64,000 nucleotides of DNA from Mixta tenebrionis (GTDB lineage: Bacteria; Pseudomonadota; Gammaproteobacteria; Enterobacterales; Enterobacteriaceae). The translations under genes and the position numbers were made by a program. The first letter of the stretch is position 1. Each line of letters begins with the position of its first letter. The DNA is taken from NCBI RefSeq assembly GCF_006517625.1, contig NZ_VHQI01000004.1, positions 266,771 to 330,770 on the forward strand. Reading direction: 5' to 3'. Shown in pieces: positions 1 through 64,000 of the stretch. Below the pieces are notes generated by a model. The model saw nothing but the letters and a program-made list of their open reading frames with translations. It did not search any database and was not told the origin of the DNA.

Positions 1-188
1 CGCTGCCGCCTGATGGCGGCAAGCGCAATCGCTCCCTGCAGCAGCCCGCCCACGCCCATCGCTACCGCGCCCACCGCCAGCGGGCTAAGCGCGGGCGCAA
101 AGGTGGCCGCCGTGCCGGTGGTGCCCCATACCATCGCAGCGATAAAAACGCCGCCGATGCCCGCCAGACGTGATTCTGTCGCCGGCAT
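1..188 (-). CDS. EamA/DMT family permease, N-terminal part only (runs off the window)
   Basis: The reverse strand from the ATG at 188 stays open to base 1, giving about 62 residues. The start MPATESRLAGIGGVFIAAMV leads into a first membrane helix with the motif WGTTGTAATFAP, then SPLAVGAVAMGVGG and a second hydrophobic segment. This pattern (helix, WG-T-TGTA, AP-SP) is typical of the first EamA repeat of drug/metabolite transporters of the inner membrane. The family normally has ten helices and about 300 residues, so some 80% of the gene lies outside the window. The substrate cannot be predicted. Upstream (189-482) lies a 294-base gap that should carry its promoter; nothing specific is recognised there. 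Confidence 0.65.
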   Translation of the reverse strand, partial: MPATESRLAGIGGVFIAAMVWGTTGTAATFAPALSPLAVGAVAMGVGGLLQGAIALAAIRRQ

Positions 189-482
189 TAGCGCGCCTGC
201 GCCGTAAATTGTATCAGCCGGCCCGCCGGCGTCCGGCGCCGAAGGCGATGCTTCAGCGCGGCGCGCCCGCTTTGGTTTCTCACGCCACGCCGCGTTTGGC
301 GGACGGTTATTCGCTCTGCGGCTAAGCCAGTCATCGTCACTCTCCGGATTGACGCCAGCAGCCTGGCGTAAGCGTAAGTAGGCGCGCCTCAGCGTAAAGC
401 TGATTTGCTGTCACATCAATGCAATAATAACGTAACATTTTTCCACTAACCTGTGCCAGACGAACGGAACGGGAATCAGAGC

Positions 483-689
483 ATGACGGTGGCAAAAGCA
501 AAAAATCTGCAGGATACCGAAGCCCTGCTGCACGCGGGCATTAACAAGGTGGCGCTGGACTGGGAGATCGGCAGCGACGACTTTTTCCGTCTCGCCAGCC
601 ACTGGTGCGAGCGCGGCGCGAAAATCACCCGCAGCCGGCATTATTTTGTCGTGTCGGTAAAAGGCTTCGCTATTCCGCCAAACGATTAG
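483..689 (+). CDS. Small protein of unknown function, 68 aa
   Basis: I do not recognise this protein. The ATG at 483 (MTVAKAKNLQ...) is preferred over an in-frame GTG at 453, because a purine-rich stretch (GGAACGGGAA) lies about 6-15 bases upstream of it. The product is soluble-looking with no signal peptide or membrane helix. It has a mixed charged N-terminal half and a basic patch near residues 50-58 (RGAKITRSR), and ends FAIPPND. It lies in a gap between the divergent permease gene and the convergent yojI gene. The opposite strand is also open over this stretch, so coding status rests on the plausible start and balanced amino acid composition. Function unknown. Confidence 0.5.
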   Translation: MTVAKAKNLQDTEALLHAGINKVALDWEIGSDDFFRLASHWCERGAKITRSRHYFVVSVKGFAIPPND

Positions 690-763
690 CGGCGCGACAG
701 AAAGAGCGAGGCCACGGCGGACTGCGCCGGCTCGCCGCGCCGACGCCCGCATCGCGCTAAGGT

Positions 764-2410
764 TCAGCGTCCGGTATCGGTGCGCTGCACCGCATCCAGC
801 GTTGCTTTCTCTCTTTCGCTGCCGGTCAGCTCATATAGCTGGCCGTCGCGCATCTCCAGCAGGCGATCCGCCTGAGTAAAGTAGTGATCGTCATGGCTGA
901 TGGCGAAAATGGTTTTACCGCTCTGCTGTAGCCACGGCAGCAGCTCCCGATAGAAAACGCGACGGAAATGCGGGTCCTGATCGGCGGCCCATTCATCCAG
1001 CAGCAGCATATCGCGCTGCTCCGCCGCCGCCAGCAGTAACGCCAGCCGCTTGCTCTGCCCTTTCGACAGCTGCAGATTCAGCACCCGATTACCTTCCAGC
1101 TTCAGCTTATCCTGCATTTTCAGCTTCTCCAGCCACTGCTGCACCAGCGTCGGGCTGGCCGGCTGCGCGCCGGGGCCGATAAGCCGATCGAACAGGTGCG
1201 GATCGGTAAAGACCGCCGAAAACAGCTGACGATAGCGTTCGCTATCGGCAATCACCTCGCCATCCAGCAAAATAGTGCCGGAAACCGGCTGATAAAGTCC
1301 GGTCAGCAGCATCGCCAGCGTTGATTTACCGCTGCCGTTGCCGCCGATAAGAAACACCAGCTCGCCGCGCCTGAGCGTCAGGTTAACCGGCCCTACGCTA
1401 AAGCCCTTCTCGCCGTAGTGAAACAGCAGATCGCGCAGCTCCAGCGTCTGCCAGTCGGCTGCCGCCGGCAGAGGGGCGAAATGTTCGCGCCACTCCGCCA
1501 GCTGGAAAGTACGCAGTTTATTAAAGGCCACCTGCGCGCTCAGCAGCATCGGCAGCGCGCCCATCGCCTGTAGCAGCGGAGTGCGCAGAAACAGCAGGGT
1601 CAATGAATAGGTAGCGGCTACCGCCGTGTTCGCCCAGCCGAGGCCGTTCGCCATAAAGAACACCATGCCGATGGCGCCCAGCATCATAATATTTGACCAG
1701 TTTACCGCGCTGAGATGGTAGGTATCGGCGCGCACGATATGATGACGATAGGCGTTGGCGTTCTCCTGATAAACGGTATCGTAGATTAACTGCGCCCGCT
1801 CGCGGTTCAGCGCCAGCTCTTTGCGGCCGTCGATAACCGTCTGATAATCGGCGTACAGGCGATCTTCCGTCTCACGCAGCGCCGCCATATGACGATAAAC
1901 GCGCGACACCAGCAGCCAGCCGCCGACAAGGGTCACCGCGATCCACACCGCGCTGACCGCCAGCATACGCGGCGACAGCCAGGCAAGGTAGATGGCCGAT
2001 CCGAGGGTCAAAATTACCCCCTGAATCAGCTCCGGCAGGCGCACAAAAGCCATGGTGATATTGCGCACGTCGCTGGTCAGGCTTGCCAGCAGCTGCGCGC
2101 TGCCGATCTGCTCGATGCGCTGCACCTGGGTATCCAGGATACGTTTGATAAATTCGCCGCGCAGGCGCCAGACAAAACGGTGTCCCAACAGCGTCAGCGC
2201 CATTTGCGAAGCCAGCGTCAGCGCCATCAGCAGCAGCAGCAGGCCAAGGAATTCCGGCAGCACCGACATGGAGGTAGTTACGCTGGCGATCAGCTCCTGA
2301 TTAATCCAGGCGATAAGGCCGATGCCAAGCGCCGCGCTCAGCAGGTTAAGTACGATAACGGCGATAAACGGCCAGCGGTACTGTTTAAAAACAACGGACA
2401 GCAACTCCAT
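764..2410 (-). CDS. yojI: YojI, ABC transporter (permease fused to ATPase)
   Basis: This is a 548-residue half-transporter with an N-terminal six-helix membrane domain (about residues 1-300) fused to a C-terminal ATPase. Visible ATPase motifs are Walker [10 protein letters not shown] near residue 358, the signature-like [13 protein letters not shown], and Walker B DMLLLDEW followed by AADQD. Length and sequence match E. coli YojI (547 aa), an inner-membrane exporter of the cyclic-peptide/SyrD type that pumps out microcin J25 together with TolC. It follows apbE and alkB on the same strand, 82 bases downstream of alkB, as in E. coli. The start ATG has an AGGA about 7 bases upstream. Confidence 0.93.
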
Positions 2411-2492
2411 AAAAGCATCCTGATCAGAACAAAAGCAGCATGCAGTTTAATGAGAAGACAATCGATAGCAATAATAATTCTCAACTGCGCCG

Positions 2493-3134
2493 TTAGCGCG
2501 CGCGTCGGAAGGTGAGATTATAGCGATACGGCCCCGCCAGCGGATGCTCGCCCGGCTTTAGCGGCAGAATACCGTGGAAGCGCAGCCGCGACGGCCCGCC
2601 CCATACCACCACATCGCCATGCTCCAGCAGAAGGCGCTGCACGCCGTCGCCGCGCGCAAAGCCGCCGAACTGAAACTGCGCAGGCAGGCCGAGCGACACC
2701 GAGACGATCGGCTGACGCAGATCCTTCTCATCTTTATCCTGATGCAGCGAAAGCCTGGCGCCCGGTTCATAGCGGTTGATCAGGCAGGCATCGGGCTGAA
2801 AATCGGTAAAGCCCGCCTCCTGCGCCGCCTGCTGCGCCAGCAGAAGAAACCCCTGCGGCATCGCCGGCCAGCGGCGGCCGTTAAAGCTATCGACATCGCT
2901 ATAGTGATAGCCGCGACGGCCGCTTGACCAGCCGAGATCGCCGCAGTTAGTCATGGCTACCGACATGCGATATCCGCCGGGCGTAATCAGATGCTGGAAA
3001 GGATGCTGCGCGGCAATCTGCGCGATTGACGCCAGCAGCGCCGCGCCCTGCTGCCGGGCGCGGCGGCGTAAAATCACCGCGCCTTCCGCCAGCGGCTCCA
3101 CCCAGGGCGCCTCATCGCCAAAGAGATCTAACAT
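2493..3134 (-). CDS. alkB: AlkB, oxidative DNA/RNA demethylase
   Basis: AlkB is an Fe(II)/2-oxoglutarate dioxygenase that repairs 1-methyladenine and 3-methylcytosine. The 213-residue product shows the metal triad H131-x-D133 (LHQDKDE) and H187 (RLRFHG), and the 2-oxoglutarate-binding arginines R204 and R210 (YRYNLTFRR), at the same numbers as the E. coli enzyme. The substrate loop (SSGRRGYHYSD, about residues 70-80) is also present. In E. coli alkB is translationally coupled to ada; here the upstream neighbour is apbE, whose stop is only 36 bases away, and ada is absent. Induction by Ada from an ada-alkB promoter is therefore not possible at this site. Confidence 0.97.
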   Translation of the reverse strand: MLDLFGDEAPWVEPLAEGAVILRRRARQQGAALLASIAQIAAQHPFQHLITPGGYRMSVAMTNCGDLGWSSGRRGYHYSDVDSFNGRRWPAMPQGFLLLAQQAAQEAGFTDFQPDACLINRYEPGARLSLHQDKDEKDLRQPIVSVSLGLPAQFQFGGFARGDGVQRLLLEHGDVVVWGGPSRLRFHGILPLKPGEHPLAGPYRYNLTFRRAR

Positions 3135-3170
3135 GGTCGCTCTCCTTTACCGCACTATGGTTAAGCCATG

Positions 3171-4220
3171 CTAACCATCGTTTACCTGCTGCTGCAACAG
3201 AAAAGCGCGGAACTGCGGCGACATCCAGCTGCTGAAGCCTTTATCGTCTTTGCTGATCAGGTAGACCGCCAGCTTCTCCCGCAGCGCCAGCGCCTTCGCT
3301 TTATCGGTGCCCAGCACCATCAGGCCGGTATCCCAGCCGTCCGCCTCCAGCGCGGTGGTAGCGATTACCGTGGCGGAAACCAGCCGGTGCTCAATCGGCC
3401 GGCCGCTCAGCGGATCGATAACGTGCGATATACGCCTGCCGTCCAGCTCATAATAGTTGCGGTAGCTGCCGGAGGTACTGATGCCATGCCCCTGTAAATC
3501 CACCAGCGCCTGGGCCTTATTCTCGCGATCGGTGGGCTTCTGAATCGCTACCCGCCAGGCTTTGCCGGCGGCGTTATGGCCGCGGCTAAGCACCGCGCCG
3601 CCCACCGAAACCAGATAATTGGCGATCCCCTCTTCTTCCATCAGCCGCGCGAGGTGGTCGGTGGCGAAGCCCTCGCCGACGGTAGAGAGATCGACATACA
3701 GCCCCGGCAGATCTTTTTGCAGAAAAGCGCCTTCGGCCCGCTCCGTCACCCGTAAATGCTGCAATCCGGTCAGCGCCTTCGCCGCGGCGATATCCGCTTC
3801 GGAAGGGGTGTGCGGCGGCTGTTTGTCCGGGCCAAAGCCCCAGAGATTCACCAGCGGGCCGACGGTGATATCCATTGCGCCGTCGGTCAGCCTGCCGATG
3901 CGCAGCGCAACGGTAATAATATCCGCCATATTGCTGCTGACAGGCTGCGGCGCCGTGCCGCGATACTGATTGAAACGCGACAGCATCGAATCTTTTTTCC
4001 AGGTAGAGAGCTCCTGATCGTCGGCATCCAGCCGCTGCTGAATTTTTTCCCGCAGCGTCGCCAGGCGATCGGCAGGAACGCCCGCCAGACTGACGCGCCA
4101 CTGGGTGCCCATGGTTTTACCCTGCAGCACCGCTCCCGCATCCAGCTTGTCCTGCTGCCGATCGCAGCCCGCGATCAGCGATGCCAGCAGCCCCACCGCC
4201 GCCAGCGCTACTTTTTGCAT
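3171..4220 (-). CDS. apbE: ApbE, FAD:protein FMN transferase (lipoprotein)
   Basis: ApbE attaches FMN covalently to threonine residues of periplasm-facing flavoproteins such as RnfG/NqrC. The 349-residue product starts with a lipoprotein signal (MQKVALAAVGLLASLIAGC, lipobox LIAGC), so it should be anchored on the periplasmic side. Family motifs seen are the GTQWRVS region near residue 38, SVGGAVLSRGHN near residue 205, and HVIDPLSGRP near residue 265, which contributes to metal and FAD binding. It heads a same-strand group apbE-alkB-yojI. In E. coli the order is apbE-ada-alkB-yojI. Confidence 0.96.
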   Translation of the reverse strand: MQKVALAAVGLLASLIAGCDRQQDKLDAGAVLQGKTMGTQWRVSLAGVPADRLATLREKIQQRLDADDQELSTWKKDSMLSRFNQYRGTAPQPVSSNMADIITVALRIGRLTDGAMDITVGPLVNLWGFGPDKQPPHTPSEADIAAAKALTGLQHLRVTERAEGAFLQKDLPGLYVDLSTVGEGFATDHLARLMEEEGIANYLVSVGGAVLSRGHNAAGKAWRVAIQKPTDRENKAQALVDLQGHGISTSGSYRNYYELDGRRISHVIDPLSGRPIEHRLVSATVIATTALEADGWDTGLMVLGTDKAKALALREKLAVYLISKDDKGFSSWMSPQFRAFLLQQQVNDG

Positions 4221-4388
4221 TTTTTACACCCTTTATATGTCTTTTTGTTAACTGGCACTACAAACCTTAACAAGTGTAAGGTGGACCTATTTCGCTTGAG
4301 TCGCTTTTCGACTCCCGCCTGAGCGGCGCGCTGAAACCGTTGCCTGCTTATGGCGTTTTACGCGATTTAATAAACCAGGAGCCCTGTT

Positions 4389-4499
4389 ATGCAAGCTATT
4401 ATTCTGCTGCTGTTCTTTACTGCAGTGAGCCTCTTTGCTGGTGTAAAACATTATAAAAGTACGCGCGTACGCGCGATTCATCGTCCCCGCCGCCGCTAG
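4389..4499 (+). CDS. Small single-helix membrane protein, 36 aa
   Basis: A short frame encodes MQAIILLLFFTAVSLFAGVK, then a strongly basic tail ending IHRPRRR. It has a good Shine-Dalgarno sequence, AGGAG at 4377-4381, seven bases before the ATG, and is followed after 12 bases by a rho-independent terminator. One hydrophobic helix (about residues 3-19) with an Arg/Lys-rich C terminus is the usual form of small inner-membrane proteins, with the basic end inside. It diverges from apbE across a 168-base gap and converges with ompC. I cannot name it. RBS, helix, tail and terminator together make it a likely real gene. Confidence 0.65.
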   Translation: MQAIILLLFFTAVSLFAGVKHYKSTRVRAIHRPRRR

Positions 4500-4511
4500 G
4501 CAGCACCTTAC

Positions 4512-4543
4512 GGGCCGCTGCGCATCAGGCGGCCTGTTTTTTC
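4512..4543 (+). terminator. Rho-independent terminator after the 36-aa membrane protein gene
   Basis: The stem GGCCGC (4513-4518) pairs with GCGGCC (4529-4534) across a 10-base loop, followed by TGTTTTTT. It lies 12 bases beyond the stop codon of the small membrane protein gene. Confidence 0.75.
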
Positions 4544-4683
4544 TCTTCTTTGCCCTGCCTATATTAACAAACGCGCCTTAACCTTCACTTAACCGTTCCT
4601 CTAAACAAGCGGCCGATTCCTGCCGGTTGCGTTCGATGGCGCAAAAACTGCGCTATGGCGCTCAGGGCCGCGCTGTAGCGGCA

Positions 4684-4713
4684 TAAAAAAAGGCGACGCC
4701 GGGCGTCGCCTTT
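4684..4713 (-). terminator. Rho-independent terminator of ompC
   Basis: A perfect 11-bp stem, AAAGGCGACGC (4689-4699) with GCGTCGCCTTT (4703-4713), has a three-base loop. On the minus strand it is followed by a run of U (4685-4691 read in reverse). It begins 17 bases after the ompC stop. Confidence 0.9.
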
Positions 4714-4730
4714 CTACCGCTAAGCCAGTA

Positions 4731-5837
4731 TCAGAACTGGTAAACCAGACCCAGCGCCACAACGTCGTCGGTGTTGATGCCGGCGGCGTTGGTAAAGGCG
4801 TTGTCATCCAGCAGGTTGATCTGATAATCAACGTAGGTAGACATGTTTTTGTTGAAGTAGTAAGTCGCGCCTACGTCGACATATTTTTTCAGGTTCTGTT
4901 TGCCCCAGCCCTGGATATCAGTACCGCGCGAGCTGACATAGGCCAGAGAGGGACGCAGGCCGAAATCAAACTGATACTGCGCCACCAGCTCCCAGTTATC
5001 CGCCTTATCCGCAAAGCCGTAGGCCGCCGGATTATCGCTGCTGCCGAAGCGGGTTGCGTTATAGGAGCGAGTGTACATCGCCGCCAGGTAGATATTGTTG
5101 GCGTCATATTTCAGGCCGCCGGTGTAGGCTTCCGCTTTGTCGCCGTTGCCCAGAATCGCGCCGCTGTTCTGATAATTGGTGCGATCGGACTGGAACATCG
5201 CCGCGCCCAGGCCCAGGCCGTTGCCCAGATCGTAGGTGGTGCTCAGGCCCCAGCCGTCGCCGTTCTGCGCTACCGCTTTGCGGCTGCCCGCCAGCTCCGG
5301 ATTGCTGTCGTTTTTACCCTGATACTGCAGGGCGAAGTTCAGGCCATCCACCAGGCCGAAGAAGTTGCTGTTACGGTAGGTCGCCACGCCGTTTGCGCGC
5401 TGGAACAGGAAGTTATCCGCGCCGTAGGTATCACCGCCGAACTCCGGCAGCACGTCGGTCCATGCGCCAATATCATAAGCCACGCCGTAGTTACGACCAT
5501 AGTCAAAAGATCCGGCTTCGCCGAACTTCAGGCCGGCGAAACCTACGCGGGTAAAGTTGTCTTCGGTACCTTCCGCTTCAGAATGGTTCAGGGCGACCTG
5601 GTACTCCCACTGGCCGTAGCCGGTCAGCTGATCGGAAATCTGGGTTTCGCCTTTAAAGCCGAAACGCATATAGGAGTTATCGCCGTCGCTGCCATCGTTG
5701 TCAGAGAAATAGTGCAGGCCGTCTACCTTGCCGTAGAGGTCAAGTTTGTTGCCGTTTTTATTATAGATTTCTGCCGCACCCGCAGAGCCTGCGACTAACA
5801 GCGCAGGGATCATCAGGGAGAGAATATGACGTTTCAT
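4731..5837 (-). CDS. ompC: OmpC-type general porin
   Basis: This is a trimeric 16-strand outer membrane porin for small hydrophilic solutes. The start is the ATG at 5837 ([20 protein letters not shown]...), which gives a classic signal peptide cleaved before [11 protein letters not shown] longer upstream reading would put a charged stretch before the signal and is rejected. The mature part matches Omp[15 protein letters not shown], the [13 protein letters not shown] loop L3 constriction, [44 protein letters not shown], ending in GLVYQF with the C-terminal Phe needed by the BAM complex. The signal peptide and leader look more like OmpF of E. coli. The SD is GAGGG about 8 bases before ATG. It lies divergent from micF, the classical ompC-micF arrangement, where OmpR is expected to act. 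Confidence 0.95.
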
Positions 5838-5850
5838 TATTATTACCCTC
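5832..5850 (-). promoter_or_regulatory. Predicted MicF pairing site over the ompC ribosome binding site and start codon
   Basis: The antisense of the ompC leader reads TTTCATT then ATTATTACC. MicF (6169-6186) reads TTTCATT, TG, ATTATTACC. MicF can therefore form 7 + 9 perfect pairs with a two-base bulge, plus a G-U, an A-U and a G-C pair at the 5' side, covering the SD and AUG of ompC. Seen directly in the sequence; a regulatory effect is inferred. Confidence 0.6.
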
Positions 5851-6158
5851 TGGTTATGTGCCTTTATTTTGCCACTGCAAGCCGAACGTTTAATTTTCAG
5901 CCGGCACCTCATTGTTAGATTGACAGACGTAATAATCCATCACGAAAATGCTACTAAATTTCCAAAACTGTTTCTTTATATTATTTCCTGGCAGCAGATG
6001 TAAATAGCGGGGAACTTTCATACAGCACGTTGAGCTAAATTATTTAGCACTTATTGATAAGAAAATACCAGAATTACAGCTAAAGAAAAGCAAAGCTAAC
6101 GCGGTGTTAAGCACTGAATGATAAAAAAATTCTGCATTCCAGTTATAAAATAGATCCT
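5838..6158. other. ompC-micF intergenic region
   Basis: This 321-base AT-rich gap separates the divergent ompC and micF. It should hold the ompC promoter and OmpR sites. A -10-like TAAAAT at 6146-6151 fits a MicF start at 6159. No open frame of interest is seen, and individual OmpR boxes cannot be assigned with confidence by eye. Confidence 0.5.
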
Positions 6159-6254
6159 GCTATCATCATTTCATTTGATTATTACCTTCATTCACCCCGA
6201 ATGAGCTGTTTTACCCTTATTTTCAGCCGGACATTGATTGTCCGGCTTTTTTTT
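6159..6254 (+). ncRNA. micF: MicF antisense regulatory RNA
   Basis: The 5' end GCTATCATCATT and the segment ATTATTACC.TCATTCA match the start of E. coli MicF. The RNA ends in a stem GCCGGACA (6226-6233) with TGTCCGGC (6239-6246) followed by eight T, an Hfq-type terminator. Position and orientation, divergent from ompC, are as in E. coli, where MicF represses ompF translation. Here the next gene is not rcsD but the end of a secretion operon on the opposite strand, 37 bases away. The seed region is complementary to the neighbouring porin leader (see the pairing site at 5832-5850). Confidence 0.9.
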
Positions 6255-6291
6255 ATTCATTTCCTGCCATTACAGAATTAACCCGACAAAA

Positions 6292-7461
6292 TTAACGTTC
6301 GCGCATGGCCTCTTTAACTTTATTTAATGGCTTAACCAGATAGTCCATTACTGATTTTTGACCGGTCTTAATTTCCACATTAGCAACCATACCGGGCACG
6401 ATAGGAAATTTACGTCCGGCGCGATTCACCAGCTCCGCTTTTTGCGTGCGCACATAGACGCGATAATAATATTGATCGCGCTTCACCTCATCCTGCAAGG
6501 TATCCGGCGATACCGTCTCTACCTCACCCGGCAGATCGCCATAAATTGACGAGTCATAGGCGGTCACCTTCACTACCGCTGGCAGGCCGGGACGAATATA
6601 AGCGATATCGCGCGGGTTAATGCGGGTCTCGATTAACAGCTGATCTTCCAGCGGCACGATCTCCATCAGCTTGCCGCCCGGCTGCAGCACGCCGCCGACC
6701 GTGGTGACCTGAATATCCTTAACGATGCCGCGCACCGGCGAATAGAGCGTGGCGCGCGTCAGCTGATCTTGTTTGCCGGTCAGCACCTGCAGCTGCGCAT
6801 CCAGCTCGGCGTTATTTTTTACCTGCTCTTCACGCGCGCGCACCGCATATTCGTTGCGCGCCTCATCGATTTTCCCGCGCAGCTCGCTAACCTGGCGACG
6901 CAGGCGGATCACCTCAACCTGCCCCGCCGCGCCTTTCGCCACCAGCGGCTCGGTCATGCGCAGCTCATCCTGCACCAGCCGGAGCGACTGCTGCAGGTTG
7001 CTGACCGTCTCCTGCAGGTTGCGCCGCCGCGATTCAAACAGCTGCGTTTCACGCGCTACCAGCTCCGGCTCCCGCAGCGTTTCCGCGCTGAACTGCAGCG
7101 GCGCGCCGGTCAGTTCAGCGCGCAGCCGCTCCGCCGAGGCGCGCAGAGTGCGCGCTTTGGCCTGCGCTTCGCCAAAGTTCGACTGAAAACGCGTCGGATC
7201 GAGACGCGCCAGAATCTGCCCCTTGTTAACAATATCGCCTTCATGCACGTTGAGCTGGTTGACGATGCCGCCGTCAAGGCTCTCAATCACCTGCGCGCGC
7301 GTGGAAGGGGTCACTTTGCCGGTGCCGACCGTCACCTCATCAAGAATGGCGAAGTGCGCCCACACCAGGAAAATCAGCAGCGCCGCGCTGCACAGCCAGA
7401 TAATCATTGAGGTGTTGCGCTCGCGTTTTTTCAGCTCGTTTTCTACCGTAACCTGGCTCAT
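6292..7461 (-). CDS. HlyD/LapC-type periplasmic adaptor of the type I secretion system
   Basis: The 389-residue membrane fusion protein has a short cytoplasmic N terminus, one membrane helix (about residues 18-40, MIIWLCSAALLIFLVWAHFA), a first lipoyl half (VHEGDIVNKGQILARLD), a long coiled-coil hairpin (about 95-240, rich in Glu, Arg, Gln and Leu), a second lipoyl half (LYSPVRGIVKDIQV) and a beta-barrel domain. It should bridge the inner-membrane ABC exporter and the outer-membrane TolC-like channel. Its start overlaps the ABC gene stop by 4 bases (ATGA), indicating translational coupling. It corresponds in position to bapD of Salmonella and to lapC of Pseudomonas. It is the last gene of the operon, and no terminator is visible before micF. 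Confidence 0.9.
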   Translation of the reverse strand: MSQVTVENELKKRERNTSMIIWLCSAALLIFLVWAHFAILDEVTVGTGKVTPSTRAQVIESLDGGIVNQLNVHEGDIVNKGQILARLDPTRFQSNFGEAQAKARTLRASAERLRAELTGAPLQFSAETLREPELVARETQLFESRRRNLQETVSNLQQSLRLVQDELRMTEPLVAKGAAGQVEVIRLRRQVSELRGKIDEARNEYAVRAREEQVKNNAELDAQLQVLTGKQDQLTRATLYSPVRGIVKDIQVTTVGGVLQPGGKLMEIVPLEDQLLIETRINPRDIAYIRPGLPAVVKVTAYDSSIYGDLPGEVETVSPDTLQDEVKRDQYYYRVYVRTQKAELVNRAGRKFPIVPGMVANVEIKTGQKSVMDYLVKPLNKVKEAMRER

Positions 7462-9608
7462 GCGGCATCTCCTTTCGCGGGTTTCACCGCCCCGGCGGCG
7501 CGCAGAATCTCATCGCGCGGCCCGTCCGCCACGATGCGTCCGTTATCCATCACCACGATCCTGTCCACCAGCTTCAGCAGCGCCGGACGATGGGTAACCA
7601 GCACCAGCGTGCGTCCGCTCAGCCAGCCGGACATCTGGCGAATCACATGCTCCTCCAACTGTTCATCCATCGAGGCGGTAGGCTCGTCCAGCAGCACCAC
7701 CTGCGGCTGGCGCAGGATCATACGGCTCAGCAGCACCATCTGACGCTGGCCGCCCGACAGCCCGCGCCCGCCTTCATTGACAATGCGATCGAGGCTGGCG
7801 GCATCCTGCTGCACCAGGCCCAGCGCCCCGCTAACGCGCAGCGCCTGCAGCATCTCCTGCTCGCTGGCGTGGGGATTGCCGAGCATCAGATTCTGCCGCA
7901 GCGTGCCGAAAAAGAGGCGCGAGTCCTGCGAGAGCCAGCCGAGCTGGCGCCGTAAATCGACCGGATCGATGCGGTTGATATCCACGCCGTCGACGATAAC
8001 CTTGCCCTGCGTCGCCTTCGCCTGGCCGGCCAGCAGCTTCAGCAGCGTCGATTTTCCGGCGCCTACCTTGCCAAGCAGCGCCACGCGCTCGCCCGGCTTG
8101 ATCTGCAGCTGACCGATGCTCAGGACGTTTTTCACATTCTCTTCATCGTAGGTGTACTGCACGTTGCGCAGATCGTAATGGCCGGTCAGCGTCGGGCAGT
8201 GCGCCATCTCGTCCGCTTCCGGCTGATCGAGCGGCTTCTTCAGCAGCTCGTCGAGGCCGTTCATGGCGCTTTTGGCGTGCTGCCAGCGCGAGAAAATCAT
8301 CGTCAGCTGCATCAGCGGCGCGATGGTGCGCGAAGAGAGCAGGCTGCTGGCGACCAGCGTACCGGTAGTGATATCTCCCGCCAGCACCAGATAGGTGCCG
8401 AACACCAGCATGCCGGCGTAGGTCAGCTGCTGCACCGACGAGGCCCAGCCGGTGAGCCGCGCGCCCCACAGCCGCTGCTTCATGCCGATCGCCGCGCTCA
8501 CTTCATGAGTCTGCTCCCACTGGCGCTGAAAATAGGGCTCCGCCTGCAGCGCCTTGATATCCTCCACCCCTTCAATGGTTTCCACCAGCACCGCATTGCG
8601 CAGCGCCCCTTCGCGCAGCCCCTCTTTCGCCAGCCGCGCCATCGGGATCTGCACCAGCAAACCGGGGATAACGATCAGCGGAATCGCCAGCAGCGGAATA
8701 ATCACCAGCGGTCCGCCGATAAAGCCCATAATAAACAGAAACAGAATGATAAACGGCAGATCCGCCGCCGCGCCGACGGTGGTGGAGGTCAGCAGTTCGC
8801 GCACCTGATCGATTTCACGCAGCTGAGAGATAAAGGAGCCGGTGGATTTGGGGCGCGCCTCGTTGCGAATATTCATCGCGCGCGCAAACAGCATCGAGGA
8901 GACTTTTAAATCGATGCGTTTGCCCATCAGATCGGAAACCTGAGTACGCATCAGGCGGATCAGGTATTCAATCGCGGCGGCGATCAGCACGCCGACGAAC
9001 AGCACCCACAGCGTTGACTCCGACTGTGCCGGGATCACGCGATCGTAAATCTGCATCGAAAACAGAATGCCCGCCAGCGCCAGCACGTTGCTGACTATCG
9101 AGGCGAGCGAAATCTCCGCGATACGCCGCCCCATGCCGCGGAAGTTTTTCCAGAACCAGTGCTGCTCCCAGGGCTGTACGAATTCATCGATGCGCGCATC
9201 GCGTCCGCGCGCCGTCACGCCGGGCACCGCCACCTGCGGCTGACTCTGCGCCAGCAGCTCCGTCAGATCGCTTTCGCGCACCACGTCGCCGCCTTCGCTC
9301 AGCCAGTAGCGCGCGCGTCCGTCGGCGTCGATGGCCTCCACCACCGCCACGCTGCCGTTCTCCAGCAGCAGGATCACCGGCGTCACTTCCTGACGCCAGC
9401 GCAGCTTGTCGCGCGGCGTCATAGTCAGGTGCAGACCCAGCAGGCCCGCCAGCCGCTCCAGCTGCTGCTCCGGCGTCAGGTTTTCGAACCAGCGCATCTG
9501 CTGGCGTAGCGTTTTGCCATCGGCGGGCTTGCCGAAGCGGGCGGCGACCCGCAGCATCGCCGCAATCCAGTTTTCGGTCGAGGTGGTCATAGTGGCTGCC
9601 TTATTCAT
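7458..9608 (-). CDS. Type I secretion ABC exporter (permease/ATPase), LapB/BapC-like
   Basis: This 716-residue protein has three parts. The N-terminal domain (about 1-140) is C39-peptidase-like but has no catalytic Cys, so it should be a substrate-docking domain rather than a protease. The six-helix membrane domain spans about 165-440. The C-terminal ATPase shows Walker A GKVGAGKST, the signature RGLSGGQRQ and Walker B VVLLDEPTA, with the switch His in LVTHRPALL. This matches exporters of giant adhesins (LapB, BapC, SiiF), which do not cleave leader peptides. It follows the TolC-like gene by 17 bases and overlaps the adaptor gene by 4 bases, so the three form one operon serving the two Ig-repeat proteins upstream. 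Confidence 0.93.
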   Translation of the reverse strand: MNKAATMTTSTENWIAAMLRVAARFGKPADGKTLRQQMRWFENLTPEQQLERLAGLLGLHLTMTPRDKLRWRQEVTPVILLLENGSVAVVEAIDADGRARYWLSEGGDVVRESDLTELLAQSQPQVAVPGVTARGRDARIDEFVQPWEQHWFWKNFRGMGRRIAEISLASIVSNVLALAGILFSMQIYDRVIPAQSESTLWVLFVGVLIAAAIEYLIRLMRTQVSDLMGKRIDLKVSSMLFARAMNIRNEARPKSTGSFISQLREIDQVRELLTSTTVGAAADLPFIILFLFIMGFIGGPLVIIPLLAIPLIVIPGLLVQIPMARLAKEGLREGALRNAVLVETIEGVEDIKALQAEPYFQRQWEQTHEVSAAIGMKQRLWGARLTGWASSVQQLTYAGMLVFGTYLVLAGDITTGTLVASSLLSSRTIAPLMQLTMIFSRWQHAKSAMNGLDELLKKPLDQPEADEMAHCPTLTGHYDLRNVQYTYDEENVKNVLSIGQLQIKPGERVALLGKVGAGKSTLLKLLAGQAKATQGKVIVDGVDINRIDPVDLRRQLGWLSQDSRLFFGTLRQNLMLGNPHASEQEMLQALRVSGALGLVQQDAASLDRIVNEGGRGLSGGQRQMVLLSRMILRQPQVVLLDEPTASMDEQLEEHVIRQMSGWLSGRTLVLVTHRPALLKLVDRIVVMDNGRIVADGPRDEILRAAGAVKPAKGDAA

Positions 9609-9625
9609 TTGTCATAAGCCGATTT

Positions 9626-10981
9626 CTACTGCAGTGAAGGCAGCAGTTCGCCGCTGTTTTTCTCGCGATCGACGCCCATCATATCGAGCAGGTTGTCTAC
9701 CGCCGCCGCGTAGCGCACCGTGGCGCTCCAGCCGTCATACAGCGCTGAAATACGCATACTGTCGGCCTGAAAGACATCCTGCTCGACGCTGAGCAGATCG
9801 TTCAGGCTGCGCTTGCTGAGCCGGTATTCATCGGCGTAAACCGCACGGGTGTGCTCCGCGCTGGCCAGCTGCGCCTCGCCCGCCTGCTGACGCTGCTGCG
9901 CGCCGATCATATCGGCGTAAGCGGTGGAGGCGTGCTGGTTGATATCGAGCTTGGCGCGCTGGATTTCCGCCTGCGCCGCCTGGCGTTCCGCCTCCGCCGA
10001 GCGGGTTTTGGCGTTAACCAGCCCGCCCTGATAGAGCGGCGCCTCAACCCGCAGCTGTAGCTCATCATCCCAGTAGGAGCGGCTGTCATTTTCGTAGCGG
10101 GTGCGCCCCGCTTCGACCCTAATCGTCGGCCAGTGATTGGAAGCCGCCTGTCTGATACGCTCGCGCGCCGCCTCCTGCTTCGCCTGCGCGCTGCGTACCG
10201 CCGCGCTCTTTTCATAGGCGATGCGGTCCAGCGTCACCTGCTGCCTCAGCAGCGATTCCGGCAGTTCAGGCAGATTGTCGGAGACTACGCCGGTCAGTAC
10301 CGTAAGCTGCGCCTGAGCGGATCGCTGCTGCGCGCGGTACTGCTCCAGCGTGGCGCGCATTCCCGCCAGCCGGGTGCCCGCCTGCAATACATCGGACTGG
10401 GAATTCAGCCCGGCATCGGCGCGCAGCGTGGCGATATCGCGCACATGCTCCAGCGACGCGATATTCCTGCGTGCCGACGCCACCAGCGCCTGGTAGCGTT
10501 TTACTTCCAGATAGGCCTGCAGCGTATCGGCGGCGACGGTGGTCATGGTAGCGTACAGGGCGAAGCGATAAGCGTCGGAGAGCGCGTGCTGTTCATCGAT
10601 CGCGCCGCCGGTGCGGCCAAAATCATACAGCAGCTGGCTGAGGGTGATGCCGCCGGAGGCGGTATTATTCAGGCTGCCGGAGGAGTCAGTTTGATGGGAA
10701 CGGCCGCCGCTGCCCTGCAGTGAGATCTGCGGATACCAGGCGCTTTTCGCCGCATCCAGCTCCGCCGCGCCGACGTTAATCTGGGCGGCGGCCTGGGCAA
10801 TCTGCGGGTTACGGGCAAAGGCGCGCAGGATCGCCTCGCGCAGGCTCAGGGTGGCAATCTGCTCTTCAGTCGGCGCGGCGCGCCAGTTAAATTCGGCTTT
10901 CGGCTCTGAGGCGGCCCAGACGGGATGCCCGACGGCGCTCCATAGGGCGCTCAGGCAAAAAGAGACAAGAAGTTTACGCAT
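9626..10981 (-). CDS. TolC/LapE-type outer membrane channel of the type I secretion system
   Basis: The 451-residue protein starts with a signal peptide (MRKLLVSFCLSALWSAVGHPVWA, then ASEPKAEF). It has the two repeated halves of outer membrane efflux proteins: LREAILRAFARNPQIAQA near residue 48 with WYPQISLQGSG in the first, and VRSAQAKQEAARERIRQA with HWPTIRVEAG and coiled coils in the second. It is the dedicated exit duct for the type I system, matching bapB of Salmonella in gene order. It starts the three-gene export operon. Its SD is weak: AAGG lies about 13 bases upstream of the ATG. Confidence 0.9.
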   Translation of the reverse strand: MRKLLVSFCLSALWSAVGHPVWAASEPKAEFNWRAAPTEEQIATLSLREAILRAFARNPQIAQAAAQINVGAAELDAAKSAWYPQISLQGSGGRSHQTDSSGSLNNTASGGITLSQLLYDFGRTGGAIDEQHALSDAYRFALYATMTTVAADTLQAYLEVKRYQALVASARRNIASLEHVRDIATLRADAGLNSQSDVLQAGTRLAGMRATLEQYRAQQRSAQAQLTVLTGVVSDNLPELPESLLRQQVTLDRIAYEKSAAVRSAQAKQEAARERIRQAASNHWPTIRVEAGRTRYENDSRSYWDDELQLRVEAPLYQGGLVNAKTRSAEAERQAAQAEIQRAKLDINQHASTAYADMIGAQQRQQAGEAQLASAEHTRAVYADEYRLSKRSLNDLLSVEQDVFQADSMRISALYDGWSATVRYAAAVDNLLDMMGVDREKNSGELLPSLQ

Positions 10982-11192
10982 CTGGTTTAGTTAACCTTTT
11001 TATTATCCCTACGCGCGGGCGGGCCTTCCGCGCCATCCATTACCGCAACCGCTGCCCGGTAAAATAACATCATGAATTATTACAAACTTCCATTCATTTT
11101 ATTAATCATATGATGTAATTTTGCCGCCTGGCTCGTTTTTTATTTACCAGCACAACTGATAGTTACCGCGCTACCCGTCGCCAAATTAAGCC

Positions 11193-11214
11193 AAAAAGGC
11201 GGCAAAAAGCCGCC
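11193..11214 (-). terminator. Terminator after the short Ig-repeat gene
   Basis: The stem GGCGGC (11198-11203) pairs with GCCGCC (11209-11214) across a five-base loop. On the minus strand it is followed by TTTTTGG. It separates the short Ig-repeat gene from the secretion operon, which must then have its own promoter in 10982-11192. Confidence 0.8.
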
Positions 11215-11272
11215 ATAAGCATTAAAAAAACAACTTAGTCATGAAGATGAAAACTTAAATCAGACTAAAGAT

Positions 11273-13210
11273 TTAAGCCAGCTGTTGCGGATGCGGCTGC
11301 TGAAGCAGATCGGCCAGCGTCCGGGCGTCGGGCGCGTAATATGCCGCACCGTCATCCGCTGCCGCATATGCGTCTGCCGTCAGCGTCTGCCAGATATCAG
11401 CGGGCGCAGCGGGCAGGACGGCATCGGCTTCAGCCGCCGTCAGCGGCGCCCGACCGGCCGTCGCGGCGTCCTGATGCGGCTGCGCATCGTCGGCGGTCAG
11501 GCGCTCGATCAGCGCATGCAGTGAGGAAGGTTCGCCGGCGTGCAGGCCGGGCAGCGCGGCGTGGGTCGCTTCTGCCGCTACAGGCAAGGCGGCGCCCTGC
11601 CCGTGCATAGCGGCGGCATCATGCTGTGCAGCGCCGTCCGACAACGCGCCGACTTGCGCGCCGTCATGGCGTTCCGCTGGCAGGCTGCTCAGGGTGGCGA
11701 GGCCATCATTATCAACATGGATAATTTTCGCCTGCGTCTGCGTAACCTGTGAGCCGCTCCATTGCAGCCAGTCGCTGACGGAAGCCACAACGGTATAGCT
11801 GCCGGGCGTGAGCGACTCAATATCGCTGGCCGGAATATCCAGCTGCCAGTAATTATCGTAGGGGCTGTCCGCGCCGTTCTGCACCACGGTGGTATAAGTC
11901 TTGCCGTTTAAGGTTACATAAAGGGTTTGCTGGCTACCCAGCCCTTCGCCGGAGGTGAATTCGCCGCGGATGGTAAGATCCTGATGTCGCTCTGCGCCGC
12001 TGAGGCGATCGTCGCCGCCGATCGGGTTAATTGCAAAGATCATCGGATAGTGGAAAGGATAGCCGCCCGCCGCGGTTTCAATAACGCGCGTGGCAGCAAA
12101 CTGGTTGCCTTCCCGATCCTGATAGCTAATGGTGGCATGAGTAGTCGCGGCATTGTTGACGCTATAGAGATCGTCAACATAGACGCTCCAGACGCCGTCG
12201 CCGGTAACGGTGCCGGTAAAGATCTTATCACCGGTGGTCAGCTTCACCTTGCTGCCCGCCGCGATGTTTTCCGCATGGCCGGTGACATAGAAAGGCCCGG
12301 CGATTTCGCCGCCGTCAACCTTATTGTCGCCGGAAATAGGATCTATCGTCAGTACTGGTGTCTGTTTATCAGCTCCGCTATGGGTCAGCGTCAGCAGCCG
12401 CGCCGCCTCGGCGGTACGCCCCGCGCCGCCCAGCGAAGCCAGCAGCGTCAGCTGTCCTTCCGGCAGATCCTGCAAATCCTGCTGCGGTATGGCGATAATC
12501 CAGCGGCTGTCTTTGGTGGTTTTGGTGGTGTAGGTGTGGCCGTTCAGCGTGACTTTAATCTCATAGCCTGCGTCAATATAGCGCCCCCAGCCCGATATCA
12601 GCAGATCGCCGCCGCGCTCAACGGCGCTCAGCACATCGTCTCCGGTCACTTTATTAATAAACAGGCTGGGCGAATAGCGGGCATTGGCATCAGAAGCCAG
12701 CGTAAAGGCGCCCTGCTGTTGATGTTCACCCCCTGCGGTATCAGTATGCGCTACGTTAAATATGACTTTGCCGTCGGCGATGGCAGCCATATCGCCTTTA
12801 GATACGCTGACAAACCACATCGCGTTGTTATCCAGCGTGCCGGCGTAGGTTTTGCCGTTCAGCGTGACCAGCACCTTTTCACCCGGCGCGCCGCTTTGCG
12901 CATAACCGGAGATAATTGTCTGCTCGCCATGCTCGCTGACGCTGATTTTGTTATCGCCGGAGAGGGGGTTAATAAGAATATCGTTATCCAGCATGCTAAA
13001 GCTTTTCGCCTGGCTGCTGTTAACGCGCTCGCCATTGCTGATAGCGGCGTCCGGCGCAAGTGCGACGGTGTCGCTCGCCGGTACGTCGATTCGCAACGTC
13101 CGCGCGCCAGGGGAAGCGGCGGGAGCGGCGAGCGCCGTACCTGCCAGCAGGCTATTTTCGGAAAAGGGAAGCGCGGCGGCGAGCCGCTGCCGATCGGGGG
13201 TGTTGGCCAT
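11273..13210 (-). CDS. Short Ig-repeat protein, probable second type I secretion substrate
   Basis: This protein of about 645 residues is not a family I can name. Three ATGs in tandem (13216, 13213, 13210) follow an AGGAG at 13217-13221; the third has proper spacing (6 bases) and is preferred. There is no Sec signal and no BapA prefix domain. After about 80 residues come four Ig-like repeats (about 81-180, 183-285, 287-380 and 391-500), each opening with a variant of the giant adhesin motif: PLSGDNKISVSE, KVTGDDVLSAVE, PISGDNKVDGGE, PIGGDDRLSGAE. Next is an Ala/His-rich tail (510-630). The last residues, TLADLLQQPHPQQ, parallel the giant adhesin end TLGDVLVQHNLQ. It lies between the adhesin and its exporter and is flanked by terminators on both sides. 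A secreted accessory or mini-adhesin is inferred. Confidence 0.8.
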   Translation of the reverse strand: MANTPDRQRLAAALPFSENSLLAGTALAAPAASPGARTLRIDVPASDTVALAPDAAISNGERVNSSQAKSFSMLDNDILINPLSGDNKISVSEHGEQTIISGYAQSGAPGEKVLVTLNGKTYAGTLDNNAMWFVSVSKGDMAAIADGKVIFNVAHTDTAGGEHQQQGAFTLASDANARYSPSLFINKVTGDDVLSAVERGGDLLISGWGRYIDAGYEIKVTLNGHTYTTKTTKDSRWIIAIPQQDLQDLPEGQLTLLASLGGAGRTAEAARLLTLTHSGADKQTPVLTIDPISGDNKVDGGEIAGPFYVTGHAENIAAGSKVKLTTGDKIFTGTVTGDGVWSVYVDDLYSVNNAATTHATISYQDREGNQFAATRVIETAAGGYPFHYPMIFAINPIGGDDRLSGAERHQDLTIRGEFTSGEGLGSQQTLYVTLNGKTYTTVVQNGADSPYDNYWQLDIPASDIESLTPGSYTVVASVSDWLQWSGSQVTQTQAKIIHVDNDGLATLSSLPAERHDGAQVGALSDGAAQHDAAAMHGQGAALPVAAEATHAALPGLHAGEPSSLHALIERLTADDAQPHQDAATAGRAPLTAAEADAVLPAAPADIWQTLTADAYAAADDGAAYYAPDARTLADLLQQPHPQQLA

Positions 13211-13759
13211 CATCATCTCCTGTGGCGCCAGATAAAATTGTCGTAAGCCAGCGCATCCTGCGGCCTGAGCCGGGATCTATTGCGTAGCTTTATTTATCCT
13301 TTCACTGAAGGAAAGGGTGGATCGGCGCGCACCTGAGCTAATTCAGCCCGATAACAGGAAGTAAAACATCAATTAAAAACCGCATGTTAGCTTAATGCGC
13401 CAACAGGTATAAAGAAATCTCCGCAGGTGAACATCTTTATCCATTTATCATAACGATTAACATAATTAATCAGTGGCACCATAAAAGCGCATCCGCTGCC
13501 GGTTTCGTTGCGCAACTTTTACGGCTTAAACCGCTGACAGGGTTCCGGCTGCAAAAAAAGCGCGCTGAGCGGCTTAAGCGGGCTTGCCGTTTAAGTTCGT
13601 GCCGTCTCTATATGATGCGAAAAGCAGCAAATTAAGAATTAGCCTGGGCGCTGACAGGTGCCGCGTCACCATTACAGCGCGCCGCAAACGAAAAAACGGG
13701 GCGCATGGCCCCGTTCGCTTTGATGCGCGGGGCGCTGTCGCCCCGCTATGTTCAGCCCG
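13211..13759. other. Intergenic region between the two Ig-repeat genes
   Basis: This 549-base gap holds the adhesin terminator (13691-13715), a second GC hairpin GGGGCG/CGCCCC near 13730-13743 without a U tract, and an AT-rich stretch at 13360-13480 that probably carries the promoter of the short Ig-repeat gene. I see no gene in it. Confidence 0.5.
13691..13715 (-). terminator. Terminator of the giant adhesin gene
   Basis: AACGGGG (13695-13701) pairs with CCCCGTT (13709-13715). The minus-strand RNA continues into four more U. It lies 45 bases beyond the adhesin stop codon. Confidence 0.85.
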
Positions 13760-16700
13760 TTACACCACCTGTACCTGCAGGTTATGCTGCACCAGTACAT
13801 CGCCCAGCGTATCGTTCGCCGCCAGCGCCGAGTTGTGATAGATATCGTACAGCTGTCCATCTACCTCGCGCTGCCCAACGCTGCTCCAGACGCCGCCGGC
13901 ACTGTTCGCCAGCGTCACCAGGCTGCCGTCAGCCCCCTTGATCAGCAGATCGTCCTGCGGCGCATCGGTGATCTTCAGCGCCTCATCCAGATCCAGCTTC
14001 ACGCTGTTGGTGCCCGACTGACCCAGATTAAGCACTTCAATGTGCTCCACCTTCAGCCCCAGCGCGGTGAGATCCAGCTGCATATGCTCGCCGTTCAGCA
14101 GCAGCGTATCGGTGCCGGCGCCGCCGTCAATATGCGTGAAGCCCAGATCGTTGACGATTACCGTATCGTTACCGGCGCTGCCGGTCACCGCCTCGCCCTG
14201 CTGCTGCGTGCCGTCGGCCAGCACGATAGTCAGGCCGCCGATGGTAAAGGCGCCGATATCGTCCGCGGCGGTTTCCGCCGCCGCGCCGCTGGCCGTCGTC
14301 TCACTGCTGCCGGCAGCGTCAGCGGCGGTGGCTGCCGACGCCTGAATATCAGCCCCGGTAGTCAGCGTCGAGTCTGGCGCCGCTGTGCCGCCGGCAGGCT
14401 GCTGCGCCGCCGTTTGCTCAGCCGCGCCGCTGGCGACAGCGCTGTGATCCTGCGGCCGATCGCTGGCCAGCGCCTCATCCACCGAAACCGCCATCAGCGC
14501 CAGCGCTGCGGCCTCGCTGGAGGTAGCCACCGGCAGCAGCGATCCCAGCAGCAGCGTGGTGGAGGTGGTGGCGCGGTTGCCCGCCGCATCCGCCGCGGTG
14601 ACGGTAACGATGGAGTTAAGGTTTAACGCCGTCAGCAGCCCGCCGCTAAATTTCACGCTATAGCGCCCCAGCGCATCCACCGTCGCCTGCTGCGTGACGC
14701 CGTTCAGGGTAACGTTAACCACCGTACCCTGACGCAGGTTCAGCGTGCCGCCGCTGATGGTCAGGCCGGTCAACAATACGCTGACCAGACTGAGTACCGG
14801 ATCCACGCCGATAACCGGCAGGTTATGGGTAATGGCGTTGAAGCTGCCGCTGGCGGAAGCGCTGTTGCCCACCGCATCGCTGACCGACACGTTAATCGAA
14901 TGGCTGCCGTCAGAGATATTGCGCAGCGTCGCCGACGGCACGTTTACGCTCCAGCTGCCGTTGCTGCCTACCGTGGTGGTGTACTGCGTGCCGGCCACGT
15001 TAACCGTCACCGTTCGTCCTGCGGCATTGGTGGCGGTGCCGCTGATGGTTTCCGTGACGTTTGCTTCGGACAGGTTCAGATAACCATCGCCGCCGAAGAA
15101 GCTGTTCAGCGTTACCGTCGGCAGCGTATGGGTGCCTACCTGCACCGTACCGCTGGTGGAGCCGGCGACGCCCGCGCTGTTGGTTACGCTGACGCTGACC
15201 GTTTGCGAACCGTCGGCGATCGCCGCGAGGCCGGCCGGCGGCACCGCCACGCTCCAGGCGCCGTTAGCGCCTACGGTGCCGGTATAGTTATTTCCGCCCA
15301 GTCTGACCACCACCGTCGAACCTTCGGCGTTGGTCGAGGTGCCGTTGATGGTCTGCGTCGTCAGCGCATCCGTCGCGTTCAGCAGTCCGTCGCCGAATAC
15401 CGAGCTGATGGTCAGCGTCGGCGGCGTATGGGCGATCACGCTGACGTTGCCGTTGGCGGTCGCCACGTTGCCGTAGGCGTCGGTGGCGCGCACGCTTACC
15501 GTCTGCGTGCCGTCGCTGATGGCGGCCAGATCGGCGCGCGGTACGCTCAGGCTCCAGCTGCCGCTGCTGCCCACGGTAGTGGTATAGCTGCGTCCGTTAA
15601 GGGTTACCGTCACGCTGCTGCCGCTGCCGAGGTTGCTGCTGCCGCCGCTGATAATCTGGGCGCTATTGAGATCCGCCGCGCTCAGCACGCCGTCGCCGAA
15701 GATGGTGTTAACCGTCAGCGCCGGCGGATTAGCGATGCCGATCTGCAGGCCGGTGCTGACGCTGGAGACGTTGCCGACCGGATCGGTCACTGATACGCCC
15801 ACGGTCAGGTTGCCGTTCAGCAGCGTGCCGAGAATGTCCGGCGTTATCGCAGCGCTGAAGCGTCCGTCGCCGCCCACCGTAGCATTTACCACCACATTGC
15901 CGATATTCACCCGCACCTGGCTGCCCGCCGCCGCGTTGGCTACGGTGCCGGTTATCGTCTGGGTTACCAGCGATTCCACCAGGTTCAGCACGCCGTCGCC
16001 AAACAGCGGATCGAGCGTAATCACCGGCAGGTTATGAATGCCCACCAGCGCGGGCAGCGACGCCACGGTGCTGCTGTTGCCCGCCGCATCGGTTACCGTC
16101 ACGCTGGCCGTCAGGTTGCCGTCAGCCAGCCCCTGCAGCAGAGTCGGCGGCAGCGCGACGCTGAAGGCGCCGTTGGCGTCGGCGGTGGTGACCAGCGTTT
16201 GACCGCCGATGGCGACGCTGACGCGCGCCCCCGGCTCTACGTTGCCGATGGTGCCGCTGATAACCTGGGTCACCAGCGCATCCGCCGCATTCAGCAGGCC
16301 ATCGCCAAACAGCGGATTAAGGTTAATGGTCGGCAGCGTGACGTCGACCACCAGCCCGCCGCTGGCCGATGCGGTATTACCCGCCGCATCGGTAACGCTG
16401 GCGCCTACGGTGAGGTTGCCCTGGGTCAGGGTGCCAAGGATGTCTGGCGTGACGGTGGCGGTAAAGACGCCGTTAGCGCCAACGGTAGCGGTTACGTTGC
16501 TGTTGCCGATACTGATATTAACCGTCGATCCGGCGGCGACATTCTGCGCCACGCCGCTGATGGTCTGGTTAACCAGCAGCTCCGCCGCATTCAGGAAGCC
16601 GTTGCCGAAGATCGGGTTCAGGCTGATCGCCGGCGCGGTGCCGAAGACGCCGATATTTACCGACTGCGAGGCGGTATTGCCCGCCGGGTCGGTAACCTGC

Positions 16701-19700
16701 ACGCCCAGCGCCAGCGTGCCGTCCAGCAGGTTGCCGAGATCCGTCGCCGGGATAGTCACGCCCCATCTGCCGCCCGCGGTGACCTGCGTCTGATAGCTCT
16801 GGTTGCCTAAGGTAACGGTGACAATCGAGCCGGTAGCGGCATCGATCGCCCCGCCGATGGTTTGCGCCTGGCCCAGCTCGGCAATATTCAGCAGGTTATC
16901 CCCGCCGAACAGCCCGGTCAGGTTGCCGATTACCGGCAGGTTATCAACGATCGCGGTGACGGTTTCCGTTACCGAACGCTGGTTGCCTGCGGCATCGGTC
17001 AGCGTCAGGTTAAGGTCGATATCGCCATCCTGCAGCAGTCCCAGCACGCTGGGCGGTACCACAATCGCCCATTTGCCGTCCTGTCCTACCGCCGCCGTCA
17101 GCGTGGTGCCGCCCAGCGTCAGCGACACCGTGGCGCCGATGCCCGCCGACTCGGCGATACCGCTGATGGTCTGTCCGATTGCGGTATCGGCGGCGTTGAG
17201 GAAGCCGTCGCCGAACACCGAATCCACAATCAGGTTCAGCGCGCCGTTAACCACTTTATTCACGGTCAGCGTGGCGTCCGTGACGTTGCCCGCCTCGTCG
17301 CTAACGCGCACGCCCAGCACCAGCGGCCCTTCGGTCAGGCTGCCAAGCACTTCCGGCGTCAGATCGATGCTGAAGGTGCCATCCTGCGCCACCACCGCCG
17401 TGGCGATCGGGCTGCCGTCGCCGAGGTAGATGCCGATGGTCTGCCCTTCGGCGCCGCTGGCGCGTCCGGTCAGCACCTGGTTAAGCAGAATATCGGCGGC
17501 GTTCAGGATGTTATTGCCCAGCAGCGCATCTACCTGCAGCAGCGGCGCGCTGGTATCCACAATAACGTTGCTGTCGGCGCTGCCCACGTTGCCCGCCGCA
17601 TCGCTCAGCGTGGCGGTGATCGGCACATTGCCATCCTCCAGCGCCTGCAGATCGGCGGCGGGTACGGTGGCGCGCCAGCTGCCGTCCGCCTGCACGATAG
17701 CGCGATAGCTGTTATCGCCCAGCGTGATCGTAACGGTGCGTCCCGCTTCAGACGCTGAAGCGGTGCCGCTGATGGTCTGAGAACTGGACGCCTCCGAGCC
17801 GTTCAGATAGCCGTCGCCGCTAAAGGCGTTGATAGTCAGCGTCGGCGCGGTGCGATCCACCACCAGCGTCGAGCCAACCGAGGTAGCGCCTGCCGCGCCG
17901 CTGGCGCTGGCGCTGGCGGTGATGGTGTAGCTGCCGTCGGCGGGGAAAGTTCCGGCCTCAGGGGTAAATGTCCAGCTGCCGCTCTCTCCGGTTACCGGCA
18001 GGGCGGCGACCGGCGTACCGTTTACCAGCAGGGTGATCGTGCCGCCGCTGGCGTCAAAGTTGGCGAAGGTGCCGCTAAAGGTCGGCAGCCCCTCGCTGGC
18101 GTTAAGGATATTATCGCCGGCAACGGTTGCCAGCGTCAGCAGCGGGCCGGCCGGCGGCGTCAGGTTAACGCCGATGGTGGCGCTGGCGCTGGCGCTGTTG
18201 CCTGCCGGATCGGTGATGGTTACCGAGATATCAGCGCTGGGCGCCGACAGCCCGGCCAGCGTTTCCGGCGGCACGTTGACGCTCCAGCCGCCGCTGGCGT
18301 CGACAATGCCGTTAAAGGTCGCGCCGCCGAGGGTAACCGACACCAGCGAGCCAGGCTCGGCGCCGGCGGCGCTGCCGCTCAGCGTTTGCGCTACGATGCT
18401 TTCCGCATAGCTGAGCGCGTTGTCGCCGGCGAAATCGCCGATAGTGATAACCGGCACGCTGGTATTCACGGTAAATTCGCTGCTCACGCTACTGCTGTTG
18501 CCGTTGGCGTCGGTAGCGGTCACCGTAAAGCTGCCGTTGCCCTGCGCCAGCCCGTTCAGCGTCGCCGCCGGCAGATCCAGCGTCCAGCTGCCGTCAGCGT
18601 TGACGGTGGCCGGATAGTTCTGACCGCCCAGCGTGACGGTGATGCTGCTGGCGCCGCCCGCATTACCGCTTAGCGTCGCGCCGGCGGCGGCATCGGCGGC
18701 ATTCAGCAGACCATCGCCAAACGGCAGATTCACCGTCGGCGCCGGCGGCGTCTGCGCCGAGGTAAAGGTTTCGCTGCTTTGCACCACGTTGCCCGCGCTG
18801 TCAACGACGGTAATCACAATATTGTGCGTGCCGTCGCTCAGGCCGCTTAGCGCGCCCGCAGGCAGATTAACCGTCCAGTCGCCGTTGGCGTCGACCGTAC
18901 CGGAATAGAGCGTGCCGTTCACGTCAATGCGCAGCTGTACGCCCTGATTATCGCCGCTGGCGCCGGTATTGCCGCTTAGCGTCAGCGTGCCGGCAGCTTC
19001 GCTGATATTCAGTACGCCGTCGCCAAACGGCGTATCGATGGCCGGCTGCGGCAGAGTTACCGCCGTGATCACCTCCAGCGGCGCGGTAACGCTGGTATTG
19101 CCCACCGCATCGCTGGCGGTTACGGTAATGGTGTGGGTGCCGTTGCCAAGCGTCTCCAGCTGGGCAGGCGTCAGGTTCAGCGTCCAGTTGCCCTGCGCAT
19201 CCACCGTGGCGTTCAGCGGCTCATCGTTATTAAAGCCGCTGATGACCACGCTGACCCTTTGTCCCGCGCCGCTGACGCCGGTTTGTCCGCTCAGCGTTTG
19301 CGTCACGTCCGCTTCCGCCGCGCTCAGCGCGCCGTTGCCGAACGGCAGATTGATGGTCGCCTCCGGCAGATTGTTCACGATAACCTGTACCGGCACGCTT
19401 TCGCTGTCGCTGTTGCCTGCCGCATCGGTAACGGTAACCGTAACCGGCAGCGTGCCGTCCGGCAGCGTCTGTAGCTGTTCCGGCGTCAGGGTCAGCGTCC
19501 AGTTGCCCTGCGCATCTACCGTTGCCGGATAGCTGCCGCCGTTGATGGACACCACCACCGTCTGATCGCCGCTAACGCCGGTGGTGCCGTTCAGCGTGGC
19601 GCCGCTGGCCGCCTCGACGGCATTCAGACGGCCATCGTCAAACGGCGTTTCCAGCGTCACAGTCGGCAAGGTGGTAATGGAAGTGAAGTCAAGCGACGCG

Positions 19701-22700
19701 CTGTCGCTGTTGCCGGCGCGATCGACGACCGTCACCGTAATGCTGTGCGTGCCATCCGCCAGCGCCGCCAGCTGCTGCGGCGTCAGCGCCAGCGACCAGC
19801 TGCCGTTGGCGCTGACGTTGGCCGTTAACGGCTCTCCGTTATTCACCCCATCAATCACCACGCTGACCGTCTGCCCCACGCCGCTAATACCGGTCGTGCC
19901 GCTAATCACCTGACCCGCGCCCGCTTCGGCGGCGTTCAGCACGCCGTCGATAAACGGCGTATCCAGCGCGGCTTCCGGCTGCGTGGCGATCAGCAGATCG
20001 ACGCTGCCCTGCGCGCTGGCCGGGTTGCCTGCCGCATCGGCGGCGCTGACGACAATCGTCGCCGTGCCGTCCGCCAGCGCGTTCAGCGTCTCTGCCGGAA
20101 CAGCCAGCCGCCAGTTGCCGTCGGCGTCTACCGTCGTGGTAAAGTTCAGCGAGCCGATGGTCACCCTGACCTCCGTTCCCGCCGCCAGATTGGTGGCGCT
20201 GCCGCTCAGCGTCTGTTCTACCGCCGCGTCCGCCGCGCCGATCACGCCATCGCTAAAGGGCGTATCAAGCGTTAGCGCCGGCAGCGTGTTGATCGCTACC
20301 GTCAGATCGAGGGTATCGCTGTTAACGTTGCCGTTAGCGTCGGTGACCGATACGGTAACCGGCAGAGTACCGTCAGCAAGCTGCTGCAAATCACCGCCCG
20401 GAATAGCAACAGCAAAGTTCCCGGCGCCGTCCGCCGTTCCGGTGTAGGCGCGTCCGTTCAGCGTGACGGTAACCAGCTGGCCCGGCTCGCTCTCGCCGCG
20501 CACGGTAATCCCTGCCAGCGCCTCCGCCAGGTTCAGGATGTTGTCCGCGCCCGCGCCCAGCTCAATAGCGGCCAGCGCCGGCGGCGCGGTATCAACGGTA
20601 ACGGTTTCGCTATCCTGCGCCGGGTTGCCCGCCAGGTCGCTGCCGCTGACGGTCACGAGGTTATCGCCCTGCGGCAGCGCCTGCGCTGCGGCTGGCGGCA
20701 CGGTCACGCTCCAGTTGCCGTTAGCGTCAACGGTGGTGGCGTACTCCTGCCCGTTAAGGGTGACGGTGACGCTGCTGCCTTCCGGCAGGCGCTGGCTGCC
20801 GCCGGTAATAGTCAGCCCATCGCCCGCCTCCTGAGCGTTGACGATATCGTCGCCGGTGACCGGATTCAGGGTAATGGTCGGCTGGCTGGCCGCGCCGGCG
20901 ACCACCGTTACGCTGCCTGCGGCCGAGGCCGGATTGCCCGCCGCGTCGGCGGCGCTAACGACAATACTCTGCACCCCGTCGCCCAGCTCTCCAACCGCGC
21001 TCTGCGGCACCGTTACGCTCCAGTTGCCGGTCTCATCCACCTGCCCGCTATAGCTGGCGCCGTTCAGAGTGACGGTAACCGTATCGCCGGCGGCCAGGTT
21101 GCTGCTGCTGCCGGTGAGAATTAACGGCTGTCCCGCTTCCGCCTGGTTGATATAGCCGTCGCCAGAAATAGTATCCAGCGTCAGCTGTGGCAGATCCGTA
21201 GGGTTCGCCGCCACCGTCAGCGGGCGATCGATGGTGGTCGGGTTGCCAGCGGCATCCGTCAGCGTAACGCTGACGGTGGTTTCGCCATCGTTCAGCCCCT
21301 GCAGGACGCTGGCGGGTACGGTCACACGCCAGCTGCCGTCGTTCAGCACCACGGTTTGCAAGGTCTGGCCGCCAAGGCTGACCGTTACCCTTTGTCCGAC
21401 GTCAGCGCCGTCGGCGCTGCCGCTAATCACCAGATCCTGACGCGTTTCCGCCTGGTTAAGGATGTCGTCGCCCGCGATCGGATCCAGCGTCAGCGACGGC
21501 GCGCTGTAGTCAACGGTGACGGCGTTCTCTACCGTGCCGACGTTGCCGGCGGCATCGGTTACCGTTACCACTATCGGCAGTACGCCCGCAGCGAGATCCT
21601 GCAGCGTCTCCGCATCCAGCGTCAGCGTCCAGTTGCCGTTATTATCCACCTCGGCGGGATAGTCCACGCCATCCACGGAGACGATCACCGTCTGGCCGGC
21701 GCCGGTGACGCCGCTGACGCCGCTCAGGGTTTGCGCGCTTTCCGCCTCGCTAAGGTTAAGGTAGCCGTCGCCGAACGGCGTATTGATGGTCGGCGCCAGC
21801 AGCGCATTTTGCACGCTCAGCGTGCCGCTGCTGCTGGCCGGGTTGCCAGCCGCATCGCTGACGGTAACGCTAAACGGATAGTCGCCGCTGTTAATGCCGG
21901 CCAGCGCTCCGGCGGGCAGTTCCAGCGTCCAGTTGCCGCTGGCGTCCACCTGGGTGGTCCAGCTCTGACCGTTCAGGCTGACGGTGACCGTCTGCCCTTC
22001 GCCGGCGTCGGTGCTGCCGCTGATGGCGATCGGCGCGGCGGCTTCGGCGGCGTTAACGCGGTTGTCGCCCGCTATCGCATCGACGCTCAGGGTCGGCGGC
22101 GTGGTATCTACCGTCACGCTGCTCTCTACCGTGCTGGTGTTGCCGGCGGCGTCGCTGGCGGTTACCAGCAGCGCGTTCTCTCCGGCGGGCAGCGCCTGCA
22201 GCGCTTCCGTCGGCAGCGTTACGCGCCAGTTGCCGTTGGCGTCTACCGTACCGCTGTAATCGACGCCATTCAGGCTGACGGTCACGCTCTGACCCGCGCC
22301 GGTTACGCCGGTGTTGCCCAGCAGCTGCTGCGCGGCGCCGCTTTCCGCCGCGTTCAGGATGCCGTCGCTGAACGGCGTTTGCAGCGTCGCATCCGGCAGG
22401 TTATTGACGATGACGTTCAGATCGCTGCTGCTGCTGACCGGATTACCCGCAGCATCGGTAGCGCTGACCGTCAGGGTGGCGGTGCCGTCGGCCAGCCCGG
22501 CCAGCGCGGAGGCTGGAACGGTCACGCTCCAGCTGCCGTCTTCGCCTACGGTTGCGCTGTAAGTACGATCGTTAAGGGTCACGGTAACCTGCGTGCCCGC
22601 CGTCAGGTTGGCGCTGCTGCCGGTTACCAGCAGATCTTCCGCAGCTTCGCTGGCGTTGAGATAGCCGTCATCGCTTAGCGGATCGACAGAAAGCCCCGAC

Positions 22701-25700
22701 AGCGCGTTATTCACGGTGACGTCCAGCGTCTGCGTGACGCTGTTGCCCGCCGCATCGCTGACCGTCGCGCTGATGGTCGCGCCGCCGTTAGCCAGCGCGC
22801 CAAGCGCGCTGGCGGGCACGCTGACGCTCCAGGCGCCGCCTGACTGCACCACCGCTTCATAGGTTTGCCCGCCCAGCGTAATGGTGACAATCTGCCCCGC
22901 CTCAACGTTGGTCGCGCTGCCGGTCAGCAGCTGTGCAGTCTGCTGCTCGGCGCCGTCCAGCACGTTATTGCCGGCAAAATCGTTAATGGTGAGTTGCGGC
23001 AGGCTGGCGGCATCCGCCTTAACCGCCAGCGGCGTATCAACCGTGGTGGTATTGCCTGCCGCGTCGCTGGCGGTCACGCTCAGGGTGTAGCTGCCGTCAG
23101 CCAGCGCGCCAACATCGGCGGCCGGAACGACCAGCGTCCAGAGCCCATCGTTGCCGACGGTGGTGGCGTAGTCGTTGCCGTTCAGGGTAACGGTGATGGT
23201 GTTGCCCGCCTCGCCGCTGCCGTTCAGTTCCAGCGGCTGCGCGGCTTCTGCCGCGTTCAGTACGCCGCCGCTGACCGGCGTTGCCAGCGTTACCGGCGGC
23301 GCGCTGGTATCCACCGTCAGGGTGACGCTGCCGCTGGCGCTATTGCCGGCAACATCGCTAACCGTCACCGCCAGCGGAGTATCGCCGTCGTTCAGCGCGC
23401 CGAGCGCGGTAGCGGGCAGCGTCACGCTCCAGCTGCCGTCCGCCGCTACCGTGCCGGTATAGGTGTTGCCCTCCAGAGTGACCGTTACCGTCTGTCCCGC
23501 TCCGCTGATGCCGGTATTGCCGGTCAGAACCCCATCCTGCCCCTGCTCGGCGGCGTTGAGATAGCCGTCGTCAAATGGCGGATCGATGGTGACCGTCGGC
23601 TGCGCGTTAACCGCCACGTTTAGCGTGGCGTCGCTGCTTACTGAAGATCCCGTTGCGTCGTTAGTGCTGGCGACGATAATTAGCGGGCCATCCTGCAGGC
23701 CGGTCAGGTTAGCCGCCGGAATAGTGACGCTCCAGCTGCCGTTTGCCGTTACCGTGGCGGTGTAGTTTTGTCCGTCAAAGGTGACCACCACGGTGCGGCC
23801 TTCCGGCACGTTGACGCTGGTGCCGTTGATCACCAGATCCTGCGCCGCCTCCGCCGCATTCAGATAACCATCGCCCGCTACCGGCGCCAGCGCAATTCCG
23901 CTCAGCGCGGTATTCACGGTGAAATCAGCGCTGGCGCTGGCGCTGTTGCCCGCCGCATCGTTAACGGTAACGGTAAGCGTCTGGCTGCCGTCGTTAAGCG
24001 CATTCAGCGCCTCCGCCGGCAGCGTCACGCTCCAGTTGCCGTCGGCGTCCACCAGTCCGGTATAGCTGGCGCCGTTCAGGGTAACCGTGACCCTCTGTCC
24101 CGCCTCAACGTTGCTGGTGCTGCCGGTCAGCAGCTGCGCCACCTGCTGCTCGGCGCTGTCCAGCACGCCGTTGCCGGCGAAGATATCTACCGCCACGCTA
24201 ATTGTCGGCTGGTTAGCCGCTGCGGCGTCAACCGTCAGGGTGGTTTCTCCGGTCGTCACGTTGCCGACCGCATCGCGTTCGCTAACGGTAATGGTATTTG
24301 GTCCTTCATTCAGCGTCGCCAGGGTGGCCGGCGGCACCTCCACCCGCCACTGACCGTTGACGCCGACGGTACCCGTAAAGGTTTCGCCGTTCAGGGTGAT
24401 AGTAATGACGCCGCCCGCCTCGCCGCTGCCGGTCAGCGTCAGGGTTTGCTGCTGTTCGGCGGCGTTGAGCAGGCCATCTTCCGAAGGCGCATCGATGGTC
24501 AGCGCCGGCGGCGTGGTATCAACCTGCAGCGATACCCGATCGCTGCTGCGGTTGCCGCTGGCATCGGTGACCAACACATTAACCGGATAGCTGTTGCCAT
24601 CGCTCAATGCGCCCAGATCGCCGGCGGGCACGCTGATCGCCCACTGGCCATCGCTGCCGACGCTGGTGGCGTAGTTGACGCCGTTCAGCGTGACGATCAC
24701 GCTATCGCCCGCGCTGCCGCTGCCGCTGATGGTGAGCGGCTCGCCCTGTTCGGCGGCGTTGAGAATGCCATCGCCAGCCGGAGGATTAATGGTAAAGAGC
24801 GGCGCGCTGGTATCGATAGCAACCGGCGTCAGCGTCGTGGCGCTGGCGCCGTCGGGACGGGTGGCGGTAACGGTCAGATCGTAACGGCCATCTTCCAGCG
24901 CCTGGAGCGCGCCGGCAGGCAGGCTAACGCTCCAGCTGCCGTCCGCCGCTACCGTCGCCGGATAATCCACGCCGTCAAAATTAACCGTCACGCTGCTGCC
25001 CGCATCGACAGTACCGCTGACCACCAGCGGATTCGCCTGCTCTGCGGCGTTGATTACGCCGTCGCCGGAGGGGGGATTCACCGTCAGCGTCGGCGCGCTG
25101 ACGTCAACCGTTACCGGCGTCGTGGCGCTGTTAGTGTTGCCCGCTACGTCGGTTACGGTGACCGTAATCGGGTTGTCGCCCGGCGGCAGATCCTGAATAT
25201 CGCCGACCGGTACGGTTACCGTCCAGTTGCCGTCGTTATCTACCGTTGCCGGATAATCATTGCCGTTCAGCGAAACCACCACCTCCTGACCGCCGCCGCT
25301 GACGCCGGTGCTGCCGGTCAGGGTCTGCTCCCCGGTCAGTTCGCTGCCGGAGAGCACGCCGTCGCCAAATGGCGTATCCAGTACCGGAGCCGGCAGCGGC
25401 GTTATCGCCACGTTCAGCGTGGCGTCATCGCTCAGGGTATTGCCGTTGCCGTCCGGCACGCTGGCGGTGACCGTCAGCGGCCCGTCGTTTAGCGCTGCCA
25501 GATCGGCGACCGGTATGGTGACGCTCCAGCTGCCGTCCGCCGCTACCGTGCCGGTGTAGCTGTTGCCGTTAACGCTCACTGTTACCGTGCTGCCCGCCGC
25601 GACCTGGGTGGCGCTGCCGCTGACGGTAAGCGGCTGCTGCGCCTCCTGCGCGTTAAGATAGCCATCCACCGCAATGGGCGCGATAGCAATCGCTCCGCCG

Positions 25701-28198
25701 CTGTTGGGCGGCGCAACGGTAAAGCTGCCGCTGCCGCTGGCGCTGTTGCCGGCCACATCGCTCACCGTCACGTTCAGCGTCTGGTTACCGTCGGCCAGCG
25801 CCGCCAGATCGGCGGCGGGAACGGTAACGCTCCAGCTGCCGCCCGCCTGCACGGTGCCGGTATAATCAACGCCATTCAGGGTGACGATAACCGTCTGCCC
25901 TGCGCTGACGTTGCTGGTGGTGCCGGTGATCAGCTGATCGATCGCCTGTTCCGCATTATCGAGCTGGTTATCGCCGGTAAAGGGATCGAGCGTGATGGCG
26001 GGCAGCGCGGCGGGATCGGCCACTACCGCCAGCGGACTGTTGCTGGTCGCCGTGTTGCCGTTGGCGTCGCTGGCGCTGACCGTCAGCGTGTAGTTGCCGT
26101 TGGGCAGCGCGGAGAGATCGGCGGCGGGAATGGAAACCGCCCACTGGCCGTTTTCCGCCACGCTAGTGGTGTAATCCGTGCCGTTCAGCGACACCGTCAC
26201 GGTTGCTCCCGCCTCGCCGGTGCCGCTAACCGCCAGCGGCGCGCCAGCCTCGGCGTTATTCAGGTAGCCATCGCCCGCCAGCGGCGTATCCAGCGTCAGC
26301 GCAGGCGGCGCGGTATCTACCGTCAGCACCGTCTGCTGCGTGTAAACGCCGCCCGCCGGGCTGGTTGCCGTTGCGCTAAGCGCATAGTCGCCATCGGTCA
26401 GCGTCGCCAGATCGCTGGCCGGCACCGACAGCGACCATCTGCCATCCTCACCTACCGTCGTCTGATAGTTAATATTGTTAAGCGTCACGCTAACGGTATC
26501 GCCGGCGCTGCCGCTGCCGCTCAGCGTCAACGGTCGATCCTGCTCCGCGGCATTCAAAATATTATCGCCGGCGATCGGGTCCAGCGTCAGGGTGGTGGCA
26601 GGCAGCGACGGATCGACCGCCAGCGGCGTTTCGCCAATCACCGTGGTGGTGCCCGCCGCGTTAGTGATCGACACCTGCAGCGGATAGTCCCCGCTGGCAA
26701 GATCACCCAGCGCGCTTGCCGGAATAGTGACGACCCAGCGCCCGTTGGCCTGTACCACGCCGCTATAGTCCACGCCGTCGAAATTGACCGTAACGCGATC
26801 GCCGGCGGTACCGGTGCCGCTGATCAACAGATCCTGCTGCAGCTCGGCGCCGCTGAGCATATTATCGCCGGAAACAGGCATATCTACCGTGCCGGTAGCT
26901 GGCGCGGGAACGGTATCGACGATAACGTTGCTGCTGCTGCTGCCGCTATTGCCGGCGGGGTCGGTGACCGTAACGGTGATGGGATTTTCACCCTGCGGCA
27001 AATTTTGCAGATCGTCGCCAGGGATAGTAACGCTCCAGCTGCCGTCATTGCCCACGCTGCCGGTATAGTCATTGCCGCCGATGGTGACCGTAACGCTCTG
27101 CCCTGGTCCGGTTGCGCCGGTATTACCGGTCAGCGTTTGATCGCTGCCCGCCTCGTTGCCATCCAGCGTGCCGTCGCCGAACGGCGGATTCAGCGTGGGC
27201 TGCGGCGGCGTGACCAGCACGTTGAGCTGGCCGCTGTCGCTGACCGTGTCGCCGGTACCATCGACGACCGTAACGGAAATATTCTGCGTACCGTTACCCA
27301 GGCCGCCCAGCGCCGATGCCGGAATGGTAATAGTCCAGCTGCCGTTGCTGCCGACGATTCCGGTATAGTTTACGCCGTTAAACGTCAGCGTTACGGTGCT
27401 GCCGGCGCTCACGCCGGTAGTGGTGCCGCTGATAATCAGCGGCGACTGCGCTTCGCTGGCGCTCAGATAGCCATCGCCGCTAACCGGCTCCGTAATGGTA
27501 ATGGAGCCGAGCGCCGGTTCCGGAGTGCCGCCGCCGTTATCACCGCCGCCGTTGTTGCCGCCGCCGTTATCACCGCCGCCGTTATCGCCGCCGCCATTGT
27601 CACCGCCGCCGTTGTCGCCACCGCCGTTATCGCCGCCGCCGTTGTTGCCGCCGCCGTTATCACCGCCGCCGTTGTTGCCGCCGCCGTTATTATTGTCGTC
27701 GCCGCCGCCGCCGCCACCGCCGCCGGCGGAGGCGATACCAATTCCTGCCAGGCCAAGTACGCCTGCCACACCAACTGCCGTAGTCAGGTTTTCACCAATC
27801 AGCGCATTGTCAGCCAACAACAGCGGTTCGATATCGCCAAGGGATTCATAGGCAGGCGTGACAGCCATTGCCGTGGTCGCATCCGCCGCATCGCTGGTCA
27901 CCGGAAAAAGCGCATGTTCAGGCGGGTTAACGCCGTCGTCAAATACCAGCTCGCTGTGCTCGCCGTCCTGATCGAGGAAGAAGCGCTGATAGCGCACGAT
28001 GCTGCCGTCCTGCATATGCAGGATCAGATCGTCGCCCTGCCGTTCAAACGACGCTACTGCGGATCGCGTGCCGTTAATTCGCACTACGCTGGGCTCGCTG
28101 AGTAAAACTGTGCGGGAGGCCGTGCTGCTGTTTTGCGAGAGTAAAGTACCGTTTTCGCGCGAAATAATATCCACGCGCCCGGAGGAGAGCTGTGCCAT
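13760..28198 (-). CDS. bapA: BapA-type giant Ig-repeat adhesin, 4812 aa
   Basis: This single open frame of 14.4 kb encodes a type I secreted biofilm adhesin. The N-terminal prefix domain (1-130; MAQLSSGRVDIISRENG, HMQDGSIVRYQRFFLDQ) matches BapA/LapF-type proteins. A hydrophobic Ala/Gly segment (139-158) and a Gly/Asn/Asp linker (159-223) follow, then about 43 Ig-like repeats of about 100 residues (228-4555). The typical repeat opens GD-G-LNAAE, has VTVTLNG-Y and DGSWSVTVP in the middle, and closes VTVTDAAGN. The C-terminal 257 residues hold an Ala-rich spacer, an RTX-like GSAGNDT..GGAGTDTL stretch (about 4673-4700), a beta-rich domain and the export signal ending DVLVQHNLQVQVV. An SD AAGGGG lies six bases before the ATG. 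No LapD/LapG-type release system is in the window. Confidence 0.93.
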   Translation of the reverse strand: MAQLSSGRVDIISRENGTLLSQNSSTASRTVLLSEPSVVRINGTRSAVASFERQGDDLILHMQDGSIVRYQRFFLDQDGEHSELVFDDGVNPPEHALFPVTSDAADATTAMAVTPAYESLGDIEPLLLADNALIGENLTTAVGVAGVLGLAGIGIASAGGGGGGGGDDNNNGGGNNGGGDNGGGNNGGGDNGGGDNGGGDNGGGDNGGGDNGGGNNGGGDNGGGTPEPALGSITITEPVSGDGYLSASEAQSPLIISGTTTGVSAGSTVTLTFNGVNYTGIVGSNGSWTITIPASALGGLGNGTQNISVTVVDGTGDTVSDSGQLNVLVTPPQPTLNPPFGDGTLDGNEAGSDQTLTGNTGATGPGQSVTVTIGGNDYTGSVGNDGSWSVTIPGDDLQNLPQGENPITVTVTDPAGNSGSSSSNVIVDTVPAPATGTVDMPVSGDNMLSGAELQQDLLISGTGTAGDRVTVNFDGVDYSGVVQANGRWVVTIPASALGDLASGDYPLQVSITNAAGTTTVIGETPLAVDPSLPATTLTLDPIAGDNILNAAEQDRPLTLSGSGSAGDTVSVTLNNINYQTTVGEDGRWSLSVPASDLATLTDGDYALSATATSPAGGVYTQQTVLTVDTAPPALTLDTPLAGDGYLNNAEAGAPLAVSGTGEAGATVTVSLNGTDYTTSVAENGQWAVSIPAADLSALPNGNYTLTVSASDANGNTATSNSPLAVVADPAALPAITLDPFTGDNQLDNAEQAIDQLITGTTSNVSAGQTVIVTLNGVDYTGTVQAGGSWSVTVPAADLAALADGNQTLNVTVSDVAGNSASGSGSFTVAPPNSGGAIAIAPIAVDGYLNAQEAQQPLTVSGSATQVAAGSTVTVSVNGNSYTGTVAADGSWSVTIPVADLAALNDGPLTVTASVPDGNGNTLSDDATLNVAITPLPAPVLDTPFGDGVLSGSELTGEQTLTGSTGVSGGGQEVVVSLNGNDYPATVDNDGNWTVTVPVGDIQDLPPGDNPITVTVTDVAGNTNSATTPVTVDVSAPTLTVNPPSGDGVINAAEQANPLVVSGTVDAGSSVTVNFDGVDYPATVAADGSWSVSLPAGALQALEDGRYDLTVTATRPDGASATTLTPVAIDTSAPLFTINPPAGDGILNAAEQGEPLTISGSGSAGDSVIVTLNGVNYATSVGSDGQWAISVPAGDLGALSDGNSYPVNVLVTDASGNRSSDRVSLQVDTTPPALTIDAPSEDGLLNAAEQQQTLTLTGSGEAGGVITITLNGETFTGTVGVNGQWRVEVPPATLATLNEGPNTITVSERDAVGNVTTGETTLTVDAAAANQPTISVAVDIFAGNGVLDSAEQQVAQLLTGSTSNVEAGQRVTVTLNGASYTGLVDADGNWSVTLPAEALNALNDGSQTLTVTVNDAAGNSASASADFTVNTALSGIALAPVAGDGYLNAAEAAQDLVINGTSVNVPEGRTVVVTFDGQNYTATVTANGSWSVTIPAANLTGLQDGPLIIVASTNDATGSSVSSDATLNVAVNAQPTVTIDPPFDDGYLNAAEQGQDGVLTGNTGISGAGQTVTVTLEGNTYTGTVAADGSWSVTLPATALGALNDGDTPLAVTVSDVAGNSASGSVTLTVDTSAPPVTLATPVSGGVLNAAEAAQPLELNGSGEAGNTITVTLNGNDYATTVGNDGLWTLVVPAADVGALADGSYTLSVTASDAAGNTTTVDTPLAVKADAASLPQLTINDFAGNNVLDGAEQQTAQLLTGSATNVEAGQIVTITLGGQTYEAVVQSGGAWSVSVPASALGALANGGATISATVSDAAGNSVTQTLDVTVNNALSGLSVDPLSDDGYLNASEAAEDLLVTGSSANLTAGTQVTVTLNDRTYSATVGEDGSWSVTVPASALAGLADGTATLTVSATDAAGNPVSSSSDLNVIVNNLPDATLQTPFSDGILNAAESGAAQQLLGNTGVTGAGQSVTVSLNGVDYSGTVDANGNWRVTLPTEALQALPAGENALLVTASDAAGNTSTVESSVTVDTTPPTLSVDAIAGDNRVNAAEAAAPIAISGSTDAGEGQTVTVSLNGQSWTTQVDASGNWTLELPAGALAGINSGDYPFSVTVSDAAGNPASSSGTLSVQNALLAPTINTPFGDGYLNLSEAESAQTLSGVSGVTGAGQTVIVSVDGVDYPAEVDNNGNWTLTLDAETLQDLAAGVLPIVVTVTDAAGNVGTVENAVTVDYSAPSLTLDPIAGDDILNQAETRQDLVISGSADGADVGQRVTVSLGGQTLQTVVLNDGSWRVTVPASVLQGLNDGETTVSVTLTDAAGNPTTIDRPLTVAANPTDLPQLTLDTISGDGYINQAEAGQPLILTGSSSNLAAGDTVTVTLNGASYSGQVDETGNWSVTVPQSAVGELGDGVQSIVVSAADAAGNPASAAGSVTVVAGAASQPTITLNPVTGDDIVNAQEAGDGLTITGGSQRLPEGSSVTVTLNGQEYATTVDANGNWSVTVPPAAAQALPQGDNLVTVSGSDLAGNPAQDSETVTVDTAPPALAAIELGAGADNILNLAEALAGITVRGESEPGQLVTVTLNGRAYTGTADGAGNFAVAIPGGDLQQLADGTLPVTVSVTDANGNVNSDTLDLTVAINTLPALTLDTPFSDGVIGAADAAVEQTLSGSATNLAAGTEVRVTIGSLNFTTTVDADGNWRLAVPAETLNALADGTATIVVSAADAAGNPASAQGSVDLLIATQPEAALDTPFIDGVLNAAEAGAGQVISGTTGISGVGQTVSVVIDGVNNGEPLTANVSANGSWSLALTPQQLAALADGTHSITVTVVDRAGNSDSASLDFTSITTLPTVTLETPFDDGRLNAVEAASGATLNGTTGVSGDQTVVVSINGGSYPATVDAQGNWTLTLTPEQLQTLPDGTLPVTVTVTDAAGNSDSESVPVQVIVNNLPEATINLPFGNGALSAAEADVTQTLSGQTGVSGAGQRVSVVISGFNNDEPLNATVDAQGNWTLNLTPAQLETLGNGTHTITVTASDAVGNTSVTAPLEVITAVTLPQPAIDTPFGDGVLNISEAAGTLTLSGNTGASGDNQGVQLRIDVNGTLYSGTVDANGDWTVNLPAGALSGLSDGTHNIVITVVDSAGNVVQSSETFTSAQTPPAPTVNLPFGDGLLNAADAAAGATLSGNAGGASSITVTLGGQNYPATVNADGSWTLDLPAATLNGLAQGNGSFTVTATDANGNSSSVSSEFTVNTSVPVITIGDFAGDNALSYAESIVAQTLSGSAAGAEPGSLVSVTLGGATFNGIVDASGGWSVNVPPETLAGLSAPSADISVTITDPAGNSASASATIGVNLTPPAGPLLTLATVAGDNILNASEGLPTFSGTFANFDASGGTITLLVNGTPVAALPVTGESGSWTFTPEAGTFPADGSYTITASASASGAAGATSVGSTLVVDRTAPTLTINAFSGDGYLNGSEASSSQTISGTASASEAGRTVTITLGDNSYRAIVQADGSWRATVPAADLQALEDGNVPITATLSDAAGNVGSADSNVIVDTSAPLLQVDALLGNNILNAADILLNQVLTGRASGAEGQTIGIYLGDGSPIATAVVAQDGTFSIDLTPEVLGSLTEGPLVLGVRVSDEAGNVTDATLTVNKVVNGALNLIVDSVFGDGFLNAADTAIGQTISGIAESAGIGATVSLTLGGTTLTAAVGQDGKWAIVVPPSVLGLLQDGDIDLNLTLTDAAGNQRSVTETVTAIVDNLPVIGNLTGLFGGDNLLNIAELGQAQTIGGAIDAATGSIVTVTLGNQSYQTQVTAGGRWGVTIPATDLGNLLDGTLALGVQVTDPAGNTASQSVNIGVFGTAPAISLNPIFGNGFLNAAELLVNQTISGVAQNVAAGSTVNISIGNSNVTATVGANGVFTATVTPDILGTLTQGNLTVGASVTDAAGNTASASGGLVVDVTLPTINLNPLFGDGLLNAADALVTQVISGTIGNVEPGARVSVAIGGQTLVTTADANGAFSVALPPTLLQGLADGNLTASVTVTDAAGNSSTVASLPALVGIHNLPVITLDPLFGDGVLNLVESLVTQTITGTVANAAAGSQVRVNIGNVVVNATVGGDGRFSAAITPDILGTLLNGNLTVGVSVTDPVGNVSSVSTGLQIGIANPPALTVNTIFGDGVLSAADLNSAQIISGGSSNLGSGSSVTVTLNGRSYTTTVGSSGSWSLSVPRADLAAISDGTQTVSVRATDAYGNVATANGNVSVIAHTPPTLTISSVFGDGLLNATDALTTQTINGTSTNAEGSTVVVRLGGNNYTGTVGANGAWSVAVPPAGLAAIADGSQTVSVSVTNSAGVAGSTSGTVQVGTHTLPTVTLNSFFGGDGYLNLSEANVTETISGTATNAAGRTVTVNVAGTQYTTTVGSNGSWSVNVPSATLRNISDGSHSINVSVSDAVGNSASASGSFNAITHNLPVIGVDPVLSLVSVLLTGLTISGGTLNLRQGTVVNVTLNGVTQQATVDALGRYSVKFSGGLLTALNLNSIVTVTAADAAGNRATTSTTLLLGSLLPVATSSEAAALALMAVSVDEALASDRPQDHSAVASGAAEQTAAQQPAGGTAAPDSTLTTGADIQASAATAADAAGSSETTASGAAAETAADDIGAFTIGGLTIVLADGTQQQGEAVTGSAGNDTVIVNDLGFTHIDGGAGTDTLLLNGEHMQLDLTALGLKVEHIEVLNLGQSGTNSVKLDLDEALKITDAPQDDLLIKGADGSLVTLANSAGGVWSSVGQREVDGQLYDIYHNSALAANDTLGDVLVQHNLQVQVV
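14534..27517 (-). repeat. About 43 tandem Ig-like repeats (about 300 bp each)
   Basis: Counting the opening motif (GDG or GDN, then LN-AE) gives 42 complete repeats and one final copy, near 14.6-14.9 kb, that has lost it (VDPVLSLVSVLL). Neighbouring copies differ enough at DNA level to be stable. Some distant copies are close in sequence, for example those closing VTVTDAAGN and opening TPFGDG, which suggests block duplication or recombination between copies. Repeat number is likely to vary between strains. Confidence 0.9.
27539..27688 (-). repeat. Ten 15-bp tandem repeats coding a GGGDN/GGGNN linker
   Basis: Residues 171-220 of the adhesin are ten pentapeptide units, seven GGGDN and three GGGNN. 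The 15-bp unit keeps the reading frame on gain or loss of copies, so the linker between the prefix domain and the Ig stalk can change length by slippage. Confidence 0.9.
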
Positions 28199-29076
28199 CT
28201 GAAACCCCTTTTTTGCACAAGTTGAGGTAATGTTTTAAACGATCAAAGTAAAGAAATGCTTATACTTGGCGAGCCTTACGGAAAGCCGTGTCACGTCTTT
28301 AGATTGAAACTTTCCTGGTGCAAAGCAGGGGAGGTAACGGAAACACACGTTCTGCAACCCTGGATTAATCAAATGTAACGCATTGTTTTTTCTTTTTAAC
28401 ATTTCAGATATAATCAAAAACCGCTGCGCTGGCGGTGAATAATTTTTATCGTAATCATTAACAATTATGATTTAAAGCATAAGCATCACTTATGCGCGCA
28501 ACAAATAAATATCAAGATCCACTAATAATAAATGCGCTAATTATTTGTTTTAAGTAGAGGTTAGCCATACAACAGCTTGCGCTGGCCTTATTCTTCACCG
28601 GAGGTAAGAGAGGTTTTACAAGCGCGGATGAGCCGCTATTATTTTTGTCAATTGGTGAGGTTTTGCACAAAACATTCGCCAGGCGGTGCAAATCAGGACC
28701 AGCAAAAAAAAGACGCCGGCGCCCCCTGAGCGTACGTTTCCGCCGGTGATGGTGCGCACGAAGGCGGCACGGCGCGGTAGCAAGGCTCCGTAGTAAGCGC
28801 GTCCCGGTAGTCAATACGGCGCGCCAGCCAACACGAAAGGCGCTTTTAAGCTGGCCCGGCGCGTAGCGCTCCCGGCTCCCGGCTCGCGGTCGTTGCGCCA
28901 GGATATTTCCTGAAAAAACCGCTTTGCGTCGAAAATTAATTAACAACCGCCGTTTTATCGTTTAATAAGCTTGCTGGCGCAGAATGGCGTCCCTTTTCGC
29001 GTTGGCCGATGAAACGCTGCTTTAACGGCCGGTTCTGTGTTAAAAAGGATCCCTTTGCATAGATGGAAAACAACCA
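28199..29076. other. Long intergenic region upstream of the giant adhesin
   Basis: This 878-base gap separates the divergent adhesin and MFS genes. The part next to the adhesin (28200-28560) is AT-rich and should carry the adhesin promoter. The middle (28690-28920) is markedly GC-rich and holds only Arg-rich open frames that do not look like protein. A weak hairpin ACCGC/GCGGT followed by U on the minus strand lies at 28416-28436. No RNA gene or insertion sequence is recognised. Confidence 0.5.
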
Positions 29077-30231
29077 ATGACCTCGGCAGAAGCAGGACAG
29101 GCGTTAAAAAGCCAAACCGCAACCCAGACCGCGACCCGGATGATTTTTTTGCTGGCCGGCACCGCCGTATCCGCCTGGGCGCCGCTGGTGCCCTATGCAA
29201 AATCCCGCCTGATGGTTAGCGATGCGGCGCTGGGCGGCCTGCTGCTGTTTCTTGGCCTCGGTTCGCTGATTGCCATGCCCCTGACCGGCGCGCTGGTGGG
29301 CAAACAGGGCTGCAAGCGCGTGATCCTCAGCGCATCGCTGATCGTAATGCTGATGCTGCCGCTAATGGCGACGCTGTCATCGTCGGTAGCGCTGGCGGCG
29401 GTGCTGATGCTGTTTGGCGCAGCGATCGGCACGCTGGACGTAGCGATGAATATTCAGGCGGTGGAAGTGGAAAAAGCCTCCGGCCGCACCATGATGTCCG
29501 GCTTTCACGGTTTTTACAGCGTCGGCGGCATCGCCGGGGCCGGTCTGGTTAGCGTGATGCTGTGGCTGAATCTGACGCCGCTGCACTCCGTGCTGCTGGT
29601 GCTGCTGGTGCTGGCGCTGCTGCTGCTGGGCAGCCAGCGCTGGATACTGACCGAACGCATGCACCAGGATGATACCCCGCTGATCGTGATACCGCGCGGC
29701 TGGGTGCTGTTTCTCGGCGTGCTCTGCTTTATTCTGTTTCTTACCGAAGGCGCGGTGCTGGACTGGAGCGCGCTGCTGCTAACTCAGGAGCGCGCCATGC
29801 CTGCCGCGCAGGCCGGGCTTGGCTATGCGGTCTTCTCCGTCGCCATGAGCATTGGCCGCCTGACCGGCGATCGGGTTGTCAGCCGCTTCAGCAATCGCGC
29901 GGTATTAACCGGCGGCTGCCTCTGCGCGGCGCTCGGCGTGCTGCTGCTTATCAGCGTCAACAGCCCGATCGTCGCGCTGCTCTCCTTTTTGCTGATCGGT
30001 TTCGGCGCGGCGAATACGGTGCCTATTTTATTCAGCGCGGCGGGCCGCCAGACCGCCATGCCGGTCAATCTCGCCATCTCCACCATGACAACCATCGGTT
30101 ATGCCGGTATTCTGGCAGGTCCGGCGTTAATTGGTTTTGTGGCTCACGGGTTTAGCCTGGTGACCGCCTTCGCCGCCATCGTGGTACTTCTGGTGGCGGT
30201 TGCTGCCAGCGCACGGCTGGTGACACGTTAA
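29077..30231 (+). CDS. MFS transporter, YbjJ-like
   Basis: The 384-residue major facilitator protein has about twelve hydrophobic helices. The first half shows GLLLFLGLGSLIAMPLTGALVGKQG in the loop 2-3 region and IGTLDVAMNIQAVEVEK after helix 4, with SGFHGFYSVGG in helix 5. These features (the D-A-MN-Q motif and GFHG-YSVG) are typical of the YbjJ/FucP-like branch. The substrate is unknown. Its stop is only 23 bases before rcsD on the same strand, so the two genes are probably co-transcribed. In E. coli no gene sits between micF and rcsD. The start ATG has a weak GGA nine bases upstream. Confidence 0.85.
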   Translation: MTSAEAGQALKSQTATQTATRMIFLLAGTAVSAWAPLVPYAKSRLMVSDAALGGLLLFLGLGSLIAMPLTGALVGKQGCKRVILSASLIVMLMLPLMATLSSSVALAAVLMLFGAAIGTLDVAMNIQAVEVEKASGRTMMSGFHGFYSVGGIAGAGLVSVMLWLNLTPLHSVLLVLLVLALLLLGSQRWILTERMHQDDTPLIVIPRGWVLFLGVLCFILFLTEGAVLDWSALLLTQERAMPAAQAGLGYAVFSVAMSIGRLTGDRVVSRFSNRAVLTGGCLCAALGVLLLISVNSPIVALLSFLLIGFGAANTVPILFSAAGRQTAMPVNLAISTMTTIGYAGILAGPALIGFVAHGFSLVTAFAAIVVLLVAVAASARLVTR

Positions 30232-30254
30232 ATGGTCAGGTACTTCCTTTCATT

Positions 30255-32918
30255 ATGATGTACAAGCTTCCTCTCTCCTCCAGCAACGTAACGCGGTTTT
30301 TTATGCTGTTTATTCTGCTGCTGTTGCTGGCGCTGAGCTTTATGATCCACAACTCGGTCAACGCCTGGCTGATGGAAAAGCGCTATGCGATGGCGGATAT
30401 TACCCATGCGGTACAGAAGCGCATCGATACCTACCGCTTCGCCACCTGGCAGATTTATGAAAACCTGGCGGCCAGCGCGGCAGGCAGCGCGCCGTCGGCC
30501 AGCCTGCAGGAGACGCGCCTGCGCCCTGACGTTTACTATCTGGAGAAAACGCGGCGCAAAACCGAGGCGTTGATATTCGGCTCGCATGACAGCAGCACGC
30601 TGGATATGACGCTGCGCATGTCCAACTATCTGGATACGCTGTGGGGCGCCGAGAACAGCACCTGGTCGATGTATTTTCTTAACGGCCAGGATAACAGCCT
30701 GATTTTGATCTCTACCCTGCCGCTGAAGGATATGGCGACGCGCTATAAAGAGAGCGCCATCAGCAATATCGTTGAGGCGCGCCGTACCGAAATGCTGCAG
30801 CAGGCTAACGCGCTGGACGAGCGCGAAAGCTTCTCGCCGCTGCGCCGTTTCGCCTGGCAAAACGATCACTACTTTACCGTGCGCACCACCTTTAATCAGC
30901 CAGGCCACCTGGCGACGGTGGTGGCTTTCGATATGCCGATCAACGATCTGATCCCGCATAATATGCCGCTGGAAAATTTCCAGCTGAAGCAGGATACGGC
31001 GCTGAACGGCAGCCCGGAGCATGAAGATGAGCTGCTGAATACCCGCATCAGTCTCAGCAATCCCAACGTGGAAATCGCCGCCTCGCTGCCGGGCACGGCG
31101 CTGCAGATGACCTACCGTATCCCGCTCAGCACCCTCGCCTGGGATACGCTGCACAATCTGATGTGGCCGCTGATAATCGATCTGCTGCTGATTCTGCTGT
31201 CGCTGGCGGGCCTGTTTTTGCTGCGTCAGCAGGCGCTGCGGCCCGGCGAAAACCAGAGCGCCGAGCTGGACGCGCTGCGCATGCTCAACGAAGAGATCGT
31301 CTCCAGCCTGCCGGTTGGGCTGCTGGTGTATGATTTCGCCAGCAACCGCACCATCATCAGCAACAAAATCGCCGAGCATTTGCTGCCGCATCTCAACCTG
31401 CAAAAAATCGTCAATATGTCCGATCAGCATCAGGGCGTACTGCAGGCGACGGTCAACAACGAGGTGTATGAGATTCGCCACGCCCGTAGCCACCATTCAC
31501 CGCATACGCAGCTGTTTATGATGCGCGATCAGGATCGCGAACTGCTGGTGAATAAGAAGCTGCAGAAGGCGCAGCAGGTGCTGGATCGCAATCATCAGCT
31601 ACGGCAGCAGCTAATGCAGAACCTGGGCCACGCGCTGCACCGTCCGCTGCAGCAGGTGGTGGAACAGCTGCAGGCGCTTAGCGAAAGCAGCGAAGATGAA
31701 CGCACCCTCGACGCGCTGGAAAACAGCCAGGCGCTGGCGCGGCTGGTGGATGATATTATGCTGCTCAACCGGCTGGAAACGCACGACTGGGCGCCGGACG
31801 CCAGCTCTTTCCAGCTGCAGTCGCTGCTGGATCAGCTGACGCTGGCGCTGTTGCCGCTGTCGCGCCGCAAAGGGCTGACGCTGCTGGTGCGCAACCATCT
31901 GAACAGCGATGAGATGCGCTTTGGCGACAGCCGCGCTATCTATAAGGTGCTGTTTACCCTGCTGCACTATTCGCTGACCACCACCAGCTGGGGCAAGATT
32001 TCGCTGGAGGTCGACGCGCCGGCGGATCGTCCCGATCGGCTGCAGATTCAGATTGTCGATACCGGCAAGGGCCTTACGCCCGACGAGCTGGGCAACCATG
32101 ATTTCCCTTTCCTCGGCGAAACCTCCGCGGATCGCTTCGGGCAGGCTTCCGGGCTGGCCTTTTTCCTCTGTCGTCAGCTCTGCAAGCAGATGGGCGGCCA
32201 GCTGGATATTATGGCGCACCCGGAAATCGGCACGCGCTACAGCATCACGCTGCACGTGCCGCCGGAGCATCAGCAGCAGCAGGAGGAGAAGCTGCTGGAA
32301 GATGTCACCATGCTGATTGATATCGCCGTTGATGACATACGCAAGATCGTGACCCACCAGCTGGAAAACTGGGGCGCGAAGTGTATTACGCCGGATGAAC
32401 GTTTTACCGAACAGCCACACGATATTCTGATTACTGACGATCCGGCGCGCCTTTCCGGCTGGTCGCTGTTGCTGACGGATAATGAACTGGGCTTTACCGT
32501 TCTGAATGAACGACAGTACCGGGTTAACTTTAACCTTAGTAGCGCTCTGCAGGATGCGCTGTTGCAGCTGATTGAGAAGCAGCTTTCTCAGGATATGTCG
32601 CTTACGGCGGAAGAAGATGAGCAGGAGGAAGCGGCCACGCATTTGTTAAGCGGCGGTTACTACCAGCTGTTTGTCGAGACAGTACCGGAAGATGTTGAGA
32701 GACTGTATACTGAGGCGTCGCTGAAGGATTATGCGACGCTTGCTCAGACGGCACATCGCCTGAAAGGGGTATTTGCCATGCTTAATCTGGCACCCGGCAA
32801 GGAGCTTTGCGAAAAGCTGGAACAGCAAATTAAAGCGAGTGACGATTTAAACATCAAAAATACCACCAGTGACATTGACGCCTATGTCAACGAACTGCTG
32901 CAGCAAGGTAACCAATAA
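30255..32918 (+). CDS. rcsD: RcsD, phosphotransfer protein of the Rcs envelope stress relay
   Basis: RcsD passes phosphate from the RcsC receiver domain to RcsB. The 887-residue product has an N-terminal membrane helix (FMLFILLLLLALSFMI, about 16-31), a periplasmic domain, a second helix near residues 305-325 (LLLILLSLAGLFLLR), a degenerate kinase-like part in which the phosphorylatable His is in an altered motif (QNLGHALHRPL), a vestigial ATPase, and a C-terminal HPt domain with the active His near residue 834 (AQTAHRLKGVFAML). E. coli RcsD has 890 residues. The rcsB gene begins one base after its stop. ATG codons at 30255 and 30258 are both possible starts, and neither has a strong SD. Confidence 0.96.
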   Translation: MMYKLPLSSSNVTRFFMLFILLLLLALSFMIHNSVNAWLMEKRYAMADITHAVQKRIDTYRFATWQIYENLAASAAGSAPSASLQETRLRPDVYYLEKTRRKTEALIFGSHDSSTLDMTLRMSNYLDTLWGAENSTWSMYFLNGQDNSLILISTLPLKDMATRYKESAISNIVEARRTEMLQQANALDERESFSPLRRFAWQNDHYFTVRTTFNQPGHLATVVAFDMPINDLIPHNMPLENFQLKQDTALNGSPEHEDELLNTRISLSNPNVEIAASLPGTALQMTYRIPLSTLAWDTLHNLMWPLIIDLLLILLSLAGLFLLRQQALRPGENQSAELDALRMLNEEIVSSLPVGLLVYDFASNRTIISNKIAEHLLPHLNLQKIVNMSDQHQGVLQATVNNEVYEIRHARSHHSPHTQLFMMRDQDRELLVNKKLQKAQQVLDRNHQLRQQLMQNLGHALHRPLQQVVEQLQALSESSEDERTLDALENSQALARLVDDIMLLNRLETHDWAPDASSFQLQSLLDQLTLALLPLSRRKGLTLLVRNHLNSDEMRFGDSRAIYKVLFTLLHYSLTTTSWGKISLEVDAPADRPDRLQIQIVDTGKGLTPDELGNHDFPFLGETSADRFGQASGLAFFLCRQLCKQMGGQLDIMAHPEIGTRYSITLHVPPEHQQQQEEKLLEDVTMLIDIAVDDIRKIVTHQLENWGAKCITPDERFTEQPHDILITDDPARLSGWSLLLTDNELGFTVLNERQYRVNFNLSSALQDALLQLIEKQLSQDMSLTAEEDEQEEAATHLLSGGYYQLFVETVPEDVERLYTEASLKDYATLAQTAHRLKGVFAMLNLAPGKELCEKLEQQIKASDDLNIKNTTSDIDAYVNELLQQGNQ

Positions 32919-32919
32919 G

Positions 32920-33573
32920 ATGAATAATTTGAACGTAATTATTGCCGATGACCATCCAATCGTTCTGTTTGGTATTCGTAAGTCTCTTGAACAGATTGAA
33001 TGGGTCAACGTAGTTGGTGAGTTTGAAGACTCGACAGCACTGATTAACAGCCTTTCCAAACTGGACGCCAACGTCCTGATTACCGATCTCTCCATGCCTG
33101 GCGAAAAATATGGCGACGGCATTACGCTGATCAAATATATCAAACGTCACTATCCCGACCTGTCGATTATTGTGCTGACCATGAACAATAACCCGGCAAT
33201 CCTTAGCGCGGTGCTGGATCTGGATATTGAAGGCATCGTGCTGAAACAGGGCGCGCCAACCGACCTGCCGAAAGCGCTGGCGGCATTGCAGAAAGGGAAG
33301 AAATATACCCCGGAAAGCGTCGCTAAACTGCTGGAGAAAATCAGCGCCGGCGGCTACGGCGATAAGCGCCTGTCGCCGAAAGAGAGTGAAGTGCTGCGCC
33401 TGTTCGCCGAAGGTTTCCTGGTTACCGAAATCGCTAAAAAGCTGAACCGCAGTATTAAGACCATCAGCAGCCAGAAGAAATCGGCGATGATGAAACTGGG
33501 CGTGGATAACGATATCGCCCTGCTCAACTATCTTTCTTCCGTCAGCACCACGCCACAGGCGGATAAAGAGTAA
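32920..33573 (+). CDS. rcsB: RcsB, response regulator
   Basis: RcsB is the DNA-binding regulator of capsule, motility, biofilm and envelope stress genes. The ATG at 32920 gives 217 residues starting MNNLNVIIADDHPIV, as in E. coli; an upstream in-frame ATG inside rcsD is rejected. The receiver domain shows the acidic pair D10-D11 and the phosphorylation site D56 (VLITDLSMPG). The C-terminal LuxR/FixJ-type helix-turn-helix runs from about residue 150 (LSPKESEVLRLFAEG through RSIKTISSQKKSAM). The gene is one base downstream of rcsD, with an AAGG about 13 bases before the start. Confidence 0.98.
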   Translation: MNNLNVIIADDHPIVLFGIRKSLEQIEWVNVVGEFEDSTALINSLSKLDANVLITDLSMPGEKYGDGITLIKYIKRHYPDLSIIVLTMNNNPAILSAVLDLDIEGIVLKQGAPTDLPKALAALQKGKKYTPESVAKLLEKISAGGYGDKRLSPKESEVLRLFAEGFLVTEIAKKLNRSIKTISSQKKSAMMKLGVDNDIALLNYLSSVSTTPQADKE

Positions 33574-33602
33574 ACCCGCCGGCCCGCCAGGGCGGCGTTC
33601 CG

Positions 33603-33622
33603 ACGCGTCAGGGATGACGCGT
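33603..33622. terminator. Palindrome between the convergent rcsB and rcsC genes
   Basis: ACGCGTCA (33603-33610) pairs perfectly with TGACGCGT (33615-33622) across a four-base loop. There is no clear U run on either side, so intrinsic termination is uncertain, but the place between convergent genes is suitable. Confidence 0.4.
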
Positions 33623-33637
33623 TACGTCCCTTCCCCG

Positions 33638-36496
33638 CTATGCGTCACGCGCCTTGCGCACGCGCTCCGCATAAACCGCCAGCGAACTTTTCAGCGTATC
33701 CAGCGTCACCGGCTTTGACAAACAGTTATCCATGCCCGCTTCCATACAGCGCTGCTTCTCCTCCGCCAGCGCGTTCGCGGTAACGCCGACTACCGGGAAG
33801 GTCTGCCCCAGCTGGCGCAGGCGCTGCGTCAGACGATAGCCGTCCATATTGGGCATATTCACATCGGTCAGAACAATATCGATCTCGCTGCGGCTGATGA
33901 CGTTCAGCGCATCCACGCCGTCCTGAGCGGTCTTCACCCGATAGCCGAGCGATCCCAGCTGATCGGAAAGCAGCATGCGGTTAATCGGATGATCGTCCAC
34001 CACCAGTATCAGAATATCGTGATTATCGACGCCCGGCTGCGTCACCGCCGGCAGCGCCGCCAGCCCGTCCGGCACCTCCACCAGCACGCTATAGATGCGC
34101 CCCAGCAGCGCGGGCAGCTCGTGCGGCATCGCGGTGCTGTGGATCCAGCGCCCCGGCGCGGTTTCATAAGGCATATCGATATGAGCGCCGTCGAAAACAA
34201 TCACCGCCCGCACCGGCGCTTCCGGCTGGAAATCATCATCGGCGATAATCACATCATCCGGCTCCGGCAGCCACGCCTGTTCCTCCAGCCGCGCCACCTG
34301 GATACCGTGCGCCGTCAGCAGGCGCGTCAGAAACTGCGCCAGAAAATCGTTACGCAGCGCCAGCCAGATCTGCTTATCCTGTAGCCCTTCATGCAGCAGC
34401 GGCGTCATCACCTGGCTGTTGTAGAGCGGAATACGCACGGTAAACTGGCTGCCCATGCCCGGCTCCGACTCCACGTCGATATCGCCGTCCATCATATTGA
34501 TCAGTTTTTCACAGATCGCCAGCCCCAGCCCGGTGCCCTGGAAGTTGCGCTGCACGCCGGTACCCACCTGGAAAAAGGGATCGAACAGCCGGTTGATCTC
34601 TTTTGCGGCGATGCCGACGCCGGTATCACGCACGCGCACCGCCAGATAGCCCTGTTGAGTATAGGCGTGCAGAATAATGCAGCCGGTATGGGTAAATTTG
34701 ATCGCGTTGTTCAGCAAATTCGATACCACCTGCTGCAGGCGCATCGGATCGCCATCCAGCGCCAGCGGCACGTCATATTCGATAAAGCAGTAGAGCGTCA
34801 GGCGCTTTTTCACTACCAGCGACAGGTAGTTGGCGGTGATATGGGTAATCACCTCGCGCGGCGCGAAGGGGCGCGGCTCAATTTTCAGCTGTTCGGATTC
34901 AATTTTGGAAAAGTCGAGAATATCGCTGATGATCTTCAGCAGCAGGCTGGAAGAGTTGTTCATCGCCGTCACCAGCGAATCCACCCCTTTCGGCAGCTGC
35001 CTGGTTTGCAGCAGATCGAGGTTGCCGATAATGCCGTACAGCGGCGTGCGCAGCTCATGGCTGACGGTGGCGAGGAACATCGATTTCGACTGGCTGGCCT
35101 GCTCCGCCGCCTGCGCCATCTCCTGCAGCGACTCTTCCATTTTGACGCGCGCGCTGACGTCCACCAGCACGCAGATCGCCACGTTCTCATTGCGGTAGCG
35201 CGAATGCACAAAGCTGATTTGCAGGTTGGTATTGCTGCCGGTCAGCAGATCGACAAAGTTAACCTGCTGACCGCTGATAATTTCCGTCAGCTTCTGGCGA
35301 TCCTCCTGCGTCAGCATGGTGAGATAGTTATGCGCCAGCTCGTTACTGAGGATATTGGTGCCGTCGCGCGTGCGCAGAATACAGATGCCGACCGGCGCGG
35401 AGGCGACAATTTTACGGTTGAACTGCTCATGCTCCTCCAGCCGGTGCGCGTTCTCCTCCGCCGGCAGAAACATACGGCGCTCAAACAGCCAGGCCAGGGT
35501 AAACAGGATAATGGCGCTGACCAGGTTAAGCAGCAGCGCGTTAATAATCAGCAGCTTCAGATGCTCCACCAGCACATCCGTCGGCACCGAATAGATGATG
35601 CTGAGGTTGGAAGGGTGCAGGTTTTTCTTCAGCACCAGCTGCTTGTAACTGTCCACATAGCCGAACCACGCTTTGTCGCCGGGAATTTCATCCAGCGCAA
35701 AGGCGACGCGCCCGCGATTGGAAGAAAGCAGAGGCTTATTATTTTCATCGATCAGCGTGGCGGTAACCGGCAGGTTGCCCGGCGTAACGAAATCATCCAG
35801 ACGGATGTTTTGCTCAATGCCGAGCAGCGCCTCCAGCTTGTTGGCGATGTAGATCGGGGTAATCATGTAGAAATAGCCGGCGCCCGGCTGACCGTTATTA
35901 CTGACCCAGTAGAGGCTGCTTTTGCGCTCGTCGGCGCTGCTGTTGCGGTAGCGCAGAATGCGTTCGTGCAGCGTCTTAACGGTGCGTTCGCGATCTACCG
36001 AGCCGTTGCCGATGCCGAAATCGGCCATGCACAGCCCCTCGCCGCCGATAAAGAAGACGCGGTTAAGCTCGTAGGAGGAGGCGAAATTGGTTTTCCAGTA
36101 GTTAAGGAAATAGCTCAGCGACTCCAGCGAGTTACGCCAGGTGTTGCTCATCGCCGCGCAGTTGGAGTTGGCGACCAGCGGATAGAACTGCGGCAGCGTC
36201 GCCTTGCCGGGAAATACGCCGTTCAGCAGATCCATGCCGTTGGCGCTGTTGCTCAGGCGATTCTCGGCAATATATTTCAGCTCGCGGGTAATATCGGCGG
36301 AGTGGCGAACGTACCACTGCGCCTGATCGTAGTTAAGCGTAAATTCCTGTCGCGCCTGCGCTTCCTGCTCATGCAGCACGCTGATAATGTAAAAGGCGGT
36401 CAACAACGCCCCCAGCGACCACAGCATCAGCGCCAGAGCGCGGAACAGATAGCGGGAAATTCTGAGCGTAGTGCGAAACGAAACGAGATATTTCAA
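33638..36496 (-). CDS. rcsC: RcsC, hybrid sensor kinase of the Rcs relay
   Basis: RcsC is an inner-membrane sensor that autophosphorylates, moves the phosphate to its own receiver domain and then to RcsD. The 952-residue product has a first membrane helix (about 19-40), a large periplasmic domain, a second helix (about 314-338), a PAS-like region, the kinase core with H480 (ATVSHELRTP), ATP-lid motifs (NLLNNAIKFTH, DTGVGI, GTGLGLAI), an RcsC-specific ABL domain, and a C-terminal receiver with D878 (VLTDVNMPNMDG). E. coli RcsC is 949 residues with H479 and D875. It converges with rcsB, as is usual. Confidence 0.97.
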   Translation of the reverse strand: MKYLVSFRTTLRISRYLFRALALMLWSLGALLTAFYIISVLHEQEAQARQEFTLNYDQAQWYVRHSADITRELKYIAENRLSNSANGMDLLNGVFPGKATLPQFYPLVANSNCAAMSNTWRNSLESLSYFLNYWKTNFASSYELNRVFFIGGEGLCMADFGIGNGSVDRERTVKTLHERILRYRNSSADERKSSLYWVSNNGQPGAGYFYMITPIYIANKLEALLGIEQNIRLDDFVTPGNLPVTATLIDENNKPLLSSNRGRVAFALDEIPGDKAWFGYVDSYKQLVLKKNLHPSNLSIIYSVPTDVLVEHLKLLIINALLLNLVSAIILFTLAWLFERRMFLPAEENAHRLEEHEQFNRKIVASAPVGICILRTRDGTNILSNELAHNYLTMLTQEDRQKLTEIISGQQVNFVDLLTGSNTNLQISFVHSRYRNENVAICVLVDVSARVKMEESLQEMAQAAEQASQSKSMFLATVSHELRTPLYGIIGNLDLLQTRQLPKGVDSLVTAMNNSSSLLLKIISDILDFSKIESEQLKIEPRPFAPREVITHITANYLSLVVKKRLTLYCFIEYDVPLALDGDPMRLQQVVSNLLNNAIKFTHTGCIILHAYTQQGYLAVRVRDTGVGIAAKEINRLFDPFFQVGTGVQRNFQGTGLGLAICEKLINMMDGDIDVESEPGMGSQFTVRIPLYNSQVMTPLLHEGLQDKQIWLALRNDFLAQFLTRLLTAHGIQVARLEEQAWLPEPDDVIIADDDFQPEAPVRAVIVFDGAHIDMPYETAPGRWIHSTAMPHELPALLGRIYSVLVEVPDGLAALPAVTQPGVDNHDILILVVDDHPINRMLLSDQLGSLGYRVKTAQDGVDALNVISRSEIDIVLTDVNMPNMDGYRLTQRLRQLGQTFPVVGVTANALAEEKQRCMEAGMDNCLSKPVTLDTLKSSLAVYAERVRKARDA

Positions 36497-36632
36497 GGGA
36501 AACCTGGGCGCAGCCGCCAGCCAATAGTAAAAATTTCGATCCCGCTACAGTAGCCGCAGATGACAAAAAAAGCCAGACGTTCGCTCTGGCATATCGCGCC
36601 GATGCCAACGCGCGCGCGCCGTCGGCAGGCAG

Positions 36633-36659
36633 AAAAAAGGCCGGAAAAACCGGCCTTTT
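36633..36659 (-). terminator. Terminator of gyrA
   Basis: AAAAGGCCGG-type stem: GGCCGG (36639-36644) pairs with CCGGCC (36650-36655), extended by A-U pairs, with a five-base loop. The minus strand continues with U at 36633-36638. It is 24 bases beyond the gyrA stop. Confidence 0.88.
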
Positions 36660-36682
36660 ATCGGGGATGCTAAAGCAGCGCG

Positions 36683-39319
36683 TTACTCTTCTTCGCCGTC
36701 CGCGATGTCGTCGTCAGCGTCCACTTCCGGGGCGATATCCTCCTCCCCTTCCGCCACGCTGCCGTCGATAGCGTCCAGCTCCTCTTCTTCCACCGGCTCC
36801 GCCACGCGCTGCAGGCCGACCACGTTCTCATCCGTCGCGGTACGAATCAGAATCACGCCCTGGGTGTTACGCCCAACCACGCTGACTTCTGAAACGCGCG
36901 TACGCACCAGCGTACCGGCGTCAGTGATCATCATGATCTGATCGCTATCGTCCACCTGCACCGCGCCGATTACCGGCCCGTTGCGTTCGGTGACCTTGAT
37001 AGAGATCACGCCCTGGGTAGCGCGCGATTTGGTCGGGTATTCGCTGTTGGCGGTACGTTTACCATAGCCGTTCTGCGTTACGGTCAGAATCGCGCCCTCT
37101 TCACGCGGCACAATCAGCGATACCACGCGATCGCCTTCCGCCAGCTTAATGCCGCGCACGCCCGATGCGGTACGGCCCATAGCGCGCACCGCCTGCTCGG
37201 CGAAACGCACCACTTTACCGGCGGCGGAGAACAGCATTACCTCATCGCTGCCCTCGGTCAGCGCCACGCCGATCAGCTCATCATCCTCACGCAGGTTGAC
37301 GGCGATAATACCGGCGCTGCGCGGACGGCTGAACTCGGTCAGCGAGGTTTTCTTCACGGTGCCGCTGGCGGTCGCCATAAAGATGTTGGTGCCTTCGGTG
37401 TATTCACGCACCGGCAGAATGGCGGTAATACGTTCGTTGGCTTCCAGCGGCAGCAGGTTGACGATCGGGCGTCCGCGCGCGCCGCGGCTTGCTTCCGGCA
37501 GCTGGTAAACCTTCATCCAGTAGAGACGTCCGCGGCTGGAGAAGCAGAGGATGGTGTCATGGGTGTTGGCCACCAGCAGACGATCGATAAAATCCTCTTC
37601 CTTAATCCGCGCCGCCGATTTCCCTTTACCGCCGCGACGCTGCGCTTCGTAATCAGAGAGCGGCTGATATTTCACGTAGCCCTGATGCGACAGGGTCACC
37701 ACCACATCTTCCTGGTTGATCAGGTCTTCGATATTGATATCGGCGCTGTTGGCGGTGATTTCCGTGCGGCGCTCGTCGCCGAACTGATCGCGGATCGCAA
37801 CCAGCTCTTCACGAATCACTTCCATCAGGCGATCGGCGCTTTCGAGAATGTAGATCAGCTCGGCGATCTGCTCCAGCAGCGCCTTGTACTCATCCAGCAG
37901 CTTCTCGTGCTCCATGCCGGTCAGCTTCTGCAGACGCAGATCGAGGATCGCCTGCGCCTGCTGTTCGGTCAGATAGTAGCGACCGTCGCGGATGCCGAAC
38001 TGCTCTTCCAGCCACTCAGGGCGCGCGGCGTTGTCGCCGGCGCGCTCCAGCATCGCGGCTACGTTGCCCAGCTCCCACGCGCGCGCCACCAGGCCCGCTT
38101 TCGCCTCCGCCGGGCTTGGCGCATGACGGATCAGTTCGATAATCGGATCGATATTCGCCAGCGCGATCGCCAGACCTTCGAGGATATGGGCGCGTTCGCG
38201 CGCTTTGCGCAGTTCGAAAATGGTGCGGCGCGTAACCACTTCACGACGATGACGAACGAAGGCTTCCAGGATCTCCTTCAGCGTCATAATCTTCGGCTGG
38301 CCCTGATGCAGCGCCACCATATTGATACCGAAGGAAACCTGCAGCTGCGTCAGTGAATAGAGGTTGTTCAGCACCACTTCCGCTACCGCATCGCGTTTCA
38401 CTTCGATCACGATGCGCATCCCGTCTTTATCGGACTCGTCGCGCAGCGCGCTGATGCCTTCGATACGCTTATCTTTTACCAGCTCGGCCATTTTCTCAAT
38501 CAGGCGCGCTTTGTTGACCTGATAGGGAATTTCATGAATGACGATGGTTTCGCGGCCGGTTTTGGCGTCGGTTTCCACCTCGCCGCGGGCGCGGATATAG
38601 AGCTTGCCGCGTCCGGTACGGTAGGCCTCTTCAATACCGCGCCGCCCGTTGATGATGGCGGCGGTCGGGAAATCAGGCCCAGGGATATGCTCCATCAGCC
38701 CTTCGACGCTGATATTTTCATCGTCAATATAGGCGAGACAGCCGTTAATCACCTCGGTGAGGTTGTGCGGCGGAATGTTGGTGGCCATACCGACGGCGAT
38801 ACCTGACGAGCCGTTTACCAGCAGGTTAGGAACTTTGGTCGGCAGCACTTCGGGGATCTGCTCGGTGCCGTCATAGTTCGGCACGAAATCGACGGTCTCT
38901 TTTTCCAGATCCGCCAGCAGCTCGTGGGCAATTTTCGCCATGCGCACTTCGGTATAACGCATCGCCGCGGCAGAGTCGCCGTCGATGGAACCGAAGTTGC
39001 CCTGGCCATCCACCAGCATGTAGCGCAACGAAAACGGCTGCGCCATACGCACGATGGTGTCATAAACGGCGGAGTCGCCGTGCGGGTGATATTTACCGAT
39101 GACGTCGCCAACGACACGGGCGGATTTTTTGTAAGGTTTGTTCCAGTCGTTCCCCAGCACGCTCATTGCATAGAGCACGCGGCGATGAACCGGCTTCAGG
39201 CCATCGCGAACATCTGGTAATGCACGGCCAACGATGACCGACATGGCGTAATCGAGATAGGAACTCTTCAGTTCTTCCTCAATATTAACCGGTGTGATTT
39301 CTCTGGCAAGGTCGCTCAT
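36683..39319 (-). CDS. gyrA: GyrA, DNA gyrase subunit A
   Basis: GyrA is the DNA breaking and rejoining subunit of gyrase. The 878-residue product shows the catalytic Y122 (AAMRYTE), the quinolone-resistance region with wild-type S83 and D87 ([12 protein letters not shown]), the GyrA box QRRGGKG in the C-terminal wrapping domain near residue 560, and an acidic tail ending [10 protein letters not shown]. Length is close to E. coli GyrA (875 aa). Position between rcsC and ubiG is the standard enterobacterial one. Confidence 0.99.
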
Positions 39320-39493
39320 GGAGCCGCTATCCCTCTACATTTATCCCGGATTTAAAGGTGCGAAAGTATATCACATCGCAGCCCTGCGGTGAACGGAAAG
39401 CAGCGTTTTAAGCGCGCTTTGCCGTTTGTCGCGCCGTGCCGATCGCCGCGAGAAGATGTATACTCCGGAAAACTGTGTCAGGAGTGAAAAAAG

Positions 39494-40213
39494 ATGAGTG
39501 TGAGCGCGCGTGCAAGCAATGTGGATCATGATGAAATCGCCAAATTCGAAGCGGTTGCGTCACGCTGGTGGGACAGGGAAGGCGAATTTAAGCCGCTGCA
39601 CCGCATTAACCCGCTGCGCCTGGGCTATATCGCCGAACATGCCGGCGGGCTGTTTGGCAAGAAGATACTTGACGTCGGCTGCGGCGGCGGCATTCTCGCC
39701 GAGAGCATGGCGCGCGAAGGCGCCGAGGTCACCGGGCTGGATATGGGCGCCGAGCCGCTGGAGGTGGCGCGCCTGCACGCGCTGGAGAGCGGCGTCAGCG
39801 TTAATTACATCCAGCAGACGGTGGAAGAGCATGCCGATGAGCATCGCGGTCTTTATGACGTGGTGACCTGCATGGAGATGCTGGAGCACGTGCCCGATCC
39901 GCGCTCGGTGGTACACGCCTGCGCCAGGCTGGTAAAGCCGGGCGGCGAGGTCTTTTTCTCCACTATTAACCGCAATACCAAATCCTGGCTGATGGCGGTG
40001 ATCGGCGCCGAATACGTGCTGCGCATGGTGCCGCGCGGCACCCACGACGCGAAAAAATTTATTCGTCCGGCCGAGCTGCTGCACTGGATCGACGAAACGC
40101 CGCTGCGCGAGCAGCATATCATCGGCCTGCACTACAACCCGCTGACCGACGCATTCCGCCTGGGACGCGGCGTGGACGTTAACTATATGCTGCATACCCG
40201 CCACGGCGCCTAG
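39494..40213 (+). CDS. ubiG: UbiG, ubiquinone O-methyltransferase
   Basis: UbiG carries out both O-methylations of ubiquinone synthesis, using S-adenosylmethionine. The 239-residue product has the SAM-binding motif [15 protein letters not shown] near residue 58, followed by [15 protein letters not shown] and [13 protein letters not shown], all standard for the family. E. coli UbiG has 240 residues. The gene diverges from gyrA across 174 bases, as in E. coli, and has a GGAG-type SD (CAGGAGTGAAAAAAG) before the ATG. Confidence 0.98.
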
Positions 40214-40236
40214 CCGCGCGCGCCATCGCCAGATAA

Positions 40237-40266
40237 AACAAAAGCGCCGGGGCTGGCGCTTTTGTG
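40237..40266. terminator. Bidirectional terminator between ubiG and pelX
   Basis: A ten-base stem CAAAAGCGCC (40239-40248) pairs with GGCGCTTTTG (40255-40264) across a six-base loop. It gives U-rich ends in both directions and serves both convergent genes. Confidence 0.9.
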
Positions 40267-40283
40267 GCGATCGGATCATGCCA

Positions 40284-42344
40284 TCAGCGTTTTTCGCTAA
40301 GCTGAAACGCGTTGCTGGCGTCGATATTGCCCACTACCGCATCGGCATACTTCGCCGGTTTACTGCGCAGCGAAATATTGCCGCTGAAGGTGCCCTGATT
40401 ATCAGGCTGAGTGTAGGGGCCGGGACGGAAGATAAAGTTAAAGCGGTGGTTATCGACGGCAATATTATTGCTGAGCCACAGCGCGCCGGGGTTAAAGTTG
40501 TCGGTAAAACCGTCCATGCCGTTTTCAATCGCCACGCTGTTGATAACGCGGTGCGCTACCGGTAGCCCCTCGCCGCCCAGCTTGAAGCCGTTATTCACGT
40601 TGCGTAACGCCACGCTATTTTCAATGGTTACCACGCCGTTCGGGCCATCCTCGATTTTATTAAACAGATCGTAGCCGTCATCTACGTTGTCGTGGGAGAA
40701 GCAGCTAATCAGTTTGTTGCCTTCGCCTACGCGCATTTTCACCGCGAAGCCGTCGGCGTTAATCAGGCCGGGATCTTTATTGCCCCAGGATTCGGAATGG
40801 GCGATCACGTTATGGCTTGCCCACAGCGCGCGCCCGATACCCGCCGGCGAAGCGCCCCAGATGCCGGTATCGTCCGCCTGATAGGCCGTCACGCGCTGGA
40901 TCAGATTATGGCTGCCGGAGACGGAGAAGCTCTTTTTGGTTACCTCGATCCCTTCAATATCCCAATAGCTGGCGGCCAGCTTCAGACCGTGAAACACCAC
41001 TTTGCCAAGCGGGCGCATTGTCTTGCGCTGATCGCTCATGCCGCTGCCGGCTGCCGTCAGCGTGGTATAGGGGTAAACGCCCTCCTCCAGCCAGAGCACG
41101 CCGCCCGGCGCCAGCAGCTCCGCCGCGCTGGCGACGTCAAGCGGATGCTGCCGGCTGCCGTCGTTCTGCGCGCTGCCCTGCGGCGAAGCGTACAGGTTGT
41201 GGGCGTCGGCGACAGTTCTGCGCGTCACGTTCAGCAGCCCGGTAATTTTCTCGCCGCTGGTCAGCGTCAGCGTATAGCTCACCGGCGTCGTATCCGCCGT
41301 TAATGGTACCGGCACGCTGGCCATCTCGCCCGCTTTCAGCGCCAGGCCGCCGGCGCGTTCAATACCGTCGCTGCTCACCATCAGCCTGCCGTCGCGATCG
41401 CTGCGCAGCTGGAACAGATAGTCCGGCGTGGCGGCAACCGCCGCCGAGGCGATCTCCACCCTGGCGGGTAGCGGTTTGTTGACGAATTTTTCAGCCGGAG
41501 CGGCGCTGTGCGGCGAAAGCGTCAGGCGCGCCTGATGGATGGTCATCCGCGCGTTACGCGCGGCGAAGAAGCCCACGTAATAGCTTTCGCTATCCAGCAC
41601 CCTAATCCGATCCGCATCGTCAACCTGCTGCGTTACCCAGCGGTCGCTGCCGGCGGGCGCCCACGCGGCGGTGAAGCCGCTGTCGGTGCGCGCCAGACGC
41701 AGGCGGAAGTGAGAAGTTTTTCGCAGATCGATATCGCGCTGGTAGGGAAGCCGCTTAATTTCCACGCCGGTATTGCCCCAGCTCTGCGTCACGCCGTTAC
41801 GCGCGATAAGCGTCGCCTGCACCCGATGATGCGATGCTTTATCCTGGGTTGTAATGGCGTTCATCACCATATTGGCGGCGGCGGGAAATTCCTCATAGCC
41901 GACTTTAATCTCTTCCTGGCGCGGCTTGCCGAGAATATCGCGCGCCAGCAGGCCCGCGCCCTCCTGACCGGCGGGCTTAGCGCCGTTTTCCGGGCCGAAC
42001 TGCTCAATATTTACCTCCGCTTCCAGCACCATATTGGCGCTGGCGGGCAGCCGGGTATACCAGAAAGTCAGGCCGTCATGGCTGTTGCCGATTTTGCCGC
42101 CGCGGCTTTCGATTGTGGCCGGGAAATGCAGTTTTCCCGGCTGCGCGGCCGCTTTTTTCGCATTGCCGAAGGTAACCTGGTTAACGCCAACTTTTTCCGG
42201 CAGCACGTTAGTGGCGAAATTTTTATCGGTCGACTGCCCAAAGGTAATCGTCTGCCACGTCAGGCTATCCGCTTGCGGCAGCGCTTCAGTGGCGCAAGCG
42301 CCGCTGGCCCCGGTAAGAAGTAAAATAAAGGGTAACGTTCTCAT
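40284..42344 (-). CDS. pelX: PelX-like exopolygalacturonate lyase (PL9 family)
   Basis: The 686-residue exported enzyme is predicted to cleave unsaturated disaccharides from oligogalacturonides. A signal peptide (MRTLPFILLLTGASGACA, then TEALPQ) sends it to the periplasm; the Cys is not in a proper lipobox. The first 370 residues form beta-rich accessory domains. The last 300 match the PL9 beta-helix: LYASPQGSAQNDGS, LAPGGVLWLEEGVYPYTT, NADGFAVKMRVGEGNK, HDNVDDGYDLFNKIEDG, NNGFKLGGEG, GFTDNFNPGALWLSNN. It lies 57 bases downstream of a TogT-type transporter gene, preceded by a KdgR operator, which supports a pectin-degradation role. Substrate mode (exo or endo) cannot be read from sequence alone. 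Confidence 0.85.
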   Translation of the reverse strand: MRTLPFILLLTGASGACATEALPQADSLTWQTITFGQSTDKNFATNVLPEKVGVNQVTFGNAKKAAAQPGKLHFPATIESRGGKIGNSHDGLTFWYTRLPASANMVLEAEVNIEQFGPENGAKPAGQEGAGLLARDILGKPRQEEIKVGYEEFPAAANMVMNAITTQDKASHHRVQATLIARNGVTQSWGNTGVEIKRLPYQRDIDLRKTSHFRLRLARTDSGFTAAWAPAGSDRWVTQQVDDADRIRVLDSESYYVGFFAARNARMTIHQARLTLSPHSAAPAEKFVNKPLPARVEIASAAVAATPDYLFQLRSDRDGRLMVSSDGIERAGGLALKAGEMASVPVPLTADTTPVSYTLTLTSGEKITGLLNVTRRTVADAHNLYASPQGSAQNDGSRQHPLDVASAAELLAPGGVLWLEEGVYPYTTLTAAGSGMSDQRKTMRPLGKVVFHGLKLAASYWDIEGIEVTKKSFSVSGSHNLIQRVTAYQADDTGIWGASPAGIGRALWASHNVIAHSESWGNKDPGLINADGFAVKMRVGEGNKLISCFSHDNVDDGYDLFNKIEDGPNGVVTIENSVALRNVNNGFKLGGEGLPVAHRVINSVAIENGMDGFTDNFNPGALWLSNNIAVDNHRFNFIFRPGPYTQPDNQGTFSGNISLRSKPAKYADAVVGNIDASNAFQLSEKR

Positions 42345-42401
42345 TGCAATTTCCTTGCTGTTTCCAGCGTAACTTATTTTTTTATTGTCACCGGCGCACG
42401 C

Positions 42402-43976
42402 TTACGCCAGCGGCGCCTGTATCGGCTTAGCGTCCTGTTCCACCAGCGGCGCCAGATTCATTTTACGGCATACCTCGCTACGTCCCCAGCACTGCTCGTA
42501 GGGGTAGCCCACCAGCGCTTCAATGACGGCACGCGTTTCAGGCTTGATATCGCTGATTGCGCCGCCCGCTTTAATACGCGCCACCTCTTCCAGCACCACC
42601 CGGTGCGTTTTACGGTTGAGCAGCATCTGACGGCTGAAAAAGATGGCGATAACCGCAAGGGAGATCACGCCGGCAAAGAAGACCCAGGAGATGGCGGTCA
42701 TCGCGCTTTCCGGCTGCGTATGGGATTTAGACTGGAAGCCGAAGTAGCTCAGGATGGCACCCATAACGAAAACGATAATCGAACGCACGATTTTGCCGGA
42801 GAAGGTCATCGCGCCCGCGTAGATGCCTTCGCGACGACGCCCGGTAAACACCTCATCAATATCCGCCAGAAAGGTGTAGACGGTCCACGGAATATAGTAA
42901 ACGCCGCCGGTGCCGAGGCCGAAAACCACGGTAATCGCCACAATGGCGAAATAGGCGATCGGGCCGCTCAGCTGCAGGAAATGCAGCAGCGTGTAGCAGC
43001 ATACGGCAAAAATAACCACGCTGAGCGCCCAGGTATAGGGTTTGCTGAAGCCGTTTTTCACGCACAGGGCGATAAAGATGGCGGTGGAGATCAGCTGCAG
43101 TACGGCATTAAGGCTGTTCAGCCCGGCAAGAATCGCCGGATCGTACATCAGCACAAACACCACATAGTAGGTAAACACCGAAGCGAACAGCCATTCCGCG
43201 CCGAAGCCAAACAGGTACATGCCCAGATGCTTACGAAAGACGCGCAGATAGAAAGTGGACTGCATATCGCGCGCCAGCGAGCAGAGCGTTTTTCCCAGCG
43301 ACTGTTTCGGCCGGGCAGCTTCTTCGCCTTTATCCTGACGCTCCCAGCTGAAATACCACAGCAGACCGATAGCGATAAACAGAATCGCGCCGTAGGTCAG
43401 GCCGGTATAAAAGAAAGGAAGCGCCGACTGTTTGCCGTACAGCAGAATAAACTGTCCCGGTATTAACGCCGCGAGGAAGTTGGCCACCTTGCCAAAGATC
43501 GCTTTATAGCCGGTCAGCTTCGAACGCACCACGAAATCATCGGTCATTTCGGTAGCCAGCGTTTCGTAAGGCACCATGACCGAGGTATAGATCAGCTCAA
43601 ACAACACATAGGTGGTGAGGTAATACCAGAAACCGAACCCTTCTACCCACAGCAGCGGGTAGAACACCATCAGCGGCGCGCCAATCAGCAGAAAAAAGCG
43701 GCGACGTCCAAAGCGTCGGCCTGCCCAGGTTTTGCCGAAGTTATCGGTGAGATAGCCCATCAGCGGGTTGCTTATCGCATCAATAATACTGGCGGCCGAG
43801 AAGATAAATGAGGCTTCCAGCAGCGAAAGGCCGCAGAAGGTGGTGTAAAAATAGAGTAGCCAGGCGCCGGCGATCGCCAGCGCGCCGCTGCCCAGCAGAT
43901 TACCGCCGCCATAGGCGAGCTGGTGCGTAAGGCCGACTCGTCTGCCGCCTGCCACAGAGGTTGGTTTGATTGACAA
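42402..43976 (-). CDS. togT: TogT-like oligogalacturonide symporter (GPH family)
   Basis: The 524-residue inner-membrane transporter is of the glycoside-pentoside-hexuronide:cation symporter type. It has about twelve helices and family motifs such as the DAISNPLMGYLTDN stretch near residue 65, RFGRRRFFLLIGAP near residue 88, and VPYETLATEMTDD near residue 135. The start is TTG at 43976: an AAGG lies eight bases upstream, and no in-frame Met occurs before residue 73, which is already in helix 2-3. It forms an operon with pelX. The KdgR operator overlaps the promoter/leader 17-37 bases upstream of the start, so induction by 2-keto-3-deoxygluconate is likely. Confidence 0.87.
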   Translation of the reverse strand: MSIKPTSVAGGRRVGLTHQLAYGGGNLLGSGALAIAGAWLLYFYTTFCGLSLLEASFIFSAASIIDAISNPLMGYLTDNFGKTWAGRRFGRRRFFLLIGAPLMVFYPLLWVEGFGFWYYLTTYVLFELIYTSVMVPYETLATEMTDDFVVRSKLTGYKAIFGKVANFLAALIPGQFILLYGKQSALPFFYTGLTYGAILFIAIGLLWYFSWERQDKGEEAARPKQSLGKTLCSLARDMQSTFYLRVFRKHLGMYLFGFGAEWLFASVFTYYVVFVLMYDPAILAGLNSLNAVLQLISTAIFIALCVKNGFSKPYTWALSVVIFAVCCYTLLHFLQLSGPIAYFAIVAITVVFGLGTGGVYYIPWTVYTFLADIDEVFTGRRREGIYAGAMTFSGKIVRSIIVFVMGAILSYFGFQSKSHTQPESAMTAISWVFFAGVISLAVIAIFFSRQMLLNRKTHRVVLEEVARIKAGGAISDIKPETRAVIEALVGYPYEQCWGRSEVCRKMNLAPLVEQDAKPIQAPLA

Positions 43977-44303
43977 AATAGTAACCTTATTTAAATGAAA
44001 AAACGTTTCATTTTTATTGAATGTTAATTTTATAAACCTTTAGAGACTGAATAACGTGACCAATGTCGCAATCACGGTAAATAGCTGCGGCACGCAAATA
44101 AGGTTAACCTTGCTAACTATTAAAATTTAACTGGTTGATTTTTAAATTATTTGTCATTTCAGGCTTAGCGCAAGCTAAAAAGAAGGGAAGCTGAGCAGAG
44201 AAATATCTTACGCCGCCGCCGTTATCATCAGGCTTAATAAATCACTGCGGCTTAATATTTTAACCGCGCCGGTGGGTAAAATAACCGCCGGCGCGACTGG
44301 CGG
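43977..44303. other. Intergenic region between togT and the LysR gene
   Basis: This 327-base gap carries the KdgR operator (43993-44013) and the togT promoter region in an AT-rich stretch (44000-44160). The GC stem CGCGCCGG/CCGGCGCG near 44266-44295 may end LysR transcription. No gene is seen. Confidence 0.5.
43993..44013. promoter_or_regulatory. KdgR operator
   Basis: AAATGAAA (43993-44000) and TTTCATTT (44006-44013) form a perfect inverted repeat with five bases between, matching the known KdgR box TGAAA-N5-TTTCA of pectin-catabolic genes in Dickeya and Pectobacterium. Confidence 0.85.
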
Positions 44304-45224
44304 TTAAAGGTGGAAACCATCCTTATGCAGCTCCTGCTCCAGCCACTGCAGAAAACAGGCTATTTTCTCTTTCTTTTCGTTGGCGTGGGGGATCACCAGG
44401 TGGTGGGAATTAACCGGCATCGCATACTGTTCGTCAAATACCGGCACCAGCTTGCCGCTATTAATATAATCCTGCGCGAGGAGATTGCTTTCCAGAATAA
44501 ATCCGGTATTCATGCAGGCGGCCTCAAAGCTCATATAGGAGCGATCGAAGCTGAACACAAAGCTTTTATTTTTATATTCCACGCCGTGCCAGGAGAACCA
44601 GGCGTTCCAGCCAATCAATGTCACCTCGGAGTTGATCAGATCGCACGTCACCAGCGCCGCAGGCGAGGAGATCGGGTGGCGCGCCAGGTAGTCGGGCGCC
44701 GCCAGCACGATCATTTTTTCGTTCTTGATGGTTCTGACATTCAGCGTCGGCCAGGCGGAAAAACCGTGGCGGATATCAATATCAACGTTATCCCTGGCGA
44801 ACTGCACGTTTTCATAGGAGCAGGTCAGATTAAGCTGAATATCGGGCCAGGCCTGCCTGAATTTATCCAGCCTTTTCATCAGCCAGAGCAGGCCAAAGCT
44901 GGGCGAAGAGTGGACGCGCAGATGTTCATGATGAATATCGCTCATCACCTTTTGCGTCGCCCGGCCGATGATATTCAGCGGGCCGGAAATTTCTTTCAGG
45001 TAGCTTTCCCCGATCAGGGTTAACGTGACGCCCTTGCCGCTGCGAATAAACAGCTTTTTACCAATAAAGCTTTCCAGCGCGGCGATCTGATGGCTTACCG
45101 CGGAAGAGGTAATATTTAATACCTCCGCCGCGTTATTAATACTGCCGGAGCTGGCTACCTCGATAAATGCCAGCAGGTTTTTTAACGAGGGCAAAGGAAG
45201 CACGTTTTTCTTTACATCGATCAC
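44304..45224 (-). CDS. LysR-type transcriptional regulator
   Basis: The start chosen is GTG at 45224, five bases after a strong SD (GGAGG, 45230-45234); this gives 306 residues, the normal LysR length. An upstream ATG reading would add 43 unrelated residues. The winged helix-turn-helix runs from LPLPSLKNLLAFIEVA through NNAAEVLNITSSAVSHQIAA to LFIRSGKGVTLT, followed by the two-lobed effector domain with WPDIQLNL and VDIDIRHG (GcvA-like branch). It diverges from the transporter-dehydrogenase-transketolase operon and is its likely regulator. The inverted repeat at 45463-45478 is a candidate binding site. The inducer is unknown. Confidence 0.92.
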   Translation of the reverse strand: MIDVKKNVLPLPSLKNLLAFIEVASSGSINNAAEVLNITSSAVSHQIAALESFIGKKLFIRSGKGVTLTLIGESYLKEISGPLNIIGRATQKVMSDIHHEHLRVHSSPSFGLLWLMKRLDKFRQAWPDIQLNLTCSYENVQFARDNVDIDIRHGFSAWPTLNVRTIKNEKMIVLAAPDYLARHPISSPAALVTCDLINSEVTLIGWNAWFSWHGVEYKNKSFVFSFDRSYMSFEAACMNTGFILESNLLAQDYINSGKLVPVFDEQYAMPVNSHHLVIPHANEKKEKIACFLQWLEQELHKDGFHL

Positions 45225-45595
45225 CTTATCCTCCGCCGTCAGCAATAAACGCGGGAAGTATATCTTACCGGCGACGCGGCAACAATTTATTGCGCCGGCA
45301 AAACATCTCTCTCCCCTCCTCATCACAAATGCGCCATTAATCCGTGATCGCAATTACACTTTTCATTGCGGTTTATTGACTTCGTTTTATTTATCGTCGC
45401 CAGCCATTTTTCGCTTATCTTTATGATGCCAGTCACGAATCAAATTTTCCTCAGTCACAATTGAAGTTTTTTAACTTCCCATTATTTCCCCAGTGCATAT
45501 ATTCATCCCACCTGGTGAAACAAAACCGTTGAAAAAATGAAAACCCTGCAAATTTCAATCTGACGCATGCCATATCTTTAAAAGAGGCTGATAAC
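45225..45595. other. Divergent control region between the LysR gene and the transporter operon
   Basis: This 371-base gap includes the inverted repeat GAAGTT-TTTT-AACTTC (45463-45478) and AT-rich promoter-like sequence on both sides. No open frame of interest is seen. Confidence 0.6.
45463..45478. promoter_or_regulatory. Candidate LysR-type operator
   Basis: The perfect inverted repeat GAAGTT/AACTTC with a four-base centre lies 118 bases before the transporter start and in the divergent region. It has the size and symmetry of LysR-type recognition sites. Assignment to this regulator is inferred from position. Confidence 0.45.
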
Positions 45596-46927
45596 ATGTC
45601 GAAAATAGAAGCCACCGCCTTTCCTCAGGTCAGGCGATCCAATTATCGTTTCGTTGTTCTTACTCTGATATTTATTGTCTATGCGGTAAATTACGCCGAC
45701 CGAACAAATATCGGCGCCGTTCTGCCCTTTATTATTGATGAGTTTCATATCAATAATTTCGAAGCGGGCGCCATTGCCAGTATGTTTTTTCTCGGCTACG
45801 CCCTGAGCCAAATCCCCGCCGGTTTTTTTATCGCGAAAAAAGGCATACGCGGCGCCGTGGCGCTCTCCGTCTTCGGCTTTTCCTTTTTTACCTGGCTGAT
45901 GGGCACCGCTACTTCGGTGCTGGGGCTGAAATGGATCAGGCTGGCGCTGGGCCTGAGCGAAGGCCCCTGCCCGGTTGGCCTGGCTTCCACCATTAACAAC
46001 TGGTTCCCGGCAAAAGAGAAGGCGACCGCCACCGGCGTTTTTATCGCCGCCACCATGTTCGCGCCGATTATCGTACCGCCGCTGGCGGTCTGGATTGCCG
46101 TTAGCTGGGGCTGGCGCTGGGTCTTTTTCTCCTTCGCCATTCCCGGCATGGCGATTGCCGTCGCCTGGTATCTGCTGGTAAAAACCAAGCCGGCAGAGAG
46201 CCGTTTTGTTTCGCAGAGCGAGCTGGATATTATTCACGCCGATAGCGGCAGCGACAGGGCGAAACCGCGCCAGAATTTAATTATGCATCCTAAATTCGCC
46301 CTGCTCGATCGCCTGATTCGGGTTAAAAAACTGGCGCCGATCGCTACCGCGAAAGGGTTATTTAAATCGAAAAATATTATCGGCGATTTTCTGGCCTATT
46401 TTATGATGGTCAGCGTGCTCTACGGCTTATTAACCTGGATACCGCTCTATCTGGTGCAGGAGAAAGGTTTTAACTTCGTTAATATGAGCTTTGTCGCCAC
46501 CATGCCCTGCATTGGCGGATTAATTGGCGCCATTAGCGGCGGCTTTATTTCCGACAAGCTGCTGGGCCGCCGTCGTAAACCCACCATGATGTTCACCGCC
46601 GTGTCCACGGTAATTATGATGCTGGTGATGCTGAATATTTCCGGCAGCACCCTGGCGATCTGCGCCGGCCTGTTTATGGTCGGCCTCTGTCTTAATATCG
46701 GCTGGCCCGCTTTTACCGCCTACGGCATGGCGGTCGCCGACAGTAAAACCTATCCCATTGCCGCTTCCATTATTAACAGCGGCGGCAATATGGGCGGCTT
46801 TGTTTCTCCGATGGTGGCCGGTTACCTGCTGGATAAAACCGGCAGCTTCGACGCGGTCTTCACCTGGTTCGGCATCTGCGCGGCCATCGGCCTGGTGTTG
46901 ATTTGCCTGCTGGACGAACCGCAATAA
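45596..46927 (+). CDS. MFS transporter, anion:cation symporter (sugar-acid) type
   Basis: The 443-residue transporter of twelve helices has features of the ACS branch (glucarate, galactonate, hexuronate carriers): YAVNYADRTNIGAVLP in helix 1, FFLGYALSQIPAGFFIAKKGIRG after helix 2, WIRLALGLSEGPCPVG in helix 4 and TINNWFPAKEKATATG following it. A small organic or sugar acid substrate is likely. An SD GAGG lies eight bases before the ATG. It is the first gene of an operon with a dehydrogenase and a split transketolase, which suggests that its substrate is oxidised and then cleaved. Confidence 0.88.
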   Translation: MSKIEATAFPQVRRSNYRFVVLTLIFIVYAVNYADRTNIGAVLPFIIDEFHINNFEAGAIASMFFLGYALSQIPAGFFIAKKGIRGAVALSVFGFSFFTWLMGTATSVLGLKWIRLALGLSEGPCPVGLASTINNWFPAKEKATATGVFIAATMFAPIIVPPLAVWIAVSWGWRWVFFSFAIPGMAIAVAWYLLVKTKPAESRFVSQSELDIIHADSGSDRAKPRQNLIMHPKFALLDRLIRVKKLAPIATAKGLFKSKNIIGDFLAYFMMVSVLYGLLTWIPLYLVQEKGFNFVNMSFVATMPCIGGLIGAISGGFISDKLLGRRRKPTMMFTAVSTVIMMLVMLNISGSTLAICAGLFMVGLCLNIGWPAFTAYGMAVADSKTYPIAASIINSGGNMGGFVSPMVAGYLLDKTGSFDAVFTWFGICAAIGLVLICLLDEPQ

Positions 46928-46972
46928 CCCGCTTCCTCCCGTTTATTTTTACTGTTACGAATGGAGTTAATT

Positions 46973-47722
46973 ATGCTGTTACAAGATCAAGTTGCCGTGA
47001 TTACCGGCGCCGCCTCCGCTCGCGGTCTCGGCTTCGCTACCGCCAAAATGTTTGCCGACCAGGGCGCAAAAGTGGTGATTATCGATCTCGACGCCGACGC
47101 CAGCCAGGCGGCAGCCAGCCAGCTTGGCGGCGATCACCTCGGCCTTGCCGCTAACGTCGCCAACGAACAGCAGGTCAATGCTGCGATTGAACAGGTGCTG
47201 GCGAAATATGGCCGTATCGACGTACTGGTGAATAACGCCGGTATTACCCAGCCGGTTAAGCTGATGGATATCAAACGCGACAACTATGACGCGGTGCTGG
47301 ACGTCAGCCTGCGCGGCACGCTGCTGATGTCACAGGCGGTGATCCCCACCATGCGCCGTCAGCGCTCCGGCAGCATTATCTGCATCTCTTCCGTTTCCGC
47401 CCAGCGCGGCGGCGGCATCTTCGGCGGGCCGCACTATAGCGCCGCCAAGGCAGGCGTACTGGGCCTGATGAAGGCGATGGCGCGCGAGCTTGGCCCCGAT
47501 AACGTGCGCGTTAACGCCATCACTCCCGGCCTGATTCAGACCGATATCACCGCCGGTAAACTTTCCGACGAGATGCGTCAGTCGATTCTCGCCGGTATCC
47601 CGCTTAACCGCCTCGGCGACGCCAGCGATATCGCCGGCGCGGCGCTGTTCCTGGCCAGCCCGCTTTCCGCTTACTCCACCGGCATCACGCTCGACGTCAA
47701 CGGCGGAATGTTAATCCACTAA
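46973..47722 (+). CDS. Short-chain dehydrogenase/reductase
   Basis: The classical SDR of 249 residues starts at the ATG at 46973, six bases after a GGAG; an ATG at 46961 overlaps that SD and is less likely. Motifs: the nucleotide-binding TGAASARGLG (11-20), acidic IIDLD ending strand 2 (D38), pointing to NAD(H), NNAG (87-90), catalytic S140 in ICISSVSA, and Y155-x3-K159 (HYSAAKAG). It lies 45 bases after the transporter gene and 19 bases before the transketolase N-subunit gene. The likely role is oxidising an imported polyol acid or sugar acid to a ketose-type compound for the transketolase. The exact substrate is unknown. Confidence 0.92.
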   Translation: MLLQDQVAVITGAASARGLGFATAKMFADQGAKVVIIDLDADASQAAASQLGGDHLGLAANVANEQQVNAAIEQVLAKYGRIDVLVNNAGITQPVKLMDIKRDNYDAVLDVSLRGTLLMSQAVIPTMRRQRSGSIICISSVSAQRGGGIFGGPHYSAAKAGVLGLMKAMARELGPDNVRVNAITPGLIQTDITAGKLSDEMRQSILAGIPLNRLGDASDIAGAALFLASPLSAYSTGITLDVNGGMLIH

Positions 47723-47741
47723 ACCTGCTGAGGAACAGACT

Positions 47742-48584
47742 ATGTCACAGAGTGAATTACAAAAGGTGGCCGCCGCGGCCTGGCGTATTCGCCGCTACGC
47801 GCTGCGTATGGGCGAAGTACAGGGCCAGGGCTATATCGGGCAGGCGCTGGGCATCGCTGACGTGCTGGCGACCGCTTTTTGCCACACCATGAATTTCCGT
47901 CCGGACGAGCCGGAGTGGGAAGGCCGCGATCGTTTCCTGCTGTCGCACGGCCATTACGCTATCGCCTGTTACGCCGCGCTGATTGAGGCGGGCATCATCC
48001 CGGAAAGCGAGCTGGAAACCTACGGCTCCGACGACAGCCGCCTGCCGATGTCCGGCATGGCCTCCTATACGCCGGCGATGGAGATCTCCGGCGGCTCGCT
48101 GGGCCAGGGGCTGAGCATCGCTATCGGTATGGCGCTGGGCCTGAAACAGAAGAAAAATCCGGCGCTGATTATCAATTCGATGTCGGATGGCGAGCTGGAC
48201 GAAGGCTCCACCTGGGAAGCGGCGATGTCAGCGGCGCACCACGGGCTGGATAACCTGATTAACCTGGTTGACGTCAACCGTCAGCAGGCGGACGGCAATT
48301 CGCAAAAAATCCTCGGCTATGAGCCGCTGCAGGATAAATGGGCGGCCTTCGGCTGGTATGTGCAGCGCGTGGACGGCAACGATCTGCGCCAGGTAATTGC
48401 CGCCTTCGATAACGCTAAAAACCATAGCGCACCGGTGCCGCGCGTAATTATCTGCGACACGCTGATGGGCAAAGGCGTGCCTTTCCTTGAGCAACGTGAC
48501 AAAAACCACTTTATCCGCGTCGATGCCGACGAGTGGCAGAAAGCGCTGGCCATATTAGATGCTCAACCACAAGGAGTCGCATAA
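47742..48584 (+). CDS. Transketolase, N-terminal (thiamine diphosphate binding) subunit
   Basis: The 280-residue protein is the first half of a split transketolase. It shows the early His loop (LLSHGHYAIA, about 67-76), SGGSLGQGLSIAIGMA (116-131), and the thiamine diphosphate/metal motif from SDGELDEGSTWEAA (148-161) to DVNRQQADG (177-185). Full-length TktA/TktB join both halves in about 660 residues; separate halves are usual for catabolic transketolases acting on unusual ketoses. Its stop overlaps the start of the C-subunit gene (TAATG), so the two are made in equal amounts. No sugar kinase gene is present nearby. Confidence 0.95.
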   Translation: MSQSELQKVAAAAWRIRRYALRMGEVQGQGYIGQALGIADVLATAFCHTMNFRPDEPEWEGRDRFLLSHGHYAIACYAALIEAGIIPESELETYGSDDSRLPMSGMASYTPAMEISGGSLGQGLSIAIGMALGLKQKKNPALIINSMSDGELDEGSTWEAAMSAAHHGLDNLINLVDVNRQQADGNSQKILGYEPLQDKWAAFGWYVQRVDGNDLRQVIAAFDNAKNHSAPVPRVIICDTLMGKGVPFLEQRDKNHFIRVDADEWQKALAILDAQPQGVA

Positions 48585-49582
48585 TGTCGCAGTCACCTTC
48601 TAAACCCCGTTTGACCACCTCAGCGATGATCGCCTCCATTGCGGAAGAAGGTCAGGAAACCCGCTCCGCGCCGTTCGGACATGCGCTGGTAGAGCTGGCG
48701 CGCCAGCGTCAGGATATTGTCGGCATGACCGCCGACCTGGCGAAATATACCGACCTGCATATTTTTGCGCAGGCTTATCCGCAACGCTTCTTCCAGATGG
48801 GCATGGCGGAGCAGCTGCTGATGGGCGCGGCGGGCGGCATGGCGAAAGAGGGCTTCATTCCCTTTGTCACTACCTACGCCGTGTTCGCCACGCGCCGCGC
48901 CTACGATTTTATCCACCAGGTAATCGCGGAAGAGCATCTGAACGTGAAGATTGCCGCCGCCCTGCCCGGTCTGACTACCGGCTACGGCCCCAGCCACCAG
49001 GCGACGGAAGATATGGCTATCATGCGCGGCATTCCCGGCATGACGATTATCGATCCCTGCGACGCGCTTGATATTGAGCAGGCGGTGCCGGCAATGGCGG
49101 CGCATGACGGCCCGGTCTATCTGCGTCTGCTGCGCGGCAAGGTGCCGGTGGTGCTGGATAAATATCACTATCGCTTTGAGATCGGTAAGGCCAGCCTGCT
49201 GGAAGATGGCGGGGATGTGCTGATTATCGCTTCCGGCCTGATGACCATGCGCGCGCTGGCGGTGGCGGAACAGCTGCGCAGGGAGAACATTAGCGTGGCG
49301 GTACTGCACTCGCCTACCATTAAGCCGCTGGATGAGAAGACGATCCTGGAGCAGGCGGCGAAGCCGGGACGCCTGGTGATCACCGCCGAAAACCATAGCG
49401 CGGTAGGCGGCCTGAGCGAAGCGGTGGCGTCGCTGCTGATGCGCAAAGGCGTGCATGTCGATTTCGACACTATCGCCCTGCCCGACGCGTTCCTTGACGC
49501 CGGCGCGCTGCCGACGCTGCACGATCGTTACGGCATCTCCATCGCCATGATGAAAGAGAAAATCAAAGCGCGCCTGCAATAA
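48584..49582 (+). CDS. Transketolase, C-terminal subunit
   Basis: The 332-residue partner half starts at the ATG at 48584, seven bases after AAGGAG; a longer reading from 48533 would overlap the first subunit by more than 50 bases and is rejected. The pyrimidine-binding domain has the catalytic Glu76 (FQMGMAEQLLMGAAGG) and PFVTTYAVFATRRAYD; the C-terminal domain carries VLIIASGLMTMRALA and VITAENHSAVGGL. It completes the operon. A GC hairpin (GGCGCCGG/CCGGCGCC, 49590-49611) without U tract follows the stop. Confidence 0.95.
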   Translation: MSQSPSKPRLTTSAMIASIAEEGQETRSAPFGHALVELARQRQDIVGMTADLAKYTDLHIFAQAYPQRFFQMGMAEQLLMGAAGGMAKEGFIPFVTTYAVFATRRAYDFIHQVIAEEHLNVKIAAALPGLTTGYGPSHQATEDMAIMRGIPGMTIIDPCDALDIEQAVPAMAAHDGPVYLRLLRGKVPVVLDKYHYRFEIGKASLLEDGGDVLIIASGLMTMRALAVAEQLRRENISVAVLHSPTIKPLDEKTILEQAAKPGRLVITAENHSAVGGLSEAVASLLMRKGVHVDFDTIALPDAFLDAGALPTLHDRYGISIAMMKEKIKARLQ

Positions 49583-49923
49583 CCCGCGTGGCGCCGGTTT
49601 TAGCCGGCGCCCCATTCCCCCGCGGGAACAATCTTTTCCCTTTTTGTTTACCTGCCGGTGATTTACCCCCCTGTTTTGGCGGCTTTTCGCACGCCTTTTG
49701 TCTGTTAACTGCGCAGACCTTTAGCAGAAAACCCGACTGGCGCAAGTTAGATGTTAGCGCAATGTTCATAAATCCAGCGTTCGATCAAAATTTCATATTT
49801 TTTTGCTTCGGCATTGACAAGCCGGTGAGCCTTGCGAAACGCGGACTTAAGAAAAAAGCTGAAAAAAGCAAGCCTTAAGCAAGACAAAATCAGTATTGTG
49901 CTGGGGCGATAACTTACTAGAAT

Positions 49924-49939
49924 ACTCACCATCTAGTTG
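49924..49939. promoter_or_regulatory. NrdR box 1 upstream of nrdA (degenerate)
   Basis: ACTCACCATCTAGTTG matches 10 of 16 positions of the NrdR consensus ACACWATATATAGTGT and lies exactly 32 bases before box 2, the usual spacing of three helical turns. Confidence 0.55.
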
Positions 49940-49955
49940 TTCAATCATTCTACAA

Positions 49956-49971
49956 CCCCTACATATAGTGT
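49956..49971. promoter_or_regulatory. NrdR box 2 upstream of nrdA
   Basis: CCCCTACATATAGTGT matches 13 of 16 positions of the NrdR consensus. NrdR represses ribonucleotide reductase genes when dATP is high. Confidence 0.75.
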
Positions 49972-49980
49972 TTATCCACA
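49972..49980 (+). promoter_or_regulatory. DnaA box in the nrdA promoter region
   Basis: TTATCCACA is a perfect DnaA box, directly next to NrdR box 2. A second, near-consensus box, TTATCCCCA, lies on the minus strand at 50003-50011. DnaA control of nrdAB is known in E. coli. Confidence 0.75.
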
Positions 49981-50046
49981 GAGTTACGCACAAAGAGCGA
50001 TCTGGGGATAAACCGGGGCATTTTTCACGGACAGGTAAAACGCGAC

Positions 50047-52332
50047 ATGAATCAGAGTCTGCTCGTCACTAAACGCGATGGCCGCAAAGAGCGCATCAAT
50101 CTGGATAAAATCCACCGGGTTCTCGACTGGGCCGCGGAAGGTCTGAATAACGTTTCCGTATCTCAGGTTGAGCTGCGCTCGCACATCCAGTTCTACGACG
50201 GCATTAAAACCTCCGATATTCACGAAACCATTATCAAGGCCGCAGCCGATCTGATTTCACGCGACGCGCCCGATTATCAATATATGGCCGCCCGCCTGGC
50301 GATCTTCCACCTGCGTAAAAAAGCTTACGGCCAGTTCGAGCCGCCCGCGCTCTACGATCAGGTCACGCGCATGGTCGAAATGGGGAAATATGACCGCCAT
50401 CTGCTGGAAGACTACAGCCGTGAAGAGTTCAGTCAGATGGACGGTTTTATCGACCACTGGCGCGATATGAACTTCTCCTACGCGGCGGTGAAGCAGCTGG
50501 AAGGCAAGTATCTGGTGCAGAACCGCGTCAGCGGCGAAATCTATGAGAGCGCCCAGTTCCTCTATATGCTGGTCGCCGCCTGTCTGTTCTCCAACTATCC
50601 GCGCGAGACGCGTCTGGATTACGTGAAGCGTTTTTATGACGCGGTTTCCACCTTTAAGATTTCGCTGCCGACGCCGATCATGTCCGGCGTGCGCACCCCG
50701 ACCCGCCAGTTCAGCTCCTGCGTGCTGATCGAGTGCGGCGACAGCCTGGATTCGATTAACGCCACCTCCAGCGCCATTGTGAAATATGTTTCCCAGCGCG
50801 CCGGCATCGGCATCAACGCCGGACGCATTCGCGCGCTCGGCAGCCCGATTCGCGGCGGCGAAGCGTTCCATACCGGCTGCATTCCGTTCTATAAACATTT
50901 CCAGACCGCGGTGAAATCCTGCTCGCAGGGCGGCGTGCGCGGCGGCGCGGCGACGCTGTTCTACCCGATGTGGCATCTGGAAGTGGAAAGCCTGCTGGTG
51001 CTGAAGAACAACCGCGGCGTGGAAGGCAACCGCGTGCGCCATATGGATTACGGCGTACAGATTAACAAGCTGATGTATCAGCGTCTGCTGAAGGGCCAGG
51101 ATATTACCCTGTTCAGCCCTTCCGACGTGCCGGGTCTGTATGACGCGTTCTTCGCCGATCAGGATGAGTTTGAGCGCCTGTATACGAAATATGAGCAGGA
51201 TGAGAGCATCCGCAAACAGCGCGTGAAGGCGGTCGATCTCTTCTCGCTGATGATGCAGGAGCGCGCCTCTACCGGCCGTATCTATATCCAGAATGTCGAT
51301 CACTGCAACACCCACAGCCCGTTCGATCCCACCATCGCGCCGGTGCGCCAGTCCAACCTCTGTCTGGAAATCGCGCTGCCCACCAGGCCGCTGATGGACG
51401 TGAACGATGAGAACGGCGAAATCGCGCTCTGCACCCTCTCCGCCTTTAACCTCGGCGCTATCGACAGTCTGGACGATTTGGAAGAGCTGGCGACGCTGGC
51501 GGTACGCGCGCTCGACGCCCTGCTCGACTATCAGGATTACCCGATTCCGGCCGCGCAGCGCGGCGCCATGGGCCGCCGCACGCTCGGCATCGGCGTCATC
51601 AACTTCGCCTACTACCTGGCGAAGCACGGCGTACGCTACTCCGACGGCAGCGCCAACAACCTGACGCACAAAACCTTTGAGGCGATTCAGTACTATCTGC
51701 TGAAGGCCTCCAACGAGCTGGCGAAGGAACAGGGCGCCTGCCCGTGGTTCAACGAAACCACTTACGCCCAGGGCATTATGCCGATCGACACCTACAAAAA
51801 AGATCTGGATGCGATCTGCAACGAGCCGCTGCACTTCGACTGGGATACGCTGCGGGCAGAGATCAAAGCGCACGGCCTGCGCAACTCCACGCTCTCCGCG
51901 CTGATGCCGTCCGAGACCTCTTCGCAGATCTCCAACGCCACCAACGGCATCGAGCCGCCGCGCGGCCATATCAGCATCAAGGCCTCGAAGGACGGCATCC
52001 TGCGCCAGGTGGTGCCGGAGTATGAGCGTCTGAAAGAGAGCTATGAGCTGCTGTGGGAGATGCCGGGCAACGATGGCTATCTGCAGCTGGTGGGGCTGAT
52101 GCAGAAATTTATCGACCAGGCGATTTCCGCCAACACCAACTACGATCCGTCCCGCTTCGCCAACGGCAAGGTGCCGATGAAGCAGCTGCTGAAAGATCTG
52201 CTCACCGCCTATAAGTTCGGCGTAAAAACGCTCTATTACCAGAACACCCGCGACGGCGCGGAAGATGCGCAGGATGATATCGCGCCTTCAGTCCAGGATG
52301 ACGGCTGCGAAAGCGGCGCCTGTAAAATTTAA
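50047..52332 (+). CDS. nrdA: NrdA, class Ia ribonucleotide reductase alpha subunit
   Basis: NrdA reduces ribonucleoside diphosphates to deoxy forms. The 761-residue product has the N-terminal ATP cone (about 5-95, SLLVTKRDGRKERINLDKI) for overall activity control by ATP/dATP. It keeps the active-site cysteines (SSCVLIECGD; NLCLEIALPT with its Glu; ALCTLSAFNLG), the radical relay tyrosines (TLYYQNTRDG), and the C-terminal redox pair C754/C759 (GCESGACKI). Length is identical to E. coli NrdA. A 150-base spacer with GC-rich inverted repeats separates it from nrdB, as in other enterics. Confidence 0.99.
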   Translation: MNQSLLVTKRDGRKERINLDKIHRVLDWAAEGLNNVSVSQVELRSHIQFYDGIKTSDIHETIIKAAADLISRDAPDYQYMAARLAIFHLRKKAYGQFEPPALYDQVTRMVEMGKYDRHLLEDYSREEFSQMDGFIDHWRDMNFSYAAVKQLEGKYLVQNRVSGEIYESAQFLYMLVAACLFSNYPRETRLDYVKRFYDAVSTFKISLPTPIMSGVRTPTRQFSSCVLIECGDSLDSINATSSAIVKYVSQRAGIGINAGRIRALGSPIRGGEAFHTGCIPFYKHFQTAVKSCSQGGVRGGAATLFYPMWHLEVESLLVLKNNRGVEGNRVRHMDYGVQINKLMYQRLLKGQDITLFSPSDVPGLYDAFFADQDEFERLYTKYEQDESIRKQRVKAVDLFSLMMQERASTGRIYIQNVDHCNTHSPFDPTIAPVRQSNLCLEIALPTRPLMDVNDENGEIALCTLSAFNLGAIDSLDDLEELATLAVRALDALLDYQDYPIPAAQRGAMGRRTLGIGVINFAYYLAKHGVRYSDGSANNLTHKTFEAIQYYLLKASNELAKEQGACPWFNETTYAQGIMPIDTYKKDLDAICNEPLHFDWDTLRAEIKAHGLRNSTLSALMPSETSSQISNATNGIEPPRGHISIKASKDGILRQVVPEYERLKESYELLWEMPGNDGYLQLVGLMQKFIDQAISANTNYDPSRFANGKVPMKQLLKDLLTAYKFGVKTLYYQNTRDGAEDAQDDIAPSVQDDGCESGACKI

Positions 52333-52482
52333 TCGGGTCTGACCGGCAGGCAGCCGGTCATGACGCTTCTTCTGGCCGCGCCCGGCGCGGCCGCAACATG
52401 GCAGGCCGCGTATCTGCGGTCAGAACGGCTTCAGCGCCCCGCTCGCGGGGCCAGCCTGTCCCGTTAGCATGTGGAATGAAAT

Positions 52483-53613
52483 ATGGCTTACACCACCTTT
52501 TCTCAGAACAAAAACGATCAGCTGCTGGAGCCGATGTTCTTCGGCCAGCCGGTTAACGTCGCGCGTTACGATCAGCAAAAATATGACATCTTCGAAAAAC
52601 TGATTGAAAAGCAGCTCTCCTTCTTCTGGCGTCCGGAAGAGGTGGACGTCTCGCGCGATCGCATCGATTTCCAGGCGCTGCCGGAGCATGAAAAACATAT
52701 CTTCCTCAGCAACCTGAAATATCAGACGCTGCTGGATTCGATCCAGGGACGCAGCCCGAACGTGGCGCTGCTGCCGCTGATCTCTATCCCGGAGCTGGAA
52801 ACCTGGGTGGAAACCTGGGCCTTTTCGGAAACCATCCACTCGCGCTCCTATACCCATATCATCCGCAACATCGTCAACGATCCGGCGCTGGTGTTCGATG
52901 ATATCGTGACCAATGAGCAGATCCTGAAGCGCGCCAGCGATATTTCCGCCTACTATGACGATCTGATTGAAATGACCAGCTACTGGCATCTGCTGGGCGA
53001 AGGCAGCCATCAGGTCAACGGCAAAACCGTTACCGTCAACCTGCGCGCGCTGAAAAAGCAGCTTTACCTCTGCCTGATGAGCGTTAACGCGCTGGAAGCG
53101 ATTCGCTTTTACGTCAGCTTCGCCTGCTCCTTCGCCTTCGCCGAGCGCGAGCTGATGGAAGGCAACGCGAAAATTATCCGCCTGATTGCGCGCGATGAGG
53201 CGCTGCACCTGACCGGCACCCAGCATATGCTGAACCTGCTGCGCAGCGGCGAAGACGATCCGGAAATGGCGGAGATTGCTCAGGAGTGCCGCCAGGAGTG
53301 CTTTGAGCTGTTTAAGCTGGCCGCGATGCAGGAGAAAGAGTGGGCGGAATATCTGTTCCGCGACGGTTCGATGATCGGCCTGAACAAAGATATCCTCTGC
53401 CAGTATATTGAGTACATTACCAATATTCGTATGCAGGCGGTGGGGCTGGATCTGCCGTTCCAGACGCGATCCAACCCGATTCCGTGGATCAACGCCTGGC
53501 TGGTATCCGATAACGTGCAGGTGGCGCCGCAGGAAGTTGAGGTTAGCTCCTACCTGGTGGGCCAGATCGATTCCGAAGTGGGCGAAAACGACTTCGACGA
53601 TTTCCAGCTGTAA
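52483..53613 (+). CDS. nrdB: NrdB, class Ia ribonucleotide reductase beta subunit
   Basis: NrdB holds the diferric-tyrosyl radical cofactor. The 376-residue product shows the iron ligand regions [26 protein letters not shown] with the radical Tyr at 123 by this numbering (122 in mature E. coli numbering), and [15 protein letters not shown]. The C-terminal tail ending [12 protein letters not shown] is the part that docks into NrdA. The ferredoxin gene yfaE starts two bases after its stop. Confidence 0.99.
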
Positions 53614-53615
53614 CC

Positions 53616-53876
53616 ATGGCCGGCACGACCATCAAACTCTGCCTTTCCGGCGCGCAGCTTGAATGCAGCGACGAGCACCCGACGCTGCTGGCGCTGCTGG
53701 AGGCGCATAATATTTGCGTGGAGTACCAGTGCCGCGAGGGCTACTGCGGCTCCTGCCGCACGCGGCTGGTAAAGGGCGAAGTCAGCTATGCCGACCAGCC
53801 GCTGGCCTTTATTCAGCAGGGCGAAATTCTGCCCTGCTGCTGTCAGGCCAACGGCGATATTGAAATAGAATTGTGA
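53616..53876 (+). CDS. yfaE: YfaE, [2Fe-2S] ferredoxin for NrdB cofactor maintenance
   Basis: The 86-residue ferredoxin supplies electrons that reduce the NrdB diiron site during cofactor repair. The cluster cysteines are C39, C44, C47 (CREGYCGSC) and one of the three cysteines near residue 75 (LPCCCQANG). It is in an operon with nrdB. The order nrdA-nrdB-yfaE is as in E. coli, where inaA would follow; here a siderophore gene block begins instead. Confidence 0.96.
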   Translation: MAGTTIKLCLSGAQLECSDEHPTLLALLEAHNICVEYQCREGYCGSCRTRLVKGEVSYADQPLAFIQQGEILPCCCQANGDIEIEL

Positions 53877-53904
53877 AACGGGCCGCGGCCCGTTCTTCAT
53901 TTTG
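53877..53904 (+). terminator. Terminator after nrdA-nrdB-yfaE
   Basis: ACGGGCC (53878-53884) pairs with GGCCCGT (53887-53893) and is followed by the T-rich stretch TCTTCATTTT. The two-base spacing in the middle implies that the inner pairs open to form the loop. Confidence 0.7.
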
Positions 53905-53965
53905 CCGCCGCCGCGTTTTGCCCCTCTCCGCGCCAATAACGCTTGCATCCGTTTCGCAGCACGCT

Positions 53966-53984
53966 GAAAATGAGTCTTATTACC
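53966..53984. promoter_or_regulatory. Candidate Fur box upstream of fepB
   Basis: GAAAATGAGTCTTATTACC matches 13 of 19 positions of the Fur consensus and lies 19 bases before the fepB start. This is expected for an iron-siderophore uptake gene but was judged by eye only. Confidence 0.5.
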
Positions 53985-54003
53985 GATAAGCAGGGATGAA
54001 CTC

Positions 54004-54972
54004 GTGATCGCTACCGCCGCCCGCTGCGGGCTTCTGTTTCTGACGACTTTTTTCTTCACGCACGCCGCGCTGGCGCAGCAGGCAGGCTGGCCGCGCCAGT
54101 TTCACGATCTGCGCGGCACGCATACGCTTACCCAGCCGCCGCAGCGCATCGTCTCTACCAGCGTCACCCTTACCGGCTCGCTGCTGGCGATTGATGCGCC
54201 GGTGGTCGCCAGCGGCTCCACTATCGCCAGTAACCGCATTGCCGACGAGCAGGGCTTCTTTCGTCAGTGGGGCGAGGTGGCGCGCGCGCGCGGCGTGGCG
54301 CGTATTCCGCCAGGAGAGCCTAATGTCGAAACGGTGGCGATGCAGAAGCCCGATCTGATCCTGGTCAGCGCTACCGGCGGCGACTCCACGCTGGCGCTTT
54401 ACGATCGGCTGGCGGCGCTGGCGCCGGTGGTGGTGGTGAACTATGACGATAAAAGCTGGCAGCAGCTGCTGACGCTGCTTGGTGATATTACCGGGCACGA
54501 AAAGCAGGCGGCGCAGCGCATCGCCCGGTTCGACCGGGCGATGGAGCAGATGAAACAGCGTATCAAGCTGCCTGCGCAGCCGGTTAATGCGCTGGTGTGG
54601 GATATTCACTCTCAGTCGGCGAATCTGTGGACGCCGGAATCGGCGCAGGGGCAGTTTCTGCTTCAGGCGGGCATGACGCTGGCGCCGCTGCCGGAAAACG
54701 TGCGCCCGCGCGCTACCCAGGGCAGGCGCCAGGATATCGTGCCGCTGATGGGCGAAAACCTGGTTAACGGCCTGAGCGGCAAAACCCTGCTGCTGTTCGC
54801 CGCCACCGACAGCAGCGCGCAGTCGTTAATGGCCAGCCCGCTGCTCAGCCATCAGCCGGCGGTAGCGGCTAAACAGGTTTACCCATTGGGAGCGGAAACC
54901 TTCCGTCTCGACTACTACAGCGCCATGGGACTGGTGCAGCAGCTGAACGAGCTGTTCGGCGCCGCGCGCTGA
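54004..54972 (+). CDS. fepB: FepB, periplasmic ferric-catecholate siderophore binding protein
   Basis: FepB delivers ferric enterobactin-type siderophores to the FepDGC importer. The 322-residue product begins at GTG 54004, with AGGG eight bases upstream; the nearby ATG at 53996 runs into a stop after three codons. A signal peptide ([24 protein letters not shown], then QQAG) precedes the mature protein. Many stretches are nearly the same as E. coli Fep[31 protein letters not shown]-like positions, [30 protein letters not shown]. It is followed after nine bases by the entD-like gene. No fepDGC or fepA is in the window. Confidence 0.93.
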
Positions 54973-54981
54973 CCGTCGCCG

Positions 54982-55734
54982 ATGCTGAGCGTTACCCATA
55001 CCTTTACCGCCCCGCCCTTTATTCAACGGGCGCAGGGCGGTTTTCTTCGCGCTTTTCCGGCGCTGCGTTTTTGCCTGGCTGAGTTCGATCGCCAGGCTTT
55101 TCGCCCGGCGGATTTTCTGCTGGCGGAGATCCCCTTTCCGCCGCCGCTGCGCGCCGCCGCCGCAAAGCGTCAGGCGGAATATCTCGCCGGACGCTACTGC
55201 GCCGCCATGCTGTTGCAGCAGGCGGGCGTTGCCGCCAGCGCGCTGCCGTTCAGCCGTTCGGCTCCGCTCTGGCCCGCCGGCTGGCGCGGCTCGATCTCTC
55301 ATACCGACGATCGCGCCATCGCCGTGCTGGCGCCCGTCAGCAGCGGCCTGGCGCCAGGCATCGATATTGAAAACGCCCGTCCTGAGGCGATGCCGGAACT
55401 GGCGCCGCTGTTTGCCGCTCCCGCTGAACGGGCGGTTATCGGCGCTTCAGCGCTGGCGGACGAGCAAGGGCTGCTGGCGCTGTTCTCCGCCAAAGAGAGC
55501 CTGTATAAGGCGCTCTGGCCGCAGGTTCAGCAGTTTTTCGGCTTTGACGCCGCCGCGCTGATCGCTATCGATACCCGGCGCGCTACCCTTAGCCTGCAGC
55601 TAACGCGCAGCCTTGCCCCGACGCTGCCGCGTGGTGCGATCTTTACCGCCCGCTATCAGCTGGACGCGCGCGGCGTTATTGTCGCGCTTTGCGCAGCGCT
55701 TACGGCTGCGTCGCCTCCTCCGACGCGGCAATAA
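54982..55734 (+). CDS. entD: EntD-type 4'-phosphopantetheinyl transferase
   Basis: The enzyme transfers phosphopantetheine from coenzyme A to the serine of carrier domains, here most likely those of the adjacent NRPS. The 250-residue product has the family motifs ISHTDDRAIAV (about residue 105), GIDIENARP (about 126), which binds magnesium, and LFSAKESLYKALWP (about 169), with the catalytic Glu and Lys. E. coli EntD is about 40 residues shorter; the extra length is at both ends. The gene is nine bases after fepB without a strong SD, so translation may be coupled. Its last 35 bases overlap the end of entS on the other strand. Confidence 0.92.
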   Translation: MLSVTHTFTAPPFIQRAQGGFLRAFPALRFCLAEFDRQAFRPADFLLAEIPFPPPLRAAAAKRQAEYLAGRYCAAMLLQQAGVAASALPFSRSAPLWPAGWRGSISHTDDRAIAVLAPVSSGLAPGIDIENARPEAMPELAPLFAAPAERAVIGASALADEQGLLALFSAKESLYKALWPQVQQFFGFDAAALIAIDTRRATLSLQLTRSLAPTLPRGAIFTARYQLDARGVIVALCAALTAASPPPTRQ

Positions 55735-56953
55735 AGCGACAGCGGCGCAGCGGCGGCGCCAGCAGGCTGATTAACACACCTGCGCCCAGCGCGCAGGCGC
55801 CGAAGGCCAGCGCGGTAAGCGAAGGCGGCAGCAGCCGTCCCAGCGCCCCCAGCCCCAGCGCCCCCAGCGAATCGCCGCTGACATCCTGCGCGGCGCCCAG
55901 GCTGTTTACCCGGCCCAGCAGGCGATCCGGCGTATGGCTCTGAATCAGTGTGAACTGCAGCAGCGACGCCATGGCGTTAAAATAGCCGTAGCAGACCAGC
56001 GCCAGCAGCCCCAGCGTAAAGTGTGCGGCCAGCCCAAGACAGGCCAGCGCGCCGAAGGCGGCGCAGGCGCTGATTAACAGCATCACGCCGGGACGCGGAT
56101 GGCGCGCTATCCAGCCGCTGGTCACCGCGCCCACCATCGCTCCCAGCGGCACGGCGGAATACATCAACCCCACCTGCGACAGCCCCACCTGCCAGCTCTC
56201 CTGCGCCAGCGCCGGGAAAAGAATACGTATCGCGCCGGCCATGCTGATCAGCATTCCCAATAGCACGACACAGCCTACTACCGGATGGCTGACGACAAAC
56301 TTGACGCCGCCGAGCATGGCGCGCAGCGGATGCTCCGGTTCTCCCGCCTCTGGCTTCATAGCGGGTAAACGCGTCAGCGGGATTAGCGTACCGAGGGTGG
56401 CGGCCGCCGCCACGGCAAAGCTCGTCCCGACGCCGCCCGCCATAATGATCAGCCCGCCGAGCGCCGGCGAAATAATCGCGCCCAGGCGCACCGTCAACAT
56501 GCTGAGCGCCCCGGCGGCGGCGAGATTCTCGCGCCCGCCCAGATTAGGGATCGCCGCCATCAGCGCCGTCATGCCGAGCGCGCCGAAGAAGCCGTCCCAG
56601 GCCGCCAGCAGCCAGAGCGCCTGCAGCGAGGGCGCCGGCGCCCAGGCGTTCAGGCTGAGCAGAATAAAGCCTGTGCCGCAGGTGCCGCGGGCGAACAGGA
56701 TCAGCCTGCGCCGATCCAGCCGATCCGCCAGCACGCCGCCCCACAGCAGGCCGATAAAGGCGCCGACTCCCTCGATAGTCACCGCCACCCCGACCTGTAA
56801 CGTAGAGCCGGTCATCTGCTGCACCTGCACCGGCACCCCCACCGCCAGCATGCCGAGTGCGAACACCGACAGCATACGGGCGATAAAAATCGCCCGAAAC
56901 CAGCGGTTTGATTTCAGCAGGCTGAAATCGAGAAAAAAGGATTTTTTATTCAT
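55700..56953 (-). CDS. entS: EntS, catecholate siderophore exporter (MFS)
   Basis: The 417-residue major facilitator protein exports the finished siderophore across the inner membrane. It resembles E. coli EntS (416 aa) throughout: the start MNKKSFFLDFSLLKSNRWFRA, VPVQVQQMTGSTLQVG, GGVLADRLDRRRLILFARGTCG, WDGFFGALGMTALMAA and ALSMLTVRLGAIISPALGG. Its ATG overlaps the NRPS stop by 8 bases (56946-56953), so the two are translated together. Convergent overlap with entD is 35 bases. Confidence 0.94.
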   Translation of the reverse strand: MNKKSFFLDFSLLKSNRWFRAIFIARMLSVFALGMLAVGVPVQVQQMTGSTLQVGVAVTIEGVGAFIGLLWGGVLADRLDRRRLILFARGTCGTGFILLSLNAWAPAPSLQALWLLAAWDGFFGALGMTALMAAIPNLGGRENLAAAGALSMLTVRLGAIISPALGGLIIMAGGVGTSFAVAAAATLGTLIPLTRLPAMKPEAGEPEHPLRAMLGGVKFVVSHPVVGCVVLLGMLISMAGAIRILFPALAQESWQVGLSQVGLMYSAVPLGAMVGAVTSGWIARHPRPGVMLLISACAAFGALACLGLAAHFTLGLLALVCYGYFNAMASLLQFTLIQSHTPDRLLGRVNSLGAAQDVSGDSLGALGLGALGRLLPPSLTALAFGACALGAGVLISLLAPPLRRCRFIAASEEATQP

Positions 56954-59900
56954 CGCCTTCCCTCTGCGCCGCAGCCGCAGCGTCCTCCTGACGAAGCGGC
57001 GTCATATCACCAACGCCGCCGCGGTTTGCCTGGGCGTCAGACGGCTGAATCAGCTGATTCAGCAGCGGCCCCAGTTTGACCAGCGTCTGCGGCGAGAGAA
57101 TATCCGCATGCTCGCAATCCTGCAGATAGATATCCAGCCCGGCCACATAAGGCGCCCAGGTTTTACGCGCGTCCATGCCCGGCGGCAGCGTGCGCGTGGC
57201 GACCAGCAACGTGGCTTTACCTGGGTAGTAGCCGGTGCTGGCGCGGGAGAGCAACCGTACCGCATCCTGATAGTTGGCGACCACGGCGCTGAAAAGCGCC
57301 TGTTTTTCCGCCAGCATATGCGCATCGTTCTCCTGCTGCGCATCGGCCATAAACTCCGCCTGCTCGCGCGCTACCTCTTCCCGCGCCTGCTCCTCATCCG
57401 GCCCGCTCCACTCCTGCCCTTCCGGCGGCCAGGTATCCAGCAGCCCCAGGAAGGCCACCTGCTCTCCCTGCTGCGCCAGCCGCGCCGCCACGCCGTGCGC
57501 CAGGGTGCCGCCAAGCGAGTAGCCCAGCAAATAATAAGGGCCGTGCGGCTGCCGCTGGCGCAAATTAGCCAGCTGGCGTTCACAGGCGGCATCGATATCC
57601 GCCGCCGTTGCGATCGCGCCGGTCGGACGCGGCGACTGTAGTCCGACAACCGGATACGCGCCCTGCAAATAGCGCAGCAGGCCGCTGTATTGCCAGGCAA
57701 AGCCGGACGCCGGATGGAAACAGAACAGCGTCGGCCCCGTTCCGTCGCGCAGCGTCAGCAGCTCATCGGTTCCACTCTGAGCCGCCGCCTGTTCGCCATC
57801 CATCAGCGCCGCCAGCTGGCGCACCGTGCGCGCCGCCATCACCTGGCCGATAGCGACAGGGCGATCGAAGCGGCGTCGCAGGTTCAACGCCAGCTGCATC
57901 GCCAGCAAGGAATGACCGCCGAGCGTGAAGAAATCATCTTCGGCGCAGACTTTCTTCACCCCCAGCAGCTGAGAAAACAGCGCCGCTACCTGCCGTTCGC
58001 TGGCGCTGGCGGGCGCTTCGCCCTGGCTCGCTAACCGCTCCGGCAGCGGCAGCGCCTTACGATCGAGCTTGCCGCTTGGTCCCAGCGGAAACTGCTTAAC
58101 GAACAGATAGCGCGCCGGAACCATATGCGCGGGCAGGCAGGCGGCAAGCGCCAGCCGTAGCCTCTGCTCGTCAGGCGCGCGTTCGTCGCTGGCGATCAGC
58201 CAGGCGACCAGCTGGCGATTATCCCGCTCCGCCGCGCCCCGGCTTAACTGACGCGGCGCCACCGCCGCCTGGGCGATACCCGGCAGGCTGAGCAGCGCCT
58301 GTTCAATTTCGCCCAGCTCGATACGCTGTCCGCGAATTTTAAGCTGATCGTCGCTGCGTCCCAGATACTCCACCACGCCGTCGGCGCGCCAGCGGGCGAT
58401 ATCGCCGGTGCGGTACATGCGTTCGCCGGGCGCAAAGGGATCGGCGACGAAGCGGCTGGCGGTAAGATCCGGGCGCTTCAGATAGCCGTGGGCAAGCTGC
58501 ACGCCGCTAAGCCAGAGCTCGCCCGGCGCGCCGGGCGGCAGCGGACGCAGCCAGCGATCGAGAATATAGAGCCGGCTATTCCAGACCGGACGGCCAATCG
58601 GTACGCCGCAGGCATTCAGCGTCGCCAGCGTCGCCGCGTCGGCGGGCTGCCAGCTGACGTCCACCGCCGCTTCCGTAGGGCCATAGAGATTATGCAGCGG
58701 CGCCGCCAGCAGCCGCCGGAAGCGGCGCGCCAGCTCGCCCGACAGCGCCTCGCCGCTGCAAAAGACCTGACGCAGCGTGGCGCAGCGCGCGGCGGCCTCC
58801 GGCTGGAGCATCAGCGCATCCAGCCAGCTGGCCAGCATCGAGGGTACAAAATGCAGGGTGGTGACGTGATAATCCTCAATCAGCTGCAGCAGCGCCTGCG
58901 GATCGCGATGCGCCTCCGGCGGCGCCATCACCAGCCTGGCTCCCGCCATCAGCGGCCAGAAAAATTCCCATACCGAGACGTCGAAGCTGCAGGCGGTTTT
59001 TTGCAGCACCACATCCTGCTCACCGAGCGGGAAAGCGGCCTGCATCCAGCGCAGCCGGTTAATAATCACCTCGTGGCTGACCAGCACGCCTTTCGGCCGC
59101 CCGGTTGAACCGGAGGTATAGAGAAGATAGGCCGCCTGCTGCGCATCGACGTCGGGCAGCCGCGGCACACGAGCCGCACCGTGCGCCAGGGCATCAAAAC
59201 GCAGGCAGCGGGCGACGGCGGCAAACCTTGTCGCCTGTTCGCTGCCGGCAATCACCAGACGCGGCGCGGCATCCTCCAGCATCAGCCGCAGGCGCTCATC
59301 GGGATAGCCGACGTCAAGCGGCAGCCAGGCCGCGCCGAGCGCGACAATCGCCTGTAACGCCAGGCTCAGGCGTACCGAACGCGGCAGCGCCACGGCGACC
59401 ACATCTCCCATCGTCACGCCCGCTTCCTGCAGCCGCTGCGCCAGCGCGCACACCTGATCGTGCATCTGCCGCCAGGTTAACTGCTGCTCGCTGTCCAGCA
59501 AGGCCAGCGCGTCGGGCGTCGCCGCGCACTGCCGCTGAATCGCCTGATAAAGCGTTTCCGGGGCCAGCGGATGCGCGGTGCGATTGATCTGTTGCAGAAA
59601 ATCCCGCTCCTGTTTGCTGAGCAGGCTCCAGCGCCAGAGCGGAACATCCGGCTGCGCGGTAAGCTGCATCAGCAGCCGCGCAAAGCGATCCAGCCACGCC
59701 CGCGGATCGCGCAGCGCAGGGCGAGATTCCAGATGCAGCGAGATGCCCGCGCCCGGCAACACCAGCAGCGTCAGCGGATAGTGGGTATAGCCGCGGTTGG
59801 TTATCGCCTCGCAGCGCAGCGCGCCGGGTTCAGGCGCCGGCTGGTGCGGCGCAGGGTAGTTTTCCACTACCAGCAGGGTGTCAAACAGCGTGCCGACGCC

Positions 59901-62900
59901 CGCCTGGCGCTGAATGTCGGCCAGGCTGATATTGTCATGCTCCAGCAACGCGATCTGGCTCTGCTGCAGCGCCTGTAGCTGCGGCGCCGCCGGGCGCGTC
60001 ATATCCAGCGTAACCCGTACCGGCAGCGTATTACTGAACAGCCCGACCTGGCGATCCAGCGCATCGGCGCCGGTGCGCCCCGATACCGGCGAACCGAAGA
60101 CCACCTCGTCGCTGCCGCTCATTATGCTGAGCAGCATTCCCCAGATGCCCTGCATCACCGTATTCAGCGTGAGTCCGTGACGATGGCAGAACTGCCGCAC
60201 CGCCTGCTCCTGCGCCGGACTAAGGGTATGGCTCAGCGTGGTTACCGGCCCGCTATCAGGCTGTTCGCCAAACAGCAGCGTCGGGCTGACGCCGGCCATC
60301 CTCTCAGCCCAGGCCGCCGCGCAGGCCCCAGCGTCGCGGGCAGCCAGCTGGCGCACCAGCGCGCCGTAGGCGACCGGCGGCGTGGGCAGGCGAACGGTTT
60401 CATCATTCAGCAGCGCCAGCAGATCGCCCACCACCACCGGCGTTGACCAGCCATCCACCACTAAATGATGGGCGGTGAGGAACAGGGTATGGCGCTGCGC
60501 ATCGGCATGACGCAGCCAGCGCGCATGCAGCAGCGGCCCGCGGCCCGCCAGCAGCGGACGCTTCAGTTCTTCACGCTCGTGCCAGGACAGCGCCGCTTCT
60601 TCCGCTTCGTCGGGCGACAGCTGACACGAGGTCAGCGGCCAGCAGAGCCGCGCATCGCCCGCCAGCGGCAAAATCTGCACCGGCTGCGGCGCCAGCTCAC
60701 TGTCAAAGCGCGCCGCCAGCTGCGGATAGCGCGCCACCAGCTGATTCAGGGCGCGAGACAGCCGCGCCTCCGTCAGCGCGCCGCGCAGCGTCAGGCGGGT
60801 CAGGGAGTTATAGCAGCCGGCCGTCTGTTGGCTGCGCACGTGAAACAGCAGCCCCTGCTGCAGCGGCAGCAGCGGCAGGATCTCGCCGGGCGCGCCATGC
60901 TGACGGCGCAGCGCCTCGACGTCCGCCTCGGTGAGTCCGGCGATGCCGGTTTGCGCCGCGACCAGCGTATCCTGCGCCCGCCGTGGGGCCTGACGGGCAA
61001 AGGTAACCAGCTGCTCCAGCGCATCGCTGAAGGCGCGCGCCAGGGCGACAACAGCCTCTTCCTGCAGCCAGCGGCGGGCGAATCCCCAATGGATCGCCAG
61101 CTGCGGCGTCTCGCCCTGACCGGCGAAGATATTGATTTCCAGCGGATGAGAGAGCGGCATCTGCGGGCTGCTGTAAACCGCCAGTCCGTCACGGAACAGC
61201 CCCGTCGCGGCATGGGGCGTCCAGCTCTCGCTGCCCGCCTGCGCCAGACGGCCAAGATAGTTAAACAGCACCGGCGCCGGATGACGCTGCGCCAGCTCGC
61301 GCAGCGGCGCATCAGGCAGCAGCCAGCGCAGCACGCCATAGCCTACGCCATAGTCGTTTACCGCCTCCGTTACCGCTTTTACCGCCCGCACGGCGTTCAA
61401 CGCCTCCTCGCCTTCATCGCGCAGGCTGAGCCAGAGCGGATATTCCGCCGTCAGCCAGCCGACGCAGCGCGAGAGATCGATTTCATCCGCACGCCCGTGC
61501 GACTCCAGGTTAACCCGCAGACCGCGCTGGCCGGTACAGGCGCGCCAGGCGATCAGCAGCGCCGCCAGCAACAGTACATCCGTACGGGTACGCCAGGCGG
61601 ACGGCAGCGCCCCTGAAAGCGCGGCGCTGTGCGCCGGAGAAAGCAGCGTGCGGATTTCACCACGCGTCGCCTGGGTATCCAGCCGCGCATCCAGCGGCCC
61701 GACGCCGGGCCAGCTGCAGGGCGTCGCCAGCATCTCGCGCCAGAACGGCAGCTCGGCGCGGTAACGCTCGCCATGCTGCGCCAGCCACCGGCTCCAGTCC
61801 ACCAGGCTGTGGCCGCCGGTTTCCAGCGCGGCCTTCTCAGCCGCCGCCGGCAGCGTCTCCAGCAGCACGCGCCAGGAGACGCCATCCGTCACCAGATGAT
61901 GAATCACCAGCACCAGCCCAACCGCCTGTCCGTTCCGCTCCAGCAGCACCGCGTTCCACAGCCGTCCCGCCTGCGCATCAAGCTGCGCCACGGCAAAGTG
62001 AAATGCCCGCTCCGCCGCGTTAGTCATCGGTTCCTCAACGCGCTGCACATGGCACTGCGCCTGAAAATGGCCCTCGCCGTCAATTAGCAGATCGGCGCCG
62101 CTCAGCCGCGCCCTCAGCGCCGGGTGCGCCTGGGTTAAGGCCGCCATTATCGAGTTCAGCCGCCTCAGGGTGAGCGTTGCTGGCGTATTAAGCCAGACGC
62201 CATGCGCAAAGAGATGCTGCCCCTGCGCATGATACCAGCGCAGAATCGGCAGGCTGTCCACCACGCCGCTGCGCTGCGCGACCGGTGTCGGCACCGCATC
62301 AAGCGACGCCATCAGTCGCGCCATCGCCGCCGGCGTTCTGCCGGCGAAAATCTCTTTTGGCCGCAGCTGCCAGCCCGCATGCCGCAGGCGATTGCCCAGC
62401 GACATCGCGGAGATACTGTCGCCGCCGAGCACAAAGAAATCATCATCCGCGCCCACCGCCGCCAGCCCCAGCACCTGCGCCATCGCCTGACAAATCAGGC
62501 GCTCCTGCGGCGTGCTCGCCTGACGGCCTGGCGGACGCGCTATTTCGCCCGGATCGGGCAGCGCCCGGCGGTCAACCTTACCGTTGACGGTAAGCGGCAG
62601 CGCCTCCAGCACCATCAGCACCGTGGGCACCATATAGTCCGGCAGCCGCTGCGCCAGCGCGCTTTGCAGCTCGCTCGCCAGATTTGCGCGCCGGCGTAAC
62701 TGCTCATCGGCCACCGCGCAGTAGCCCACCAGCCGCCAGCTGGCGCCCTGCGGCTGTGCAACCACCGCCGCGCCGCTGACCTGCGTCAGCGACGCCAGCG
62801 CGCTCTCCACTTCGCCCAGCTCGACCCGGAAGCCGCGTATCTTGATCTGATCGTCCAGCCGGCCAATAAAGGCCAGCTGTCCATCTGCCCGCCAGCGCAG

Positions 62901-64000
62901 CAGATCGCCGGTACGATACATTACCTCGCCGGTACGAAAGGGATTGGCGACAAAGCGGGCGGCGGTCAGTTCGGGCCGGCGCAGATAGCCGCGCGCGATA
63001 CCGGGGCCGGAGATATAAAGCTCTCCCGCCACGCCGATCGGCACCGGCTGTAGCCGCTCATCCAGCAGCCAGACATCGGTATTGGCGACCGGACGCCCGA
63101 TCGCCGGCTGGCTGACCTCGCTTACCGCCGCCCCCAGCGTATCGATAGCGTATTCAGAAGGGCCGTAATAGTTATGGAAAGCGATCTGCGGATGGGCGCG
63201 CATTATTTCCCACAGGCGCGGCGTGGCCGCCTCGCCGCCAATCATCAGCAGCTGCGGCGCCGGCTGTCCCGGCTCCAGCAGCCCGGCATCGATCATCTGC
63301 AACAGGAAAGAGGGCGTCACGTCCATAATATCCACCGGCGTGTGGCGCATCTGCTGCACCACCGCCCAGGCGTCGCGCCGCGTCTCCTCATCGAAAATCA
63401 GCAGCTCGGCGCCCATCAGCATGCAGAACAGCGGCTCCCAGGAGGAGTCGAAAGAGAAGGAGGCGGTATGACCGGCGCAGATACGACGCGGCTGCATGGC
63501 GTTAAAGGCGACGATGGCCGGCCCGAACAGCTGCGCGGCGTGGGAAGTCAGCAAATTCAGCAGCCCTTGATGGCTATTCATCACCCCTTTGGGTTTGCCG
63601 GTAGAGCCGGAGGTGTAAATAATGTAGGCGAGGTGTTCGCCCTGCAACGGCTCGCGTCGCTCAGCATCGGTAATCCAGCCGCAGGCGTGACGCGCCAGCA
63701 GCGATTGCATATCGGGCGCATCCAGCTCGCAGAGCGGCAAATGCGTCGGCAGGCGCGCCACGGCGTCGCTTACCGTGAGGATCAGCGCCGGACGGGCATC
63801 ATCGCACATCAGCGCCAGCCGCTCCGGCGGATAATCGAGATCCAGCGGCAGACAGGCGGCGCCGCTGGCAAGCACGCCAAAGATCGCCACCACGCTAAGC
63901 TCGCTGCGCGGCAGCGCGATAGCCACCGCATCCTCCGCGCCGATACCGCGCGCTATCAGTTCGCGCGCCAGCCGCATGCTGTTATCGTGCAGCTGCCGCC
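56946..64000 (-). CDS. Two-module siderophore NRPS (A-T-E-C-A-T-TE visible), 5' end outside the window
   Basis: More than 2343 residues are visible; the frame stays open to base 64000, where the start of the first adenylation domain is still running. Numbering is from the Met at 63977. A1 (to about 470): IYTSGSTGKPKG, FSFDSSWEP, NYYGPSEYAID, MYRTGDLLRW, NGKVDRRAL. T1: LGGDS, Ser521. Epimerisation domain (575-1000): VIHHLVTDGVSWR, NLESHGR, VGWLTAEYP, FNYLG. C2 (1028-1450): AHHLVVDGWS. A2 (1470-1980): pocket residues equal to the EntF serine code, read as DVWHFSLVDK. T2: LGGHS, Ser2023. TE (2070-2310): GYSLGG Ser2154, with D2181 and H2290. The second module is close to EntF. The A1 pocket reads about DSWDMGYIDK with two acids, suggesting Lys, Arg or Orn. 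Expected to resemble CbsF/VabF (chrysobactin, vanchrobactin). The starting condensation domain lies beyond the edge. Confidence 0.93.
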   Translation of the reverse strand, partial: RQLHDNSMRLARELIARGIGAEDAVAIALPRSELSVVAIFGVLASGAACLPLDLDYPPERLALMCDDARPALILTVSDAVARLPTHLPLCELDAPDMQSLLARHACGWITDAERREPLQGEHLAYIIYTSGSTGKPKGVMNSHQGLLNLLTSHAAQLFGPAIVAFNAMQPRRICAGHTASFSFDSSWEPLFCMLMGAELLIFDEETRRDAWAVVQQMRHTPVDIMDVTPSFLLQMIDAGLLEPGQPAPQLLMIGGEAATPRLWEIMRAHPQIAFHNYYGPSEYAIDTLGAAVSEVSQPAIGRPVANTDVWLLDERLQPVPIGVAGELYISGPGIARGYLRRPELTAARFVANPFRTGEVMYRTGDLLRWRADGQLAFIGRLDDQIKIRGFRVELGEVESALASLTQVSGAAVVAQPQGASWRLVGYCAVADEQLRRRANLASELQSALAQRLPDYMVPTVLMVLEALPLTVNGKVDRRALPDPGEIARPPGRQASTPQERLICQAMAQVLGLAAVGADDDFFVLGGDSISAMSLGNRLRHAGWQLRPKEIFAGRTPAAMARLMASLDAVPTPVAQRSGVVDSLPILRWYHAQGQHLFAHGVWLNTPATLTLRRLNSIMAALTQAHPALRARLSGADLLIDGEGHFQAQCHVQRVEEPMTNAAERAFHFAVAQLDAQAGRLWNAVLLERNGQAVGLVLVIHHLVTDGVSWRVLLETLPAAAEKAALETGGHSLVDWSRWLAQHGERYRAELPFWREMLATPCSWPGVGPLDARLDTQATRGEIRTLLSPAHSAALSGALPSAWRTRTDVLLLAALLIAWRACTGQRGLRVNLESHGRADEIDLSRCVGWLTAEYPLWLSLRDEGEEALNAVRAVKAVTEAVNDYGVGYGVLRWLLPDAPLRELAQRHPAPVLFNYLGRLAQAGSESWTPHAATGLFRDGLAVYSSPQMPLSHPLEINIFAGQGETPQLAIHWGFARRWLQEEAVVALARAFSDALEQLVTFARQAPRRAQDTLVAAQTGIAGLTEADVEALRRQHGAPGEILPLLPLQQGLLFHVRSQQTAGCYNSLTRLTLRGALTEARLSRALNQLVARYPQLAARFDSELAPQPVQILPLAGDARLCWPLTSCQLSPDEAEEAALSWHEREELKRPLLAGRGPLLHARWLRHADAQRHTLFLTAHHLVVDGWSTPVVVGDLLALLNDETVRLPTPPVAYGALVRQLAARDAGACAAAWAERMAGVSPTLLFGEQPDSGPVTTLSHTLSPAQEQAVRQFCHRHGLTLNTVMQGIWGMLLSIMSGSDEVVFGSPVSGRTGADALDRQVGLFSNTLPVRVTLDMTRPAAPQLQALQQSQIALLEHDNISLADIQRQAGVGTLFDTLLVVENYPAPHQPAPEPGALRCEAITNRGYTHYPLTLLVLPGAGISLHLESRPALRDPRAWLDRFARLLMQLTAQPDVPLWRWSLLSKQERDFLQQINRTAHPLAPETLYQAIQRQCAATPDALALLDSEQQLTWRQMHDQVCALAQRLQEAGVTMGDVVAVALPRSVRLSLALQAIVALGAAWLPLDVGYPDERLRLMLEDAAPRLVIAGSEQATRFAAVARCLRFDALAHGAARVPRLPDVDAQQAAYLLYTSGSTGRPKGVLVSHEVIINRLRWMQAAFPLGEQDVVLQKTACSFDVSVWEFFWPLMAGARLVMAPPEAHRDPQALLQLIEDYHVTTLHFVPSMLASWLDALMLQPEAAARCATLRQVFCSGEALSGELARRFRRLLAAPLHNLYGPTEAAVDVSWQPADAATLATLNACGVPIGRPVWNSRLYILDRWLRPLPPGAPGELWLSGVQLAHGYLKRPDLTASRFVADPFAPGERMYRTGDIARWRADGVVEYLGRSDDQLKIRGQRIELGEIEQALLSLPGIAQAAVAPRQLSRGAAERDNRQLVAWLIASDERAPDEQRLRLALAACLPAHMVPARYLFVKQFPLGPSGKLDRKALPLPERLASQGEAPASASERQVAALFSQLLGVKKVCAEDDFFTLGGHSLLAMQLALNLRRRFDRPVAIGQVMAARTVRQLAALMDGEQAAAQSGTDELLTLRDGTGPTLFCFHPASGFAWQYSGLLRYLQGAYPVVGLQSPRPTGAIATAADIDAACERQLANLRQRQPHGPYYLLGYSLGGTLAHGVAARLAQQGEQVAFLGLLDTWPPEGQEWSGPDEEQAREEVAREQAEFMADAQQENDAHMLAEKQALFSAVVANYQDAVRLLSRASTGYYPGKATLLVATRTLPPGMDARKTWAPYVAGLDIYLQDCEHADILSPQTLVKLGPLLNQLIQPSDAQANRGGVGDMTPLRQEDAAAAAQREGDE

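Follow-up and report, generated by a model that had tools for sequence, protein, structure and literature searches.

BapA-type secretion systems are usually described as one exporter and one giant adhesin, and the bap locus of Mixta tenebrionis raises the question of whether its exporter has a second, much smaller client. In the window (the whole 64,000-nucleotide stretch of DNA that was analysed), a gene for a short, prefix-less Ig-repeat protein, which we call IGP, lies at 11273..13210 on the minus strand, between the adhesin gene upstream and the TolC-ABC-HlyD exporter genes downstream, all on the same strand. The adhesin (13760..28198), the presumed first substrate, has 4812 residues with a BapA_N prefix domain (E 1.8e-18), 43 Ca_tandemer stretches, one GGxGxD-type motif close to the C terminus (GGAGTD, residue 4692) and a C-terminal signal region encoded at 13763-13906. 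The exporter consists of a TolC-family outer membrane channel (9626..10981; TIGR01844), an LssB-type ABC exporter (7458..9608; TIGR03375) and an HlyD-type adaptor (6292..7461; TIGR01843).

IGP may form its own transcription unit, since terminator-like hairpins on the minus strand follow both the adhesin gene (13694..13716, a consensus match) and IGP itself, before tolC (11198..11214, a consensus match only); five such hairpins were found in the whole stretch against 3.2 expected. The region upstream of IGP (13217-13630) is partly conserved in eight relatives and contains AT-rich blocks as well as a GGTGCGCGCC-like stretch; Rfam gave no match at gathering scores in 5900-30000. The locus as a whole is flanked on one side by a porin gene (window 4731-5912) and on the other by an MFS gene, beyond which lie rcsD-like, response-regulator and rcsC-like genes (29077-36496). 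It thus stands in a neighbourhood corresponding to ompC-rcs of Escherichia coli.

Three consecutive ATG codons stand at the start of IGP, and the mechanical list of open reading frames opens two codons earlier, at 13216 (a 647-residue frame). We placed the start at the third ATG because it is preceded by a conserved ACAGGAG and encodes a Met that is conserved in the alignment of eight relatives; the frame then runs from 13210 to 11273, stop included, and encodes 645 residues. Four Ca-binding Ig-like repeats, a trait of Bap-type adhesins, occupy 11714..12982 and match Ca_tandemer (NF033510) as four stretches with an E-value of 1.3e-60 in hmmscan. The same search found no match to the BapA prefix domain (PF22783 or NF033677) at E up to 1, and a Sec signal was not obvious in a crude hydropathy check, the best 10-residue mean within the first 40 residues being 1.67, compared with 2.49 and 2.55 for the N termini of TolC and the porin. 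The highest mean among all 18 proteins of the three short families considered below was 2.19, in an F2 protein. In these respects the original prediction, a separate gene with four Ig-like repeats and neither a Sec signal nor a BapA prefix, was borne out. RTX adhesins are defined by glycine-rich GGxGxD-type repeats near the C terminus; IGP falls outside that definition, as no GGxGxD motif occurs in it or in the F2 and F3 proteins checked. As regards a LapA-type retention module, hmmscan gave no family match at the N terminus, and no folded module appears there in the AlphaFold2 model.

That model, built from an 8-row alignment and numbered by the 647-residue frame, has a mean pLDDT of 57. It places repeat strands at residues ~80-501, with low confidence before and after. 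The N-terminal region has a pLDDT of 28-43, with a low-confidence helix predicted at residues 7-15, and from residue 505 onwards the pLDDT falls below 50, so that the tail (11276..11704) appears disordered apart from short helices at 566-574, 594-597 and 634-638. A solved relative of the repeats is MpAFP RII (4p99), with an E-value of 8.6e-34 by profile and the first place by Foldseek. Fold matches beyond Ca-binding Ig repeats, complement C3 for example, were ignored because the whole-protein model is only moderate. Outside the repeats, the first 21 residues (MANTxxRQRLAAALPFSxxxL; 13148..13210) are 74% identical on average between pairs of IGP family members, compared with 34% in the linker that follows.

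If IGP has a relationship with the exporter, the two should be found together in related species, and a comparison of eight Mixta genomes (G000-G007, the window's own among them) shows that they are. An IGP orthologue lies directly upstream of tolC-abc-hlyD in all eight, with identities of 50-71%, and the IGP and exporter genes have open frames in every case. In three of the eight (G001, G004 and G005) the adhesin gene is missing from the locus while IGP and the exporter are still there; matches to PF22783 occur in the other five genomes and nowhere in these three. Here IGP adjoins the MFS gene (84.6-87.5% identical) that in the window lies beyond the adhesin, and no adhesin remnant was found between the two, although both flanks align. 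The presence of the adhesin needs three changes on an exporter tree of 17 loci; not every fork of this tree is well supported, and its starred branches alone force at least two. Because IGP and the exporter have been kept where the adhesin is missing, the exporter would appear to serve IGP as well as the giant, and we regard this persistence as the strongest evidence that it does not serve the giant alone. The idea of a second exporter substrate is thus well supported by comparison. In two further genomes, G002 (L040) and G006 (L047/L048), interruptions break the reading frame of the adhesin, while IGP and the exporter genes keep open frames; the interruptions could be assembly errors.

The same comparison changes the picture of IGP as a short protein. 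The window copy is indeed short, but this is a peculiarity of the strain: the number of repeats in relatives is about double, and the seven other orthologues span 1065-1163 residues as listed, or about 1050-1145 from the conserved start. The profile finds eight Ca_tandemer repeats in the orthologue of G003, the nearest relative, against four in the window copy, and the other orthologues align along the length of the G003 protein. In the window copy, the sequence directly behind the N-terminal linker corresponds, in the protein alignment, to the end of the fourth repeat in the other orthologues, and in blastn the DNA of the window copy matches the second block of the G003 gene (77% identical) and the first (78%) about equally well. 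For these reasons the shortness most likely reflects a lineage-specific contraction of ~1.3 kb relative to G003, and the junction region at 12983..13096, which looks like a lost repeat's end joined to the N-terminal linker, is likely its scar. Alternatively, an assembly artefact may have shortened the gene: the two G003 blocks share 87% identity over 1.4 kb (in two other orthologues looked at, the figure is about 70%), and the window's genome is assembled in 73 contigs. The divergent sequence of the junction, however, speaks against a simple collapse of repeats.

How would the exporter recognise such a protein? The original prediction aligned its last 16 residues (11276..11323), which we propose as the core of a type I export signal, with the end of the adhesin. 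Within the IGP family these 16 columns have a mean pairwise identity of 68%, on a par with the repeats (66%) and above a Trp box (48%), while the surrounding linkers have drifted to 30-40%. To compare them with adhesins we used a matrix of 14 positions built from 52 adhesin-type ORFs of other genera (59 gathered, seven with broken ends dropped), which hold 21 distinct 14-mers, and ran it on the last 26 residues of each protein, with 1908 ORFs of at least 100 aa, called mechanically in six frames, as background. The C terminus of window IGP was equalled or exceeded by 14 of the 1908 background ends and by 78 of 20000 shuffles. We therefore rejected the 16-residue likeness within the window as proof in itself: the alignment was of the right kind, but the window sequence by itself gives it little weight. 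The family fares better, with three of the eight orthologues matched by no background end and the others by 1, 3, 4, 12 and 14 (the last being the window copy). The short proteins of other genera described below were matched by 0, 0 and 1 background ends, and the five Mixta adhesins by none.

Reading repeat matches elsewhere in the Mixta genomes revealed two further families of short, prefix-less Ig proteins, F2 and F3, both encoded away from the exporter. F2 (~827 residues) occurs in three of the eight genomes: G005 (L172:3292-5781), G007 (L173:3797-6277) and G002 (L174:3413-5896, minus strand). In two of the three, the C-terminal sequence is -LAEVLVQHNLDTRIV-like, and the G002 copy diverges in its last residues. 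F3 (852-1575 residues) comprises seven proteins in five genomes (one each in G001, G006 and G007, two each in G002 and G005; L170, L171, L175, L176 and L178), and in both G002 and G005 the two F3 genes adjoin each other. Neither family was found in the window's genome. A single Mixta genome can carry up to four short prefix-less Ig proteins, as does G005, which has IGP, one F2 and two F3 proteins and no adhesin.

The tails of IGP, F2 and F3 follow a shared pattern: an (A/D)LG(L/M/I)...ALL-like box, a Trp located 31-42 residues before the C-terminal end in eight of nine tails checked (39 in window IGP; none in the tail of L101, a protein from another genus) and a terminal L-x-E/D-x-L-x-Q-like box. 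In hhalign, IGP tails scored 24.3 against F2 and 28.3 against F3, where the best of 60 column shuffles reached 14.7 and 18.0, respectively; F2 against F3, a pair not shuffled separately, gave 39.9. When compared with 56 adhesin C-terminal stretches, F2 (29.5), F3 (23.4) and all tails combined (29.3) stood above the best of 50 shuffles (16.6, 15.3 and 16.1). IGP alone, at 17.7, was barely above its shuffle maximum of 16.7, and we therefore treat the comparison of IGP-only tails with adhesin tails as marginal. The case for a C-terminal signal common to IGP and the adhesin is thus stronger for the set than for the window copy or the IGP tails taken alone, where it is weak. F2 tails compare with adhesin tails better than IGP tails do.

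Nine short-protein tails, with no adhesin among them, were then combined into a profile (IGP and F2 each gave two, F3 gave three, and G244 and G043 one apiece) that was run on six frames. In the eight Mixta genomes, at E up to 0.1, it hit 23 places: the 8 IGP, 3 F2 and 7 F3 proteins and 5 adhesin C termini, with no place outside these classes; 16 of the 23 were not among the sequences that built the profile. That a profile made from short proteins finds adhesin C termini again favours the second-substrate reading. Across 295 genomes of the family (in the GTDB sense), at E up to 0.01 and with scoring limited to 15 candidates in each genome, it found at least 21 places in 17 genomes: 7 fall in short proteins (the one of G043 being hit in two pieces) and 14 in adhesin-type C termini, and 16 of the 21 had not contributed to the profile. 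By coordinates, 13 of the 14 adhesin-type places lie at the adhesin beside tolC. The window's TolC was matched in 78 of the 295 genomes, and all 17 genomes with a tail match are among these. The other 61 TolC-bearing genomes gave no tail match within the same limit of 15 candidates, so the probe is specific but not sensitive.

Beyond Mixta, sixty stretches around TolC matches were examined, 52 of which have a Bap-type layout; L118 starts at a contig end and is uninformative, leaving 51. The other loci (L152-L159) were rejected as Bap-type and left out of the counts, as they represent another exporter type, with a TolC 45-53% identical and the adhesin on the other side. The stretches reached ~15 kb upstream of tolC, so that longer tandem arrays would escape this survey. 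A separate short, prefix-less Ig ORF between a complete adhesin end and tolC was found in 3 of the 51 loci, in three further genera: L101 (506 aa), L102 (806 aa) and L104 (822 aa). The L104 and L101 proteins have IGP-like tails, and that of L102 has, by eye, an adhesin-like C-terminal domain. In two cases the gene is absent from another genome of the same genus (L103 for L104, L105 for L102). Not every Ig-bearing ORF upstream of tolC could be accepted as a second substrate: those of L105, L107, L124, L132, L134 and L135 were rejected as pieces of interrupted adhesins. In a fourth genus (G126, L217), a 2149-residue ORF ~21 kb from tolC has a tail-profile match at its C terminus, 19 Ca_tandemer stretches and no prefix match, and forms a tandem with a BapA_N-bearing adhesin (E 3.9e-18). 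The L217 array also holds a further ORF end of the same adhesin type. In L123 (G262), tolC is preceded by two tandem adhesins with almost identical C termini; the one closer to tolC contains BapA_N (E 9e-17), and the more distant one is truncated by the end of the stretch. By sequence, a comparable prefix-less gene is thus present in the exporter locus of four other genera. The survey of related genomes that had been proposed therefore yields constant linkage in Mixta and, with 3 of 51 loci and same-genus genomes without the gene, an arrangement that is patchy elsewhere, yet recurs.

Linkage to the exporter, joint persistence with it, a related C-terminal signature, a missing prefix and no obvious signal peptide are features that can be read from the sequences themselves; the secretion, release and function of IGP are what we infer from them. 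They lead us to consider it likely that IGP is a Sec-free, tail-recognised substrate of the TolC-ABC-HlyD exporter, one of a set, and most likely released. In type I secretion, the ABC exporter recognises an uncleaved C-terminal signal, and the substrate passes C terminus first and folds outside with calcium. IGP would be made without a Sec signal and recognised through its C-terminal tail, which is similar to the end of the giant adhesin over its last ~16 residues and, more loosely, over the last ~50. Judging from the family, it would then pass the channel C terminus first, and its Ig repeats would fold outside with calcium. It would be one of several short prefix-less proteins, some of them unlinked to the exporter. 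Since the BapA prefix is missing, IGP would most likely leave the cell and might, less certainly, serve in the matrix or at the surface as a short rod stiffened by calcium; a role as a matrix protein is suggested by analogy with the Rap proteins of Rhizobium. For the decoy role that had also been proposed, we found no evidence.

The conservation of the first 21 residues leaves room for a weaker retention, or another role, of the N terminus. The closest competitor would have IGP exported by the bap system and then held at the surface through this segment, where it would serve as a short adhesin with little reach. In favour of this, the N terminus would be the last part to clear the channel, its identity is more than twice that of the next stretch, a helix is tentatively predicted within it, and BapA itself is described in a passage of PMC3796261 as loosely associated with the cell surface. 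Against this, there is no BapA_N match, no folded plug is predicted, and the motif is not visible by eye in F3 or in the short proteins of other genera; we rate surface retention as a minority reading, at perhaps a quarter of the weight. It is improbable that IGP, F2 and F3 proteins use a different type I exporter or a different route. The bap-locus adaptor exceeds the TIGR01843 cut-off in all eight Mixta genomes, and G000, G001, G002 and G003 (the window's genome among them) do have a second HlyD-type adaptor over it. In G004-G007, however, the bap-locus adaptor is the only one, and these genomes keep IGP; G005-G007 also have F2 and/or F3.

Least credible of all, and very improbable, is the notion that IGP represents a functionless fragment of the adhesin, broken off or in decay. 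Its repeats belong to the same family as those of the adhesin, and the window copy looks contracted; but the frame is open in all eight genomes at the identities given above, the gene is kept where the adhesin is missing, the upstream region and ribosome-binding site are partly conserved, and both protein ends are conserved. Returning to IGP as a released substrate, a broader proposal, which we favour only slightly over its negation, is that BapA-type exporters in this section of the Enterobacterales are multi-substrate. They would secrete a giant adhesin plus, or instead, short prefix-less Ca-Ig proteins with a common C-terminal tag, some encoded at a distance, which would form a released, calcium-stiffened layer, and they would be kept for the short proteins after loss of the giant.

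That one exporter can serve several substrates is already known: PrsDE of Rhizobium leguminosarum is reported to export 12, and its authors set it apart from systems in which the substrate genes neighbour those of the exporter (PMC2275737). A matrix role is described for RapA2, a Ca-dependent beta-sheet lectin (PMC5061743). The Rap proteins differ from IGP in having Ra/CHDL domains and another exporter, and the abstracts of PMC5061743 and PMC2275737 mention no giant adhesin with a common C-terminal signal. For FrhA and CraA of Vibrio cholerae, use of the same type I exporter was considered and sharing left open; both, unlike IGP, are large, with N-terminal retention domains cut by LapG (PMC6890996). 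Among the matches listed in searches of open-licence PMC papers, none concerned a BapA-type exporter with prefix-less short companions, and none of those listed for type I secretion, adhesins and Ig-like repeats contained any of three Mixta species names; neither the second-substrate idea nor type I secretion in Mixta yielded a paper there.

The repeats of MpAFP RII (4p99) and SiiE (2yn3) are, like those of IGP, Ca-stabilised Ig-like extenders, but they are parts of giant adhesins. Species with the exporter and the short protein but without the giant offer a natural separation of the two, and would permit a direct test of which C-terminal part of BapA-type proteins addresses the exporter and what the prefix adds; the common tail provides a way to seek unlinked substrates by sequence. 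As in the BapA-BapBCD systems of Salmonella, for which the name bapABCD is also used (PMC9927257), and Pseudomonas, the exporter genes in Mixta stand beside the adhesin gene; the adhesin here has a BapA prefix, and the ABC protein is of the LssB type. The Pseudomonas aeruginosa locus is described (PMC3510237) as four genes, bapA-bapD, with one substrate and three exporter genes, in agreement with the original prediction that the known layout has no gene of this kind. The Mixta locus differs in its second, prefix-less gene between adhesin and exporter, a gene that can persist alone.
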